Shown here one piece after another: positions 1 through 52,469 of a stretch of 52,469 nucleotides of DNA. A program made the position numbers and the translations under genes. The notes beneath the pieces were generated by a model. That model was given only the letters and a program-made list of their open reading frames with translations, did not search any database and was not told the DNA's origin. Numbering within the stretch: the first letter of the stretch is position 1; the number at the start of each line of letters is the position of its first letter. The stretch lies in IMG/VR virus record IMGVR_UViG_3300032224_001181, positions 1 to 52,469 of that record, one strand, 5' to 3'. Origin of the DNA: a virus.

Positions 1-957
1 CATATCTTCTAGCTGTTGTGCGTAGTCTACAAATCGCTCGTTCAATTCTGCTTGTGTTATGTTGCCTTTGAGATGTTCTATGAATATGTAATTGGTGTAG
101 ACATAAAAATAGATACTGCTGGCGCTGATAGGCTCAAAGAAAATAGCACGATTGCCATTCTTAAGTATGCCACCTTCGTAGACTTTCCTAGCGTAGTAGC
201 TTTTAAATTCGTATTCTATTTGACCTTCAAGCCGGCCAACATTGTCAACATCTACATTGAATATACGACAGATGTCCTCATAGGCTTGTTCCACAGGCGT
301 AACTGTGTCATTAAACAAATAACCGTAGGTTCTGCGATGCTTCAAAGGAATGCCAAACATCCAACCATTTGCAGTAGCGCGATGTTCCGTGTACTGCCAA
401 TCTCCGGGTTTATATTCTGTGTGAATGATACCGTGATTCAACGGAAGGCTGGTTACAATATGATATCCAGAGTAGTCTTTAGGAAAGCCCCGCGTATCTA
501 CAACATGATCAAAATGATGGGCAACACCGTTTACAATAACATCTGCTCCGTTGCCTGTGCTGACAATATCGTCTACTAGGCCTTCCGTGGTTTTAAACTT
601 TAAAGGAAAGCGTTCAGCAAGTCTAGGAAACACAAAGTCTTTTAGTTTAAAGTTATTGATATGTATAGCAACGCCACCGTCAAGCAAGGGATTGAACCAA
701 TCGTCTGATCGCCAATCCATAAACTTGTTGCCAAACTTTAGAGTGCTGTCCATTGCATCTAGGTCGTCCATGAAGCTGAATCCACAGGCTTGTTCTAATA
801 CTGTAATTAACCCGCTATTAGTGCTTTCACCGATGCCTAGTATCTTTGTGTTAGGGTCGTATATGCTAACGATTTCAAATCCGTTAGGCACATTAGCACA
901 TAACTGTGCGGCTGAAATTACTCCGGCAGATCCTGCTCCAATGACAGCTATTTTCAT
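1..957 (-). CDS. flavin-dependent (tryptophan-type) halogenase, C-terminus cut by window edge
   Basis: The frame is open from an ATG at 957 to base 1 (319 residues) with no stop, so the gene continues beyond the window. An FAD-binding GxGxxG lies at residues 7-12 (GAGSAG). Lys74, in KFGNKFMDW, aligns with the catalytic lysine of PrnA-type halogenases. The family WxWxIP motif appears as WMFGIP (residues 199-204), and a late FFEPISASSIY segment matches the usual GFVEPLEA region. The family uses FADH2 and O2 to make a lysine-held hypohalite; cyanophage members of this fold are known to halogenate small aromatics, so the substrate need not be tryptophan. The start overlaps the iscU stop as ATGA, so the two are probably translationally coupled. 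The Phe in WxFxIP is a variation. Family assignment is firm; halide and substrate are unknown. Confidence 0.85.
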   Translation of the reverse strand, partial: MKIAVIGAGSAGVISAAQLCANVPNGFEIVSIYDPNTKILGIGESTNSGLITVLEQACGFSFMDDLDAMDSTLKFGNKFMDWRSDDWFNPLLDGGVAIHINNFKLKDFVFPRLAERFPLKFKTTEGLVDDIVSTGNGADVIVNGVAHHFDHVVDTRGFPKDYSGYHIVTSLPLNHGIIHTEYKPGDWQYTEHRATANGWMFGIPLKHRRTYGYLFNDTVTPVEQAYEDICRIFNVDVDNVGRLEGQIEYEFKSYYARKVYEGGILKNGNRAIFFEPISASSIYFYVYTNYIFIEHLKGNITQAELNERFVDYAQQLEDM

Positions 958-1334
958 TTGTGTTTTTCTTTGTAGTCTGCTATTGCGGCTTTGATAGCAT
1001 CTTCAGCAAGTATTGAACAATGTATCTTAACTGGCGGTAATGCTAATTCTTCGGCAATTTGGGAGTTTTTAAGGTTAGAAGCATCATTAATATGCATACC
1101 CTTAACCCACTCTGTAACCAGCGAGCTACTGGCGATTGCTGATCCGCAGCCATATGTCTTGAAACGAGCATCTCTAATAATACCATCTGAGTCTACCTTT
1201 ATTTGTAGCTTCATAACATCACCGCAGGCAGGAGCACCGACCATGCCTGTACCGACATCGGTGTCTTCTTTTGGAAAACTACCAACATTACGTGGATTTT
1301 CATAGTGATCGATTACTTTATCTGAGTATGCCAT
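954..1334 (-). CDS. iscU: IscU Fe-S cluster assembly scaffold
   Basis: A complete 126-residue IscU. The three cluster-binding cysteines lie in PACGDVM, YGCGSAIASSS and VKIHCSILAED, and the HscA recognition segment LPPVK is present directly before the last cysteine. The sequence is strikingly close to E. coli-type IscU throughout, far closer than expected for an old viral gene, which suggests fairly recent capture from a proteobacterial host. IscU assembles [2Fe-2S]/[4Fe-4S] clusters with IscS, frataxin and HscAB, none of which is in this window, so it would have to use host partners. It is first in a minus-strand pair with the halogenase and diverges from iscA across a 51-base gap holding late-promoter-like octamers. 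Confidence 0.95.
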   Translation of the reverse strand: MAYSDKVIDHYENPRNVGSFPKEDTDVGTGMVGAPACGDVMKLQIKVDSDGIIRDARFKTYGCGSAIASSSLVTEWVKGMHINDASNLKNSQIAEELALPPVKIHCSILAEDAIKAAIADYKEKHK

Positions 1335-1351
1335 AGGTGTAAGTTTGCCTG

Positions 1352-1375
1352 CTAAATATGTTATAGATATTTATC
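1352..1375. promoter_or_regulatory. bidirectional late-promoter-like octamers between iscU and iscA
   Basis: CTAAATA at 1352-1358 (plus) sits 27 bases before the iscA start. GATAAATA on the minus strand (1375 down to 1368) sits 33 bases before the iscU start. Both resemble the T4 late -10 element TATAAATA. A+T-rich DNA gives such strings by chance; their position in the only gap between divergent genes is the main support. Confidence 0.45.
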
Positions 1376-1385
1376 GTTACATATT

Positions 1386-1712
1386 ATGATCATTTTAACA
1401 TCTGAAGCAGTCAAAAAAGTATCACAAACCCTGGCCAAAAGAGGCAAAGGAGTTGGTATTAGGATAGGTGTTAAAACTACAGGATGTAGTGGTCTAGCGT
1501 ATGTGCTTGAATATGTAGATGAATACAAGCCCGAAGTAGGTATCACTAATTATGCTCAACAAGACTTTGTGGTCTTGGTCGGTGCTAAAGACGAACCTTA
1601 CTTACATGGCTTAACGATGGATTGGGTACGCAACGGGTTGAACGAAGGATTTGATTTTATCAATCCAAACGAAAGAGATCGTTGCGGATGCGGAGAAAGT
1701 TTTAGGGTTTAA
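1386..1712 (+). CDS. iscA: IscA-type A-type Fe-S carrier
   Basis: A 108-residue HesB/IscA-family protein. The first cluster cysteine lies in TTGCSGLAY and the last two in CGCGESF near the C-terminus, giving the family C...CxC pattern. RGKG, AYVLE and NEGF blocks match IscA rather than SufA or ErpA subtypes, by eye. A-type carriers bind Fe or Fe-S clusters and deliver them to apo-enzymes. HesB-like genes are known from marine T4-like phages; pairing with a full IscU scaffold is less usual to my knowledge. Only 3 bases separate it from the tail gene that follows, so it may be expressed late with virion genes. No clear Shine-Dalgarno is seen. Confidence 0.93.
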   Translation: MIILTSEAVKKVSQTLAKRGKGVGIRIGVKTTGCSGLAYVLEYVDEYKPEVGITNYAQQDFVVLVGAKDEPYLHGLTMDWVRNGLNEGFDFINPNERDRCGCGESFRV

Positions 1713-1715
1713 AAT

Positions 1716-2624
1716 ATGGCAACCGGTAAGGTAATAGCACTTAATTATAACAATATTCAAGGAAAAATAGGAGCAGTCTTAGGGCCTCCCAGTCAATCTG
1801 TCCTTGACATAGGATACAACCTTGCTGTAAGTGGCGTAGCAGTTCAGCTGGGAAATCGAGTATATGGGCGTGATGTCAACTTGATGATCGCTGATTTAAG
1901 TACTGTTTACACACACCAAACTGGTTTAGAGCTAGGCCTGTCTACATTCAGTGAGGGACAGATCATTAGAACTGAAGACTTAACTCCGCTATCAACTAGA
2001 ACAGATACTGCTTATACTAATCGAAACATTGTAGGTGTGCAAAATCTTTCACAATTAAATTCCCACTCTTACAGCGATGGAACAACTTGGTCAGCCTATA
2101 GAATACACTCAGTTACACTAGACTGGGGAAGCAATGCTGAATTTCGTGGGTGGGCCAACTTAGGAGGATTTATCACAATTGGGGCGTCCTTTTCTGGAGG
2201 TAGTGGCACTTCGCAGACAAACTCATGGAGTCAATTATTGCAGTCTGTAGGAACCCTGGTATTTGGTAATCTTGCAGGAGTCCAAGAAAATCAATCACGT
2301 AGCGGAACTTTTCCAAACGGCGGACTTTACAACATTTTACAAAACGGTCAAGTTGGTGCTAATGCAAGTATCGCTTTTAAAATTCTTGCCACTGATGCAA
2401 ACTATACTGGCAATCAGTACAAGATAACCATTACACCAAATGGCGGAACTACTGCATTTAACTGCACAGGCTTTACTATTACTGCTACATTATCAGATCC
2501 GCATCTACCAAAAGGCGCCTCCCTAGAAGACTATATCGATGCAGGCTTTGCGTGGACTGTTAACACATACTATGCATTTGGCAAGACCCCCACTACGTCA
2601 AATATTACAGATAGCATATCATAA
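1716..2624 (+). CDS. tail/virion structural protein, WNxxQG-domain paralogue 1
   Basis: A 302-residue Gly/Ser/Thr/Asn-rich protein without signal peptide. It begins with NNIQGKIGAVLGPP, later has FRGWANLGGFITI, SWSQLL and DANYTGNQYKI. The same four landmarks, in the same order, recur in the next protein and in the C-terminal part of the 1441-residue protein, so the three share one domain of about 300 residues. I infer a virion component (tail fibre, baseplate or decoration) from composition, from the fusion of this domain to a subtilisin/esterase tail protein and from gene order. No enzyme motif is visible. The next gene has a clear AAGGA ribosome site just after this stop. Confidence 0.65.
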   Translation: MATGKVIALNYNNIQGKIGAVLGPPSQSVLDIGYNLAVSGVAVQLGNRVYGRDVNLMIADLSTVYTHQTGLELGLSTFSEGQIIRTEDLTPLSTRTDTAYTNRNIVGVQNLSQLNSHSYSDGTTWSAYRIHSVTLDWGSNAEFRGWANLGGFITIGASFSGGSGTSQTNSWSQLLQSVGTLVFGNLAGVQENQSRSGTFPNGGLYNILQNGQVGANASIAFKILATDANYTGNQYKITITPNGGTTAFNCTGFTITATLSDPHLPKGASLEDYIDAGFAWTVNTYYAFGKTPTTSNITDSIS

Positions 2625-2633
2625 GGAACTAAT

Positions 2634-3515
2634 ATGGGACAAGTATACGCAACAGATTGGAATCCGTTACAGGGTACCATAGCCAACGTAATGGGAGCAC
2701 CTAATGGATTAAACTACGGATGGAACAAGGCGTCGAGCATACAAAGTGCTCAGGTTAATAGTTCCGTAAAAATCAATAGCACTCATTATAATAAATTAAA
2801 AAACGATATTGATTTTTGCTACACACATATCACAGGTTCAGCTTCGGCTCTTCCTACTAAAGCCACAGGCGATCGAGTATATCAAGTCGACTTGTCTAAT
2901 ATTTCGGCGGCGGTTACTTATATTAACACTTATAAAACAAGTGCAGCCAGTGGCCAACTTACACAGACCAATGTGTTCAGTGACACACAAGCATACACAT
3001 GGACCGCAACATTGGGTGCTACCTACACAATTCCATTTGGTAGCGTTAATAACTTCAATTCTTTCTGGAATGGTGGAGGAGCCATTTTCTTCAACGTGTC
3101 TAGATATGCTGGCTCGGCGACTCCGCAGAATCAAGGGTGGAGTAATCTATTAACTAATATGGGATTTATCTACATCACACCCACTACCAGTGGACAAACT
3201 GGCAACGCATGGGCAGGAAGTACTTTTGTAACCAGCGGCATTGGAGGATTTAGTACGATTCCTTCAACTTTTTTCAGACAATATGACCAAGATACAAATT
3301 ACACAGGCAACTATTTTAACCTTCAGGTCTACTTAGATGCGCTACCCGGGGCGGCTTCTTCATTGAGTCTTGTAATGCTGTTGGTTGATAATCATGTAGG
3401 AGTCGGAGGTGGCCCTGATGCTATTGACGGTAACATTGCATTGACTATAACTCAAAAATACCCATATAGCTTTGCAGCCTCTGCGGCTACGTCTAGCGCC
3501 GGTGTGCTGACCTAA
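2634..3515 (+). CDS. tail/virion structural protein, WNxxQG-domain paralogue 2
   Basis: A 293-residue paralogue of the preceding protein: DWNPLQGTIANVMGAPNG near the N-terminus, then FNSFWNGGGAIFFNVSR, GWSNLLTNMG and DTNYTGNYFNLQVYL. It is preceded by a good AAGGA site (about 2625-2630), as is the gene after it, giving a tidy three-gene late structural operon. The GGGAIFF segment matches GGFITI of paralogue 1 and GGYITWNF of the large protein, probably one beta-strand of a repeated sandwich or fibre domain. It is Thr/Ser/Asn rich, with few charged residues in the second half, as in fibre proteins. Function is inferred from family relation and position only. Confidence 0.65.
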   Translation: MGQVYATDWNPLQGTIANVMGAPNGLNYGWNKASSIQSAQVNSSVKINSTHYNKLKNDIDFCYTHITGSASALPTKATGDRVYQVDLSNISAAVTYINTYKTSAASGQLTQTNVFSDTQAYTWTATLGATYTIPFGSVNNFNSFWNGGGAIFFNVSRYAGSATPQNQGWSNLLTNMGFIYITPTTSGQTGNAWAGSTFVTSGIGGFSTIPSTFFRQYDQDTNYTGNYFNLQVYLDALPGAASSLSLVMLLVDNHVGVGGGPDAIDGNIALTITQKYPYSFAASAATSSAGVLT

Positions 3516-3523
3516 GGAATAAC

Positions 3524-6500
3524 ATGACTGAATTAATTGAATACATTGTAATCGTACACAGAATTGAAGACGCTGAATCTCTGCACGAAGAAATTATAAA
3601 TTCAGGAGGCAGTGAATGTGTTCCTGATCGAGCCATTGAATGTTGCTTGAACCCAACTGTCAGTCGCTGTACGCATTATATGATGACTGAGGCTGAAGCC
3701 GAGTTATTAAAACAAGATCCTAGGGTATGGGCAATAACTAGAACCATGAAGGATTTAGGAGTCGAAGCTGTACCTGCTGGCGGTTACACGCAAACTTCTA
3801 ATTTATGGAGTAGAGGATATATAACTGCTCAAGGCGATAATAACTGGGGTATCTTGAGAGCCTACGAAGGTGTTCAGCGATTCCAATGGGGTAGTGACAG
3901 TCCACAACAGCTATTTGATGTATCAGCTACTGTAAACATTCCATACAACGGTACCAACGTAGACGTAGTTATAGTAGACGGACATGCTGATCCGGCTCAC
4001 CCGGAATTTGCAGTGAATTCAGACGGAACTGGCGGAAGCCGCTATAACCAATTCAACTGGTTGAGTCTCAGCACTGGACTATGGGGTACAAGTAATGGAA
4101 ACTATATCTATACTCCTTACAAACAATCCCAAGGAGCAAGCGCGGCATTAGAAACCAATAACATGCACGGCTCACACGTTGCAGGAATCGCATGTGGTAA
4201 TACTAACGGTTGGGCAAGGGGCGCAAACATCTACAACATATATCCATATGGCAATGATAGCAATTCTTTTAACTTTACTACTAATCAGTTTATTAACGGA
4301 TACTTTTTTGAGTACATAAAATATTGGCACCAGAACAAGGCGGTTAACCCTGCAACTGGTACTAGAAATCCGACAATTATAAACAACAGTTGGGTCATTC
4401 AAAAAGTTATTGATATATCTACTATCAGTTCGGTTACCTACAGAGGAACTACTTACACAGCTCCGTCGGGCGGATTTAGTGTAGCTACCCTTAATGGTTA
4501 TGGTTTTCCAACTTATAATAATACCCAGGTTAGAATACTATATCGATATCCCGCATACGAATCACAATTACAAGACTGTATCAATGCAGGAATTATAGTA
4601 GTCAGTGCCGCTGGTAATTATTCTACAAAGATAGCTAGAGATGATCAATCTACAACTGATCCAGATTATAATAACAGTCTTGTAACTTCTGGAACAACAT
4701 ATTATTATAATAGAGGAACATTTACTACAGTTTCTAATGGTATTGTAGTTGGTGCTCTAAGTTCTTCCTACATTGATATCAAATCAGGATATTCTGAAAC
4801 AGGTCCTAGAATTGACGTATGGTCTCCTGGTTCTTATATTATGAGTTCGGTTTTTAACAATACCACCTACAGCGGTGCCGTAGCTGATGCTAGAAATAGC
4901 AACTATTATCAAGTTAAGATTAATGGTACATCAATGGCAAGTCCGCAGGTGACCGGACTGTTGGCATGTTTGTTAGAATTATTTCCAACTACTACTCAGG
5001 CAGATGCACAACAGTACTTAATCGACCACGGTAAAGAAGGAACCATGCAGGACGGCGGGTATAATGTAACTAATCCGTTATACGATACCGGACTACTTCA
5101 AGGTGCACCAAATAGAACACTGTACGCATACTTTCCTCCGGCGCCGACGGCAACAGTTGTCCTTCCTTCAACTACCATCAAAGCACAAGTGGTGGCAAAA
5201 TTTACTCCAGTAATCGGATCAGGCGGAGTGGGGCAATTGGTTTACACTATTAATCCTTCATTACCGCTAAGTCCTTTAGACGGAACTTCAACTTGTTGGA
5301 TCGAAGCCATAGTCGGAAGAACTGATGTAGCGTATTTTCATATAGTTTATACCAACGAGAATATCTTTAAAGTCGGAGACGGAATTTTTGGAGCAGGCAT
5401 AGCAGAGGGATCAGTTTTAGGATTTCCTACAGATTCGACTAGGGGAACATGGACTATATCACCGGGCCGCACTTCTAATTTAGGTAGTGCCCTTAGCCCT
5501 GTGTATTTTGACAGCGGTCTTCATTTAAATGCCAAGACTGGTGAAATTACAGGAAGAGTCGCAACTACCCAAGGACCAACTACATATACAGTCACAGTCT
5601 CTGGTGGAGGAGTATCAGCTACTGCACAGTTCTCCTTGACGATTTCTAATCCAGCATCATTTAACGTCTCACTCGATGTACCTTATGGCGCCGACGCTAT
5701 TCAAAAATGTGATATCTTTCAAGTAGAGGGAGTAACACCAAAAGGAGTTATAATTTGGGTTCATGGTGGTGGCTGGTCAGGTGGTGCCAAATCGAGCGCC
5801 GGTTTTTTAACAAGCCAGGCTGGATATTGGATCAACGATGATGACCAAATAAGACAGCTGACGCAGAAAGGCTATATCGTTGTTAACTGTAACTATCGTC
5901 TAGCTACTACTGACACCATCTACATCCCGTCACCAGGTAGTACGGCAAACTACCATCCTGCAGGAGCAGATGACGTTGAGACCATTATAAGATTCTGCAC
6001 AGTTACCGGTGCCGGGTCTAGTTATAGCACATTATGGAATACGATTTCAGCTAGGGCCAACACATATGGACTTATAATTTCTGGAGAAAGTGCAGGCGGA
6101 CATCTAGTAGCCTATGCTGGTATGAAATATATTTACGACTATGGACAAGGACCAATTACCGCTATCTGTCCAGTAGTTGGACCAATGGATCTAGACTACG
6201 TTACCTTAAACGATGCAACAGTTACTGAGACTGCAAAATTCATTGTCAATAGCTATGTAAACAGTACAGGCAACAGCGTCGCATTGCAAGCGGCTTCGCC
6301 TAGATACAAGTATGGATCACAAGCAAGCCCGGGTTTATGGCGTAGTGCTGTAAAAAATTCCAACGTGAAATTTATTTTTGTAAACAACATCAATGACACC
6401 TTGGTTCCTCCTGCGCTAACTGATAATTTTATCAATATATTATTGGCAGAGTTAGGAAATAACAGAGTTCAGTATATCAAACTAGACGAAGGTGGTGATT

Positions 6501-7849
6501 GGGCGGCAGCTAATATTGCTAACCCCAGTCATAATTTAACCAGTTCTATTTCAACTATTGCAGAAACTGCGGCACTTTTAGGCCTTAAAATAACCGCCAC
6601 AGTAGCAGTTCCTAACAAACAAGCCACTGCTGGAACATCAGTAGGCTCATTTATTCCTGTGTCATTTTCTGGTGGGGCTGGAGCTGTCACATACAGTATT
6701 AGCCCAAGTCTTCCAACAGGATTAAACTTTAATACTGCCAACGGTGCTATTACTGGAACCCCTACAGCTTCTTCCCAGACTACCACATATACCGTTACCG
6801 GAACAGATGCGTCACTTAATACATCGTCTGGAACTTTTACTTTATCAATTCAATCTGCTCCAGTGTCCGGCTCAACTAATGCAGTTAACCATAATGACTG
6901 GAATCTTTTGCAAGGCAAGGTAACAGCAGTTCTAGGAACTCCTGACGGTAGTACAGTTGATCTAGGGTGGAATCAAAGTTACACAAGTAGTATAGTAAAC
7001 ACCAACGATACGATAACTGGTATTGAGTATGATCAAATTGCACAAGATGTTGATAAATGTTATCAACAAATTGCCAATACACGATATCAACCTACATCTA
7101 GAGTACCTGTAACAACAAAATATTTGGTCACACAATCTGACTATAATGGATTGAGTGCGGCTGTTGACTACACCTATACAAATAGAAATACAGCATCTTC
7201 AAGTAGACTAACTCAAAGTTCATGGACTGCACACGGCGGCAATATTTCCTTTTCACAAGCACACGGATTCCGTTACCAAGTTGATTTTCCAAGTAATGCC
7301 GCATTTAGAAGTTTTTGGAATGCCGGCGGATATATAACATGGAATTTTAGTTTTGTGCCATCTATTCAAAATCCAATTAGTCAAGGCTGGGCTGATCTAA
7401 CTGGTGGTATGGGAAGTTTTAGGCTTACTAGAAATTCCTTTACTCAATTTAATCAAGGTATAGCTTATACTGCAACAATAGGACAAACTGGCGGAGTATA
7501 TGGCGGGAACATGCTGGTAAATCCAGATCCACTAACTCAAGTTATAACTCCGACAGCAAAAGTCTTCGAAGCAGATGCAAATTATACCAGCAGTTACTTT
7601 GTTATGTTTTTAGGATTAGACACTGCTGATTTATTACAAGCTAAATCTATTATAGTAGTTGCGGCAATCCAGAATATGTATGTCGGCGCAGGCGGTTCTA
7701 GTACCGTTTCGACTGGCAATCCTGGACTTAATCAAGTTGTGACTTATCCTTTCAATATTCAACCCACAGGTCAGACCCATGTGTATAATTACATAGACGG
7801 TACTGTTTACTATGCTCCGGGCTATCCAGGAATACAACCGTCATTCTAA
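3524..7849 (+). CDS. giant tail protein: subtilisin protease + Ig + esterase + Ig + virion domain
   Basis: A 1441-residue multidomain protein. Residues 1-90 resemble a propeptide-like lead (THYMMTEAEAELLKQDPRV) that I recall from phage subtilisin-like proteins. A subtilase (S8) domain spans about 100-520 with Asp152 (VVIVDG), His215 (HGSHVAG) and Ser470 (NGTSMASPQ). A putative Ig (He_PIG-like) domain lies at about 540-705. An alpha/beta hydrolase of the HGGG esterase class spans about 710-1015: oxyanion HGGGW at 747-751, nucleophile Ser856 in GESAGG, Asp958 in NDTLVPP and His1003. A second, cleaner He_PIG domain lies at about 1020-1115. The C-terminal 1124-1441 is the third copy of the WNxxQG virion domain. 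Both catalytic triads look intact. It probably acts on the host surface, removing acyl groups and proteins, or is self-processed during assembly. It follows an AAGGA site. Confidence 0.85.
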   Translation: MTELIEYIVIVHRIEDAESLHEEIINSGGSECVPDRAIECCLNPTVSRCTHYMMTEAEAELLKQDPRVWAITRTMKDLGVEAVPAGGYTQTSNLWSRGYITAQGDNNWGILRAYEGVQRFQWGSDSPQQLFDVSATVNIPYNGTNVDVVIVDGHADPAHPEFAVNSDGTGGSRYNQFNWLSLSTGLWGTSNGNYIYTPYKQSQGASAALETNNMHGSHVAGIACGNTNGWARGANIYNIYPYGNDSNSFNFTTNQFINGYFFEYIKYWHQNKAVNPATGTRNPTIINNSWVIQKVIDISTISSVTYRGTTYTAPSGGFSVATLNGYGFPTYNNTQVRILYRYPAYESQLQDCINAGIIVVSAAGNYSTKIARDDQSTTDPDYNNSLVTSGTTYYYNRGTFTTVSNGIVVGALSSSYIDIKSGYSETGPRIDVWSPGSYIMSSVFNNTTYSGAVADARNSNYYQVKINGTSMASPQVTGLLACLLELFPTTTQADAQQYLIDHGKEGTMQDGGYNVTNPLYDTGLLQGAPNRTLYAYFPPAPTATVVLPSTTIKAQVVAKFTPVIGSGGVGQLVYTINPSLPLSPLDGTSTCWIEAIVGRTDVAYFHIVYTNENIFKVGDGIFGAGIAEGSVLGFPTDSTRGTWTISPGRTSNLGSALSPVYFDSGLHLNAKTGEITGRVATTQGPTTYTVTVSGGGVSATAQFSLTISNPASFNVSLDVPYGADAIQKCDIFQVEGVTPKGVIIWVHGGGWSGGAKSSAGFLTSQAGYWINDDDQIRQLTQKGYIVVNCNYRLATTDTIYIPSPGSTANYHPAGADDVETIIRFCTVTGAGSSYSTLWNTISARANTYGLIISGESAGGHLVAYAGMKYIYDYGQGPITAICPVVGPMDLDYVTLNDATVTETAKFIVNSYVNSTGNSVALQAASPRYKYGSQASPGLWRSAVKNSNVKFIFVNNINDTLVPPALTDNFINILLAELGNNRVQYIKLDEGGDWAAANIANPSHNLTSSISTIAETAALLGLKITATVAVPNKQATAGTSVGSFIPVSFSGGAGAVTYSISPSLPTGLNFNTANGAITGTPTASSQTTTYTVTGTDASLNTSSGTFTLSIQSAPVSGSTNAVNHNDWNLLQGKVTAVLGTPDGSTVDLGWNQSYTSSIVNTNDTITGIEYDQIAQDVDKCYQQIANTRYQPTSRVPVTTKYLVTQSDYNGLSAAVDYTYTNRNTASSSRLTQSSWTAHGGNISFSQAHGFRYQVDFPSNAAFRSFWNAGGYITWNFSFVPSIQNPISQGWADLTGGMGSFRLTRNSFTQFNQGIAYTATIGQTGGVYGGNMLVNPDPLTQVITPTAKVFEADANYTSSYFVMFLGLDTADLLQAKSIIVVAAIQNMYVGAGGSSTVSTGNPGLNQVVTYPFNIQPTGQTHVYNYIDGTVYYAPGYPGIQPSF

Positions 7850-7862
7850 TTAAAAGGTTGAA

Positions 7863-8204
7863 ATGGACGACAGATTAGTTAAGGCATTAGAACATGCTGA
7901 TTATAGACAAACTCTCGGAATTGAAAGACAACGATTAAAAGACAAAGCACATGCAGAACTTGTTATAGGTTACTGCGGTGGCATGTTTACCGTTGATCGA
8001 ACACTAATTGGTTTTATTAATTCTATTAAAGAATATGGATCTGCTGTTATCTTAGACGACAACGGCTATCCTGTTGAGATTGAAAACTTAGAGGATTTCC
8101 AAGCACGAGTAATTGGAACATACTTTGAAGTCACTAATAGATATCTAACAGACTATAACGAGATTAAACAAAAACGAACTGCGGCTAAACTGGTAGATCT
8201 ATGA
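7863..8204 (+). CDS. conserved phage hypothetical protein
   Basis: A 113-residue, charged protein with no signal peptide or membrane segment. NYRQT-like and LKDKAHAEL segments near the N-terminus and a Tyr-rich C-terminal part are visible. It resembles small proteins I recall beside tail-fibre genes in T4-like cyanophages, but I cannot name a function. It has a good ribosome site (AAAAGG at about 7853-7858) and its stop overlaps the next start (ATGA). Its place at the end of the tail block suggests a small structural or chaperone role. Confidence 0.5.
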   Translation: MDDRLVKALEHADYRQTLGIERQRLKDKAHAELVIGYCGGMFTVDRTLIGFINSIKEYGSAVILDDNGYPVEIENLEDFQARVIGTYFEVTNRYLTDYNEIKQKRTAAKLVDL

Positions 8205-9010
8205 ATCGTGGATGCTGTATCTTTGCCTTTGATGGCAACATTGACTACGGTCCACAAGCGGTTCTTGCGGCCGACCTAGTTAAAAAACATCTCAACATAC
8301 CAGTCAGTCTTATAACAGACTTTCTTACTTTAGAAAAAATTGATACCACTATCTTTGATAAAACTATTATCACAGAAGCAGGCAACAGCAATAACTCTCG
8401 AGTACTATGTGGGGAAAGTATTGCATTTAAAAATACCAACAGAAATAAAATCTACGATCTTACTCCTTACGATCGCACACTATTAATTGATAGCGATTTT
8501 TTAGTATTCAGCAATAGGCTAAAAGAATATCTAGATAGCGGCTACAATTTTATGATATGTGAAAATATGAAAGACCTATGCCCTAATAGAGGCGGAAGTA
8601 GCTTTTCATTCAGTCCACAAAGTCTTCACATGCTGTGGGCAACAAACATTATATTCGACAAGACTCCCGAAAACAAAATTCTTTTTGATCTAGTAGACCA
8701 TATTAGAGAAAATTGGACATGGTATGGTACGCTGTATCAATTTGACACTAGAAGATTCCGCAACGACTATGCGTTTACTGTTGCATGCCATATCATGGGA
8801 GGCTTTGGTACTGAAAAATATTATATAGCACTCCCTAGTCCAGTTTTGTTTAATGATAGAGATTCATTGGTAAAAATCACGAAGAACGGATTAACCTGGG
8901 TAGCAGGCGATCAAAACATATTAATCAAGACTGCTGGTCAAGACATTCACATGATGAACAAAATAGAGTTACTAGAAAACCTAGACTCATTGGGTACTTT
9001 ACATGATTGA
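8201..9010 (+). CDS. GT-A-like glycosyltransferase, paralogue 1
   Basis: A 269-residue protein with an N-terminal Rossmann-like start (CCIFAFDGNIDYGPQ) and a DxD-type motif IDSDF at about residue 95-100, preceded by LTPYDRTLL. The 'clients, Pro-Tyr, then IDSDFL' layout is typical of GT8/GT-A nucleotide-sugar transferases, in which the aspartates bind the metal and sugar nucleotide. The next gene has the same layout (HTPYKETVFIDGDF), so the two are paralogues. There is no signal peptide, so it probably acts in the cytosol on a glycan or a virion protein. Starts within ATGA of the preceding gene. Confidence 0.55.
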   Translation: MNRGCCIFAFDGNIDYGPQAVLAADLVKKHLNIPVSLITDFLTLEKIDTTIFDKTIITEAGNSNNSRVLCGESIAFKNTNRNKIYDLTPYDRTLLIDSDFLVFSNRLKEYLDSGYNFMICENMKDLCPNRGGSSFSFSPQSLHMLWATNIIFDKTPENKILFDLVDHIRENWTWYGTLYQFDTRRFRNDYAFTVACHIMGGFGTEKYYIALPSPVLFNDRDSLVKITKNGLTWVAGDQNILIKTAGQDIHMMNKIELLENLDSLGTLHD

Positions 9011-9866
9011 AAAATTATTAGACAAGGGCTATTTTATGATAGCCAATAATGTTAAAGAAACAAACTATATTAGGTTAGCCTATATAACTGCGTTGACTAT
9101 AAAATTAACTCAACCAGAAGGTTATGGCAATGTAAGCATTGCTACAACTAATGTAAAAAATGCACAGTCTTTAAAACTGTCTTGGGTATTTGACAGTATC
9201 ATAGACTATGAAGGCCCAAAAGGGATGAATGCCAGGTCAAGGGCATATGAACACACTCCCTACAAAGAAACAGTATTCATTGATGGTGATTTTTTATTCC
9301 TTAATGATGTTAGTCACTGGTGGCCCCACATGCAAAAACATGACCTATGGTGTGCTACTCGGCCCATGACATTTAGAGGCGACACCATGACTAACAAGTA
9401 TTATCGAAGAGTGTTTACTGAAAACAATCTACCAGATTTCTACTCTGGTTGGTTGTACTTCAAACAAAGTAGGGAAACATCTAAATTTTGGGACATAATG
9501 CGAGCATTAACTGATTATCCAGAAACATGGAAGTCGCAATTAACTAACTGTAATTTTGAAAGTATACCTACCGACGAAGCATGTGCGTTAACTGCAAAGA
9601 TGTTAGACATGGTCGAAGATATGAGCGATCCTACCCTACCATTTCCTAGATTTACTCATATGAAATCTAGGTCGCAGGGGTTTGGCGAGTCTGCAGGTAA
9701 TTGGACAGACTATATTGCATTTCATTACAACAAAGATTTCAACGTAAAAATTGGACCGTATTATCAGCAGGATATTTTACACTATACACAAAAAGATCTA
9801 ATCAGTGAAAATCTAGTTAATCTATTAGAGGAGAAGGTATGGAACAAATACAAAGACATTATGTAA
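9003..9866 (+). CDS. GT-A-like glycosyltransferase, paralogue 2
   Basis: A 287-residue protein. The metal/sugar-nucleotide motif is IDGDFLFL at about residue 97, preceded by YEHTPYKETV, as in the gene before it. Further conserved blocks are FYSGWLYFKQS (the acceptor-side segment seen in GT8-like enzymes) and IPTDEACALTAK. It overlaps the previous gene by 8 bases. The tandem pair may transfer sugars one after the other to the same acceptor. The acceptor is unknown; nearness to the tail block allows either virion glycosylation or host-surface remodelling. Confidence 0.55.
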   Translation: MIEKLLDKGYFMIANNVKETNYIRLAYITALTIKLTQPEGYGNVSIATTNVKNAQSLKLSWVFDSIIDYEGPKGMNARSRAYEHTPYKETVFIDGDFLFLNDVSHWWPHMQKHDLWCATRPMTFRGDTMTNKYYRRVFTENNLPDFYSGWLYFKQSRETSKFWDIMRALTDYPETWKSQLTNCNFESIPTDEACALTAKMLDMVEDMSDPTLPFPRFTHMKSRSQGFGESAGNWTDYIAFHYNKDFNVKIGPYYQQDILHYTQKDLISENLVNLLEEKVWNKYKDIM

Positions 9867-10399
9867 AATTTAATTCCTCTACACTTGATATTCAATCTGT
9901 AGGAGCTCATTATATAGAAGATCTAGAATCTTCTGTAGTAGAGGTTCCCTGGGAATTGATACAACCATTTTTTACTGATTTTAAAAATATAAACGAGTAT
10001 TATCCGCTATTTGAAAAAAGTTCAATAACAGGGTTTAGACGTAAACGTATGTTTAATAGTTCGATTGTAAGAAATGACGATCTAGAAACTGTTAAATCTC
10101 TCCGACCTTATGAGAATTTTATAGCAGACTGTGCTATAATTGCACAACTAAGTAAAAATGTTCTAAAGCTCCACTACGATCAACACCATTTTGATAGCAT
10201 GACTAATCAAGAAAATATTGAAAGATTGACGTTGGTGCAAGAAAAAGTGTATAATATACATATCACAGAAAAAGGTAATCCCTATAATCTATATGATACT
10301 AAAGAAATACAAGTAACCGATTTTATCAACGGAACACCTATAGAATTATGTTACGAAGGACCGAGCCCAATATCAGTTTATGTCATTGCTAAAAATTAA
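9839..10399 (+). CDS. unknown protein
   Basis: A 186-residue soluble protein with no family I recognise. A strong ribosome site (GGAGAAGG, about 9830-9837) inside the preceding gene supports this start. Visible features are many aromatic and acidic residues, an alpha/beta-looking pattern, a HYDQHHF segment at about residue 112-118 that could bind metal, and a conserved-looking VYVIAKN end. The gene sits between two glycosyltransferase pairs and overlaps both neighbours, so a role in the same modification pathway is likely but unproved. Confidence 0.45.
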   Translation: MEQIQRHYVKFNSSTLDIQSVGAHYIEDLESSVVEVPWELIQPFFTDFKNINEYYPLFEKSSITGFRRKRMFNSSIVRNDDLETVKSLRPYENFIADCAIIAQLSKNVLKLHYDQHHFDSMTNQENIERLTLVQEKVYNIHITEKGNPYNLYDTKEIQVTDFINGTPIELCYEGPSPISVYVIAKN

Positions 10400-11255
10400 T
10401 GAATTAGATTGCATATTCATCTCATATGATGAACCAAATGCAGAATTAAATTATGCTAGGTTGCTACAGGAGGCGCCTTGGGCAAAGCGTGTGCATGGTG
10501 TTAAGGGTAGTGATGCGTGTCATAAGGCGGCGGCCAATCTAAGTGAAACAGAATGGTTTGTCACTGTAGACGCAGACAACATTGTTAATCCCAAGTTCTG
10601 GGATTTAGAAATTGATCTAGGTCAGTATCCAAATGCTCAAGCATTTAATTGGCCGGGGCGCAACAACATCAACGGCTTGCGCTACGGCAACGGCAGCCTT
10701 AAGGCATGGCGCAAGGACTTTGTGCTTAATATGAAAACACACGAGGCCGCAGAAGAAGATAAAGGACAAGTAGACTTTTGTTGGGAAGCAGGATACTATC
10801 CGCTTATTGTCAGCTACTCTGATACTGTCATAAACACAACACCACTACAAGCATGGCGAGCAGGATTCCGTGAAGGTGTAAAGATGTGCTTAGATCGCGG
10901 CCTACGATTAGAACAAGGCAAGACCGCTAAAGAAGTAATCTGGTGGGAAAACCTACATAGACTAAAGCAGTGGCTCACATTGGGCATACATGCCGATCAA
11001 GGTGCATGGGCAATAGCCGGTGCATGGCAAGGCGTTCACCTTACTATGTGTACTGATTGGGACATTACCAATGTTCGGGACTTTGAAATTCTAAATGAAA
11101 TGTTTGATAAAATATTTAGAACAGATCCATTAGAACTAATTCAAATGTATCAAACAAAAACAAAAGATTTTATTAGTGTGCCTGTTCTTAATGCAGATAC
11201 AAGCGCATACGTAGTAAACACCTTCGACGAATTTTACAGGCTCAATCGTGTATGA
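10380..11255 (+). CDS. glycosyltransferase-like protein (ISYxEPNAE family), paralogue 1
   Basis: A 291-residue protein with FISYDEPNAELNYARL near the N-terminus, then RVHGVKG and a DxD-type motif FVTVDADN at about residue 60-67, all in GT-A order. The following gene has the same three blocks (FISYGEPNAEENY, RVKDVKG, WVVDGDA). The arrangement is common in T4-like marine phages and usually annotated glycosyltransferase; I know of no assigned reaction. Much of the C-terminal half is Trp-rich (QAWRAGFREG, QWLTLGIHADQGAWAIAGAW). It starts 20 bases inside the preceding gene; no better in-frame ATG lies nearby. Confidence 0.5.
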   Translation: MSLLKINELDCIFISYDEPNAELNYARLLQEAPWAKRVHGVKGSDACHKAAANLSETEWFVTVDADNIVNPKFWDLEIDLGQYPNAQAFNWPGRNNINGLRYGNGSLKAWRKDFVLNMKTHEAAEEDKGQVDFCWEAGYYPLIVSYSDTVINTTPLQAWRAGFREGVKMCLDRGLRLEQGKTAKEVIWWENLHRLKQWLTLGIHADQGAWAIAGAWQGVHLTMCTDWDITNVRDFEILNEMFDKIFRTDPLELIQMYQTKTKDFISVPVLNADTSAYVVNTFDEFYRLNRV

Positions 11256-11949
11256 TCTAATTTTTATCAGTTATGGAGAACCAAACGCTGAAGAAAACTA
11301 TCAGCAGGTTAAATCACGATTTCCTTTAACTAAACGTGTTAAAGATGTTAAGGGTATACATCAAGCACACATTAAGGCCGCACGTATGAGCTTTACTGAA
11401 ATGTTTTGGGTAGTCGACGGCGATGCACAAATACTAGATTCTTTTAACTTTGATTACAAAGTACCAGAATGGGATTTAGAATGTGTGCATGTGTGGCGCA
11501 GTCGCAACCCGCTTAATAATTTAGAATATGGTTACGGTGGAGTCAAATTGCTCCCTAAGAAACTTACTCTAGCAATGGACTTAACTAAACCTGATATGAC
11601 TACCAGTATCAGCTCTAAGTTTAAGGCTATGGAAAAAGTTAGCAATATTACAGCCTTTAACACAGATGCATTTAGTACATGGCGTAGTGCTTTTAGAGAG
11701 TGTGCTAAACTTGCCAGTAAAACTATAGATGGGCAAGTGTCTGCAGAAACTGAAGCTAGATTATATTTTTGGTGTCAGTTGAATAATCATGTTCCGTTCG
11801 GCGCACAAGGATATGCAGGAGCACTGGCTGGCAAGAAATTTGGCCTCGAGCATCTTAGCGAAATAAGTAAGATTAACGATTACACATGGTTAAAGGAACA
11901 GTATGAAACGACTTTTAAGAATATTAATGACTCCCTGGCAGTGGTATAA
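11248..11949 (+). CDS. glycosyltransferase-like protein (ISYxEPNAE family), paralogue 2
   Basis: A 233-residue paralogue of the preceding protein, shorter at the C-terminus. It carries FISYGEPNAEENY, KRVKDVKG, and the DxD-type WVVDGDAQIL. A STWRSAFRECAKL block aligns with QAWRAGFREGVKM of the neighbour, so the likeness extends over most of the length. The pair probably arose by tandem duplication. The start overlaps the previous stop by 8 bases. Substrate unknown. Confidence 0.5.
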   Translation: MYDLIFISYGEPNAEENYQQVKSRFPLTKRVKDVKGIHQAHIKAARMSFTEMFWVVDGDAQILDSFNFDYKVPEWDLECVHVWRSRNPLNNLEYGYGGVKLLPKKLTLAMDLTKPDMTTSISSKFKAMEKVSNITAFNTDAFSTWRSAFRECAKLASKTIDGQVSAETEARLYFWCQLNNHVPFGAQGYAGALAGKKFGLEHLSEISKINDYTWLKEQYETTFKNINDSLAVV

Positions 11950-12004
11950 AGATCGTCAGCGTATTAAAGAATTACGCCAGCGAGACCCATTCATTTACAA
12001 ATGA
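11903..12004 (+). CDS. 33-residue basic small protein ending RDPFIYK
   Basis: A short ORF in another frame, overlapping the end of the glycosyltransferase-like gene and sharing ATGA with the carbamoyltransferase start. The protein is basic (start MKRLLRILMTPWQWYKD, end RDPFIYK). I recall similarly short proteins with a K/R-DPFIYK end in T4-like cyanophage genomes. The exact ATGA link to the next gene is what one expects of a real coupled cistron. Function unknown; the hydrophobic/basic N-terminus could be amphipathic. Confidence 0.5.
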   Translation: MKRLLRILMTPWQWYKDRQRIKELRQRDPFIYK

Positions 12005-13482
12005 TTACCTGGGGGATATCGGCCAATAGTCACAATGCGGCAGTTGCTGTATTTGATGGTGATCGGCTGATATTTGCTACAGAAACAGAACGTTGGTCTG
12101 GAGTTAAAAATGACCCGCATTTAGCTTCCGACTTGCACTATTACCTACATACTAAATCACTAACACCTAGTAAAATTATTTGGTACGAGAAGCCTTTACT
12201 AAAAACACTTAGACAGCTAGAAGCCGGACAGGGGCTAAATCTAAAAGAAAACAATATTAGACGATACATAAAAAAACACTTGTTTTCTTTACCAATAGAA
12301 TATGTTAGCCATCACCGTGCTCACGCGGCGGCCGGCTACTACACATCAAAGTTCGATGATGCGTGTGTTTTAGTTATTGATGCGATCGGTGAATACGAAA
12401 CACTTACTATTTGGAAAGGTCAAGGAGATAATCTAATTAGAGTATACAATTTAGATTATCCTAATAGCCTAGGACTATGGTACAGCGCAATGACACAGCG
12501 TTGCGGTTTGAAGCCCAACGAAGAAGAATACATCCTCATGGGCATGGCCGCATACGGCGATCCTAAGAAACATTTTACTAGGATACTAACAGACTTCTTT
12601 CAGTTTCCTAATGATGATTACAATCATATATTTCGATTAAAACAAAATGTACATCGTGGTTGTAAAGATTGGGCTCCTGAGCTAACCACAGAACAAGACT
12701 TGTTTGATATTGCGGCCGCAACACAAGCAGTATACGAATTGGTATTTGAAAGGGTATTACAATACGCTTTACAAATGGTGCCTAGCAAGAATTTAGTGTT
12801 CATGGGAGGATGCGCATTAAACTGTTCAGCAAATCCTATAGCATACAAATATTTTGACAACATGTGGATTATGCCTGCACCCGGGGATAGCGGAAGTGCG
12901 ATAGGAGCTGTGCTGGCCAAGCTAGGTAAACATATAGAGTGGACAGGCCCTTATCTAGGGCATGATATAGGTACCAGGCACAACAACCATAATATCCTGA
13001 ACGAATTGCTAACATCTGGGATATGTGGGGTAGCTAGAGGATCTGCCGAGTTTGGTCCAAGAGCATTAGGCAATAGAAGTCTACTTGCAGATCCAAGAAC
13101 TATTGAAATAAAGGAACGTGTGAATGATATCAAACAACGACAACAATTTAGGCCATTTGCGCCAGCAATTTTGGAAGACTTGGCTCATTATTACTTTGAT
13201 ATCCCTGGCAACGGCAGTAGTCCTTATATGCAAGTGGTCGCTCGTTGTAGGAATCCTGAGCTATTTCCTGCTATCGTTCATATTGACGGCAGTAGTCGTG
13301 TACAGACTGTATCAAAGCGAGATAACCCCGAGTTCTACGAATTATTAGTAATATGGTATAAGGCTACAGGATGTCCGATGCTGTTAAACACCAGCTTGAA
13401 CATCAAAGGCAAACCAATGGTTAATGATACAGATGATGCGTTAGAATTTCAAAACACCTATAATGTCAAGGTGTTTATGTAG
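12001..13482 (+). CDS. carbamoyltransferase, NodU/CmcH family
   Basis: A 493-residue two-domain enzyme. The N-terminal Kae1/ASKHA-like domain begins WGISANSHNAAVAVFDGD and carries the metal-binding HHRAHAAAG at residues 104-112, VIDAIGE, and the GGCALNCSANP and APGDSGSAIGA blocks. The C-terminal YrdC-like domain shows EFGPRALGNRSLLADPR, RPFAPAILED and LLNTSLNIKGKPMV. Length and all blocks match the family, which moves a carbamoyl group from carbamoyl phosphate through carbamoyl-AMP to a hydroxyl of a sugar or small molecule. It is the last gene of the plus-strand modification block; its end overlaps the convergent next gene by 8 bases. Such genes occur in marine phages, usually near glycosyltransferases. 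Confidence 0.9.
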   Translation: MITWGISANSHNAAVAVFDGDRLIFATETERWSGVKNDPHLASDLHYYLHTKSLTPSKIIWYEKPLLKTLRQLEAGQGLNLKENNIRRYIKKHLFSLPIEYVSHHRAHAAAGYYTSKFDDACVLVIDAIGEYETLTIWKGQGDNLIRVYNLDYPNSLGLWYSAMTQRCGLKPNEEEYILMGMAAYGDPKKHFTRILTDFFQFPNDDYNHIFRLKQNVHRGCKDWAPELTTEQDLFDIAAATQAVYELVFERVLQYALQMVPSKNLVFMGGCALNCSANPIAYKYFDNMWIMPAPGDSGSAIGAVLAKLGKHIEWTGPYLGHDIGTRHNNHNILNELLTSGICGVARGSAEFGPRALGNRSLLADPRTIEIKERVNDIKQRQQFRPFAPAILEDLAHYYFDIPGNGSSPYMQVVARCRNPELFPAIVHIDGSSRVQTVSKRDNPEFYELLVIWYKATGCPMLLNTSLNIKGKPMVNDTDDALEFQNTYNVKVFM

Positions 13483-14242
13483 TCCAACCAAAAGATTTCA
13501 TTGTGGTTTTTAAACTACTGTTGTCAGGAAGCCTGTCAGAAACTTCTTGGGCAAATGTGTGATCAATGCTTACTTGTAATCCTATTACTTCCATGATTTC
13601 GTAGCTCGATGTCCAATAGCTTGCAGGCATTCTTATAACTTGTCGAGATATTGCAATATCCCGCTCCATTACTGCCGCTACTTGGCGTCGGATATCGCCG
13701 TTCTGACCAAACTCGCTTTCTAACGCTGAAACAGCTAGGCTAGGATCTAAAGCGACTCCTCTTACTAGAGCTATTCTGTTTTCGTCCTGACGCAATTTTT
13801 CTGCTTCCAGCAATCTAACCTGTTCTTCAGTAAGTTGCTTTTGTTCAATAACCATCTGCTGGTATTGTCTAAATGCATCTTCAGCTGTATTCTGCATCAT
13901 TTGATTTTGAAGAGCCTGTGCTTCGCTATCTTGCTGTTCACGTAATAATCGAGATGCTTCATCTCTTCCTTTTGCTAACTCATCAGCAATAGCTTCTTTC
14001 CAGTTCCACCACCAATTTTCTAATGAAAGTAGTTCTTGATATGTGCTATCTCTAGAAGTAAAATTATGTTGATATGTGAACTCTTCTCCCTCGATGAGAT
14101 AAATTAATTTTCGATTAAGATCACCATTAGGCAGGGAGTAACAAATGTAGGACAACAGATCATAAGGTAAAGACCCTTGATAAATTATTTTATCATTTTC
14201 TTCCAAGCGGAAAGCGATTAGAGAGGTTGAAATATTGTACAT
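13475..14242 (-). CDS. unknown coiled-coil protein
   Basis: A 255-residue protein with a long Gln/Glu/Ala-rich helix at about residues 80-165 (EQQDSEAQALQNQMMQ, EQKQLTEEQVRLLEAEKLR), which should form a coiled coil. No catalytic motif seen. The start lies 25 bases inside the preceding minus-strand gene, and the stop overlaps the carbamoyltransferase. A structural or assembly role is possible but not shown. Confidence 0.5.
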   Translation of the reverse strand: MYNISTSLIAFRLEENDKIIYQGSLPYDLLSYICYSLPNGDLNRKLIYLIEGEEFTYQHNFTSRDSTYQELLSLENWWWNWKEAIADELAKGRDEASRLLREQQDSEAQALQNQMMQNTAEDAFRQYQQMVIEQKQLTEEQVRLLEAEKLRQDENRIALVRGVALDPSLAVSALESEFGQNGDIRRQVAAVMERDIAISRQVIRMPASYWTSSYEIMEVIGLQVSIDHTFAQEVSDRLPDNSSLKTTMKSFGWTT

Positions 14243-14940
14243 TGAGATTTTATAATATTATTTGTTTCGTCTTTAAGAGATATCTGATGATTATTTTTAG
14301 CTAATACAGCATCTTGTATTGTTAAAGAATATTGCAAATTTGCAATTAGATCATCTCTGCTATGATCAAAATTAAAATTTCCTGCCCAAAAAAACTTATC
14401 GCTTATAGGATCGTATCTGAAGAAATCATCAAACGATGATGGATATCTATCCTGAGTTTGCGTAATAGCATCAAATGATCGAATTAGGTCTTCTGCACTA
14501 ACTAGATATTTGCCAAGAAAATCTAACAATGCAGATTTAAGTTGATTCTCTGGAACACTGATCAAGTTCATTAATCCTATGCCTAAGCAATTATAGGGTC
14601 GTTGTTGCTCAACGTATGTAAGGACATAGCCATGCATGTTTACTAACTCAACTAAGGTTGGTTTTTCTACCAATGTAGTCTTATTTCTTTCTGCACTTTC
14701 ACTTAATTTTTTCTTTAACTCGTAGGTATCCGTATGGTCTCCCGTAAAGATTTGATACGAACGACCGTTGTAGTCAAAATACCCTGCGTATCTAGAACTG
14801 TACAAATAGTAGCCTGTATTGGACAATTCCCACATATTGGTAGCATAAATTTCTTGTGAGGGATCGATTGTAGAATTAAAAAAAGCAGAAGCTTTCTCTG
14901 GAGTCCAATCCAACATTTTTTGTTTTAGAATATCTAGCAT
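14218..14940 (-). CDS. unknown protein
   Basis: A 240-residue soluble protein without a family I recognise. It is rich in Tyr, Phe and Asp, with LYSSRYAGYFDYNG near residues 48-61 and FFRYDPISDKFFWAGNFNF near residues 175-193. A late-promoter-like CATAAATA lies about 19 bases upstream on the minus strand, inside the end of the sulfotransferase gene. It forms a two-gene unit with the coiled-coil protein. Confidence 0.5.
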   Translation of the reverse strand: MLDILKQKMLDWTPEKASAFFNSTIDPSQEIYATNMWELSNTGYYLYSSRYAGYFDYNGRSYQIFTGDHTDTYELKKKLSESAERNKTTLVEKPTLVELVNMHGYVLTYVEQQRPYNCLGIGLMNLISVPENQLKSALLDFLGKYLVSAEDLIRSFDAITQTQDRYPSSFDDFFRYDPISDKFFWAGNFNFDHSRDDLIANLQYSLTIQDAVLAKNNHQISLKDETNNIIKSQCTIFQPL

Positions 14941-14958
14941 AATTTAAGTTCCTATCTT

Positions 14959-14966
14959 TATTTATG
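14959..14966 (-). promoter_or_regulatory. late-promoter-like octamer CATAAATA
   Basis: Read on the minus strand from 14966 to 14959, one base away from TATAAATA. It ends 18 bases before the start of the 14218-14940 gene and would separate that gene's transcription from the sulfotransferase upstream. Confidence 0.4.
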
Positions 14967-15564
14967 CGTAGTTAAAAAGTTCAATATCGCGCTCATGTAG
15001 CTTTGCGATTGCTTTAACGCTAGAGTCGTTGAAGTATTTTTTAAATTCGTAGTGATCATAACCGCTGATGTCGGGTAAAACAGTATCACAGTTCAAGTAT
15101 TCTTGTATTATTTTAAAGTCTGATTCTAAAGTTTCTGCTTTACATACGAAATCAACGTTTTCGTCATTCACATGTATAAAATCAATCTGATTAGTAAAAC
15201 GAGTAAACCAGCGAGGAAAATTGAATTCTACTTCTGGGTTGCAATAATCAGCTACCCACTCGTTGATTGGTTTTAGATCTAGCAGTTTTTGATTATTCCA
15301 ATCTAACCAATATCCCTCTGTGCTAACTTTACGATACAGACTGTATATTCTTTGCCATGGATTACGAACAACAGTCATTGTTTTAGCATAAGGATAATAC
15401 TCTTTAACTATCCCTAAGTGAGGATGATCAATCATCCAAGGATCTGTATCATTAACATTGAAATTTGGTTTGAGCCAATCGCTAATGATTTTCTTCATAG
15501 CCATGCCAGTGCGAGGAACATGCACGTATGCTATTTCTGGAGAGGGTATGTAAAAAGTTCCCAT
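14962..15564 (-). CDS. sulfotransferase family protein
   Basis: A 200-residue protein. VHVPRTGMAMKKI at about residues 14-26 matches the 5'-phosphosulfate-binding loop (usual form H-P-K/R-T-G-T/M-x). TVVRNPWQRIYSLY at about residues 64-77 matches the 3'-phosphate-binding RNP..R..S motif for PAPS. LHERDIELFNY at the C-terminus is typical of carbohydrate (Sulfotransfer_2) members. It is short but complete compared with bacterial members. The reaction would be PAPS-dependent O-sulfation, most likely of a glycan. No PAPS synthesis gene is in the window, so host PAPS would be used. Confidence 0.75.
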   Translation of the reverse strand: MGTFYIPSPEIAYVHVPRTGMAMKKIISDWLKPNFNVNDTDPWMIDHPHLGIVKEYYPYAKTMTVVRNPWQRIYSLYRKVSTEGYWLDWNNQKLLDLKPINEWVADYCNPEVEFNFPRWFTRFTNQIDFIHVNDENVDFVCKAETLESDFKIIQEYLNCDTVLPDISGYDHYEFKKYFNDSSVKAIAKLHERDIELFNYA

Positions 15565-15579
15565 GAAGATATTTACACA

Positions 15580-15587
15580 TATAAATA
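15580..15587 (+). promoter_or_regulatory. perfect T4-type late promoter TATAAATA
   Basis: An exact TATAAATA lies in the 32-base gap between the divergent sulfotransferase and SGNH genes, 9 bases before the SGNH ATG. If initiation follows T4 spacing the 5' leader would be only a few bases. On the minus strand, GTAAATAT (15576-15569) could serve the sulfotransferase. Confidence 0.55.
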
Positions 15588-15596
15588 ATCCTACTT

Positions 15597-16340
15597 ATGA
15601 ATATCGGAATATACGGAAATAGTATCTGCGAGTGGGATAGAGTTCAAGAGTTTTCTTTTATCAAAAAACTTGAAGATTTCTATTCAGCAAACATAATACA
15701 TACAGGAACTACCATGTGTTCCGAAGAACGTATATTATTTGACCTTAAAAAAACCAAAAATCTAGACCTAGCAATAATTTTTCATGCTAAAGCTAGATGG
15801 GTTTATATTCCAGCATGGCATAGAGATATTGAATCGTTAGATAGATATACCATAATTAAAAAAATACACAGTTTTCCGGGGTATAGTGAAGACCACACTT
15901 TTGATAATACAGAAGGTGAAAGTAGTATTTTAGCTACACGTCAGTGGTATCAAGATCATATAGGCGATACAAAATTTAAAGACTCTAAACTTTCTCCAGA
16001 AGAATTACTAGAAGCATTGTTACTGAATAAGAAATATATGTTTAGTTTTGAATTACAGCGTAATAGATTTTGCGGGGCATTAGTGCAAATAGATCAATAT
16101 TTGAATTTTAAACAAATCCCAGTTGTTCACTGTTTATCAGAAAAAGAATTTCACCCTGAGTGGTTTAATTTCAGTAGTGGGGTAGTTAATCATAGTATTA
16201 CAGAGATTAGAAAAATTCCTGAATACAAATCTGGATATAACTTGTCCTGCAACGGTGTAAACGAAGTAGGTAATGAGTTAATGTTTAATCAACTTATTCC
16301 ATTAATTAACGCGGCCCGTAGTAAAGTGGTTATACGCTAA
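15597..16340 (+). CDS. SGNH-like protein; C-terminus runs into a tRNA-like element
   Basis: A 247-residue protein. The N-terminal IGIYGNSICEW resembles the nucleophile block of SGNH/GDSL hydrolases (GNS instead of GDS), and the alpha/beta pattern (DLAIIFHAKARW) fits, but no clear DxxH block is visible, so catalysis is doubtful. The last nine residues (AARSKVVIR) are encoded exactly by the first part of a tRNA-like sequence starting at 16311, so the original C-terminus was probably different. There is no Shine-Dalgarno; a TATAAATA lies 9 bases upstream. Confidence 0.5.
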   Translation: MNIGIYGNSICEWDRVQEFSFIKKLEDFYSANIIHTGTTMCSEERILFDLKKTKNLDLAIIFHAKARWVYIPAWHRDIESLDRYTIIKKIHSFPGYSEDHTFDNTEGESSILATRQWYQDHIGDTKFKDSKLSPEELLEALLLNKKYMFSFELQRNRFCGALVQIDQYLNFKQIPVVHCLSEKEFHPEWFNFSSGVVNHSITEIRKIPEYKSGYNLSCNGVNEVGNELMFNQLIPLINAARSKVVIR

Positions 16341-16384
16341 CTGTCCAAGTTAGAGACGGAGGTTCGAATCCCCCGGCCGCTCCA
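16311..16384 (+). tRNA. degenerate or unusual tRNA-like element (possibly tRNA-Gly UCC)
   Basis: The 74 bases begin GCGGCCC and end GGCCGCT plus an encoded CCA. There is a D-arm-like part (AGTGGTTATAC), a perfect 5-bp anticodon stem (CTAAC/GTTAG) and a canonical T-loop TTCGAAT. Faults are: one extra C at the acceptor/D-arm junction, an A-C mismatch in the T-stem, and loop TGTCCAA, which would give anticodon UCC but has G instead of U at position 33. Acceptor G1-C72/C2-G71, C35-C36 and discriminator U fit glycine identity. An Asp (GUC) reading needs a distorted loop. It lies at a convergent gene junction and overlaps the ends of both flanking ORFs. It is either a noncanonical functional tRNA or a decaying one. 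Confidence 0.55.
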
Positions 16385-17147
16385 CCCTTATTAATTTAAT
16401 AACTTGTGCCATTAGATCCCATTCCCACCACAATTTTCTAGTGTTCCACTCTCCGGGATTTGCATGATGATTATTGTGCCATCCGTCGCCTAGACTTACA
16501 ATATTTGCAATCCAGCTGTTAGTGCTCTTATCTTTAGTTTCAAAATTTCTATACCCGTGTGCATGGCCTAGAACATTAACTACACCTATTAAATGAACAG
16601 TCATGCTGGCGGGCACAACATAAACAAACAACCATAGGGCAGGATTTATTAAAAACAATATTAAAGAAAAGACAAATATGATTTTAAAATAATGATTAAA
16701 GATAAATTTGTGTATTGGTTTCTTCATTAGGTCTTTAACGTAAGCCACAGGTATATTGGGTATATCCCAATCATACCCCCACCACACTTTAATAGCCTGC
16801 ACGAGATTAAACTTTTCGTTAATATATGGACTATGCGGATCCCCTGTTCTATCTGAAGCGGCATGATGTTGTCGATGTAGTCCGACCCAACTGATAGTAG
16901 GGCCTATTGTTGATATTACACTGATTACACTTAATGTATTTTCTAACCATTGATAGGTTTTAAAACTCTTATGAGTCAACAAGCGATGTAGTGTAATTAC
17001 GCTACTTATAGGTCCTATAACTAACCAGGATATAGCCGCAATTAAAAATAGATAATATTGTTGTGTGTAGATAGCATAGATAACAGCAGGAATAGTTGCT
17101 ATATGATTAAATGCCTGTAGCAGTCTTATTTTAGTGTTTAAATTCAT
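16350..17147 (-). CDS. membrane fatty-acid (delta-9 type) desaturase
   Basis: A 265-residue membrane protein with all three histidine boxes of acyl desaturases: HRLLTH (54-59), HRQHH (91-95) and HNNHH (224-228), plus HAHG at 195-198. Hydrophobic segments lie at about 15-50, 70-90 and 150-190. The family holds a di-iron centre and inserts a cis double bond into acyl chains with O2 and an electron donor (ferredoxin or cytochrome b5, not seen here). It would change membrane or LPS lipid unsaturation. The last 11 residues are encoded by the tRNA-like element, so the natural C-terminus is altered. The start overlaps the previous minus-strand gene by 4 bases. Confidence 0.9.
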   Translation of the reverse strand: MNLNTKIRLLQAFNHIATIPAVIYAIYTQQYYLFLIAAISWLVIGPISSVITLHRLLTHKSFKTYQWLENTLSVISVISTIGPTISWVGLHRQHHAASDRTGDPHSPYINEKFNLVQAIKVWWGYDWDIPNIPVAYVKDLMKKPIHKFIFNHYFKIIFVFSLILFLINPALWLFVYVVPASMTVHLIGVVNVLGHAHGYRNFETKDKSTNSWIANIVSLGDGWHNNHHANPGEWNTRKLWWEWDLMAQVIKLIRVERPGDSNLRL

Positions 17148-17752
17148 TTACCTTCTGGCATTGCCATCCATTCTGTATGCGTAATAGTTCTTGGACTCCA
17201 GGTTGCATAGCTTCCAGGTTGTGTTTCAAAATAAACAAAGTTCTGCCAACATTTTTGTACGCTATGCGGACAAGTCTTTATATAGCCAGATCCTAGTGTC
17301 CATTTTTGATCACTGGCAGTTGCCATATGTTTACACCACACATCCCACCATCGTTTACCGCCCCTTGGTCTATTTTGCATAGTAATTAGGTATACATCAT
17401 AATTGTTTACTTTTTCTAATGCATCTATTAAACTACAGGTAACTCTAAACCCGTCTGTCATATCAGTGTGCTTCATGCGAAACTCTGGAAATGTATATAG
17501 TCGATTAATTTGTTTAGCCACGTTAGCTGGATATCGTCCGTCATTGAACACACCGCCCATTACCATAGGTTTACCGGTAGACTTTTGGTAGACTATTCCG
17601 TAGCCTGTGTGTTGCTCTACCACTAGATTTTCTGCGGTATAATTATATCTTAACCAGTTATCTTCTTCTAAACATTGCTTTCTTACATTCTCAAATTCTG
17701 GTGTAGAGCTATAGTATATTTCTATGTGTGTATCTTCTAGATTGTATCTCAT
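17144..17752 (-). CDS. unknown protein (possible N-acyltransferase-like fold)
   Basis: A 202-residue protein. The sequence pattern (GYGIVYQKSTGKPMVMGGVF, then NRLYTFPEFR, then SLIDALEKV) is reminiscent of GNAT N-acyltransferases, but the usual AcCoA-binding Q/RxxGxG/A loop is not evident. I therefore leave the function open. The C-terminal half is Trp- and Cys-containing (KRWWDVWCKH, YIKTCPHSVQKCWQN). It is the first gene of a two-gene minus operon with the desaturase, coupled by ATGA, so a link to lipid modification is possible. Confidence 0.45.
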   Translation of the reverse strand: MRYNLEDTHIEIYYSSTPEFENVRKQCLEEDNWLRYNYTAENLVVEQHTGYGIVYQKSTGKPMVMGGVFNDGRYPANVAKQINRLYTFPEFRMKHTDMTDGFRVTCSLIDALEKVNNYDVYLITMQNRPRGGKRWWDVWCKHMATASDQKWTLGSGYIKTCPHSVQKCWQNFVYFETQPGSYATWSPRTITHTEWMAMPEGK

Positions 17753-17759
17753 CGTGGGG

Positions 17760-17773
17760 TATTTACTTAAATA
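17760..17773. promoter_or_regulatory. divergent late-promoter-like octamers
   Basis: CTTAAATA (plus, 17766-17773) precedes the 17790 gene, leaving room for its GGAGA ribosome site at 17781. AGTAAATA (minus, 17767 down to 17760) precedes the 17752 gene by 7 bases. The two overlap in the 37-base divergent gap. Confidence 0.45.
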
Positions 17774-17789
17774 TTTTACTGGAGAATCA

Positions 17790-18422
17790 ATGTTAGAGCA
17801 AGCGGTAATACCATTAAATTTTAAAGTTAATTTAACTTCCTTAAAAGACTATTATCATACCTTAGTAAATGAGTATGATCACTTATGCTGGAAGTGGGAT
17901 AGACACGGGCACGAGATTACAGAAGAATGGTACAATCGTATAATATCAAATGGACCTGGATGTATATTACCTTATGGGTGGGCCATCCAAAGCAATCTAA
18001 TAGACATAAACATACCATGTCCTCCTTACAACATTAGCACTCACGCACGATGCGAATACCGTAATACAGTATTGGCATTTGGACTTGTAACAAAGCTACA
18101 AGAACTTATTCCTTATTCGTATCGCTGGAGTATGGTTGTACAGCCACCAACTGGCAAGGTATCTCGACATGTAGATCAAGGGGACGAGTATACTGCACAT
18201 ATTCCAATATATGAAGCTTCGGGATCTATTTTTAAATTTTGGGACAAGCAAGGAACCCGCAAAGACTTTGATATGAAGGCTGACGGTAGCGTTTATCTAG
18301 TGGATACAATTATAGAGCACGAAACTGAAAACTACGGAAACACTGATCGTATTGGATTGGTATTTCGTTTCAAACGAGTAGATTTACCCAAATTACTATC
18401 TCTAACAGGCGAGATATCATGA
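17790..18422 (+). CDS. Fe(II)/2OG oxygenase-like (aspartyl/asparaginyl hydroxylase-like) protein
   Basis: I choose the ATG at 17790 (210 residues, MLEQAVIPLNF) because GGAGA lies at the right distance; the in-frame extension to 17724 overlaps the start of the opposite gene. The facial-triad pattern is present: HVD in VSRHVDQGDEY, distal His in IIEHETENYG and Arg in DRIGLVFRF. This is the HxD...H...R layout of 2OG-dependent dioxygenases, and the spacing resembles aspartyl/asparaginyl beta-hydroxylases. The reaction would be hydroxylation with O2, 2-oxoglutarate and Fe(II). It opens a five-gene coupled plus operon. Substrate unknown. Confidence 0.65.
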   Translation: MLEQAVIPLNFKVNLTSLKDYYHTLVNEYDHLCWKWDRHGHEITEEWYNRIISNGPGCILPYGWAIQSNLIDINIPCPPYNISTHARCEYRNTVLAFGLVTKLQELIPYSYRWSMVVQPPTGKVSRHVDQGDEYTAHIPIYEASGSIFKFWDKQGTRKDFDMKADGSVYLVDTIIEHETENYGNTDRIGLVFRFKRVDLPKLLSLTGEIS

Positions 18423-19057
18423 CAGTTATATACACTCCTATTGATATAGAATTTGATATTCCTGACGAACAAGAGCTTATTGATTGGTTTCATGCTAATA
18501 AAATTACAGATAACGATTACTGGGAATACAAGGAAGGAAGGCACGAATGGTGTTATGTAGCATTACGTAAAGAACCTGAAGATTGGCGCTCTTATCGTGC
18601 ATGGCTAGACTGGGCCAAAGAACGCAAACCTATTGATAATCCAAACATAGTCTTTCATCCAGGGTTTGAAGAAGCATTTCCGGGGCTTGCTAAATGTGTT
18701 CGCGAACTGCCGTTTGATCAAATTGGCACCAGTGGGTTTATCATGCAGATAGGGACTATACCTCCGCATAGAGATACTGTTTATGATATGTTAGAGCCTA
18801 GACGTTACATCATATATGTAACTGACCCCGCATACAATACATTCCATTTTATACACAAAGGAGAAAAGATCTGGCCCCAAATAGATTCTAAGTATCGATG
18901 CTTTGCATTTAATAATACTGATGTAGAACATGCCGCTGACCCTACAAATAGAACAAAGATACTGTTAAGCACTGTTGGCATTATGAATAAAGAAAAACAC
19001 GAAGTATTATTAAAACGCAGTATTGAAAAGTTTGCAGATAAGGTTATTAGAATATGA
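18419..19057 (+). CDS. Fe(II)/2OG oxygenase-like protein
   Basis: A 212-residue protein. HRD appears in TIPPHRDTVYDML (about residues 119-121), with RRYIIYVTD beside it. The distal His is in VEHAADPTNRTKILLS, where NRTK supplies the Arg expected for 2-oxoglutarate. The core beta-strand pattern (FHFIHKGEKIW, YRCFAFNNTD) fits a double-stranded beta-helix. The start is coupled to the previous gene by ATGA. It is not obviously one of the small IGNYKDW-type paralogues; it is a separate branch of the same fold. Confidence 0.65.
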   Translation: MTVIYTPIDIEFDIPDEQELIDWFHANKITDNDYWEYKEGRHEWCYVALRKEPEDWRSYRAWLDWAKERKPIDNPNIVFHPGFEEAFPGLAKCVRELPFDQIGTSGFIMQIGTIPPHRDTVYDMLEPRRYIIYVTDPAYNTFHFIHKGEKIWPQIDSKYRCFAFNNTDVEHAADPTNRTKILLSTVGIMNKEKHEVLLKRSIEKFADKVIRI

Positions 19058-19710
19058 TTCGAGAATGGGTTGACAAAGTAATTGCCATATTCAGTTATAA
19101 AGCAGGAATACAAATACGAAAATGGAAGGATCACGGATTGTCAGTCGATCCCAACAACGCTGTTTGGTTTTTTGGATGTAGTCACGTATTTGGCACCGGC
19201 CTTGAACACAACGAAACAGCGCCTTATCAACTTGGTAGACTTTTAGGGCATAATGTAGTAAACTATGGAAGACCTGGTATAGGACCTTTAGCTATTAGAA
19301 CTCAAATAGAAGAATTGTTAAAAAAATATACCCCTAAAGCTATAATCGTTGCCTGGCCAAGTTTTGATAGATGGCAATCTGGGTCAGTACTGTGGATTCC
19401 GCAGTGTTTAACCGGAGTCAAAATGCATAACGATAACTTTGGTTGTAAGAAGTTATGGCCTGTAGAGTGGGAGCAATATAAAGATTTAGTAGTGAACGGA
19501 GGAATACGCAAATTAAATTTACAAGCTGTACAAGATACACGTAAGTTAGTTAACAATTTTCCGTATATAGAATTTAGTTATACCGAACAAGAGTTCGCGA
19601 CTCCGGTATATCCGTTTAAGGATTTAGCAAAAGATGGATCTCACCCCGGAGTTAACACACAATACGAAATTGCACAATGGATAAACAATGAATTACGCAT
19701 ATTATTATAA
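19054..19710 (+). CDS. SGNH/GDSL hydrolase-like protein
   Basis: A 218-residue protein. The nucleophile block is WFFGCSHVFGTGLE (Ser in place of the GDS serine, as in many phage SGNH proteins), followed by the NYGRPGIGPLA oxyanion block, IIVAWPSFDRW, and a C-terminal DGSHPG giving the Asp-x-x-His pair. So all landmarks are present. Family members are esterases or acyl/acetyl-transferring enzymes acting on glycans. Coupled by ATGA to the oxygenase before it. It closely resembles the 32269-32955 protein in the GCSxVFGxGL and HPG blocks. Confidence 0.7.
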   Translation: MIREWVDKVIAIFSYKAGIQIRKWKDHGLSVDPNNAVWFFGCSHVFGTGLEHNETAPYQLGRLLGHNVVNYGRPGIGPLAIRTQIEELLKKYTPKAIIVAWPSFDRWQSGSVLWIPQCLTGVKMHNDNFGCKKLWPVEWEQYKDLVVNGGIRKLNLQAVQDTRKLVNNFPYIEFSYTEQEFATPVYPFKDLAKDGSHPGVNTQYEIAQWINNELRILL

Positions 19711-20377
19711 CGATGTTCCGGGCGAAGAGCCTAGTAGAAATAATCTAATCTACACAAGTCTAATGTCGGAAGATAAAAAGACATTTGTACAATGGTATTA
19801 CAATGATACAGAGTATCATAAGGGGCAAAATGAAATAGTTGATTCCAAGCTAATGGAAGAAAAGTTTCATCGTGAGTTGCATTTTTTACATAACATGCAA
19901 CATCATAACCCAACAATGGTTCCTAAAATTTTAGAAGTAAACATTCCAGAACGTAAGATATACTTAGAAGTAGACGGAGCAGATTTTTGGAATCGTGCTA
20001 ACTGTGATCAAACAAACTATGACAGCATACTACCTAATTGGCAAGAACAGATGTTGGCGATACTGCAAGCACACAAAGATAGAGGCTGGTACAAGTTTAG
20101 TTTACACCCTAGCAGTTACTTTGTCGTAGACGGCATACTTAAAAGTATTAACTACTTCTTTACATATAGTAGTAATGAAGGTCCTATTAGTATTGCAGAT
20201 CATGCAAGTCATATATACAGCACACGACAAGAAATTATGCGCAAGCAGATAGAATCGCTAGGTCTCAGCTGGGATAAAAAAGAACCATTAGATAAACTAC
20301 AACATCTATGTTTTGAAAGTTTTAGAAATAACTACCCAGACAATTTTATAGAAAAGGCTAAAAGAATATATGATTAA
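19688..20377 (+). CDS. unknown protein, possibly degenerate kinase/phosphotransferase fold
   Basis: A 229-residue protein. Residues 58-95 (FHRELHFLHNMQ, VPKILEVNIPERKIYLEVDG) look like a kinase N-lobe helix C and hinge. LHPSSYFVVDGILKSINYFF at about 137-156 looks like the catalytic loop and DFG strand of aminoglycoside-phosphotransferase-like kinases, but HxD is HPS and DFG is INY, so catalysis would be lost. This is a weak fold guess. It starts 23 bases inside the SGNH gene. The next gene overlaps its end by 8 bases. Confidence 0.4.
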   Translation: MNYAYYYNDVPGEEPSRNNLIYTSLMSEDKKTFVQWYYNDTEYHKGQNEIVDSKLMEEKFHRELHFLHNMQHHNPTMVPKILEVNIPERKIYLEVDGADFWNRANCDQTNYDSILPNWQEQMLAILQAHKDRGWYKFSLHPSSYFVVDGILKSINYFFTYSSNEGPISIADHASHIYSTRQEIMRKQIESLGLSWDKKEPLDKLQHLCFESFRNNYPDNFIEKAKRIYD

Positions 20378-21164
20378 AGGAATTAACGGAAAATCTTATA
20401 TAGATATGTCTCCTTATCTTGATATGGATAGGTTTGATCAATTACAACCTGAGATCCTACGAGGATTCGCAGATGCTCGTGAATTTGCTAAAGAAGGTAC
20501 TTGGATGAAACCTGCTTTCAAGATAGAAGACATGAGTTATATTCCCAATTGGAAACCCATTTATCAAGCAATGGACGAGTTTATGGCATTGCCTAAAGAT
20601 GATCCTATCTACCAAGGTGGTATAGATTTGTTTAGAGACTTTCAAGACTTTTCTGTACGCAATAGATTCACACGCTATATTAAAATGGCCATGGGAGCAT
20701 ACGATCCTTACATTTATTATTTCTTATGGGAACAAGGTAGTTGGGATGATCGTAGCGCACCTCGAAAACTTACACCAGAAGCCGCATACTTCCCACAAAC
20801 TGTTGCATGGGTTGAAAATTTAATTACCAAAGGCATCTTTGAAAATATTGGCAGAGTCATTTTCTTCCACTGCGAAGCAGGAGGTATTCCGTTTGAGCAT
20901 AGAGACTTAGACGGTGAAAAGGGTTTACAAGAAGAGTATACCGATACTGTAAATGAGTTTATACATATACGTCCTAATCTAAAGAAACCATTCTACTTAT
21001 GGGATCCTGAAAAGCGCAATCATGTCTATATCAACAGCAGAGCCGCTTGGTGGAATGATCAAGACTGGCACGGAGGTAATGCTACTATGGAACAAAGCTA
21101 CGGCTTACGAATAGACGGAAAATTTACAGAAGAATTTAGATTACTTGTAACCAGTAAAGGTTAA
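20370..21164 (+). CDS. Fe(II)/2OG oxygenase-like protein
   Basis: A 264-residue protein, larger than its neighbours. HRD lies in IPFEHRDLDGEK (about residues 177-179). The distal His is in DQDWHGGNATME, with Arg in YGLRIDG. The region before HRD (GRVIFFHCEAGG) has the usual strand leading to the metal site. It is the last gene of the plus operon, and its 3' end overlaps the convergent 21141-21686 gene by 24 bases. Family inference rests on the triad spacing and context; the substrate is not visible. Confidence 0.55.
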   Translation: MIKGINGKSYIDMSPYLDMDRFDQLQPEILRGFADAREFAKEGTWMKPAFKIEDMSYIPNWKPIYQAMDEFMALPKDDPIYQGGIDLFRDFQDFSVRNRFTRYIKMAMGAYDPYIYYFLWEQGSWDDRSAPRKLTPEAAYFPQTVAWVENLITKGIFENIGRVIFFHCEAGGIPFEHRDLDGEKGLQEEYTDTVNEFIHIRPNLKKPFYLWDPEKRNHVYINSRAAWWNDQDWHGGNATMEQSYGLRIDGKFTEEFRLLVTSKG

Positions 21165-21686
21165 TAAGAACTTAGGAACTAACCCTATATTAGTTCCGGC
21201 ATGCCATGCATGGATGTGATCATATTGATAGATTGTACCTTGTGGTTCATTATAGTAAGCATCATGTTCTGTAACAAATATATGCCCAGGAGCTGGCTTA
21301 CTTAAGAAGCAAAAGTATCTAACCAATTCACCTAACTGCTCGTGTTCCTTTTCCCAAGGATTAATATCCCAGTGCCACGGAGTACACTTACCCGGACGTA
21401 TTTCACTTACCCAACACATTAACGGATGAGCACCAACTGCCGTACCAATAGCAACAGAATAGTTCTCGTGAAAATGTGTGCCTGATTGATAGTGTCTGTA
21501 TTCTACTGTATTTTCATTGTATCCTGCAGATGTTAGTATAGCAGTTTGACTAAGGTATTCGTTGTAATAGGGATTAGATTCTTCCAATACCATATGACCG
21601 TGACTAGGTTCAACATTATGAGTAATAAGTTCTTTAATTAAACTTTCACAGAGATGTTCCGTGAGTTTTCCAATATATAATTTCAT
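21141..21686 (-). CDS. small DSBH oxygenase-like protein, tandem array member 1
   Basis: A 181-residue protein. HWD lies in CTPWHWDINPWE and the distal His in HAWHAGTNIGLVPKFLL; the expected Arg is replaced by Lys (VPKF), the only such change among the seven array members. APGHIFVTEHDAYY matches the PGHIFVYxD strand of the others, but the N-terminus (MKLYIGKLTEHLCESL) is divergent. It is the last cistron of the minus-strand array. The Lys may alter 2-oxoglutarate binding. Confidence 0.55.
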   Translation of the reverse strand: MKLYIGKLTEHLCESLIKELITHNVEPSHGHMVLEESNPYYNEYLSQTAILTSAGYNENTVEYRHYQSGTHFHENYSVAIGTAVGAHPLMCWVSEIRPGKCTPWHWDINPWEKEHEQLGELVRYFCFLSKPAPGHIFVTEHDAYYNEPQGTIYQYDHIHAWHAGTNIGLVPKFLLTFTGYK

Positions 21687-22186
21687 GTGTAAGTACTGAC
21701 CTGTAGAACTAATCGAGGAGTAATGCTAACATTTGCGGCGCCGTGACTTGCTTGACTGTCATCGTATACAAATACATCACCTTGTTTATATTCTGTAAAT
21801 ACAACGTCTTTATAAACAAAGAAATGCCCGCCTGTGTAATCTTGCAAAGGCATCCAATAGCGGTTGCTATCTTGTTCGTAAATAGTATGTGGATCAACAT
21901 GTAGAGGCATACAGTTACCTGGCAACATCTTAGTAATCCACCAATGAAACTTTTTCCCTTCTAACCAAGGAGGATCTATTTTGAATGATACATTAGTTTT
22001 ATCAAACATATAGAAGTAGGCTTTGTTAGGATCGTAACCTGCCTTAATTGCCTTATCATATTGTTCTTGCATAGAAGGACTATCAGGTTGTTGACCTTCT
22101 TTAAATCTAGCATATCCTTCAGTCCCTAGCAATTCATCAATCCAAGATTGCTGTATCCAATCTTTATAATTTCCTATAAAATTCAT
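21683..22186 (-). CDS. small DSBH oxygenase-like protein, tandem array member 2
   Basis: A 167-residue protein that begins MNFIGNYKDWIQQSW, the signature start of the array. WWITKMLPGNCMPLHVD holds HxD, then RYWMPLQDYTGGHFFVYKD, YKQGDVFVYDD and the distal SHGAANVSITPRLVLQ with both His and Arg. Spacing from first to distal His is about 50 residues, and Arg follows about 10 later, as in 2OG dioxygenases. It may hydroxylate a protein side chain or small metabolite. Start and stop are coupled to both neighbours. Confidence 0.6.
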   Translation of the reverse strand: MNFIGNYKDWIQQSWIDELLGTEGYARFKEGQQPDSPSMQEQYDKAIKAGYDPNKAYFYMFDKTNVSFKIDPPWLEGKKFHWWITKMLPGNCMPLHVDPHTIYEQDSNRYWMPLQDYTGGHFFVYKDVVFTEYKQGDVFVYDDSQASHGAANVSITPRLVLQVSTYT

Positions 22187-22728
22187 CAGTCATAGGTCCT
22201 TATTTGTAATACTGTTCTAGTAGAATATCCAATGTTACATCCAGTGTGCCATTCATATGAGTCGTCAAATTGAAACACATCTCCTTTTTTGTAATGAGAT
22301 ATAGTTTTGTCTGCGTACACAAAGATATGACCAGGTTCCCAATCATTTAAAGGAATCCAATATGTATAACAGCCATCATTGGCACAGGTTAAATCTCTAT
22401 GCCACGGCATGTACTGTCCGGGGTGTTGTCGTACTATCCACCATCCTGCATTTTTAGGTCTTCCAAAATTAATAGTTTCAGCAATGTCAAATGGGCAGTT
22501 ATGACTATCAAATCCTTCATAATTTATACCGTGCGGATCATAACCCCCGATGGTGTACCATTCGAGTTCATCTTGATTTAATTCCCATGAGTTTTCTCCC
22601 AAGAGTGTGTTTGCTGTCATATCTTTTGGAAGATCTAAATCTTTTGGAAACTGAAGGGCAGGACACGTTTTTAAATACTCAAGCCATTCCGGCTTTATAA
22701 GATGCCATACATTATCTATAACTTTCAT
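22186..22728 (-). CDS. small DSBH oxygenase-like protein, tandem array member 3
   Basis: A 180-residue protein. WWIVRQHPGQYMPWHRD carries HRD; YWIPLNDWEPGHIFVYADK, YKKGDVFQFDD and WHTGCNIGYSTRTVLQ complete the fold, with distal His and Arg. The start (MKVIDNVWHLIKPEW) lacks IGNYKDW but keeps the 'IKPEW' helix seen in member 5. Its stop overlaps the member 2 start as TGATG. An 18-base gap separates it from member 4, the only real gap in this run. Confidence 0.6.
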   Translation of the reverse strand: MKVIDNVWHLIKPEWLEYLKTCPALQFPKDLDLPKDMTANTLLGENSWELNQDELEWYTIGGYDPHGINYEGFDSHNCPFDIAETINFGRPKNAGWWIVRQHPGQYMPWHRDLTCANDGCYTYWIPLNDWEPGHIFVYADKTISHYKKGDVFQFDDSYEWHTGCNIGYSTRTVLQIRTYD

Positions 22729-22746
22729 AGGTCTCTTTCGGTATGT

Positions 22747-23244
22747 TTACTCGTAGGATCTAACTTGTAAAACTATTCTAGGAACTGATCCTATGTTTAT
22801 AGCACAATGTTTTATCGATGCATCATATTCGTACACATCACCTTTTTTATAATTTATAACAGTTTGATCTTCGTACATGAATATATGTCCGTCTTTCCAG
22901 TCTTGCCAAGGCATCCAATAACTCTTGGCATTTTTCCTAGTTGCCATTGCCAAATCACCGTGTACAGGAATAAACTGCCCTGGCATCATTTTAACTATCC
23001 ACCAATCCCAACTCTGCGGACTCCATGGGGGAGTTATTTCAAATGAGCAGTCGTCTTTGTAAAATGCAGAGAAAAAATGGTCAGACATCTTATATCCGGA
23101 TGAAAACCATTTTCGCTCATCTTCGTTTAATTGTACTTGTGGATCTTTAGAGAGATCTCTAGGAACTGTCCACCCATCATTTGACAAGATTTCGTCAATC
23201 CATTCTTGTTCAATCCAAGTTGCATAATTTCCTATGAAGTTCAA
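22747..23244 (-). CDS. small DSBH oxygenase-like protein, tandem array member 4
   Basis: A 165-residue protein starting MNFIGNYATWIEQEW. WWIVKMMPGQFIPVHGD supplies HxD; SYWMPWQDWKDGHIFMYEDQ and YKKGDVYEYD follow; the distal site is KHCAINIGSVPRIVLQ, with Cys in place of Gly after the His. All metal and 2OG ligands are kept. Closest by eye to members 2 and 7. Coupled to member 5 by a 4-base overlap. Confidence 0.6.
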   Translation of the reverse strand: MNFIGNYATWIEQEWIDEILSNDGWTVPRDLSKDPQVQLNEDERKWFSSGYKMSDHFFSAFYKDDCSFEITPPWSPQSWDWWIVKMMPGQFIPVHGDLAMATRKNAKSYWMPWQDWKDGHIFMYEDQTVINYKKGDVYEYDASIKHCAINIGSVPRIVLQVRSYE

Positions 23245-23816
23245 ACTATACCTCTATTTGGTCGCCAGGTTGTTATTTGCAACGCCACTCTAGTTAGCTG
23301 GCCTGCATTTGCGGCACCGTGTAAAATAAACGGATCTTCAAATTTATAAACGTCACCAGCTTTATATTTGATAATAGCGTCGTCCTCAGTCATTAATACC
23401 TGTCCTGGTTCCCAATCAGTCCATGCCATCCAATACTTATAAGTTGGTTTAGTTACTGAATAACTATCTCTGTGCATTGGAGTAAATTTGCCAGGTTCTA
23501 GTTTAGTAATCCACCAAGCAAACGGGCCGTCGAACTCTAAAAACGGTGGCCTATCTTCTAATAGATTAAAACTTACATCGGGAGCATCAAACATTACAAA
23601 GAATACATTATTTTCGTATTCGTAACTCATCTGTTGCCAATCTTTGTGTTCTTCTTCCCAGTTGTCTTCGTCAAAATTTCCAAGTATGGCTTTTTGTACC
23701 ATTTCTTCGTGTGCTCGATAGTCTTTAGGTATTTGGGGGCCTGGGGTATCAAGCACTTCTCTCAACCATTCAGGTTTAATCCAGTCTGCATAATTTCCTA
23801 AATATTTTAAACTCAT
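23241..23816 (-). CDS. small DSBH oxygenase-like protein, tandem array member 5
   Basis: A 191-residue protein starting MSLKYLGNYADWIKPEW. AWWITKLEPGKFTPMHRD carries HRD; YWMAWTDWEPGQVLMTEDD, YKAGDVYKFED and LHGAANAGQLTRVALQ complete the set with His and Arg. It is the longest member because of an acidic stretch (EEDNWEEEHKDWQQ region, about residues 50-62). It follows the GH19-like gene in the same transcript and overlaps it by 4 bases. Confidence 0.6.
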   Translation of the reverse strand: MSLKYLGNYADWIKPEWLREVLDTPGPQIPKDYRAHEEMVQKAILGNFDEDNWEEEHKDWQQMSYEYENNVFFVMFDAPDVSFNLLEDRPPFLEFDGPFAWWITKLEPGKFTPMHRDSYSVTKPTYKYWMAWTDWEPGQVLMTEDDAIIKYKAGDVYKFEDPFILHGAANAGQLTRVALQITTWRPNRGIV

Positions 23817-24277
23817 TGTTCTTTTCCTTTTAATATTTCGATTATCCTGTTGGAATTAGCGGCCCGCAAACTTGCTACAGACTCGGGATTAATTCGATTG
23901 GTTAAATTGTTAAAATCTAAATTGTCAGCAACAATATTGAGATAATTTATATTCCAAAACCATCCTGCTGAATCAATAGCGCCTGCCAATGTTTTACTAT
24001 ATTTATTGGCCTCTTCTAAGGGTAATTTTAGGTATGTTGAAAATTGCCTTTTATATACATCATTGATTGGACTTAACTTTTCTAAATCTTTAAAACCTTT
24101 TGATTTCAATTCAAATTGATCTATAAATCCTGCTACACGCGGTTCTGCTGTTATTCTGTACTTAGGAAGTATATCTTGAAAAACTAAAAACAATTCGTTA
24201 ACATCACCTTCGTATAGAGATAGACTCTGTTCTAGTTTTGTGACAGTAAATTCAAATACAAATTTAAAGTTATGCAT
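23813..24277 (-). CDS. eroded GH19 lysozyme/chitinase-like protein
   Basis: I start it at the ATG at 24277 (154 residues), where TAATG links it to the SGNH gene; an extension to 24343 would run through that gene in another frame. PRVAGFIDQFELKSKGF (47-62) aligns with the AAFLAQVAHESGGF block of GH19 phage endolysins, and DSAGWFWNINYLNIVAD (102-118) and FNNLTNRINPE (122-132) with their SAAWFWxxxxLNxxAD and ITxRINGG blocks. The catalytic Glu of HES aligns with Lys59, and the second Glu is not evident, so it is probably not a lysozyme. It may be a reused glycan-binding fold. Match is by eye. Confidence 0.4.
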   Translation of the reverse strand: MHNFKFVFEFTVTKLEQSLSLYEGDVNELFLVFQDILPKYRITAEPRVAGFIDQFELKSKGFKDLEKLSPINDVYKRQFSTYLKLPLEEANKYSKTLAGAIDSAGWFWNINYLNIVADNLDFNNLTNRINPESVASLRAANSNRIIEILKGKEQ

Positions 24278-25080
24278 TATATAAATGTTGAGTAAAGGTG
24301 CTGTGCAAAGCGTTCTTGTACTATCTCCTTTGGGTGACCCCATAATAGTTTATCATGAGGACCTTCTGTAAAGGAATCAATATCTCTTGTTCCTATTAGC
24401 ATATCTGTATGCTCTAGAATCAATGAATTAAAAAGATCTTTATTATAACTTTGAAGATTTACAGTAGATAATTTCATAGAAGGCACTAGGAACATAAAAT
24501 GAGTCCTTCGTAACAACGCAAAACTTTGTAAAAAATTTATATAATCCCACGTGATCCTATCGTCATTAAACCAACCAATTATAGCATTATCTGCTTCAGG
24601 GGTTATTACCGTTGTTACATTTCCTGATTTGGTTACCCCTAATATTCTACCCATTTCAGGACCGCTGGCAGAGGCTATCTGAAAAGCCATAGGGTATCCT
24701 TCACCAAAATAAACATTTCTCTCTGCTTTGGTTCTACTAAACAAAATTATATCATCTTCGTTAATTCCATAAGTGTGTTTAAAATTTAAAAATTCCCATA
24801 GCATGTTTTGAAGTGAGTTTCCACCTTTAGAAAAATTTAAACATTCGATATCTAATAATTTTGCTAATTTTGCAGGCCAAGCATGCTCTAATTGACGTTT
24901 CTTTATTTCCTCAAGTTGTTTACCCTTCCCAGAACTGTCAATCTTATCTAACCAAATTCGAGGATCATGTGTAGTATTTTTCCTTAAAATTTCTAGGTCT
25001 TTGCCTAATTCGTGATAGAGTATTTCCTCACCGGACGAGTAACTGCATCCAAATACCAAAAGTCTTTTAAAATTATGCAT
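24277..25080 (-). CDS. SGNH-like hydrolase/acyltransferase-like protein
   Basis: A 267-residue protein. LLVFGCSYSSGEE at residues 8-19 is the nucleophile block, LNFSKGGNSLQNML (about residues 81-94) the Gly/Asn block, and LLWGHPKEIVQERFAQHL near the end supplies His in the place of the DxxH block. The predicted alpha/beta core is clear (DDIILFSRTKAE, THFMFLVPSM). No signal peptide. It interrupts the oxygenase array and is coupled to both neighbours. Substrate unknown; deacylation of a glycan is the family norm. Confidence 0.55.
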   Translation of the reverse strand: MHNFKRLLVFGCSYSSGEEILYHELGKDLEILRKNTTHDPRIWLDKIDSSGKGKQLEEIKKRQLEHAWPAKLAKLLDIECLNFSKGGNSLQNMLWEFLNFKHTYGINEDDIILFSRTKAERNVYFGEGYPMAFQIASASGPEMGRILGVTKSGNVTTVITPEADNAIIGWFNDDRITWDYINFLQSFALLRRTHFMFLVPSMKLSTVNLQSYNKDLFNSLILEHTDMLIGTRDIDSFTEGPHDKLLWGHPKEIVQERFAQHLYSTFI

Positions 25081-25630
25081 GGTCTATGTCAAATGTAGTA
25101 ATTTGGAATGTTATACGAGGAGTTAAAGAAATATTGGCTGCACCATGAATTCCAAAAGGATCTGGGAACTGATAGACATCACCTGCTTTATAATTTGTTA
25201 ACATACTGTCCTTGTAAATGTATATATGACCCTCTGTCCAGTCGAGCCAAGGCATCCAATATCTTTTGCAATTTTTTTCAAATTTGGTTGCACGGTCACT
25301 ATGTATCGGTAATAAGTGTCCTGGTCTGTATTTGAACAAATTCCAATAGTATCCCTGCCCTTCTTTAAGTTGAATAAAGGGGGGTAACGGGATATCAAAG
25401 GGCATGTCGTCATTTTCAAATATATAGTATAGTAAGGAATTATGTGTGTATCCAACTTCTTCGTATTTTTTTTGATACTCGCAAAATTCAGCACGTTCTC
25501 CCCTAGCAATAGCATCGAGAATACCGTTCTGCTCAAATTCCCATCTAGGCATTTCTTTTCCATTATGGGCCAATACGTAATTAACCCAGTCATCGTTTAG
25601 CCAATCTTTATAATTTCCAATAAAATTCAT
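25073..25630 (-). CDS. small DSBH oxygenase-like protein, tandem array member 6
   Basis: A 185-residue protein starting MNFIGNYKDWLNDDW. YWNLFKYRPGHLLPIHSD carries HSD; RYWMPWLDWTEGHIYIYKDS, YKAGDVYQFPD and IHGAANISLTPRITFQ complete it, with His and Arg. The second strand has lost the WWI.K consensus (YWNLFKY). It overlaps member 7 by 4 bases and the SGNH gene by 8. Confidence 0.6.
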   Translation of the reverse strand: MNFIGNYKDWLNDDWVNYVLAHNGKEMPRWEFEQNGILDAIARGERAEFCEYQKKYEEVGYTHNSLLYYIFENDDMPFDIPLPPFIQLKEGQGYYWNLFKYRPGHLLPIHSDRATKFEKNCKRYWMPWLDWTEGHIYIYKDSMLTNYKAGDVYQFPDPFGIHGAANISLTPRITFQITTFDIDHA

Positions 25631-26133
25631 ATACTATTCCTTATCACTCCTATATTAAGAGTTATTCTTGGTACTAACCCAATGTTTGCGGCGCCGTGTA
25701 ACGCTTCAGGATCATCAAACGTGTACAAATCTCCTGCTTTATAGTTGCTAATTATAGAATCCTTGTAGGAAAAAATATGTCCGTTATCCCAATCAGTCCA
25801 CGGCATCCAAAATCTTTCAATATTGTCTATAATTCCAATCTTAGGATCAACATGCACTGGCATAAATTGTCCCGGCATCATTTTAACTATCCACCATCTT
25901 ATCTCACCGGAGGGTAATCCGGGTATTGTCAATTTAAAAGATACATCTCTTTTTTCAAACAGAGAGTAGTAAAATGCATTTAAATCATATCCTGCTTTTT
26001 CAACCCGGATATCTTCGGAATGCATTGAATTGTTTTTTAATAAATCTTTTGGAGATTGTTGGCCATCTGATTTTAGAATTTCGGAAATCCAGGAATCATC
26101 TAACCAATCTTTATAATTTCCAATACACTTCAT
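25627..26133 (-). CDS. small DSBH oxygenase-like protein, tandem array member 7 (first cistron)
   Basis: I start it at the ATG at 26133 (MKCIGNYKDWLDDSW) because GGAGGG at 26147-26142 is a strong Shine-Dalgarno at the right distance; the GTG at 26148 would place that sequence inside the gene. RWWIVKMMPGQFMPVHVD carries HVD; RFWMPWTDWDNGHIFSYKDS, YKAGDLYTFDD and LHGAANIGLVPRITLN complete the fold with His and Arg. It is 168 residues long and the most upstream member, preceded by a perfect minus-strand TATAAATA. Confidence 0.62.
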   Translation of the reverse strand: MKCIGNYKDWLDDSWISEILKSDGQQSPKDLLKNNSMHSEDIRVEKAGYDLNAFYYSLFEKRDVSFKLTIPGLPSGEIRWWIVKMMPGQFMPVHVDPKIGIIDNIERFWMPWTDWDNGHIFSYKDSIISNYKAGDLYTFDDPEALHGAANIGLVPRITLNIGVIRNSI

Positions 26134-26159
26134 TATTTTACCCTCCACACATTATATAA

Positions 26160-26188
26160 TTAAATAATGTACTAACATAATATTTATA
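26160..26188. promoter_or_regulatory. divergent late promoters between oxygenase array and radical SAM operon
   Basis: A perfect minus-strand TATAAATA (26188 down to 26181) would drive the whole oxygenase array, giving a leader of roughly 40 bases. On the plus strand TTAAATA (26160-26166) precedes the 26194 radical SAM gene by 27 bases. Confidence 0.5.
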
Positions 26189-26193
26189 TAGGC

Positions 26194-27159
26194 ATGATCC
26201 TGAAGAAATTTAATCTAATACCACTTGATAGCATAACAAAGTTTGGACAGCAGACAATGTTAGATAGACCATTGTTCAATGTTAGCTGGATCTTAGGTAG
26301 ATTTTGTAACTATAAGTGTAGTTATTGCTGGCCCTATGCTCGCAGTGATAAGTTAGATTACCTGCCACTGGATACCTACAAAAATATCACAACTGAAATA
26401 AAGAGGCAAGCTCGAGCTAACGGATTTAATCAATTTCATTGGAGCTTTAGCGGAGGAGAACCTACTGCATACAAACAGTTGCCAGAACTGATCAAGCACC
26501 TGGACGAAACTGAAAGCAGTTATCAAAGCATACACATGACAACCAATTTGTCACCTGGCTCAAAATGGTGGAATACTTGGTGTGCTAATACTTCTCTATT
26601 ACAGCGTAGAAGCATCACGGCCAGCTATCACGCAGAGTTTGCCAAAGAACAAGAGTTTGGTGACAAATGCTTGCAATTAATGTACGAACGTGTTCATGTA
26701 ACAGTTAACCAAGTCATGGTGCCCGAGAAGTTTTTTGAAACCTTAGAACGCTGTGAACGATTACGTGCTAGAGGAATTAACGTAACACTCAAACCGCAGA
26801 GCAATGATACTGCTACTGCTATTGTAGACGGCTACACTCCTGAGATGATCGATATAATGCAAAATGATTTTGAACAACAGGAAGGCTATCAAATTAGATT
26901 GACTGACGGGCAACAGGATTATTACATAGATCAAGCAGAGCGATTTAATGCATTAGGATTTAATAAATTTCAAGGATGGTCTTGTAATAGCGGATATCAA
27001 AGTGTTATAATAAGAGGTAATGAAGTTAAAAGAGGTTATAGCTGTGGAGATCTGCCAATAGGAACTGTAGACAGTTTTAAACTATTTGATTCTCCGCAAA
27101 AATGTATAACGCCAAGATGCGTTAGTTCAGCAGATAGTAAGGTACCAAAATGCAAATAG
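26194..27159 (+). CDS. radical SAM enzyme with C-terminal Cys cluster
   Basis: A 321-residue protein. The AdoMet-binding [4Fe-4S] motif CNYKCSYC occupies 38-45 and GGEPT 87-91. C-terminal cysteines (GWSCNSG, YSCGD, CITPRCVSS, KCK) resemble a SPASM/twitch auxiliary-cluster region. The order matches peptide- or small-molecule-modifying radical SAM enzymes rather than anaerobic ribonucleotide reductase activases. It is coupled with a methyltransferase-like gene (10-base overlap), which may act on the same substrate. Confidence 0.85.
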   Translation: MILKKFNLIPLDSITKFGQQTMLDRPLFNVSWILGRFCNYKCSYCWPYARSDKLDYLPLDTYKNITTEIKRQARANGFNQFHWSFSGGEPTAYKQLPELIKHLDETESSYQSIHMTTNLSPGSKWWNTWCANTSLLQRRSITASYHAEFAKEQEFGDKCLQLMYERVHVTVNQVMVPEKFFETLERCERLRARGINVTLKPQSNDTATAIVDGYTPEMIDIMQNDFEQQEGYQIRLTDGQQDYYIDQAERFNALGFNKFQGWSCNSGYQSVIIRGNEVKRGYSCGDLPIGTVDSFKLFDSPQKCITPRCVSSADSKVPKCK

Positions 27160-27797
27160 ATACAGAACATTTACACTATTGGATGCAGGCCATCCGACAA
27201 AGTCCAGATCCCATGCGGACTATGGATGCCTTCTGGGAAGGCCAGCTGAAAAGCAAAGAGTGGCTAATCGACAAATTCTTTAACACACAGCACGAGTGGC
27301 AACCTGCTTTGTTAGGAAAACAATCACCTTTTAGAAAAAACAAAATAAACATTCACATCCATGGAGGGTGGGTTGGTGTATTAGCCAGTATGTTATTTCA
27401 GTATGGTGGGGATAGAATAGGAAAAATTACCAGCATAGACATAGACCCTAGTTGTCAACCAATAGCTTCTATGATGAATAAGAAAGAAGAGATGGAAGGA
27501 CGATTCGAAGCAGTAACAGCCGACATGGTCGACTATGAATGCAACTGGGACGATGTTGATGTTATTATTAATACAAGTGCAGAACACTTAACAGAACAAC
27601 AGTATATTGACTGGCGCATGAGTCATCCGTTACACGTTATATTAGTAGTGCAGAGTAACAACTATAAAATTCCAGAACATGTTTCCCCAATGGAGAGTTT
27701 GGAAGAATTTAAAAACTTTTCTAGAATGCGATGCTGGTGGAAGGGAGAGTTAGAATTGCCGTTATATAATCGTTATATGATTATTGGCAAACCTTAA
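27150..27797 (+). CDS. class I SAM-dependent methyltransferase-like protein
   Basis: A 215-residue protein. Motif I appears as INIHIHGGWVGVLASML (about residues 66-82), variant of the usual E/DxGxGxG. ITSIDIDPSCQPIA is motif II with the acidic pair that holds the ribose, FEAVTADMVDY motif III and DVIINTSAEHLT motif IV. An N-terminal helical region (residues 1-60) is outside the core. The family transfers methyl from AdoMet to an unknown acceptor. It is the second gene of a two-gene plus unit, and its stop overlaps a convergent gene. Confidence 0.65.
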   Translation: MQIDTEHLHYWMQAIRQSPDPMRTMDAFWEGQLKSKEWLIDKFFNTQHEWQPALLGKQSPFRKNKINIHIHGGWVGVLASMLFQYGGDRIGKITSIDIDPSCQPIASMMNKKEEMEGRFEAVTADMVDYECNWDDVDVIINTSAEHLTEQQYIDWRMSHPLHVILVVQSNNYKIPEHVSPMESLEEFKNFSRMRCWWKGELELPLYNRYMIIGKP

Positions 27798-28942
27798 TCG
27801 TAGGTGTGCCAAGTAGGCATACTTGTAAATCCGTCTGCGGCTCTTACAGACTGATGTACTACAATGTTGTTAAATTCTTTTAATCTAGTTAACAATTGAA
27901 GTTCTCTTCTGCGCCTATATTCTAAACTACAGAAAAACGCTGTTCCTTCATAAGCAAATATATTTGTTAAATTAACAAAAGTATTTGCATCTCGATCTAG
28001 TATAGACAAATCAATATCAGTGTGTAAGATATCTATGTGCATAAACTGATATAACACATTGCTTAATTTAGGGACATGTTCTTTCCAGTAATTAAGTGCG
28101 GCTAGGTTATAGTCATATATTATTACTTTAGTAGTAACCGACTGATCTATCATATCAACCCAAGATAAGCCACTTGCTGGTACAAGCAGTTGTTGATACA
28201 ATCCTACTGGTATAGCATTATCTGTGCTTTCTAAATGTATGAATTCATTAGCACAATAAGACTGTCGTATATATGCCCAAGGAAGATGTTTGTAAAACTC
28301 TGTAGGGTTCTCTGGATAGAAATGTTTTTTATTATTCCTTATATCGTCATCAAATATTAAAATTGTTTCGTTGTTATTAAATGCAAGTTGCAGTATATTC
28401 CATCCGTGTGCTTTATGATTGTATTCTCGAGATGTATATCCTTGTTTGACCCACACCGGAGTATAATTGTCATGCAGATTATTATCGCTACGAATTGGAG
28501 TTACCTCTACGTGCAAGGCACCTAATTCTTGCTGTCCTATTTCTGGATATCCTAGTTGTTTATATTTTATCAGGTTAACCACATAGCATTGATGATGCAG
28601 TTCATAATACGCATCTCCCCTATCAAGGATATGTCCAGCAATAAAAAATTCTTTAGAAATTAAAGAGCCGATGTTTTCAAAAAACTTATCACCATTTATA
28701 AACTCTGTGCCTGTGCTGAATACAACTGCACAGTTGTAACCCAAATTAGCTGTGTGATTTAACAAGCTATCTTCACAGGTTCCTTGATAAACATTATACC
28801 CTTTTGAATAAAGATTAGTAATCGTATAATCAGATTGATTCTTTATTAGTTCTTTGATAGAACTTTGGTATGTGTTTGTATTATCAACAAAACAGAACGC
28901 AATGTTATTGCGAGAAAAGTTTTCAAAGCTAATAATGTTCAT
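27794..28942 (-). CDS. two-domain unknown protein (possible glycosyltransferase-like + Rossmann-like)
   Basis: A 382-residue protein without a family I can name. The N-terminal half has NCAVVFSTGTEF and AGHILDRGDAYYELHHQCY (about residues 100-119), a block I recall in phage and eukaryotic proteins of unknown function. The C-terminal half has a Rossmann-like TKVIIYDYNLAALNYWKEH (about residues 268-286), reminiscent of methyltransferase motif II, and ends with a Cys/Arg-rich helix. Alone on the minus strand between two plus-strand units, with GTTAAATA upstream. A sugar-modifying role is a guess from neighbours. Confidence 0.4.
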   Translation of the reverse strand: MNIISFENFSRNNIAFCFVDNTNTYQSSIKELIKNQSDYTITNLYSKGYNVYQGTCEDSLLNHTANLGYNCAVVFSTGTEFINGDKFFENIGSLISKEFFIAGHILDRGDAYYELHHQCYVVNLIKYKQLGYPEIGQQELGALHVEVTPIRSDNNLHDNYTPVWVKQGYTSREYNHKAHGWNILQLAFNNNETILIFDDDIRNNKKHFYPENPTEFYKHLPWAYIRQSYCANEFIHLESTDNAIPVGLYQQLLVPASGLSWVDMIDQSVTTKVIIYDYNLAALNYWKEHVPKLSNVLYQFMHIDILHTDIDLSILDRDANTFVNLTNIFAYEGTAFFCSLEYRRRRELQLLTRLKEFNNIVVHQSVRAADGFTSMPTWHTYD

Positions 28943-28952
28943 GCGTTAATCT

Positions 28953-28974
28953 CTTAAATATGTGGGTATTTAAC
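28953..28974. promoter_or_regulatory. divergent late-promoter-like octamers
   Basis: CTTAAATA (plus, 28953-28960) lies 38 bases before the 28999 radical SAM start. GTTAAATA (minus, 28974 down to 28967) lies 24 bases before the 28942 start. Both sit in the only gap between these divergent units. Confidence 0.4.
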
Positions 28975-28998
28975 TTTTCCAATACCTAGCCCAAATTT

Positions 28999-30090
28999 AT
29001 GTATACCTACAATCAGATTAAAAGACTGCACTTAGAGATAAGTTCCTTATGCCAAGCATCGTGTCCTATGTGTGCTAGGAACAATCACGGCGGGTTGGAA
29101 AATCCAAATCTTATAGAAAAGAATTTAGATTTAGAGTTTTTTAAGAAAGCGGTACCTGTAGAATTCCTACAACAATTGGAATCTATATCCATGTGCGGTA
29201 ACTTTGGGGATCCTATCCTTAATAACGATCTAATAGAGTTTGTTCAATACATCTCTACCAATAACCCAGCTATCGATTTACACATTCATACTAATGGTAG
29301 TGCTAGAACAACCAAATGGTGGGAAGATTTATTTGATGCAATGCCAGCAAGACATTTAGTGTTGTTTGGCATTGATGGGTTTGAAGATACCCATAGTCTT
29401 TATAGAATAGGAACAGATTTTAATAAAATTATTAAAAATGCAAAAGCATTTATTGACAAGGGCGGAAAAGCTCGATGGAATTTTATTACATTTAAACATA
29501 ATGAGCATCAATTAGCCGATGCGGCAAAGATGGCCAGTGATTTAGGATTTGAAAGTTTTCACGAGAAACAAACTTCAAGATTCATTGGCAGTAAAGAATT
29601 TAACGTGTTTGATAAAGCTGGCAATGTTACCCATACATTAATGCCGCCGGGTGAACAAAAGATAGCATTCATAGATCGCAAGACTGTTGAAAATTATAGA
29701 GAAGTAGTTAAGACTGCTAAAATTAGCTGTGAAGTAGAAGAACAAAAAAGCATATATCTAGATGCACAAGGGCACCTATGGCCGTGTTGTTTCCTAGCAA
29801 GTGTTCCGTACCAATATGCAACCCCTGACAAATTAGTGTTTAATTTTATGAATGATAGTACAACATCGTTAATGAAAGCACTAGAAGCATTTGGTGGGAT
29901 ATCTGGCTTAGATTTACGAAACAGAACTATACAAGAAATTGTAGACAGCAACGAATGGCAGACTGTTTGGAATGAAGGATTTAAAACTAACTCAATACTG
30001 ATGTGTGCAAGAGTTTGTGGTAAATTTCCTGAGGTCGAAGTAAGTCAATGCAGAGATCAATTCTTAGAGTTGAAAGAATTCAATGAATAG
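28999..30090 (+). CDS. radical SAM enzyme, SPASM-like
   Basis: A 363-residue protein. CQASCPMC at 18-25 is the cluster motif. SMCGNFGDP (about residues 72-80) stands in the GGEP position and has the GxP-type variation seen in several SPASM enzymes. A C-terminal cysteine region (ISCEVEEQ, WPCCFLA, MCARVCGK, QCRD) provides auxiliary cluster ligands. It starts a coupled three-gene set with a short PLP enzyme and a second radical SAM. Confidence 0.82.
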   Translation: MYTYNQIKRLHLEISSLCQASCPMCARNNHGGLENPNLIEKNLDLEFFKKAVPVEFLQQLESISMCGNFGDPILNNDLIEFVQYISTNNPAIDLHIHTNGSARTTKWWEDLFDAMPARHLVLFGIDGFEDTHSLYRIGTDFNKIIKNAKAFIDKGGKARWNFITFKHNEHQLADAAKMASDLGFESFHEKQTSRFIGSKEFNVFDKAGNVTHTLMPPGEQKIAFIDRKTVENYREVVKTAKISCEVEEQKSIYLDAQGHLWPCCFLASVPYQYATPDKLVFNFMNDSTTSLMKALEAFGGISGLDLRNRTIQEIVDSNEWQTVWNEGFKTNSILMCARVCGKFPEVEVSQCRDQFLELKEFNE

Positions 30091-30931
30091 AATAAAGATA
30101 GCAACTTCTTACGATGATAGTTGGTTAGAGATAGATAGGCCGCAGCCTCTTATTGATAATAAAATAGAAGATATTACTAGATCTATTTCTGCTGGAAATG
30201 ATTTTACAGATCAAGTTTATATTGACTTTAAAAAAGAAATGACTAACTGGATATTCAGTAGTCAACTTAATCGACTTGCCGGTTTTGATAGTTTTAATCG
30301 TGCAGACATTATAAACGGTTGTACACAATTTATTGATAATTTGTATATGCAAGGGCCTGTCCAGGTACTTAGACACGATTACAGATATCATGAAAGATTA
30401 GGATTAGCATACATTAAAGATGTAGGATCATTAATACCGGGCATTCCGTTAATTATAGCAATGCCTTTTCCTAGTATTGGTAATACACACCCCGACATGG
30501 AGGAAATACTCAATGAAGCGAAAAACAAGGGAATTGATGTACATGTGGATGGCGCTTGGCTTACTTGCTGTCGCGGAATTAACTTTGATTTATCACATCC
30601 ATCTATTAAGTCAGTCGCTGTCAGCTTGAGTAAAGGATTAGGTCTAGGATGGAATAGAATTGGCTTGCGTTGGATACGAAATGTATCGCACTCTGACTCG
30701 ATATCTATCATGAATGATTTCCATATGAATAATCGAGCATTGAGTATCATTGGGTTACATTTTATTAGAAATTTGAAACCAGACTACTTATGGGAAACGC
30801 ACGGAACTAAAAATGTTAAGATTTGCGGTGATTTTAATTTAACACCAACCCCATGCATACACTTAGCATTAAAAGACAATCAACCAGTTGGACTAAGTCC
30901 TCTAATAAGATATTTAGAAAACAATGAATGA
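30083..30931 (+). CDS. short PLP-dependent aminotransferase-like protein (fold type I)
   Basis: A 282-residue protein, shorter than the usual 380-450 for fold type I. IDVHVDGAWL carries the Asp (Asp156) that pairs with the PLP ring nitrogen. SVAVSLSKGLGLGWNRIG carries the Schiff-base Lys184 in the typical S-x-SK-G setting. FPSIGNTHPDMEEIL before it matches the large-domain region. The N-terminal aldehyde-phosphate-binding glycine loop and most of the C-terminal small domain are reduced. It sits between two radical SAM genes, with 8-base overlaps at both ends, so it may supply or remove an amino group on their substrate. Confidence 0.6.
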   Translation: MNRIKIATSYDDSWLEIDRPQPLIDNKIEDITRSISAGNDFTDQVYIDFKKEMTNWIFSSQLNRLAGFDSFNRADIINGCTQFIDNLYMQGPVQVLRHDYRYHERLGLAYIKDVGSLIPGIPLIIAMPFPSIGNTHPDMEEILNEAKNKGIDVHVDGAWLTCCRGINFDLSHPSIKSVAVSLSKGLGLGWNRIGLRWIRNVSHSDSISIMNDFHMNNRALSIIGLHFIRNLKPDYLWETHGTKNVKICGDFNLTPTPCIHLALKDNQPVGLSPLIRYLENNE

Positions 30932-32309
30932 CAAGATAAAACAATACGTTAAGTTAATTGAAGAGAAAACTGGCAGTCCTACATTCTGTGCGTTGCCCTG
31001 GATACATCTAGCAACGAGGCCAAACGGAGATGCTAGACTATGCTGTGTTACCAACGCCAGTGGAGCGCACACTGGAGATCATACTGTGGGGTTAGTTAAG
31101 AAAGAAAATGGACAGCCTGCTAACTTTGGCAAGGACACTCCATTAAGTGCATTTAATAATGAGTATATGCGCGATGTACGCAAGACAATGCTAGAAGGCA
31201 AGATACCTGCAAGCTGTACCAAATGCTTTGAGGAAGAGTCTAACGGTGTTGTAAGTAAACGCTTGTGGGAAATGTATGAGTGGAATAACGATAACTTAGA
31301 TTTTGCTCAATTGATTGCTGATACTGATGCTACCGGTGCTGTACCTCCAGTGATACGTTATCTAGATTTGAGACTAGGACATACCTGCAATCTCAAGTGT
31401 GTAATGTGTAGCCCACACGACAGTAGTCGTTGGTTACAGGACCACGAAAAGATTGTTACATTAACTAAAAGTCCTATTGTATTGAAACAGATAGAGTGGG
31501 ATCCAGCACAGTTTGACAACTACTGGTATGAGAAAACAGAATTTTGGGACGACATATTTGAACAGATCCCGCATATAACACAGTTGTACTTTGCAGGCGG
31601 TGAGCCTTTGATGATTAAAGAACACAGACGTTTCTTAGACGAAATTATCAAACGTGGTTATGCTAAGAATATTAGCCTGCGTTATAATAGTAATGGTATA
31701 TTTGTTAATGAAGACATTATCAATGTGTGGAGTCAATTTAAACAGGTTCGATATGCATTCAGTATTGATGCAGTAGGGGAGCGCAATCATTATATTAGAT
31801 TTCCAACTAAATGGGCCGACATCGAGCATAGTCTTAGACTAATGGACAATGCTCCAGACAATGTGCATTGTGCCATAGCCTGTGCAGTACAGATATTCAA
31901 TGTCAAGCATATCATAGATTTTGCTAAATGGAAATTAATGCAAGGCTACAAGAAGATTAACAAATTTAAACTAGACGAATACGAGTCAGGTGGTGGTATT
32001 ATTAATTTGCATTTACTATACATTCCTACGTTTCTAAGTGCTAGAATTCTACCTAAAGAAGATAAAGAACAGTTAGTAAAAGATTTTACAGAATTTAAAC
32101 AGTGGCTATGGGACAACTACAGACAAGATGATAACTTTTGGAAGATCAATCCTTACGGATGGCAACGCTGGGAAGGTATTTTAAAATTTGTTATGGCAGA
32201 AGATCATACACACTTGTTACCGGACTTTAAAGAATACGCAACTAACTTAGACAACATAAGGAACACAAATGCTAGAGATACCTTTCCTGAGCTCATTGAT
32301 ATCATCTAA
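30924..32309 (+). CDS. twitch-domain radical SAM protein
   Basis: A 461-residue protein. N-terminal Cys22 (FCALPWIHLATRPNG), Cys40-Cys41 (RLCC) and a later CTKCFEEE pair form the twitch-like auxiliary cluster region. The radical SAM motif CNLKCVMC starts at Cys155 and AGGEPL at about 224. The same N-terminal FCxxPW...CC layout recurs in the 34808-36073 and 50338-51678 proteins, giving a three-member subfamily here. Coupled by an 8-base overlap to the PLP gene. Substrate unknown. Confidence 0.87.
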   Translation: MNDKIKQYVKLIEEKTGSPTFCALPWIHLATRPNGDARLCCVTNASGAHTGDHTVGLVKKENGQPANFGKDTPLSAFNNEYMRDVRKTMLEGKIPASCTKCFEEESNGVVSKRLWEMYEWNNDNLDFAQLIADTDATGAVPPVIRYLDLRLGHTCNLKCVMCSPHDSSRWLQDHEKIVTLTKSPIVLKQIEWDPAQFDNYWYEKTEFWDDIFEQIPHITQLYFAGGEPLMIKEHRRFLDEIIKRGYAKNISLRYNSNGIFVNEDIINVWSQFKQVRYAFSIDAVGERNHYIRFPTKWADIEHSLRLMDNAPDNVHCAIACAVQIFNVKHIIDFAKWKLMQGYKKINKFKLDEYESGGGIINLHLLYIPTFLSARILPKEDKEQLVKDFTEFKQWLWDNYRQDDNFWKINPYGWQRWEGILKFVMAEDHTHLLPDFKEYATNLDNIRNTNARDTFPELIDII

Positions 32310-32955
32310 TCCCTATAACTTTAAAAATTTTCTACCACCTAGTCAATATAGGCCAACTGAATATAAACTAAATTCAAACGGTTATCGCACTAACGAATTC
32401 AAGGACATTGATTGGAAAGAATCTGTAGTTATTTTTGGTTGCTCTATGGTGTTTGGTGAAGGGCTAGATGAAGAGCAAACTATAGGCTATCAATTAAGCA
32501 ACATAATCAACAGGCCCGTTATCAATATGGGATCTATAGGTACATCTATACAATTTTCATTATATAATGCCATAGTGTTAAAAGAGAATTTTCCAACGCC
32601 CAAAGCTGTTATAAATTTATGGACAGAGATTGGTAGGTCAACAGTATTCTCAACTCCTAAGCTAAAACACTACGGTGCTTGGAATATTCCAGAAGGGTCG
32701 TTTGGAGATTTGTGGATCCAAGATGTTAGTCACTGCGAAGCTAACGCAAAATTTGCTCAGATAATAAGCAAACAATTTTGGAAAGATACAAACTATCTTG
32801 AAGCTACATTCTTCAAGGCCACACGCAAAGCACTTAAATGTCCACATTTGAGAGGTCACTTGAATTCAACTGATTATGCTAAAGATAATCAACATCCCGG
32901 ACCATTGGCTACTGCCGCTGTGGCTAACCGGCTTGCGAAGGAGCTGCCTTTGTAA
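32269..32955 (+). CDS. SGNH/GDSL hydrolase-like protein
   Basis: A 228-residue protein. VVIFGCSMVFGEGLDEEQT is the nucleophile block, INMGSIGTSIQ the Gly/Asn block and KDNQHPGPLA the Asp-x-x-His pair. So the catalytic set looks complete. It resembles the 19054-19710 protein. It begins 41 bases inside the radical SAM gene but has AAGGAA just upstream, and no later Met is convincing. Its 3' end overlaps the convergent radical SAM gene by 32 bases. Confidence 0.68.
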   Translation: MLEIPFLSSLISSNPYNFKNFLPPSQYRPTEYKLNSNGYRTNEFKDIDWKESVVIFGCSMVFGEGLDEEQTIGYQLSNIINRPVINMGSIGTSIQFSLYNAIVLKENFPTPKAVINLWTEIGRSTVFSTPKLKHYGAWNIPEGSFGDLWIQDVSHCEANAKFAQIISKQFWKDTNYLEATFFKATRKALKCPHLRGHLNSTDYAKDNQHPGPLATAAVANRLAKELPL

Positions 32956-33838
32956 GGGGAATATCAGCCGCGCAGGTACAGAAATCACGATCGCAAACCA
33001 CTGGCTCGCTAGGCACAACGAATGTTCCCTCGTATATATTACCGAGTCTTCCACCAACTCTACAAGTTGCTCGATGTACGTCTCCGTCCCAATTTATCAT
33101 TAGGCTTTCTATACCTGCGTTGCATGACCATCCCTTATATTGATTAAGGTGTTCTTTGATTACATCGTTAGCATGTTTTGGTATTTGAGTACTATTATCA
33201 TCTAACCAAATAATAACATTGGTCTTAACAGTTGCTTCCTGATCCATCATCCATTTAAAATCATCAGGGTGATATCGCATGTCATCAAAGATATTATGAT
33301 CTCCTTCTGTCCAACGTATCCTACGTACAGTGAAAGGAAATTCCATAATCTTTAAGTACTCTGCAACGTCTTTAACGTTTGCCATGTGTTCGTGATGTGC
33401 CATTAGTTGTACAACTATAGATGTCTTACTAAAATTCTTAAGACTTGTTATAGTATGAATAACTCGCTTGTAATCGTATTCAAAGTGTACGCTAAACACA
33501 TATTGGTCTACACGTAATCTATCATACCACTCAGGCTTACGTGTGCCATTGGTAGTCACGCTGATCCAATGAATACTAACGTGTTTAGCATAGTTGATTA
33601 GTTCTTCAAACTTAGGATGTACTGTAGGCTCTCCACCTGTAAAACTAAGACGTATGGGTTTTCCTAACGATACTAATTTATCTACTGTTGATTTAAGTAT
33701 TTCTATATCAGTGTGTTCGCTGGTATTGTCGTGTATAGCAGACGGGCAATATGTACAGTCGTAGTTACAACGTTTACCAAGGTTCCATTCTACCTTGATA
33801 GAGCTTTCATGTCCCCATCGTCCTGTTATTTTAAGCAT
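32924..33838 (-). CDS. radical SAM enzyme
   Basis: A 304-residue protein. CNYDCTYC occupies 24-31 and TGGEPT about residues 67-72. GWSCNAGIESLMI and TCRVGG near the C-terminus, then CDRDFCTC, supply auxiliary cysteines. It shares the GWSCN block with the 26194 enzyme and is similar in length to the next upstream gene, so the three probably form one subfamily. Last gene of a four-gene minus operon (36785 to 32924). Confidence 0.85.
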   Translation of the reverse strand: MLKITGRWGHESSIKVEWNLGKRCNYDCTYCPSAIHDNTSEHTDIEILKSTVDKLVSLGKPIRLSFTGGEPTVHPKFEELINYAKHVSIHWISVTTNGTRKPEWYDRLRVDQYVFSVHFEYDYKRVIHTITSLKNFSKTSIVVQLMAHHEHMANVKDVAEYLKIMEFPFTVRRIRWTEGDHNIFDDMRYHPDDFKWMMDQEATVKTNVIIWLDDNSTQIPKHANDVIKEHLNQYKGWSCNAGIESLMINWDGDVHRATCRVGGRLGNIYEGTFVVPSEPVVCDRDFCTCAADIPLTKAAPSQAG

Positions 33839-34811
33839 GATGTATTGGAATAACTTTCTTTGGCATGTTAGTCTCTGCCATGCAATTACATGAAAACTGT
33901 TTACAGATAACTGATTGAATTTTTGGATTAAATTTTAATGCAAAATCTGTATCTCGCAAATTATATTTTTGCTTTTCGTTATATAAAGACTGGTTACACG
34001 TCCCTGATACTGTTCCAGAATGATCTATATGTACCCAATCGACTCCTAGGCTACATTCCCATTTATAAAAGTTATTCCACCGATTTAGTAAGATACTGTT
34101 GTCCTTTAATTTAATTCTTTTACCAGTGTCAGTTGTAACAACCACTTTACTTTTATAGTATTTGTTGTTTTTCCAAAACCAAAACGGATTAGGCCCCCTG
34201 GCTCTGTGTAGATCTAAAATACGCAGTTGTTCTTCAGTATATGTTATTCCATGCCCTAATAATTCTGAATACCGAATAGTCCATCGGTTTTTACTTAGTT
34301 TTAATTCTTCCACAACATCAATGCATTTATTCCATTCATTGGGATCCATCATAACTGATGCACTGACTACTACATTTTGTGTATATAGATAGTCGCAGAT
34401 ATCTTTAAATTTTTGTATATCTGCATATTGATGATGATAACTTATTTGTATTCTGTTAAAGTAAGGTGCAATCTTTTTCCAGTAATCTAGTTTTTTAGAA
34501 CCGTTAGTTGTCATTGATATTAAACAATTAAAGTTTTCTTTAAGATACTGTGTAAACTCTGCCAGTTTTGGCCAGTGTGTTGGCTCTCCGCCTACATAAC
34601 TTATATCAAATATTTCTTTTCCGTTATTTTTATAATGATTCAACAGGTGTGTTATATTTGTTTTAAAAGTTTCATAATCGGGAAATTTATAATCTCCTTC
34701 ATTTGCTCCTGGAAAGCAGTACCAACATTTATAGTTGCAGACATTACCGAGACTTAAATTAATTCCTAAAGTCTTGTTGTTCCATCCGTTTTCTACTTTA
34801 ACTAAATTCAT
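33831..34811 (-). CDS. radical SAM enzyme
   Basis: A 326-residue protein. CNYKCWYC spans 25-32 and VGGEPT about 73-78. C-terminal cysteines lie in WECSLGVDW, GTCNQS and CKQFSCNC. The N-terminal LGINLSLGNVCNYKCWYC strand is typical of the TIM-barrel start. It overlaps its downstream partner by 8 bases, and they may act one after the other or as a complex. Substrate unknown. Confidence 0.84.
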   Translation of the reverse strand: MNLVKVENGWNNKTLGINLSLGNVCNYKCWYCFPGANEGDYKFPDYETFKTNITHLLNHYKNNGKEIFDISYVGGEPTHWPKLAEFTQYLKENFNCLISMTTNGSKKLDYWKKIAPYFNRIQISYHHQYADIQKFKDICDYLYTQNVVVSASVMMDPNEWNKCIDVVEELKLSKNRWTIRYSELLGHGITYTEEQLRILDLHRARGPNPFWFWKNNKYYKSKVVVTTDTGKRIKLKDNSILLNRWNNFYKWECSLGVDWVHIDHSGTVSGTCNQSLYNEKQKYNLRDTDFALKFNPKIQSVICKQFSCNCMAETNMPKKVIPIHHA

Positions 34812-36073
34812 ATATAATTGTTGAACTCCGGTGTTACTTTAAAGAAACTTTGACTCCGTGTCTTATCTAGCTTGGTATTGAAGTCTACACACTCGCTCCA
34901 TAGATGTGTAGTATTTTTTGAAGTAATAAAGTTAATCACTCCGTCAATCTGCTTGTTGGTAATGTCTAATAAAATAGGATTAGCTTTAACGTGTTTAAAT
35001 TCTGGAACACGCAACTTAACAGCATTAAGTCTTTTAATTGCCATTGACTTTAACTCGTTAGGCAGTACTTGTATAGACAGCACATTAGGGTAATTGACCA
35101 TGTTAGTATAGAATACAATGCCTAAGTCATCTAGGAAATATTCTATCATCTTATCTAATATTAGTACATTACTTACTTGGACAGCAACGGCCCCAACGAC
35201 TCTGCTGACGTTTGAGATTGTCTGTATCGTTTTAATATTCTCCACAACTTCAGAGAAGTTAGCGTTACCACGTATGTACTCGTAAACATCACCAATGCCA
35301 TCAATGCTGACATTAACGGCAACTGATCTAAAATGTGGCCAATATTCATGTATAGTTCTTCCTTTTGAAATTCCTAATGTTGTGCCATTAGTAGCATATT
35401 TGATTTCTATTTGATGCCCGTAGGGTTTCAACATATCTAGTATTTGAAAATGTTGAGGATCCATTAGAGGCTCGCCGCCTGCAAACTCTACACGACGGAA
35501 GTAAGGCAATAGCTTCTCAAATGATTCCCACCAATTAGGATTATCCTCAAACTTATCCAAGTAGGGTTTCTTCATTAGGTTAAGCTCTTGTATTGCCTTG
35601 ACCATAAAGTTGTTTTCTTTAACATAGAACTCTTCTACTTCTTTCCAATCATTCCAGCTTGTACTATCCATAGGATGGCACATACGACATTTAAGATTAC
35701 ATAAGTTATTAAGTTTAATTTCTATTGTAGGAAACTTAAACGACATAGTCATTTCTGGATGCAGGTGGTCTAATGCATTTGGATACAGATTAATTCGACT
35801 TTCAGGGATAGTGTCTTTGATATGGCGCTGACGTAGACTTTCAACTCCTTGGTCTTCTAATCCAAAACATGGAGCACATTCGGATGGTCTTTCTCCGGAC
35901 AACACCTGTCTTCGTATCCTGCGCATCGTGTCGTTATTCCAAATTTGTTCTAATGTATTATCTTGTATATTGCCAACAGGATGGCTACGGCAACACACTT
36001 GTATAGCACCGTCTTCTCTAGTAGCTAACCCAGTAAATGGATGCATACAAAATGTTTTACTTTGAAAGCTCAT
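34808..36073 (-). CDS. twitch-domain radical SAM protein
   Basis: A 421-residue protein. N-terminal Cys9 (FCMHPF), Cys27-Cys28 (QVCCRS) and Cys66/Cys69 (CAPC) are the auxiliary cluster ligands; CNLKCRMC is at 125-132 and AGGEPL at about 197. Same architecture as the 30924 protein. A typical LSGERPSEC link between the two cysteine groups is present. It overlaps the upstream oxygenase gene by 17 bases. Confidence 0.87.
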   Translation of the reverse strand: MSFQSKTFCMHPFTGLATREDGAIQVCCRSHPVGNIQDNTLEQIWNNDTMRRIRRQVLSGERPSECAPCFGLEDQGVESLRQRHIKDTIPESRINLYPNALDHLHPEMTMSFKFPTIEIKLNNLCNLKCRMCHPMDSTSWNDWKEVEEFYVKENNFMVKAIQELNLMKKPYLDKFEDNPNWWESFEKLLPYFRRVEFAGGEPLMDPQHFQILDMLKPYGHQIEIKYATNGTTLGISKGRTIHEYWPHFRSVAVNVSIDGIGDVYEYIRGNANFSEVVENIKTIQTISNVSRVVGAVAVQVSNVLILDKMIEYFLDDLGIVFYTNMVNYPNVLSIQVLPNELKSMAIKRLNAVKLRVPEFKHVKANPILLDITNKQIDGVINFITSKNTTHLWSECVDFNTKLDKTRSQSFFKVTPEFNNYI

Positions 36074-36785
36074 ATTGTTTTTTATAACTCCTAACTATTA
36101 ATTCATAAAACTCATTTTTCTTCGATCCGATGAGACCGTGCCCAATCATATGGAGTCTTCTCTGCTTGCTGTAATTAATTACTGAATGATCATTTGTAAT
36201 GTTAACCAATATTGCTTTTCCCGAATTCCACGGAACAACTCCGTGATCGCGCAATGTCATATAACATAACCTAGGATGAAAGATAGCAATATTGATAGGT
36301 ATAATATGATCAAGTATATTGTCTACATTAGGGTTATCGTTGTGTGGTCCAACATATCCGGCCGAGTCAACACTCATAAATCTTACTCTAAGTAATTTTT
36401 CAAAAGGAAGTGATTCCCAGAAGGCTTTGATAGTAGGAGTAATTTCACTTAATTCAGTCCAATGATATGCATCGACAGGTTCATTAAAATTGGTGCCAGT
36501 AACTGTAGTTCCCAAACCGTGAATACACGCAGAAGTCCACCCTAGGTGGTTTTCTCCTTCTCTATGGTCAACCAGATAAGGCAACGCCTGTGTAGATTCT
36601 ATTAACCATTGCTCTAGGTCTATAGTAAGATCGAGCTCTATCCACCCTATAGGCTGTGCAAAAATCCACTTGGCTATTTCTTCGTCGGAGACTAGATCTT
36701 CTGGAATTTTAGTTGGCTTCCACGAACACGATTTATTGTTTTGGTAAAATGTCTCTGCTGACTGCATGGTTATATTTAATGCCAT
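36057..36785 (-). CDS. aspartyl/asparaginyl-hydroxylase-like oxygenase
   Basis: A 242-residue protein. HND lies in YVGPHNDNPNVD, then INIAIFHP and a distal His in NDHSVINYSKQRRLHMIG, whose HxVxNxSxxxR layout is that of aspartyl/asparaginyl beta-hydroxylases (His for Fe, Arg for 2-oxoglutarate). It is first in a minus operon with three radical SAM genes, suggesting joint action on one substrate. The N-terminal 60 residues are outside the fold. The gap to the divergent plus operon is only 23 bases. Confidence 0.68.
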   Translation of the reverse strand: MALNITMQSAETFYQNNKSCSWKPTKIPEDLVSDEEIAKWIFAQPIGWIELDLTIDLEQWLIESTQALPYLVDHREGENHLGWTSACIHGLGTTVTGTNFNEPVDAYHWTELSEITPTIKAFWESLPFEKLLRVRFMSVDSAGYVGPHNDNPNVDNILDHIIPINIAIFHPRLCYMTLRDHGVVPWNSGKAILVNITNDHSVINYSKQRRLHMIGHGLIGSKKNEFYELIVRSYKKQYELSK

Positions 36786-36795
36786 TAAAGTAGTA

Positions 36796-36803
36796 GATAA
36801 ATA
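36796..36803 (+). promoter_or_regulatory. late-promoter-like octamer GATAAATA
   Basis: It ends 5 bases before the ATG at 36809. With T4 late spacing the transcript would begin at or very near the ATG itself, giving a leaderless message for the long 36809-46140 operon. No Shine-Dalgarno precedes that ATG, which agrees. Confidence 0.45.
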
Positions 36804-36808
36804 TTTCT

Positions 36809-37480
36809 ATGTTACATAAGATACCATTTACAGTACCGCCAGATTTGATTGATAATGTAGTGTCAAAAATAAACGGAACTGATACTATTACAATAAATCA
36901 ACCAACTGGAGATTTCTTTTACGACAATTGGGAATTAAAATCAGAGTATAAAGATACTGCCATTGAGCACATTTATTCCAGTTTACCAAAAAGAAAAGGT
37001 GAAGCAAGGATTATAAGTTTATCTGGTGGAGAAGCATATTCTAGTCATGCCGATATAGATGATAGGTATCATCTAAACTTATCAGGAGATAGATCCTTTT
37101 TAATTGATCTAGATAATCGAACAATGCACGAAACGCAAACAGATGGTTGTTGGTATCTAATGGATGCAGGCAGGAAACATTCTGCTGTTAATTTTGGTTA
37201 CAAAATACGGTATCAGTTAGTAGTTAGAAAACTGCTAGACAAAGGAAATATCAAAGAACCAATCAATGTTAAAATTACAGTCAAGGAAAATATCAATCTT
37301 GATACCGCTAGATTTATTTTTGACGATGTAATAAGCAGTTGTCTTAATATTATTAACAAAGAAGGATTTTTAGATAATTTTAGTTATTCTAATAATGTTA
37401 TAAAATTTACAACAGATGCACAGCATGTTTATAAACTAGAAGATATACTACCAAAAGAATTTAAAATGGAAATAATATGA
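36809..37480 (+). CDS. Fe(II)/2OG oxygenase-like protein with C-terminal extension
   Basis: A 223-residue protein. HAD lies in AYSSHADIDDRY (about residues 87-89), the distal His in GRKHSAVNFGYKIRYQLV with Arg after it. The oxygenase part ends near residue 145; the last 75 residues are a separate alpha/beta segment with no motif I recognise. First gene of a ten-gene plus operon. No Shine-Dalgarno. Confidence 0.6.
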   Translation: MLHKIPFTVPPDLIDNVVSKINGTDTITINQPTGDFFYDNWELKSEYKDTAIEHIYSSLPKRKGEARIISLSGGEAYSSHADIDDRYHLNLSGDRSFLIDLDNRTMHETQTDGCWYLMDAGRKHSAVNFGYKIRYQLVVRKLLDKGNIKEPINVKITVKENINLDTARFIFDDVISSCLNIINKEGFLDNFSYSNNVIKFTTDAQHVYKLEDILPKEFKMEII

Positions 37481-37827
37481 GTTGGGGATACCACCTTTTA
37501 CTTGATTGTTCTGAGTGCAATCAAAGCATCGATAATGATACAATAATTGAAAAATTTGTTGTAGAGTTGATACCTGCTATAGGTATGCAAGCAGTTGATG
37601 GCCCTCGAATAGAATATCTCCTCCCTAAGACTCCTAATGCGGGCTATAGTATGATGCAAATGATACAAACAAGCAATATCACTGCTCACTTTGTTAGTGC
37701 TACCAGGGACGGATACATCGATCTGTTTAGTTGCAAGAAATTTAACAAAGATATTGTTACTGCATTGGTTAAAAAATACTTTAATCCAAAGATCATTAAA
37801 GAAACATTTTTAGAGAGACAAGCATAA
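37477..37827 (+). CDS. speD: S-adenosylmethionine decarboxylase (SpeD/SpeH type)
   Basis: A 116-residue protein of the short bacterial class. SNITAHF holds Ser66 (the self-cleavage site that becomes pyruvoyl) and His71; IDLFSCKKF holds Cys86, matching Ser63, His68 and Cys83 of Thermotoga AdoMetDC. The Glu before the serine is Thr here, which may alter processing. It makes decarboxylated AdoMet, the aminopropyl donor for spermidine; no aminopropyltransferase is in the window. speD occurs in many marine phages. Coupled to both neighbours (ATGA, TAATG). Confidence 0.88.
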   Translation: MSWGYHLLLDCSECNQSIDNDTIIEKFVVELIPAIGMQAVDGPRIEYLLPKTPNAGYSMMQMIQTSNITAHFVSATRDGYIDLFSCKKFNKDIVTALVKKYFNPKIIKETFLERQA

Positions 37828-39413
37828 TGAGGATAGTTATTGTAGGCGGTGGCACTGCTGGCTGGATGACTGCCGGCTATCTTTCAAAGTATTACAAGGA
37901 TAGCACGATTACTGTTGTAGAATCTCCAACGATACCTAAAATCGGAGTAGGAGAAAGTGTTACTCCTCACGTAACTAATTTCTTTGACGAGATAGGAGTA
38001 GATAGGCATCATTGGATGAAACATACTTCTGCTGTGTACAAATTAGCTAACAAATTTGTTAACTGGAAAAAAGGACAAGGCGAAAGCGAATACTTTAGTT
38101 TTACATACACTACATCAGCAGATAGCTTTTACAAAGATATAACTCCCGCCATATCAAAGGAAGATTTTTCAGGAAGGGTTGATATTGAACGGACTACAGA
38201 CTACTTGATAGAAATGGCAAAGCGTGGTGACATTGACCGGTTTGACAAGTATTTTAATCCACAGTTTCATTACATGGAAAAGAATGCAAGTCCGTTCATA
38301 GATGATGATATGTTACTAAATGGTCCTTTTAGTTTTAGTCAACACATCAATGCAGAACTTGCTGGTAATTATATTAGAGATTATATAGCTGTTCCTAATG
38401 GTGTAGTACACATCATTGCAACAGTTACTACAGTTAATCACGAAGGTGATAGTATATCAAGTATAGAGTTAGATAATGATGCTAAACTAACTGCTGATCT
38501 CTTTATAGATTGTACAGGATTCCACAAGGCTCTTATCACAGAACTAGGTTGGAAAGAAAAGATTTACAGCGATCACCCGATCGATAGTGCGTGGGTATGT
38601 CAAACAAACTACACAGACCAAGATAAAGAACTGGTAAATTATACACAAAGTATTGCAGAGCCTCACGGTTGGAGATTTAAAATAGGGCTGTACCATAGAA
38701 TGGGCAATGGTTACTGTTTTAGTTCTAAACATGTTAGTCCTGAAGATGCACTTGCACACTTTGAGAAACAGATAGGTCCACAAAAAACTAAACCTAGACT
38801 AATCAAATGGCAACCAAAGCGATTAGAAAAATTTGGAAGTGGTAATGTTGCCGCAATTGGGCTAAGTTGTGGGTTCGTCGAGCCATTAGAAGCTAATGCA
38901 TTATATACTATTATTACCAGTATTCGAAGACTTAATAATGTAATAGAAGAATATCAACATACTAAAGAATTTGATTTTAGCAAGTATAACGAAAAGATGT
39001 CATATACTATTGATGATATTGCAGATTTTATATTGGTACACTATACCCTAAGTTCTAGAACAGATACTGCTTTCTGGATTGATATGCAGGCACTAGGTAA
39101 AAAACTCAATCATAAAGACCTAGTATGGAACAAGTACAATCATACTAATAATTCTATGTATGGAGCTATCACAGGATATACGCTCTTTCCAGATTACATG
39201 TGGTGCCAACTTGCTATATCGTGGGGCATGCATGATATATATTCGCCAAAGATCAACGAACACACGTACAATATTGCAAGACATCACTATCAATACAGCG
39301 AAAAGAAACACAATATGATATCATCAGTTGTTGATAAAAATAGTGCATGGCACAAACAGTTTATATTCGATGGACTAACACCATTAGAATGGGAAGAAAA
39401 ATATATAAAATGA
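37827..39413 (+). CDS. flavin-dependent (tryptophan-type) halogenase
   Basis: A full-length 528-residue halogenase. GGGTAGW (7-13) is the FAD loop and family signature, Lys72 in YKLANKFVNW aligns with the catalytic lysine, VGESVTPHV the pyrophosphate region, and GFVEPLEANALY (about 349-360) the flavin-side block. The WxWxIP motif reads WRFKIG near residue 282, another aromatic substitution plus loss of the Pro. The enzyme needs FADH2 from a reductase not seen here. It sits in an operon with AdoMet decarboxylase and amidinotransferase, so the halogenated substrate may be a small molecule made there. Only distantly related to the left-edge halogenase. Confidence 0.9.
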   Translation: MRIVIVGGGTAGWMTAGYLSKYYKDSTITVVESPTIPKIGVGESVTPHVTNFFDEIGVDRHHWMKHTSAVYKLANKFVNWKKGQGESEYFSFTYTTSADSFYKDITPAISKEDFSGRVDIERTTDYLIEMAKRGDIDRFDKYFNPQFHYMEKNASPFIDDDMLLNGPFSFSQHINAELAGNYIRDYIAVPNGVVHIIATVTTVNHEGDSISSIELDNDAKLTADLFIDCTGFHKALITELGWKEKIYSDHPIDSAWVCQTNYTDQDKELVNYTQSIAEPHGWRFKIGLYHRMGNGYCFSSKHVSPEDALAHFEKQIGPQKTKPRLIKWQPKRLEKFGSGNVAAIGLSCGFVEPLEANALYTIITSIRRLNNVIEEYQHTKEFDFSKYNEKMSYTIDDIADFILVHYTLSSRTDTAFWIDMQALGKKLNHKDLVWNKYNHTNNSMYGAITGYTLFPDYMWCQLAISWGMHDIYSPKINEHTYNIARHHYQYSEKKHNMISSVVDKNSAWHKQFIFDGLTPLEWEEKYIK

Positions 39414-39826
39414 TTAAAGACTGGATTACTAATATTTCAATTCCTCATAAAGAATTAGACGGAATGCCTGTATGCCCTTATGCTAAGTCGTCTGAGTATA
39501 CAGTCATAGAAACAGACGGGAGTGATATCAGCCCCCCTCCGTGGGACTTTGAACTTATCGTTTATAAGTTACCTGATGAATATTCAATAGATGAATTATC
39601 TGATATCGCAACAGAGTACAACAACATATATCCAGAGATGGTGTTTTTGCCGGACCATAAAGATAAAGATACATTTATAAACGGTATACAAACCAATAAC
39701 GGAAAATACAATCTTATTCTATGTCAATGGAGAGATAATTTAGAAACAGCCAGAACGAAATTGTCTAATACATCTTATTACAGCTTTTGGGACAGTGAGT
39801 ATTTAAAAGAGATATTAAACACATGA
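39410..39826 (+). CDS. conserved small protein of halogenase operon
   Basis: I start it at the ATG at 39410 (138 residues) because it overlaps the halogenase stop as ATGA; an upstream extension to 39347 lies inside the halogenase gene. The N-terminal WITNISIPHKELDGMPVCPYA contains a conserved-looking MPVCPYA block that I recall in proteins near phage or bacterial halogenases, but without a function. The rest is acidic with an alpha/beta pattern (FELIVYKLPDEYSIDELSD). A partner or carrier for the halogenase is possible. Confidence 0.5.
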   Translation: MIKDWITNISIPHKELDGMPVCPYAKSSEYTVIETDGSDISPPPWDFELIVYKLPDEYSIDELSDIATEYNNIYPEMVFLPDHKDKDTFINGIQTNNGKYNLILCQWRDNLETARTKLSNTSYYSFWDSEYLKEILNT

Positions 39827-40818
39827 TATGGACAGAGTGGGATCCTTTAGAAGAAATCATCGTTGGCGATTGTAGTCCTATAGCAAGTAATAAAGATCTT
39901 GCAAGGATATTACAGGAAACCAAAGAAGATTTAGATACATTAGCAGATTATCTAATCAGCATGGGCATAAAAGTATACCGCCCTAATGTTGATAAAAATC
40001 CTGCAATGTCTCCTATTGTTCCTCGCGATCAATACTTAGTATATGGTAGTACTATTTTACAAACATATACCAGCATGCCAGACAGATTCTCCGATGGCCT
40101 AAATTATAACGAAATTTTTGTAGAGTTATTCAAAGAAGGACATAACTGGATCAGTCAGCCGCCTCCTGTGTTGTCTACTCTTAAAGAAACAGACAAATGG
40201 TGGAATGAAGGTAAGCACATATATCACGACCTAAACAAGAATAAAATTCTATGGCATACTGCTACTATGTTTAAGTGCGGTGATGCATTAATAACAAATA
40301 AACAAGGACCCGGGACAGCATTAGGGCTAGAATGGATGCAACGTAATTTACCCAATACTCGAATTATTGAAAACGATAAGTGGGGTCATATTGATCACGG
40401 ATTTTTTATGATAAACGATGATACTGTCATCTGTATCAATCCGTCCTGGGTTCCTGACTGCTTACAAGATAAGAAACTAATTGTAATAGAAGATTATATT
40501 GAGGTATTGGATTATAGCAAGATAGTAGAAGACTTTTCTACTACCACAGGAACATTGAGCCAAGAGTGGATAGACAAATGGCTTAACGAGTGGAAAGGTT
40601 ATGTCCAAGACGTTGCGTTTGATAGTAATGTTTTAGTAATAGATTCTAACAATGTGTTGTTTTCTAGCTCTCAACCAAAATTATTTGAATTTTTAGAGCA
40701 ACAAGGAATTACTTGCCATGTTGTAAACATGCGACACAGTATGTTCTGGGAAGGTGGTATACATTGTCTAACACTCGATGTCAAACGCAAAGGAAGCCGC
40801 AGAGTAATCTGTAAATAG
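39823..40818 (+). CDS. amidinotransferase (glycine/inosamine amidinotransferase-like)
   Basis: A 331-residue protein of the guanidino-group-modifying superfamily. WDPLEEIIVGD opens it; PRDQYLVYG, GHIDHGFF (His for catalysis) and MFWEGGIHCLTLDVKR with nucleophile Cys315 match arginine:glycine and inosamine amidinotransferases, in which the Cys forms an amidino-thioether. It would transfer an amidino group from arginine to an amine, creating a guanidino compound. Beside AdoMet decarboxylase and a class III aminotransferase, an amine acceptor could be a polyamine or amino-sugar, but this is inference. Coupled by ATGA. Confidence 0.88.
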   Translation: MIWTEWDPLEEIIVGDCSPIASNKDLARILQETKEDLDTLADYLISMGIKVYRPNVDKNPAMSPIVPRDQYLVYGSTILQTYTSMPDRFSDGLNYNEIFVELFKEGHNWISQPPPVLSTLKETDKWWNEGKHIYHDLNKNKILWHTATMFKCGDALITNKQGPGTALGLEWMQRNLPNTRIIENDKWGHIDHGFFMINDDTVICINPSWVPDCLQDKKLIVIEDYIEVLDYSKIVEDFSTTTGTLSQEWIDKWLNEWKGYVQDVAFDSNVLVIDSNNVLFSSSQPKLFEFLEQQGITCHVVNMRHSMFWEGGIHCLTLDVKRKGSRRVICK

Positions 40819-40822
40819 AACT

Positions 40823-42733
40823 ATGAATAGTGTATACCTAATACAAGCAGAGATTACCTCTGGTCCAGTTAATGAACATTACCTGCCGTTCTCTGTAGGC
40901 TGCATTTGGGCGTATGCCAATCAGTTTGACTATGTAAAAGACAATTACGAACTAAAAGACGTGATATGGCGCAGAGAAAGACAACAAGATGTACTAGATA
41001 GAATAGTAGACCCTACGATTGTGGGATTTAGTTGCTATGTTTGGAATCATAATTGGAATTTGACTCTTGCTAAAAAAATCAAAGACAAGTATCCAAACTG
41101 TTTGATTGTATTTGGAGGCCCCAGTGTAAGCGAAAGCTGGTTAGAGAATGACTTTATTGATGTAGCTATGTTTGGTGAGGGCGAAGAAGCATGGGCTAAG
41201 TTACTAAAGATGCATGTAGAAGGGAAAGACCTTCCTAGATATTGGAATAATCCTAGACAGAAGAATATTGAACATTATCCTAGTCCCTATCTAACAGGGT
41301 TCTTTGATAAAATTATTGAGGACAATCCAGACGTTAGTTGGTTTATGATGCTAGAAACCAACAGAGGCTGTCCTTACCATTGCACATTCTGTGGGTGGGG
41401 TGCTGACTATCTTAACAAACTTAAAGTATTTGATTTAAACCGTGTTGATGACGAAATCAAATGGGCTATTACACATAACATTCACTGGGTCTTCATTATT
41501 GATGCTAACTCTGGTATCCTTAAAGAACGGGATGTTGAAATTGCATGGATGATACGCAGAGCTATTGAAACACCAGAAAGCAAGATTAGACGAGTTACAT
41601 TTAATCATGCAAAGAATTTAAACGAGTCGTGTTTTGAAATGGAAAGGATCATACAAGACTGGACTTATGGTCTAGAGATAGCAATTCAGAGCATGCATGC
41701 TCCTACATTAGAAGCAAGCAAGCGATTCAACATGGGTACTAATAATCTAAAGAAAGCCTATGCATTGTGTAAAAAACACGGCATTAGATATTACACCGAG
41801 TTAGTGTTAGGGCTACCTTTAGAAACCAAAGATACTTACATTAACGGACTTATGCAATTGATAGAGTTTGGCCAACACGACTCAGTTAAAACTTATCCGT
41901 GTACTGTTATTCCCAACAGTGAAATGGACACAAAAGAATATCAAGAGCAGTATGGAATTAAACTAATCTATCCTAAAGACATGTATCGTAGTCCAGAAGA
42001 ACGAGTATGGGATGTTGAGGATAATAGTTCAGAAACAATAGCTATGGTTTCTTCTACATCTAGCGCATCTAGCCAAGACTTAGCTGATTGCTTTTCCTAC
42101 AGCTGGATGATGAGTCAGTTTCACTATCTAGGTATTACTCAGATAACTTCCAAGTATTTGTTTTATATGAAATCAATAAGTTATAGAAGTTTCTATGACA
42201 GGCTCTACGAAGAACTTTTAATGGATCCAATTGGCGGACCTATCTTACAAGATGTTGAGGAAATATTAATTAATTATTTTTTACGCGGAGAGGTTCCAAA
42301 GGTTGAAAAATATAAGAATGTTGTAGCATTAACATTATCTGAAAGTTATTGCATAGACAACATTATTCAAAATCAAGATCATTTTATTGATTTAGGTATT
42401 AGAATAGCGAAAGAATTTACAGATGTTGATCAAAGCATAATTGATCTACAGTATGCTTACATGAAACGCGGAGCAGTTGAATATCCTTACACACTCAATT
42501 CAACTATCGACATTGACCGCTGGAAGTATTTAGATTGTGTTTATCAAATTGATTCTAAACAATCAGTAAGTCATATGCACGATCAAATGTATTCTAAATT
42601 TTTACAAAAGAATTACATAACAAATCTAACTAGGCCATTTATTGAAAAACACGTAACTGATACATACAAAGGAAATAAGCTATCATTAATTCCTGTAGTA
42701 GTTGAAGTATCTAACAAAGGGCGTGTACTATGA
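40823..42733 (+). CDS. B12-binding-domain radical SAM protein
   Basis: A 636-residue protein. Residues 1-145 have the Rossmann-like B12-binding fold (PTIVGFSCYVWNHNW, CLIVFGGPSVS, VAMFGEGEEAW) but lack the DxHxxG cobalamin-base motif, as in many B12 radical SAM enzymes. CPYHCTFC begins at Cys183. The region VTFNHAKNLNESC and IRYYTELVLGLPLETKD matches the TIM-barrel. A long C-terminal domain (about residues 420-636) has no motif I can name. Such enzymes often methylate or rearrange unactivated carbons. Confidence 0.88.
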   Translation: MNSVYLIQAEITSGPVNEHYLPFSVGCIWAYANQFDYVKDNYELKDVIWRRERQQDVLDRIVDPTIVGFSCYVWNHNWNLTLAKKIKDKYPNCLIVFGGPSVSESWLENDFIDVAMFGEGEEAWAKLLKMHVEGKDLPRYWNNPRQKNIEHYPSPYLTGFFDKIIEDNPDVSWFMMLETNRGCPYHCTFCGWGADYLNKLKVFDLNRVDDEIKWAITHNIHWVFIIDANSGILKERDVEIAWMIRRAIETPESKIRRVTFNHAKNLNESCFEMERIIQDWTYGLEIAIQSMHAPTLEASKRFNMGTNNLKKAYALCKKHGIRYYTELVLGLPLETKDTYINGLMQLIEFGQHDSVKTYPCTVIPNSEMDTKEYQEQYGIKLIYPKDMYRSPEERVWDVEDNSSETIAMVSSTSSASSQDLADCFSYSWMMSQFHYLGITQITSKYLFYMKSISYRSFYDRLYEELLMDPIGGPILQDVEEILINYFLRGEVPKVEKYKNVVALTLSESYCIDNIIQNQDHFIDLGIRIAKEFTDVDQSIIDLQYAYMKRGAVEYPYTLNSTIDIDRWKYLDCVYQIDSKQSVSHMHDQMYSKFLQKNYITNLTRPFIEKHVTDTYKGNKLSLIPVVVEVSNKGRVL

Positions 42734-43893
42734 AATTAATGGGATTTAATGACAGCAATATTAATCGATTGCTTGATAGTATCAAAGGAACTAGGTTAGA
42801 TACGACAGTTTCATTGTGCAATCATTGCCATAGGCACGTTCCTGCATGGAGATACTATACAGACAACAAAGTATATATTGCTAAGTCTTGTGCAATACAC
42901 GGTATTAGTCATCATCTAATTGAAAATGATTACGAATTTTATTCTAATCTATATTACACCCAAGATAACCCAGAGTTTAATTTCAATGGTGGAGTGTTGA
43001 TTGAAGGTAGCGACCGCTGTAACTTAGAATGCCCTCATTGCTATCATTTGCCAGATTCTAATACTAAAGACCCTAGCATAGAATCTTTATTAGATCAAGT
43101 AAGAGCGATGCCTTTAGGAAAGGACGGAGTGCATAGGATTATACTCGCAGGAGCAGAAAGCACATTGCGTAAAGATTTTCCAGAGCTTGTGTTGGCTATT
43201 AGAAGTCTACATCCTGAATTAGATGTAAGTGTTATGACAAACGGAATTAGATTCAATGATAGCGAGTTTGCACGTGAAAGTGTACAAGCAGGGTTAGCCG
43301 GATGTAACATTGGTCTTAATCATCCTGACTATATCAATCACGAAACTATTAGACGTAAACAAATTACAGCCATTGAGAATATGCATCGAGAGAATGTAAA
43401 AATAGGCTATATCAGTTACACTATGGTCAGCTTTGCAGAGCTAGGTGATATATTAACTGAGATAACCAGCAATTTCTGGCAACCTAAGAATTTTAGGATA
43501 CGCAATGGAGCTGAGATTGGTCGCAATGCAACTACTGAACAAACGTTTGTTAGTGATTTATATAAAGCTGTTGAACAATGGTGTTTAGATAATAACAAAT
43601 CATTCAGTCGTATAATAGAAGCAGACAATAATATCTATCATGTTATGGTTAAAATAGAAGATAAAACTGTGCGATTGATTAGTTGGTGTGATGAAAATAA
43701 TATTGACATGGAGGAACTGCGTAGTGGACCTTGGTGCAATTTTGTGCCAGACGGTATTACAAACTTCCTGCATCAAATTATTCGAAGAGATGTATGGAAA
43801 AACAATGGTACTATATTGTTAGACCAGCCGCCCGATCGTTATAAATTTAAAAGGGTAATAGATAATTCTACCTTGGATCTATTAAAATTATGA
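42730..43893 (+). CDS. radical SAM with N-terminal Zn-type cysteine motif (tetraether-synthase/MoaA-like layout)
   Basis: A 387-residue protein. Before the radical SAM motif CNLECPHC (97-104) there is SLCNHCHRHVPAW at 29-40 and KSCAIHG at 52-58. This CxxC...CxxHG layout is typical of radical SAM proteins of the archaeal tetraether-lipid synthase type and related uncharacterised enzymes. The usual GGEPT is AGAESTL (about residue 140). NHPDYINHETIRRKQ and WCNFVPDG regions also fit. Function in phage unknown; the layout suggests action on lipids or other alkyl chains, as inference. Coupled by ATGA at both ends. Confidence 0.82.
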   Translation: MKLMGFNDSNINRLLDSIKGTRLDTTVSLCNHCHRHVPAWRYYTDNKVYIAKSCAIHGISHHLIENDYEFYSNLYYTQDNPEFNFNGGVLIEGSDRCNLECPHCYHLPDSNTKDPSIESLLDQVRAMPLGKDGVHRIILAGAESTLRKDFPELVLAIRSLHPELDVSVMTNGIRFNDSEFARESVQAGLAGCNIGLNHPDYINHETIRRKQITAIENMHRENVKIGYISYTMVSFAELGDILTEITSNFWQPKNFRIRNGAEIGRNATTEQTFVSDLYKAVEQWCLDNNKSFSRIIEADNNIYHVMVKIEDKTVRLISWCDENNIDMEELRSGPWCNFVPDGITNFLHQIIRRDVWKNNGTILLDQPPDRYKFKRVIDNSTLDLLKL

Positions 43894-44387
43894 AGATAGC
43901 AATAACAGGTGGTAACGGATTAGTAGGAAGTTGCTTTGTCCACTCCTATACAAAACGAGGTCATGAAGTAGTAAACATTTCTCGTTCGTTAGGTTATGAC
44001 TTTAATAATATTGATAGTATTGTTGCGGCAATTCTGCCGTGTGATGTGTTTATCAATTGTTTACATCTTAAAAATATCCAAACAACATTATTAGATATAG
44101 TATGGCATCACTGGAACCATACGACAAAGCACATTATCAATATTAGCACTTGCAATACATTACCAAATTTCAAGTCTAAAAATATAGAATATCACCAAGA
44201 AAAATTAACTTTAGAAGAAAAGCATTGGAGTTTAATTCAAAATGCAGTACTCGCACCTTCCATGTGCTTGGTGAAATTAGGTGACGGGCATGAAGATAAC
44301 ACTTGGAGTAACTGCGTTGAATATGTGGTAAACAGTATCGAAACTTCAAGCCCTAATTATCTGTTTGAGATGGCAGTATTTAAATGA
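43890..44387 (+). CDS. short NAD-dependent epimerase/dehydratase (SDR)-like protein
   Basis: A 165-residue protein, about half the usual SDR length. TGGNGLVGS (6-14) is the NAD-binding GxxGxxG, ISTCN matches the catalytic Ser/Thr strand and YHQEK at 101-105 is the YxxxK pair, so cofactor and catalytic residues are present. The C-terminal substrate domain is much reduced, so it may need a partner. Coupled to both neighbours by ATGA. Confidence 0.65.
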   Translation: MKIAITGGNGLVGSCFVHSYTKRGHEVVNISRSLGYDFNNIDSIVAAILPCDVFINCLHLKNIQTTLLDIVWHHWNHTTKHIINISTCNTLPNFKSKNIEYHQEKLTLEEKHWSLIQNAVLAPSMCLVKLGDGHEDNTWSNCVEYVVNSIETSSPNYLFEMAVFK

Positions 44388-45004
44388 ACATTATTATAGA
44401 TCAAATTAGAGACGGACTTTATACGTTTGATTTAGAGCTAGATTATAGTTACGATCGAGTAGTGTCCGAGTTTGAAAACGAATCTTGGGAATCTCATAAA
44501 GATCGTAAAGATACATCCGGCCTTGCTGGAGATCCTTATCAAGAAAGATCCGGATTGATGAATCCTAAAAGTCCTATGCTACAATCAATTAGAGATTATG
44601 TTTCTAGCAATCAAGTAAAGCAACAGGCCATTGAGTATCTATACCAACATCAAGGAAAGTATGTGAGTTCAATGTGGGAAGGATGGTCAGCTGAACAGAT
44701 GTACAACAATACATTTTGGGGATCTATATACAATAGAGATTATCCAGGTTTTGCTATTTCTAATCATTTAGATACGAGACTTCAAGTAGCAACTGCACTC
44801 ATTTATTTTACTGAGAAAGACGACGCAGATCAATCAACAACATACTATACATCAGAAAATAAAGACAATAAAATTAGAATAGAAAACGGTTTTGGAAAAG
44901 GTGTGCTACATTTGAACGATCACACCAGCTGGCATGAAGGTGCTAACAACTCTAATAAGACACGTTACTCGTTAATATGCGGATTACTAATTAAGGTGCA
45001 ATAA
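44384..45004 (+). CDS. Fe(II)/2OG oxygenase-like protein
   Basis: A 206-residue protein. HLD lies in AISNHLDTRLQVAT (about residues 126-128); the distal His is in HTSWHEGANNSNKTRYSLI, with Arg following. YYTSENKDN in the strand between is typical of phytanoyl/prolyl-hydroxylase-like sequences. Its stop overlaps the next start as TAATG. One of the thirteen HxD...H...R proteins here. Confidence 0.66.
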   Translation: MNIIIDQIRDGLYTFDLELDYSYDRVVSEFENESWESHKDRKDTSGLAGDPYQERSGLMNPKSPMLQSIRDYVSSNQVKQQAIEYLYQHQGKYVSSMWEGWSAEQMYNNTFWGSIYNRDYPGFAISNHLDTRLQVATALIYFTEKDDADQSTTYYTSENKDNKIRIENGFGKGVLHLNDHTSWHEGANNSNKTRYSLICGLLIKVQ

Positions 45005-46140
45005 TGGAGTTAAATTTACGAACTAACGAAACTTTTAATGTTGAAGTATCTAAAACCGAACGGTATTGGATACACACCAATCACGGTAAACTATTAGATA
45101 CCATATGTGGTAGTATGACCTACATCTATGGATACAGCAACGATTACATATTAGATAAAATGTATAAACAACAACGTCAAATTGCCTATCTAGATTTTAA
45201 ACATAATGAAATATGTGAATCAAGTAACCAATTGACCAAACTATTATGTGACGAAGGTCAGTTTGAAGGTATTGGTTATGCTGTAAGCGGTAGTGATGGT
45301 GTCGAATGTGCCATTGCTATGAACAATCAGTATTGGAAAGAACTAAAACAAAACAAAGCAAAGATTATTAGTTTCACTCCAGGTTACCACGGAGCAACTT
45401 TTCTAAATCGATCATTTAGAAACGAAGAACTAGGTCCTGCTATTGTAGTAGAAAGAACAACAGAAAAAAATACCCTTGAAAAAGTAGAATACCTGTTGAC
45501 CAATCGTAACGATATTGGTGCAGTTATAATGGAGTCAATTCCGTGGTCAAATGGGATTAATCCTTGGAGCAAGGACTGGTGGCATGCTATTAGAGAATTA
45601 ACAAACAAACATAATGTTAATCTAATTATTGATGATGTTATGGGAGGTATGGGAAAACTAGGACACAAGTTCAGCCATAAACAATATGATGTAGAGCCAG
45701 ATATAGTTGTGCTAGGTAAATCGTTAACTGGAGGCTATGCTCCTCTGAGTTGTGCTTGCACAGTCAAACGGATCAGCGATGTAATTTCTAATAACTGGGC
45801 CTACGGGCATACATGGCAACCAAATATGGCAGGTGTAGGTGCCGCATTGGCTGTTTGGGATTTATTTGATAGCAGTACCGTGATAGCCGTCAGTAAACGT
45901 ATGGAATTAATTGCATCATCTCTGCTTGACAGAGATCTAATAGTTGATTACAGTACTATAGGATTGATAACTTCTATGAAATTAATTAATCCTATAACAA
46001 GCGAAACTTATCTCAAGAATGGGTTAACTGGCGGGCCTAGCATTAAACATTCTATTACTATATGCACACCTTTAATTGCAGATGATGAATACTTTGCTGA
46101 ATTAGAATCTAGATTAGTTAGCTGTCTTACAGTGATTTAA
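45004..46140 (+). CDS. class III PLP-dependent aminotransferase
   Basis: A 378-residue protein, slightly short for the class. SGSDGVECAIAM is the phosphate loop, GYHGATFLNR the cofactor stacking segment, LIIDDVMGGMGKLG the Asp block and VLGKSLTGGYAPL carries Lys239 for the Schiff base. YGHTWQPNMAGVGAALA matches the subunit-contact loop. Such enzymes move the terminal amino group of diamines, omega-amino acids or amino sugars, and include glutamate-1-semialdehyde mutases. It ends the operon and overlaps the convergent gene by 27 bases. Confidence 0.88.
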   Translation: MELNLRTNETFNVEVSKTERYWIHTNHGKLLDTICGSMTYIYGYSNDYILDKMYKQQRQIAYLDFKHNEICESSNQLTKLLCDEGQFEGIGYAVSGSDGVECAIAMNNQYWKELKQNKAKIISFTPGYHGATFLNRSFRNEELGPAIVVERTTEKNTLEKVEYLLTNRNDIGAVIMESIPWSNGINPWSKDWWHAIRELTNKHNVNLIIDDVMGGMGKLGHKFSHKQYDVEPDIVVLGKSLTGGYAPLSCACTVKRISDVISNNWAYGHTWQPNMAGVGAALAVWDLFDSSTVIAVSKRMELIASSLLDRDLIVDYSTIGLITSMKLINPITSETYLKNGLTGGPSIKHSITICTPLIADDEYFAELESRLVSCLTVI

Positions 46141-47490
46141 GAAATACTCTAGATCTTCCGGAGTACCTATTCCCCACATTTGATTGATAGGTTTTACTTT
46201 AATTTTCTTGCCATCTTCTATAGCTTCATTAAACACAGGGCAAACATAAAATTCATTATTAGTGCGAATATCTTTGCTGATCATTTGCTCTGCATACTTA
46301 ACATAATCACTGCCTTTCTTCCAATAGTAGATACCTACTGTAGCATTATCGCTGATTGGTTTCTTCTCTGCAACTTCTGCAACAAAGCCGTTGTCATCTA
46401 TACGTGCAAATGACCATTTAGGATGTGTTGCCTTGAATGTTACAATACCGCCATCTATATCGTCTGCTGTAAAACCATATAGTGTTTCATTACTGTTCCA
46501 TTCAACAAACTGATCACTGTTAGCCATAAGCAAAGGTTCATTATTATCAATGTATTGTTTAGCCAACAAGGTAGTACGTGCGGCACCGTCAGTAATGCCA
46601 TCAACTTGCACAATATCGCATCCTGGAGCGATAAGACTTAACAGTTGTTTTAGATTGTATTTTTCATAGTGTGCTTTTTGAACTAGGAAGATATAGTGTG
46701 CTTCTATGTTTAAATTTTCAACAACAACCTGTATCATAGGTTTACCATTAACTTCAATTAAGGGTTTAGGAAATGTGTATCCTGCTTGTGCAAATCTACT
46801 GCCTGCTCCGGCCATTGGAATTAGTACATTCATCTTATTATTTCTCCATGGAATCTTTTTGGTGTTTACGCCGTTGACTATATCAACAGCTTCTTGTATC
46901 TTTTCAACTGTTAAATCGTTACTATTTTTTACAGGAACTAGATATGCTCCCGAATCAACAGCCCCTTGCCGGCCAATATGACTATCTTCTATAATAGCCG
47001 TAGTCTTAGGCAATGCATTCATAGCTGTCATGCATTTCCAATACATTTCGGGATATGGTTTGGATCTACTTACATCTTCATTTGACACAAAGTAATCAAC
47101 AAACTCCATAACCCCCACACTTAACAAAGCCAATTTAACTGTTTCTCTCACACTGTTACTTGCTACAGAAATTTTAATACCATGTGTGCTTATATATGCA
47201 AACATTTGACGTAACCTATCATTTCTAGGAAACTCTCTAATCAATTTAAAAGTAGCAGTCTGCTTATCGGTCCAGATTTGATTAAAGAATTTACGATCTA
47301 GTCCTTTAAGTTCTGAAAGTAGTTCTAGCTTACGAGTAGTATTCAATCCATCATATGTACTAAGATGTTCTTCTCGAGAGATAACAAACTGAGGACTGAT
47401 CCTAGAAAGTGCAGAATTAAGAGCTTGAAAATGTAGCTCTCGGCTTTCTATAAGCACACCATCTAAATCAAATATAATCAATTTGTTCAT
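46114..47490 (-). CDS. HAD phosphatase + sugar nucleotidyltransferase fusion
   Basis: A 458-residue bifunctional protein. The HAD domain (1 to about 215) has IFDLDGVL, VASNS, SKPYPEMY and IEDSHIG. The nucleotidyltransferase domain (about 219-458) begins NVLIPMAGAGSRFAQAGY, with FPKPLIEVNGKP, NSDQFVEW as metal aspartate and QMWGIGTPEDLEYF at the end. The usual pathway logic is: remove a phosphate, then activate a sugar-1-phosphate. Fusion of the two guarantees co-supply of a nucleotide sugar. It is the last gene of the four-gene minus block that also holds glycosyltransferase-like genes. Confidence 0.88.
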   Translation of the reverse strand: MNKLIIFDLDGVLIESRELHFQALNSALSRISPQFVISREEHLSTYDGLNTTRKLELLSELKGLDRKFFNQIWTDKQTATFKLIREFPRNDRLRQMFAYISTHGIKISVASNSVRETVKLALLSVGVMEFVDYFVSNEDVSRSKPYPEMYWKCMTAMNALPKTTAIIEDSHIGRQGAVDSGAYLVPVKNSNDLTVEKIQEAVDIVNGVNTKKIPWRNNKMNVLIPMAGAGSRFAQAGYTFPKPLIEVNGKPMIQVVVENLNIEAHYIFLVQKAHYEKYNLKQLLSLIAPGCDIVQVDGITDGAARTTLLAKQYIDNNEPLLMANSDQFVEWNSNETLYGFTADDIDGGIVTFKATHPKWSFARIDDNGFVAEVAEKKPISDNATVGIYYWKKGSDYVKYAEQMISKDIRTNNEFYVCPVFNEAIEDGKKIKVKPINQMWGIGTPEDLEYFLNHCKTAN

Positions 47491-48209
47491 ATAATTCTAT
47501 TGTGAAACAAGTTCCAGTAGTTATCTTGAACTTCTTTAAAAGTTATTTCTTCTGTCATTGGAAATCTAGCTATGAAATGAGGTTCCTTAATTTGAAACGG
47601 CAGGTATGTTATACGAAGTCCTTTGCTCTCAACATACTCACACCAAACTTTATGTATTCCACCGTCATCCTGATCTAATAATAGTAGATCGTCAGAAAGC
47701 AACTTCTTTATATTTTGATATGTAGAGAAAAAATCGCAGTCTGCAACAATAGTTTTATCACCATTTTGAGGTAGAAATCCTACCGCATTGTCATATCTAG
47801 AATTGATACCTGTAAAATAAGAAGCACTTTCTCTAAAAAATAAATCTGGTCGCATTACATATACATAGTCGTAGTCAATACCCGATTGTTCTATCAATTC
47901 AAACCCCATCAACCATCCTTTACGCATAATAAGGAATCCGTCCTTATCGTCAGGTAAGGGACTTACTTTAATAACGGCAGGTCTCTTGAGCAAGTCTTTT
48001 ATCTCTTCCTCAAATACTGGACGAAAAGTTTTTATTGGGTTAGGGGATAAATGTCGACCAATTGGCGGATTATGCAATTTGGTTATTTCCCAGGTATGAA
48101 AATAAACATCAATATCAATGTCTGTAACAATTTTATCAAGGAATTTCATAGTTTTACGACAATAGGGAAATGTTCTATACTCTCCAACTATAAGTACTGC
48201 TAATTTCAC
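47487..48209 (-). CDS. glycosyltransferase-like protein
   Basis: A 240-residue protein. LAVLIVGEYRTFPYCRKTM opens it, DVYFHTWE follows, then YDYVYVMRPDLFFR (about residues 114-127), whose RxD stands for the DxD motif in a family common in marine phages. PQNGDKTIVADCDFF and CEYVESKGL also fit. It probably uses the nucleotide sugar made by the neighbouring fusion enzyme, with which it is coupled by 4 bases. The acceptor is unknown. Confidence 0.55.
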   Translation of the reverse strand: MKLAVLIVGEYRTFPYCRKTMKFLDKIVTDIDIDVYFHTWEITKLHNPPIGRHLSPNPIKTFRPVFEEEIKDLLKRPAVIKVSPLPDDKDGFLIMRKGWLMGFELIEQSGIDYDYVYVMRPDLFFRESASYFTGINSRYDNAVGFLPQNGDKTIVADCDFFSTYQNIKKLLSDDLLLLDQDDGGIHKVWCEYVESKGLRITYLPFQIKEPHFIARFPMTEEITFKEVQDNYWNLFHNRII

Positions 48210-49090
48210 AATCTATCCTTAATATTTTCATATAATATATCTGCAATAACTTCGTGCCCTTGTCTTGTAGGGTGTGCGCAGTTAGTGATATAAGTTGAAG
48301 GTTTAGGTAATCCCATGTAATGATGATACCAGCCTCCAGAAGCTAAACTTTCATTTCCGTCTAATCTTAAAAGATATTGTAGGAAACTATCATAGCCTTT
48401 GGGGTAGATAAAATTACTCCAATCTATTTGATTAATAAGTTTTTTATGCTCAGGTTTTAAAAACGTTATAAGCCCGCATAGGGTTTTAATCAACCATGTT
48501 CTGTTTGCTCTGCCATCAAACGCACTTCCAAAAACAAATCTATATCCGTGTGCCTTGCAGTAAGTTTGTGCTTCTAAGATATTAAGGATTAACTCTACAG
48601 CTATAAAAACATCAGAATACACATGGTCGGAGTAGGCTTGCCATAACGATCTATTTTTTGCATTAGGATCTTGAGGATTTGGCCACATGGCTTCAAAAGT
48701 ATAATGGTCCTCAGTACTATAGTCTTTTCTTACAAAATCAAATCTTTCTAACCCGCTTAACATAAGCACTACAATTACTTCTTCAGCGTTTTCTAAATTA
48801 ACCTGTGTGTTAAGATATAGTTGCTTTACTGCCGCTCTGTTTCCTACTCCTGCGTGACCCATGTTAACTGGAATCCAACCTTTTAGGTGTTTCTGGCAGA
48901 TTTGATTTACCCAACTTCCTTCATATTGTTCAGCTATAAGCGAAGGCTTTTGAGTAAAAACTTCTATTTTATAGTTATTTTTCCAATAAGTCTCTTCAGA
49001 GTATGCGCCAACTCCTTGAGTATAGCTGTCACCAAGTCCTATTAAGACTTTAGATCCAGGAGCTATCTGTGGGATGTGTTTAGTGTACAT
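48206..49090 (-). CDS. SGNH/GDSL hydrolase-like protein
   Basis: A 294-residue protein, the clearest SGNH member. LIGLGDSYTQGVGA has the classical GDS nucleophile, NMGHAGVGNRAAV the Gly and Asn blocks, and NCAHPTRQGHEVIA the His in a CxHP form in place of DxxH. The last change may affect the catalytic Asp. No signal peptide is visible. It probably adds or removes acyl groups on a glycan of the same module. It overlaps its upstream neighbour by 11 bases. Confidence 0.75.
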   Translation of the reverse strand: MYTKHIPQIAPGSKVLIGLGDSYTQGVGAYSEETYWKNNYKIEVFTQKPSLIAEQYEGSWVNQICQKHLKGWIPVNMGHAGVGNRAAVKQLYLNTQVNLENAEEVIVVLMLSGLERFDFVRKDYSTEDHYTFEAMWPNPQDPNAKNRSLWQAYSDHVYSDVFIAVELILNILEAQTYCKAHGYRFVFGSAFDGRANRTWLIKTLCGLITFLKPEHKKLINQIDWSNFIYPKGYDSFLQYLLRLDGNESLASGGWYHHYMGLPKPSTYITNCAHPTRQGHEVIADILYENIKDRL

Positions 49091-50423
49091 TAAAGTATTC
49101 CTTGCAATACATAATTAGTTCTTTTGATGCTGGAGGTCTTATTTTTTTCTTAGCATGAAATAGATTATAGTTATGTTCTAAAATTGGTCTCATACTTTCA
49201 TACCAGGATATCTTATCTTCGATAGCATCTATCTGTTTAAGTACATCAATAATAGCCTGCATTCTATCCAAGGTTGGTAACTCATCGTACTCTTCACTTA
49301 TAAAATCGCTAAATGTTTTGTAGCCCATGTCTCTTAGTTTAGACAAGGACCCCTTGCCACCTAATATAATAAAAGGATGCATACATGCAATAGGCTTAAA
49401 AGTCTTTTCACTTATAAAAACAGATTGATCACTGTCCACAAATATGGGTTCGCTGACTACACTTATCCATGTGTCTTGACAAATATCATGTCTAATTCTA
49501 TTGATATAAAAAGAATCGTCCAAAACATTGTTAGGAGTACTATCTATCAATAAAGGTAGCATAGATCTTGCTTCCTGGAGAACTACAGGGTCTGGTTGCT
49601 GACCTTCTATTGAAACATATTCAAATGTGTTGGTGCTTACCAGTCCTGATTCTAACAATCCTGCTTTGTATAATTCTAAAAAGAACCAGGACCTATGTGG
49701 GCGGGGGCGTTTTTGCAAACAGTTAAAAGTCTTAATTGCATGTGTCTTTTTGTACTTCAATTCTTTGTCAAAACTGATAGTTAGATCTAGGCCTTCTGCG
49801 ATCCATTGCACGTGATTTTCAAAATGCGGAAACGGAATAGTCTTCATTCTATCTTTGATATTATTCGATGTACACCAATTATCATAACTACTTTCTACAG
49901 TTAGATCGCCGGTGGCATAAATCACGCCTGCTGGAGGTATGTTGTATTTGATAAATTGTGTGTGAAACCAATTCCATAGCCAAGGAACATGATATCCTTC
50001 TAAACATTGATCTAACAACAATACTGCGCGACCTTCTTGTAGGTCTTTTAGATATTTTGGGCTTAGCCAATGAAACAAACTGTTACCACCTTTAGGTTCT
50101 GTCCAATCTACAGGATGGTGTCTAACACCTGACGCTATCACATATTGTTGAGGAGCGTCTTCTACTCTAAATATTTGTTCACTAAGAACTATTTCTGTTT
50201 TACGTTTTTCATACAGGTCGTACTTGAGAGTAGTATCAGCGAGGATACAGGGATGAAACCTAGTTGCGCCTGATCTTAATATATCAGGGCACTGGGTTAG
50301 GTTTTCTTTACCTGGATCAATTTGTTCAAAAACAAAATTAAGCAGATAAGGTTTGGCAACTGTTGTAGAAGGATTCAAGTTCCGGAAAGGTCTTGAGAAA
50401 ATCTGTATTGCGTCGTCGATCAT
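49080..50423 (-). CDS. putative glycosyltransferase-like protein (exostosin-like)
   Basis: The frame is open up to 50480, but the upstream radical SAM gene ends only at 50338, so the first part overlaps it. I take the ATG at 50423 (447 residues, MIDDAIQIFSRPF), which has a weak GAG upstream; neither 50480 nor 50423 has a good Shine-Dalgarno, and a non-ATG start near 50340 cannot be excluded. FNCLQKRPRPHRSWFFLEL and SVFISEKTFKPIACMHPFI (about residues 345-365) then GYKTFSDF resemble a phage glycosyltransferase-like family with exostosin-type SEKxFxP segments. Product assignment is tentative. Confidence 0.5.
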   Translation of the reverse strand: MIDDAIQIFSRPFRNLNPSTTVAKPYLLNFVFEQIDPGKENLTQCPDILRSGATRFHPCILADTTLKYDLYEKRKTEIVLSEQIFRVEDAPQQYVIASGVRHHPVDWTEPKGGNSLFHWLSPKYLKDLQEGRAVLLLDQCLEGYHVPWLWNWFHTQFIKYNIPPAGVIYATGDLTVESSYDNWCTSNNIKDRMKTIPFPHFENHVQWIAEGLDLTISFDKELKYKKTHAIKTFNCLQKRPRPHRSWFFLELYKAGLLESGLVSTNTFEYVSIEGQQPDPVVLQEARSMLPLLIDSTPNNVLDDSFYINRIRHDICQDTWISVVSEPIFVDSDQSVFISEKTFKPIACMHPFIILGGKGSLSKLRDMGYKTFSDFISEEYDELPTLDRMQAIIDVLKQIDAIEDKISWYESMRPILEHNYNLFHAKKKIRPPASKELIMYCKEYFNVH

Positions 50424-51678
50424 ACTCAGTAAACCAATTGTAAAAATCTTTACGTCCTTCATTAATTTTTTTATCGTCATAATTTGTGTGTTTCATGTAC
50501 TCTACTACGCGACTAAACTTTTCAATTTCTAATTCTGAAAATTTATTTCTACGCATATATTCCAATGATATTTCCATATAGGGCATGTAATCATCTTTGG
50601 GCAATAGATTCATATCGTATTGCAAGGGCTCTTTTAGGTAAGGTGTATCAAAGCGGATACGTTGCTTGCGACTAAACCAGCTGTTGTATTTCCTACGCCA
50701 TTCTAGTATCTTAAACAACAATGAACTAAAGTTTGTAACAGTTAGTATGTTAAATGTACACATGAATGTAATTGGCTGTTTTGTCTTAGTTAGATATGTG
50801 TCTAGGTTCTTTTCCCATACAGCAAGATCTAAGCCAGTGCGTAGATACTCGGCAGGTGCTCCCCATGTATCTATACTGGTAAACAATTTGAAATGTTTGA
50901 TCTTGCCTTCTTTGAGTAATGCATTAACCTTAACGACCAAGCGTTCCATTAGCACAGGTTTAACTCCAAGGTTACTGTTGATATTAATCTCTAGATTGGG
51001 TTTTGGATTAACTGCTAGGTCATCCAACAACTTCCATGTTGACTGTTGTAGTAAAGGCTCACCACCTGTAATGCGTAAGATGTTTAGAGTCTTGCTGACT
51101 TCTGGCCACCACCGCCACCATGCTTCAACATATGGATTGGTTTCTTCTTCATAGATTGTAAGGTAGTCTATATCATTACGATGATTCTTAACCATTGTGT
51201 AAGGACCATGATCTTTGATTTCTTTATAATATGCAGAGCTATGCTTAGGATGGCAATAGCCGCATTTGAAGTTGCACTCATTACCAAAGCTGATTTCAAT
51301 GTATTCTGGATTTACAGGAGCTAGAGGATTAGCTTTGATAGCTCTAAGTCTTTCTTCTGTGTAGATACTGGCATTGCGTTCATGTCGATCGCTAATATGA
51401 TCTCCTTCCAATGCTTCTATGTTCCAACAATACTGACATCCGCTAGGTTTTTTACCATCTAGCATCTGTTGTCGCTCTAGTGTCTTCTGTGGAGTATTGT
51501 GCAATACGCCAGGATCTGCTAGATCTAATGGTATGTCGTGAGGGCGTGGGTGATAACAACTATGTGTCTGTCCGCTCTGTAGATAGATAGTTGTGTGGTG
51601 CCATTTAGCCAAACAAAATGTAGGACTTATCTCGTTAGCGATTGGTATTATTTTATGTATGCGACTTATTTCACTCAA
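50338..51678 (-). CDS. twitch-domain radical SAM protein, TTG start
   Basis: A 446-residue protein. N-terminal Cys22 (FCLAKW), Cys41, and CQYC (81-84) form the auxiliary set, CNFKCGYC lies at 135-142 and TGGEPLL at about 197. Third member of the FCxxxW twitch subfamily. The only possible start is TTG at 51678, because a stop codon lies four codons further upstream and there is no early ATG. GAGGG lies 6 bases before it and inside a long hairpin (51683-51732), so translation may be controlled by RNA structure. Confidence 0.85.
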   Translation of the reverse strand: MSEISRIHKIIPIANEISPTFCLAKWHHTTIYLQSGQTHSCYHPRPHDIPLDLADPGVLHNTPQKTLERQQMLDGKKPSGCQYCWNIEALEGDHISDRHERNASIYTEERLRAIKANPLAPVNPEYIEISFGNECNFKCGYCHPKHSSAYYKEIKDHGPYTMVKNHRNDIDYLTIYEEETNPYVEAWWRWWPEVSKTLNILRITGGEPLLQQSTWKLLDDLAVNPKPNLEININSNLGVKPVLMERLVVKVNALLKEGKIKHFKLFTSIDTWGAPAEYLRTGLDLAVWEKNLDTYLTKTKQPITFMCTFNILTVTNFSSLLFKILEWRRKYNSWFSRKQRIRFDTPYLKEPLQYDMNLLPKDDYMPYMEISLEYMRRNKFSELEIEKFSRVVEYMKHTNYDDKKINEGRKDFYNWFTEYDRRRNTDFLKTFPELESFYNSCQTLSA

Positions 51679-51682
51679 GAGA

Positions 51683-51732
51683 AACCCTCAGTAATTAAAA
51701 GCTATTTTCATAGTAGTAATTATCTGAGGGTT
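51683..51732 (-). promoter_or_regulatory. RNA hairpin covering the radical SAM ribosome-binding site
   Basis: Read on the minus strand, AACCCTCAGATAATTA (51732-51717) pairs with TAATTACTGAGGGTT (51697-51683), 15 base pairs with a single A bulge. The loop holds an inner CTAT-GAAA-ATAG stem with a GNRA-type tetraloop. The 3' arm includes GAGGG, the likely Shine-Dalgarno for the TTG start five bases downstream of the hairpin. It could hide the start until melted or opened by translation. It might instead be a terminator for the upstream small gene, since TTTCTCTT follows. Confidence 0.6.
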
Positions 51733-51740
51733 AGCTGGGT

Positions 51741-51860
51741 TTAACGATCTTGTGGTTTTGGTATTGAATTGATCAAATGGATCATTAGCGTGTGTATTGC
51801 TTCACCTAGTGTTTTAGGTACCCGAACTGCTTCCGCGAGGAAGTTATTGTGTAAAACCAT
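51741..51860 (-). CDS. 39-residue small protein
   Basis: A short ORF with a strong GGAG Shine-Dalgarno (51870-51867) before its ATG. The protein (start MVLHNNFLAEAVRVPK, end PKPQDR) is a mixed helical peptide without a family I recognise. It lies between the hairpin and the next small gene, all on the minus strand. The ribosome site makes it credible. Confidence 0.5.
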   Translation of the reverse strand: MVLHNNFLAEAVRVPKTLGEAIHTLMIHLINSIPKPQDR

Positions 51861-51870
51861 TGTGGTCTCC

Positions 51871-52122
51871 TTATTTGCCGCTGTAGTCTTTGACTACGCC
51901 GCCGTGACGCTCGCTTTGTCCCTTGGCTCCGGCTTTGCCTTTTAGGGGTTTTCCGGAACCTTTCTTGCCCTGTTGGCCGCTACCATCTGTGTGGTCGCTG
52001 TCATGGGCAGTATACCCTAGACTAACGCATTGGTTATAACGGACACGGCTCATACTGTGTCCACCTTTGCACTGGCTACGGGTTGGGTTTGCGATTTCTG
52101 ATATGAATTCAATGGCTCTCAT
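51871..52122 (-). CDS. 83-residue basic, glycine-rich small protein
   Basis: I choose the ATG at 52122 (MRAIEFISEIANP) because AATAAATA lies 5 bases upstream on the minus strand, in the same geometry as the 36809 gene, and the extension to 52170 overlaps the hydrolase gene. It has CKGGHSMSRVRYNQC near residue 20-35 and a Gly/Lys-rich tail (QQGKKGSGKPLKGKAG). Starts of the MRAxEF type are common among phage proteins of unknown role. No function can be given. Confidence 0.5.
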   Translation of the reverse strand: MRAIEFISEIANPTRSQCKGGHSMSRVRYNQCVSLGYTAHDSDHTDGSGQQGKKGSGKPLKGKAGAKGQSERHGGVVKDYSGK

Positions 52123-52123
52123 A

Positions 52124-52469
52124 TCAGTATTTATTGGTATCGCGCTCTTTATAAAAGATATGCCCACCAATTCTATTCACAGTCTCTTTGCCATGCACCC
52201 ATGCAGGACGTATGCCTGTTGCGTGAAAGTATAGAGCATCTGCGTACTTTGATCTGAGGTCCTCATAATTCTCAGGATCACTTAACAACACCAAAGCAAC
52301 ACGCTGGCTTTCAACCCATCGTTCATCGTTACTCTTGGGGTTCTTGACAAACATGCAACGCCAGCTAAACTGACAGATGCTGATCTTAGACCATACTGTT
52401 TGTGTTTCTTTAATCGTACGGAAGTATTCCCGCTTTTCGATTATTTGATGTTTAGGAATGTCCTTAGTC
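52124..52469 (-). CDS. SleB-like cell-wall hydrolase, N-terminus cut by window edge
   Basis: The frame is open from the stop at 52124 to the edge, at least 114 residues; the ATG at 52354 is internal. The visible part shows CQFSWRC, YADALYFHATGIRPAWVH and NRIGGHIFYKE, the last blocks of SleB-type (Hydrolase_2) peptidoglycan hydrolases, which typically show QFSW, A..YH....P.W and IG.HxFY. These cleave glycan strands of peptidoglycan; in a phage this could be an endolysin or tail-associated lysin. The catalytic Glu region lies beyond the edge, so activity cannot be judged. Confidence 0.65.
   Translation of the reverse strand, partial: TKDIPKHQIIEKREYFRTIKETQTVWSKISICQFSWRCMFVKNPKSNDERWVESQRVALVLLSDPENYEDLRSKYADALYFHATGIRPAWVHGKETVNRIGGHIFYKERDTNKY

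Follow-up and report, generated by a model that had tools for sequence, protein, structure and literature searches.

A viral subtilase-esterase fusion protein with two active sites predicted to be intact and a family-level association with phage tails

To our knowledge, the enzymes described on phage tails each attack one class of surface polymer, as glycan lyases or hydrolases, deacetylases or peptidoglycan hydrolases, and we know of no protease domain in the deacetylating tailspikes. The tailspikes of Acinetobacter phage Aristophanes (PMC8471582) and Pectobacterium phage PP99 (PMC6989608) reportedly deacetylate surface polysaccharide, and in this they are a functional parallel to the protein described here. 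A literature search for a tail protein combining protease and esterase returned nothing relevant, while a carboxylesterase gene is listed in cyanophages by one paper. On the protease side, the closest system is the cyanophage baseplate/tail-fibre family PHROG 9158, equivalent to T4-GC 292, to which the subtilase of our protein belongs. Most members stand alone (~530-610 aa) or have a C-terminal part that is LamG, gp9-like or of unknown type, and no cyanophage homologue of this family was found with the esterase or the C-terminal domain reported below. The subtilase plus He_PIG Ig-like combination also occurs, with three Ig-like stretches, in the 1251-aa 'extracellular serine proteinase precursor' of Agrobacterium phage Atu_ph07, which is without an esterase domain according to both Pfam and an HMM built in the present analysis.

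The window, by which we mean the whole 52,469-nucleotide stretch analysed (IMG/VR record IMGVR_UViG_3300032224_001181), comes from an uncultured tailed virus that infects bacteria and encodes a 1441-aa protein that comprises, in order, an I9-like propeptide, an S8 subtilase, an Ig-like region, a BD-FAE-type alpha/beta-hydrolase, a second Ig-like domain and a C-terminal domain. The features of the gene and its two upstream neighbours are as follows.

1716..2624, + strand: second neighbour, 302 aa, consisting solely of the shared C-terminal domain type (homology to the C-terminal domain of the fusion)
2634..3515, + strand: neighbour, 293 aa, consisting solely of the shared C-terminal domain type (homology to the C-terminal domain of the fusion)
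3524..7849, + strand: gene for the 1441-aa subtilase-esterase fusion protein (ATG start; orthologues on other contigs)
3524..3793, + strand: predicted I9-like subtilisin propeptide, residues 1-~90, boundary approximate (model pLDDT; alignments to 3whi and 3afg)
3794..5143, + strand: Peptidase_S8 catalytic domain, residues ~91-540 (Pfam; PHROG 9158; VIA-align to 5wsl)
3977..3979, + strand: catalytic Asp152 (for this and the other single residues and motifs: residue check, conservation in relatives)
4166..4168, + strand: catalytic His215
4616..4618, + strand: oxyanion Asn365 (AAGN)
4931..4933, + strand: catalytic Ser470 (GTSMASP)
5144..5653, + strand: first Ig-like (He_PIG) region with an insertion, residues ~541-710 (Pfam; beta-rich in the model)
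5654..6583, + strand: BD-FAE-type alpha/beta-hydrolase (esterase), residues ~711-1020 (Pfam; PDB esterases 4zrs and 2pbl; Foldseek viral alpha/beta-hydrolases)
5762..5773, + strand: HGGG oxyanion motif, residues 747-750
6089..6091, + strand: nucleophile Ser856 (GESAGG)
6395..6397, + strand: acid Asp958
6530..6532, + strand: base His1003
6584..6859, + strand: second Ig-like domain (He_PIG) with an SraP cadherin-like fold, residues ~1021-1112 (Pfam; VIA-align to 4m00)
6872..7846, + strand: C-terminal domain of helices and a beta-sandwich, residues ~1117-1441, proposed virion anchor (homology with the two neighbours; model; BFVD)

A preliminary description made from the sequence had placed two catalytic triads and an HGGG motif in this one polypeptide, and every residue it named was found at its position; Asn365, the subtilase oxyanion residue in the AAGN motif, was absent from its list. 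The subtilase region matched Pfam Peptidase_S8 at residues 144-502 (E 1e-20, 74.7 bits, cut-off 21.8), and the PHROG 9158 profile matched residues 6-536, spanning both propeptide and catalytic domain (E 8.6e-93). Asp152, His215 and Ser470 occur in the Asp-His-Ser order of Peptidase S8, with the oxyanion Asn365 and a subtilisin fold. Since a PDB profile search with the alignment of the fused subtilases yielded no entry at E<=1e-12, the comparison with the PDB is carried by fold and not by sequence. The model superposed on the keratinase 5wsl with a VIA-align Z of 34.0 (rmsd 2.5, 274 of 282 residues aligned), and its fold is that of secreted, broad-specificity enzymes of the proteinase K type. 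A pseudoenzyme subtilase was ruled out by the fold and the conserved catalytic residues. An intact subtilase active site is thus supported by sequence, conservation and fold, with peptidase activity as a prediction.

Residues 1-~90 are predicted to form an I9-like propeptide, a module that the preliminary description had overlooked. The unprocessed pro-subtilisin E (3whi) aligned at residues 3-538 and ProN-Tk-SP (3afg) at 1-541, reaching 63-75 residues further than the mature enzymes in alignments of the whole chain. The linker at residues 85-93 is of low confidence in the model (pLDDT), and the Pfam I9 model gave no match to residues 1-~90 at E<=1. The fold predicts that this segment acts as an intramolecular chaperone and inhibitor and that approximately the first 90 residues are lost autocatalytically.

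The esterase region matched BD-FAE (PF20434) at residues 739-963 (E 1.2e-11, 45 bits, above the curated cut-off of 26.8), and the same profile matched the fusion relatives on contigs L021 and L012. As in the BD-FAE and HSL-type esterases 2pbl and 4zrs, an HGG(G) oxyanion region, a GxSAGG nucleophile, an Asp and a His follow one another in order, and they are conserved; those solved enzymes are single-domain and cellular, whereas the esterase of the window lies inside a multi-domain phage protein. No SGNH or GDSL family was present in the Pfam scan of the 1441-aa protein at E<=1, in which BD-FAE was found, and the Foldseek BFVD list for the model includes viral alpha/beta-hydrolases. A collapsed domain or a misaligned triad, the outcome that the preliminary description had named as fatal to its reading, is excluded for the subtilase; in the esterase, the active-site loops at 748-770, 855-858, 955-966 and 988-1004 are modelled with pLDDT < 50. 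An intact esterase active site is therefore supported by sequence and conservation, around loops that are poorly modelled. Cultured phages offered no convincing sequence match to this domain, and one scan of genome contigs for a bacterial source, using a 10-sequence alignment, matched 70 stretches, none of them a relative.

No fewer than six further viral contigs carry the whole architecture, and the fused proteins form one clade; the three-module protein is full-length, or close to it, on L004, L005/L013, L006, L008/L011, L012, L021/L022 and L111. Because of this recurrence, with the catalytic residues conserved, a chance motif or an assembly chimera was ruled out. Asp152, His215, Asn365 and Ser470, as well as HGGG747, Ser856, Asp958 and His1003, are invariant in each relative that covers them. 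Purifying selection is strong on both enzyme domains, with dN/dS of ~0.03-0.19 for the subtilase and, approximately, 0.07-0.14 for the esterase, in comparisons in which dS was unsaturated. Phage tails are known to reuse enzyme folds for binding, and on that general ground the two domains could serve as receptor-binding scaffolds whose catalysis goes unused. We regard this as very improbable, as the catalytic and oxyanion residues stay invariant despite considerable divergence, the subtilase set among phage relatives at 36-46% identity and the esterase set while the remainder of that domain diverges to 44% identity.

The modules are joined by Ig-like domains, as had been proposed, with two He_PIG stretches detected by Pfam, the second of which aligned with 4m00 over 89 residues (VIA-align Z 11.6, rmsd 1.9). 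The claim that the C-terminal domain is common to the two upstream neighbours was likewise borne out, with homology to ORF 2634-3515 at E 1.5e-27 (32% identity) and to ORF 1716-2624 at E 1.6e-15 (26% identity). This domain was modelled with a pLDDT of 82.5, and its matches in BFVD are uncultured phage proteins; no sequence match was found in cultured phages, and the part outside the Ig-like domain had no PDB match among those listed, which does not prove a new fold.

The preliminary description also placed the protein in the tail and called its C-terminal domain a virion domain. Neither is established by the protein's own sequence, but a tail location is well supported at the family level, by a virion-labelled homologue, baseplate and tail-fibre operons and a gp9-like anchor. 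The S-SCSM1 homologue gp144, a 1411-aa subtilase with LamG, bears the record note '(virion protein)', and S-SCSM1 ORF213/214, with the same note, are listed as detected by mass spectrometry (PMC9602691). The homologues in S-H38, S-CREM1 and P-SSM2 lie among baseplate, tail-fibre or tail-spike genes, and at the C-terminal end of the L057 homologue there is a gp9-like module of the 'baseplate wedge tail fiber connector' family (PHROG 677, E 3.4e-18). The propeptide-like region and S8 domain of the window are homologous to those of S-H38, S-CREM1, P-SSM2 (PSSM2_297) and S-SCSM1 gp144, with the Asp, His, Asn and Ser conserved, and the subtilase is 39-41% identical to those of S-H38, S-CREM1 and Sf-FR1. 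An AGS_C match was seen in the L063 homologue.

In the window and in its relatives the fusion gene adjoins glycosyltransferase-like and metabolic genes with no recognisable tail operon around it, and a family search of the window recognised no tail gene beside it; in G001, G002 and G004 a separate stand-alone subtilase paralogue lies closer to tail-like genes. This setting would suit a secreted or cytoplasmic hydrolase that serves lysis or, during infection, acts on proteins and storage material of the host. The Ig-like domains, the shared C-terminal domain and the tail association of the family, including its labelled virion protein, make such a non-virion enzyme unlikely; the N-terminus has the propeptide-like fold. 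As to the host, no Photo_RC match that would indicate psbA was found in nine records, possibly fragments, and DNA ligase gave only distant matches to any nearest phage.

A second fusion was found in the cultured cyanophage ACG-2014h (S-MbCM7), where the unannotated 974-aa protein AHB80591 follows the same logic, a tail-family subtilase and then an alpha/beta-hydrolase esterase on a single chain. Its esterase belongs to another subfamily (similar to feruloyl esterase 9j07, with GYSNGG and without HGGG), and the protein has no Ig-like Pfam match and ends in a cupredoxin-like domain. We treat this fusion as independently built, since no homology was detected between its esterase and that of the window (hhalign probability 0.9%); given that the profile was shallow, a very remote relationship between the two esterases inside the alpha/beta-hydrolase superfamily is to be expected. 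Recognition of this fusion is new in the present analysis. The AHB80591-type esterase also occurs in S-ShM2_094, annotated 'baseplate wedge initiator' and adjoining gp9. This protein and its relatives thus likewise place an alpha/beta-hydrolase esterase in a baseplate-operon protein, near gp9 and gp8, although there is no protease in the chain and the subfamily differs from that of the window.

These findings bear on the alternative that the main task of the subtilase is maturation, of itself or of neighbouring fibre proteins, in the course of assembly, leaving the esterase as the sole surface enzyme. Removal of at least ~90 residues is predicted from the propeptide fold, and the two adjacent proteins with the shared C-terminal domain could be substrates; of the self-processing raised in the preliminary description, only this predicted loss of the propeptide fits, and nothing pointed to a cut between the two enzyme domains. 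Subtilase homologues in cultured phages, however, occur without these neighbours, the fold is of the secreted, broad-specificity type, and the independent pairing with an esterase indicates a joint surface role, so that we consider a mainly assembly-related protease rather unlikely.

We therefore favour, as the probable reading, a tail- or baseplate-associated bifunctional hydrolase of the zymogen type, acting to open a host surface made of protein and decorated with esters. The propeptide would fold and inhibit the S8 domain until its autocatalytic removal near residue 80-93, and the C-terminal domain may serve as the virion anchor, probably on the baseplate or on a fibre, by analogy with relatives that carry C-terminal anchor or glycan-binding domains. 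The subtilase could then cut protein at the host surface (for example an S-layer, an outer-membrane protein or a pilus). The esterase, about one Ig domain away, might strip acetyl or feruloyl-like acyl groups in ester linkage from a surface glycan, and the combined cleavage would expose receptors or the cell wall. That the protein serves to penetrate a layer of acylated glycan and protein, as first proposed, is plausible; the second fusion, built independently, and the presence of an esterase in a protein annotated as baseplate make it more so.

A broader reading, which we advance only tentatively, is that T4-like aquatic phages may have a convergent baseplate module of protease plus esterase, in which a conserved tail subtilase has been fused on two or more occasions with unrelated alpha/beta-hydrolase esterases, or has given way to one at a comparable place in the operon, as a means of breaching a surface that combines protein with esterified glycan. 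If true, this would constitute a previously unrecognised class of two-substrate tail enzymes. The conserved two-site chain and the second fusion make it testable whether the host surface needs both protein and ester cleavage, and they suggest a likely role for the widespread PHROG 9158/T4-GC 292 family, so far called 'hypothetical' or of 'unknown function'; ACG-2014h on Synechococcus WH7803 provides a cultured system for testing the protease-esterase role. These data suggest that the tail carries its own toolkit for crossing the surface layer of the host.

The ORF at 3524-7849 encodes, in a single uninterrupted frame, a protein of 1441 amino acids in which Pfam placed a Peptidase_S8 domain (residues 144-502) and a BD-FAE domain (739-963), both above the curated cut-offs, as well as two He_PIG stretches that bear out the Ig-like domains proposed in the preliminary description. 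The active-site positions given there were exact: D152, H215 and S470 in the subtilase, and HGGG at 747 with S856, D958 and H1003 in the esterase. In NCBIfam, HSL-lipase-like and mycosin-like matches were only partial and scored far below cut-off. Over its C-terminal ~325 residues, the protein shares homology with the products of both directly upstream genes (E 1.5e-27 and 1.6e-15); of the virion domain said to be common to these neighbours, the homology held, while the virion location is putative.

An AlphaFold2 model of residues 1-1115 had a mean pLDDT of 74.9, high across the subtilase, which aligned to a keratinase (VIA-align Z 34.0, rmsd 2.5 over 274 residues), with similar values for aqualysin and proteinase K-type enzymes. 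The alignment began at residue 3 for unprocessed pro-subtilisin E (3whi) and at residue 1 for ProN-Tk-SP (3afg), and we read residues 1 to ~90 as a probable I9-like propeptide; the Pfam I9 model gave no match to this segment. The esterase part was an alpha/beta-hydrolase by profile and matched viral alpha/beta-hydrolases in BFVD; its active-site loops were modeled with pLDDT below 50, so that the geometry of its triad is putative. The second Ig domain resembled a SraP cadherin-like repeat (Z 11.6), and the C-terminal domain (pLDDT 82.5) was matched over most of its length by three uncharacterized viral BFVD proteins.

Scans of viral contigs recovered the complete three-module protein on L004, L005/L013, L006, L008/L011, L012, L021/L022 and L111, some of which are near-copies of one another (the L006 copy, at a contig end, lacks the first ~73 residues), and partial copies on L007, L009, L010, L014, L015 and L024. 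The catalytic and oxyanion residues were invariant wherever covered in nine aligned orthologues, as were the esterase HGGG, S, D and H in a ten-sequence alignment (44-83% identity to the window). Pairwise Nei-Gojobori dN/dS, from unsaturated dS only, lay at ~0.03-0.19 in the subtilase and 0.07-0.14 in the esterase. This recurrence, with its conserved sites, is more than chance. The fused subtilases formed one clade (100/100 support), and three of the longer related records also encode a separate stand-alone paralogue. Between L005 and L008, the subtilase was near-identical (pS 0.10) but the other two modules had diverged, with pS of 0.67 in the esterase and 0.69 in the C-terminal domain; between the window and L004, the subtilase had diverged (pS 0.71) and the C-terminal domain was close (pS 0.20). 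Such abrupt shifts in synonymous divergence within one gene indicate that the modules recombine, which fits the expectation for host-range proteins.

In some relatives, a second subtilase, which stands alone (L094:12776-14353; also in L093 and L095), shares its gene run with a tail-protein-like ORF. Related phage subtilases of L076 (5992-8634) and L077-L087 have ~180-300 residues apparently inserted within the S8 domain, which is split into two HMM segments.

The remainder of the window contains the following features:
1-957 (-), tryptophan-halogenase-like flavoprotein
12001-13482, Nol-like carbamoyltransferase (PHROG 1601, E 1e-100)
16311-16384, tRNA-Gly (tcc), overlapping the end of ORF 15597-16340
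26194-52000, about nine densely set radical SAM ORFs (recognized by Pfam or PHROG), of which one includes a B12-binding domain and another a SPASM domain; also a class-III aminotransferase and a protein fusing HAD and nucleotidyltransferase parts
37827-39413 (+), second tryptophan-halogenase-like flavoprotein (Trp_halogenase, E 3.6e-93)
The gene load of 26194-52000, rich in radical SAM proteins, is unusual for a phage contig.

The proposal that the fusion is a tail protein was supported at the level of the family, but no recognizable tail genes were found among its neighbors in the window, and the tail location is what we infer from its relatives. By profile, the subtilase half falls in PHROG 9158 (E 8.6e-93), and it has homologues in 47 phage records (E<=1e-5), almost all cyanophages. 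In S-H38 and S-CREM1, the subtilase gene follows the one annotated 'baseplate wedge subunit and tail pin', and in P-SSM2 it lies within a tail-fibre and tail-spike cluster. In S-SCSM1, the subtilase forms the N-terminus of a 1411-aa LamG-domain protein annotated '(virion protein)', a note also carried by ORF213 and ORF214 and absent from several other baseplate genes; according to PMC9602691, ORF213 and ORF214 were found in virions by mass spectrometry. The homologue in the relative L057 ends in a gp9-like connector (PHROG 677).

The best BFVD match to the fusion model was a 974-aa protein of the cyanophage ACG-2014h (AHB80591, L120:3335-6259), in which an S8 domain (154-506) is followed from ~residue 565 by a feruloyl-esterase-like hydrolase (9j07, E 4.4e-8; Pfam esterase matches below cut-off). 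This protein, unannotated in a cultured phage, also carries a cupredoxin-like part. Its esterase had no detectable relationship to that of the window, and protease and esterase have been fused in two lineages, apparently independently and convergently. The ACG-2014h type of hydrolase (41% identity, with common Ser, Asp and His motifs) also makes up the C-terminal half of S-ShM2_094 (L123:11128-12849), which is annotated as gp7 baseplate wedge initiator and adjoins gp9. The genes that come next in S-ShM2, for a wedge protein and gp8, have their homologues downstream of the subtilase gene in S-CREM1 and S-H38, so the esterase of one phage and the protease of the others hold a similar baseplate operon position. 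In this, together with the two fusions, we see the most compelling case for cooperation between the two activities. The S-ShM2_094-type esterase domain occurs in 65 cyanophage records.

Both components have precedents, tail esterases as well as tail subtilases, the latter a recognized but unstudied family; what is new is a conserved single chain with both. We found no description of a protease-esterase tail chain in the searchable literature, a coverage that most subscription journals lie outside. Anatomy, conservation, selection, a single fusion clade, family-level tail association and convergence were shown by the analysis. The most likely reading is that the protease is made as a zymogen type, its propeptide presumably being cleaved, that the C-terminal domain would hold protease and esterase on the tail, and that both enzymes may act on the host surface during adsorption, with a possible role in entry.

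Follow-up and report, generated by a model that had tools for sequence, protein, structure and literature searches.

The ten consecutive genes, A to J, at 36809-46140 of a viral DNA stretch of 52,469 nucleotides (hereafter the window, a fragment of 52 kb from a virus record) are part of a larger unit. Since most genes at 14962-46140 have orthologues in related loci, the real unit is a conserved island of about 31 kb, of which A-J form the 3′ third. The island may tentatively be read as a phage-specific tailoring pathway that would guanidinylate, C-methylate and hydroxylate a scaffold that already exists, a sugar or glycan being the likeliest. What recurs among unrelated phages is an aminotransferase, a small partner protein and an amidinotransferase (J-D-E), often accompanied by the SpeD-like B.

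Layout of the ten-gene block

A preliminary description of the window had proposed a ten-gene coupled operon at this position. The ORF listing confirmed all ten genes on the + strand, with spacings from A to J of -4, -1, -4, -4, +4, -4, -4, -4 and -1 bp when the D start is set at 39410. This start is the one indicated by the sequence, since the relatives of D are 138-141 aa long and the ATG at 39410 forms the usual ATGA overlap with the stop codon of C; the longer start at 39347 is unsupported. Recognisable enzyme folds were found in all of the products except D. Pfam, PHROG, NCBIfam and PDB searches agree with the enzyme classes proposed earlier, with A, H and I weakly supported, and the Pfam search gave no family for D or for E. 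Thus far the names given earlier stand, although caution is needed for the amidinotransferase (a triad residue is His), the halogenase (the WxWxIP motif is lost) and the AdoMet decarboxylase (specificity).

Gene A (36809..37480) encodes a 2OG-Fe(II) oxygenase-like protein with a weak Asp_Arg_Hydrox match (E = 0.003) and an HxD80...H124 motif, and has relatives of about 50% identity in other islands. The 165-aa product of H (43890..44387) is a short epimerase/dehydrogenase-like protein resembling a truncated SDR, while I (44384..45004) encodes a 2OG-Fe(II) oxygenase with a 2OG-FeII domain match. Convergent with J and overlapping its end is a gene for an HAD phosphatase fused to a nucleotidyltransferase (46114-47490), which was not found in the related islands.

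The probable guanidinylation core: E, J and D

The product of E (39823..40818) is an amidinotransferase-family (pentein) enzyme with PDB matches to StrB1, HsvA, AGAT and SxtG, and no match in the Pfam or NCBIfam profile searches. The best PDB match is StrB1, an inosamine (cyclitol) amidinotransferase (3e-21), and HsvA is also near. The catalytic residues of AGAT are Asp254, His303 and Cys407, and Asp254 is conserved in AoaA (PMC3684758). The Cys and His are kept in all 70 relatives of E, as are the PRD Asp and the HxD Asp. In contrast, the position of AGAT Asp254 is occupied by His in 62 of the 70 sequences, including the window protein; Asp was found in phage CP220 and four other distant sequences. 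Thus, the reaction of E may be a non-canonical amidino transfer, and the protein is better regarded, on these residues, as amidinotransferase-like than as a strict member of the AGAT/StrB1/SxtG group.

J (45004..46140) encodes a class III PLP aminotransferase (Aminotran_3, 3e-44). In streptomycin-type guanidinylation by StrB1, which belongs to the same family as E, the amine is likewise first made by an aminotransferase. On the other hand, E has His for the triad Asp, the aminotransferase is of class III, and the window has no cyclitol genes. The enzymes centred on E probably add a guanidine group. The earlier proposal of a guanidinylated, possibly halogenated product can be kept in part: the J-E pair is chemically best read as leading to a guanidino product, while halogenation is doubtful owing to the lost WxWxIP motif.

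The 138-aa D protein (39410..39826; phrog_10325, no Pfam match) was modelled confidently (pLDDT 91, 56 sequences). No significant fold match was found in the PDB, and the viral proteins that it matches are uncharacterised. An RRE-like fold was considered for D and rejected because of the lack of a PDB match. Adjacency and gene fusions suggest that D probably works together with E, C and B.

Putative tailoring enzymes: B, C, F and G

B (37477..37827) encodes a pyruvoyl decarboxylase of the SpeD/AdoMetDC fold (AdoMet_dc, 1e-14). The nearest phage homologue found is that of phiN3 (37%), a validated AdoMetDC, and the alignment of the two shows that the self-processing Ser, His and Cys are kept in B. 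However, B scores 26 bits against an AdoMetDC equivalog cut-off of 75.65, and its specificity residues are ambiguous. Some phage SpeD homologues decarboxylate ornithine or arginine (PMC9992855, PMC10407285); B shares their fold and self-processing residues and may act on a substrate other than AdoMet. An assignment as ornithine decarboxylase from Gln-Thr-Ser and His-Phe was dropped, since the validated phiN3 enzyme shares the Gln and Phe. Elsewhere, a phage polyamine operon was noted in Microcystis phage MaAM05, where two SpeD-like genes, speE and speB follow one another (L278 3486-6264).

C (37827..39413) encodes a flavin enzyme of PF04820 (Trp_halogenase, 4e-93). Its best PDB match, and the nearest phage halogenase, is VirX1, a viral flavin halogenase of cyanophage Syn10 (8e-60). 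The two share the active-site Lys and Glu, and the catalytic Lys and the EPxE Glu are each present in 23 of 23 sequences. Unlike VirX1, C has WRFKIG (GWRFKIGL in the window) in place of the WxWxIP signature, which is lost across the clade of the window protein, whereas VirX1-type phage copies keep it, including one in a related 265-kb phage. Halogenation by C is therefore doubtful.

F (40823..42733) encodes a TokK/CysS/KedN5-like cobalamin-dependent radical-SAM methylase, with a B12-binding domain and a CxxxCxxC motif whose cysteines are kept in 28 of 29 sequences. This architecture is shared with the carbapenem methylases TokK and ThnK and with CysS and KedN5, but identity is only about 30% and no beta-lactam genes are present. 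F matches TokK at 1e-72 (about 30% identity) and KedN5 at 1.8e-45, and its 155 bits against an NCBIfam cut-off of 700 for KedN5 mark it as a distant relative rather than a KedN5 member. The radical-SAM enzyme encoded by G (42730..43893) has an HMPTM-type N-terminal Zn-ribbon, and its CxxxCxxC motif was found in all 65 distinct relatives tested.

The conserved island

The limits of the island were set by comparing every window protein with the related loci. Outside 14962-46140 there is mostly no match, except for 7863-11949 and a few weak matches. Thus, of the cluster described earlier, the ten genes are real but 36809 is not the start, and conserved biosynthetic genes reach back to about 14962. 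The island is tightly packed and has about forty genes including A-J. Eight of these are radical-SAM genes (ORFs with a CxxxCxxC motif), and 13 ORFs have an HxD...H oxygenase motif at a spacing of about 50 residues, a motif reading that is not proof of oxygenase function.

The 5′ part (14962..21164) carries genes for a sulfotransferase, a fatty-acid desaturase, oxygenases and a kinase-like protein, and most of its genes have orthologues of 72-89% identity in the related contig G001. A tRNA-Gly gene (tcc; 16311-16384) lies between, and overlaps the ends of, the convergent genes at 15597-16340 and 16350-17147. The kinase-like ORF (19688-20377) has 24 copies across relatives; its catalytic-loop and DFG-type aspartates look replaced by eye, and it is possibly a pseudokinase. 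On the - strand, 21141..26148 holds seven tandem 2OG oxygenase-like genes and two others (23813 and 24277). The next two genes, on the + strand (26194..27797), encode a radical-SAM protein (M, 26194) and a methyltransferase-like protein (N, 27150); these precede A by 9 kb in the window, and both are present in 27 of 27 loci of the first set. They are followed by a - strand ORF with a glycosyltransferase-like half of the GT-A type (27794..28942). The region 28999..32955 on the + strand has a radical-SAM gene (28999), an unannotated 282-aa ORF (30083), a SPASM radical-SAM gene (30924) and an SGNH-like ORF recognised by eye (32269). Three further radical-SAM genes (32924, 33831 and 34808, the last with SPASM) occupy 32924..36073 on the - strand. 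Finally, an Asp/Asn hydroxylase-like oxygenase gene (36057..36785, - strand) is divergent from A and is kept in relatives.

Is the substrate a protein? The enzymes might hydroxylate, methylate and otherwise alter either a structural protein of the phage or, as in RiPPs, a short precursor peptide, with J and E acting on side chains. The SPASM radical-SAM and Asp/Asn hydroxylase-like proteins of the island fit this, B12-dependent radical-SAM C-methylases occur in RiPPs, and there is a weak match to TIGR03975. Moreover, D adjoins gp25/gp6 in cyanophages, and the oxygenase and halogenase genes of pelagiphage HTVC008M sit among neck, terminase and tail genes. However, no gap in 14962-46140 exceeds 56 bp, leaving room for an unlisted precursor gene only by overlap or outside, and D is a globular protein without an RRE-like or any other PDB fold match. 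Protein modification thus seems rather unlikely.

Two other genes of the window, upstream of the island, were noted. The ORF at 12001-13482 encodes a NodU/Nol-like carbamoyltransferase (phrog_1601, 1e-100). A 1441-aa ORF at 3524-7849 combines a subtilase (Peptidase_S8), a BD-FAE esterase-like domain and He_PIG Ig repeats, and its product is a probable tail-associated or secreted surface enzyme.

Recurrence in other phages

Orthologues with 28-82% identity were found in dozens of IMG/VR phage contigs, which argues that the association of A-J is not due to chance. A viral scan with F found it encoded in 26 viral loci at 49-73% identity. G is also present in all 26, and E and a J-type class III aminotransferase gene adjoin F in nearly all of the loci that extend far enough. 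In contig G001 (265 kb; pieces L038 and L003), most island proteins have matches at 45-89%, and C, D, E, F, G, H, I, J and B are all carried. Since G001 encodes tail-sheath and virion proteins, the host replicon is a large contractile-tailed phage. Besides C, G001 has four further genes of the tryptophan-halogenase family, three of them in tandem (L034 12550-14166, L035 2403-6983). A megablast search of 22 kb against phages gave no match.

A wider set was gathered by scans with E and D, which reached many other phages, and near-identical copies were removed; HMM families were built from relatives recovered by the same searches. Most E loci were found with E itself as the query, without regard to D or J. 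Among 43 non-redundant loci, D lies no more than 5 kb from E in 31 and J in 25. Of 45 non-redundant E loci, 25 have D immediately before E in the same orientation, and 19 have an adjacent J. The compact orders B-D-E, J-D-E, D-J-E-B and D-E-B-J were seen. It was also found that D is fused to C in a 658-aa protein (L055/L213, one contig) and to B in a 271-aa protein (L066). The order B-(C~D)-E in L055 is that of the window. In L227 and L257, ORFs that by eye resemble tandem 2OG oxygenase genes come after B-D-E, and in L266 J-D-E is flanked by glycosyltransferase-like ORFs (by eye), which precede it, and SPASM radical-SAM genes. In another phage (L259), the J-D-E unit adjoins ORFs resembling lambda-type tail-tip proteins; this contig also has an adenylosuccinate synthetase-like ORF of the PurA or PurZ type (9395-10387; by eye), with possible 2-aminoadenine DNA. 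A description of the J-D-E unit was not found in the open-access literature, of which coverage was incomplete.

Gene order, whose loss in relatives had earlier been named as evidence against the proposal, was only partly conserved, which bears in part against it: J-D-E is recurrent, but C, D, H, I and B move, and J is often on the opposite strand. Such shifts in position and strand, together with the replacement of J by a distant homologue in many loci, would suit a hypervariable accessory region where unrelated metabolic genes have piled up and adjacency does not imply a single pathway. This is quite improbable in view of the J-D-E adjacency in unrelated phages, the two independent fusions of D and the 49-80% identity kept across dozens of contigs.

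No cellular relative of F was found in GTDB scans with F alone or with an F alignment, although strict peptide patterns can miss distant relatives. Likewise, no bacterial cluster with this gene set was found in plasmids searched via F, G and E or in two F neighbourhoods. The comparison with bacterial biosynthetic clusters that had been suggested thus gave no matching cluster.

Proposed scaffold and pathway

Scaffold genes were surveyed in 15 related contigs, three of them of 265-289 kb; most are fragments, and absences are provisional. AMP-binding and MFS genes were found in none of the 15, a carrier protein in one and a ketosynthase in two, while the window itself lacks all the adenylation, carrier and ketosynthase domains of a modular NRPS/PKS cluster. 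This makes a classical small-molecule cluster unlikely. The resemblance to a natural-product cluster noted in the preliminary description holds insofar as a co-selected pathway, not isolated auxiliary genes, is indicated, but not as a stand-alone cluster, given these absences and relatives of up to 289 kb. A self-contained pathway whose free product is an amine or amino sugar bearing a guanidino group and perhaps a halogen would account for an enzyme mix that recalls the tailoring genes of antibiotic clusters, with a StrB1-type amidinotransferase, a TokK-type methylase and a class III aminotransferase, and a ketosynthase-like gene shares a contig with a B/D/E subset. With AMP-binding and MFS genes missing even from the three large contigs, carrier and ketosynthase genes scarce, and the halogenase signature lost in C, such a pathway is unlikely. 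Beta-ketoacyl-synthase-like genes were noted in two B-D-E contigs: at L257 5852-7030, immediately upstream of the unit, and at G017:23123-23785. A phaseolotoxin-like pathway (desaturase, amidinotransferase and aminotransferase) was set aside since it is not known to involve radical-SAM/B12 chemistry.

Because no scaffold-building enzyme is present, it is likely that the pathway decorates a scaffold made elsewhere. Several contexts point to a sugar or glycan. In cyanophage S-SCSM2R, the amidinotransferase gene adjoins KdsA/KdsB and oxygenase genes; in CP220, it adjoins two genes of the sugar-nucleotide-transferase fold; and on an Azospirillum plasmid, a TokK-type relative of F lies within a polysaccharide cluster. 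Epimerase-family nucleotide-sugar enzymes are encoded in all three large contigs, with three genes in tandem at 238-241 kb in G001. The ORF at 27794 also has a weak GT-A-like match (LH3, LARGE1, mimivirus R699 and COLGALT1; TM about 0.3). Against glycan tailoring stand the triad His in E, the presence of glycosyltransferase family 2 above cut-off in only one of the 15 contigs, the weakness of the 27794 match, and the lack of a bacterial counterpart in the GTDB scans that would fix the product. The abundant Asp/Asn-hydroxylase-like enzymes suit a protein target equally well. A sugar or glycan is favoured as the most likely scaffold, and a protein also fits.

For the glycan scaffold, most likely one on the surface of the virion or the infected cell, the steps might be as follows. 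J would convert a keto or aldehyde group of an intermediate into a primary amine, and E would transfer an amidino group to it, presumably from L-arginine, yielding a guanidine and ornithine. D would be a helper, probably one that binds or delivers the acceptor for E and for C or B. F would add methyl groups to unactivated carbon, G would perform a second radical-SAM step, and A and I would hydroxylate. C might catalyse a flavin-dependent oxidation, halogenation being possible but doubtful, and B might decarboxylate ornithine, arginine or AdoMet.

Relation to known phage cassettes

The Campylobacter phages CP220 and CPt10 have different cassettes, unrelated in sequence, at one site (Timms et al. 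2010, PMC2853527). Each has five radical-SAM genes and an amidinotransferase gene and was termed an interchangeable module of unknown use (PMC2853527). The island resembles these in gene content, with radical-SAM genes (eight versus about five) and one amidinotransferase gene per block, and in CP220 two genes of the nucleotide-diphospho-sugar-transferase fold follow the cassette. However, E is only 25% identical to the CP220 amidinotransferase, which keeps the canonical Asp, and the CP220 stretch showed no D, TokK-type F, class III aminotransferase or oxygenase arrays. The island can be regarded as a module of the same sort carried by aquatic phages, in which E belongs to another clade and D, F, J and the oxygenase arrays are present as well; the Campylobacter cassettes are the closest published parallel.

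Swappable cassettes of this kind resemble diversifying protection systems, which would suggest that the product is a modified base protecting phage DNA. In the survey, a gene of the thymidylate-synthase/pyrimidine hydroxymethylase family was found in one of the 15 contigs and QueC above cut-off in one, neither being in the window or in G001. DNA hypermodification is accordingly very improbable.

Significance

Genes for 2OG oxygenases, halogenases and radical-SAM enzymes are numerous in marine and freshwater phages, but no purpose is known for them. The J-D-E unit, alone or together with B, comprises three to four genes and is small enough for expression and assay. It would allow a direct test of what phage radical-SAM/amidinotransferase cassettes do, a question that dates from the 2010 work on Campylobacter phages, and might bring to light an altered chemistry of amidinotransferases as well as a protein fold that has not been studied. 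A bolder and more doubtful possibility is a virus-only pathway where the His-variant amidinotransferase, the new-fold D protein and the class III aminotransferase guanidinylate a phage or host polymer, which the radical-SAM and 2OG arrays would elaborate into a swappable coat or anti-receptor mark. If true, such a mark on aquatic phages would have no counterpart known from cells.
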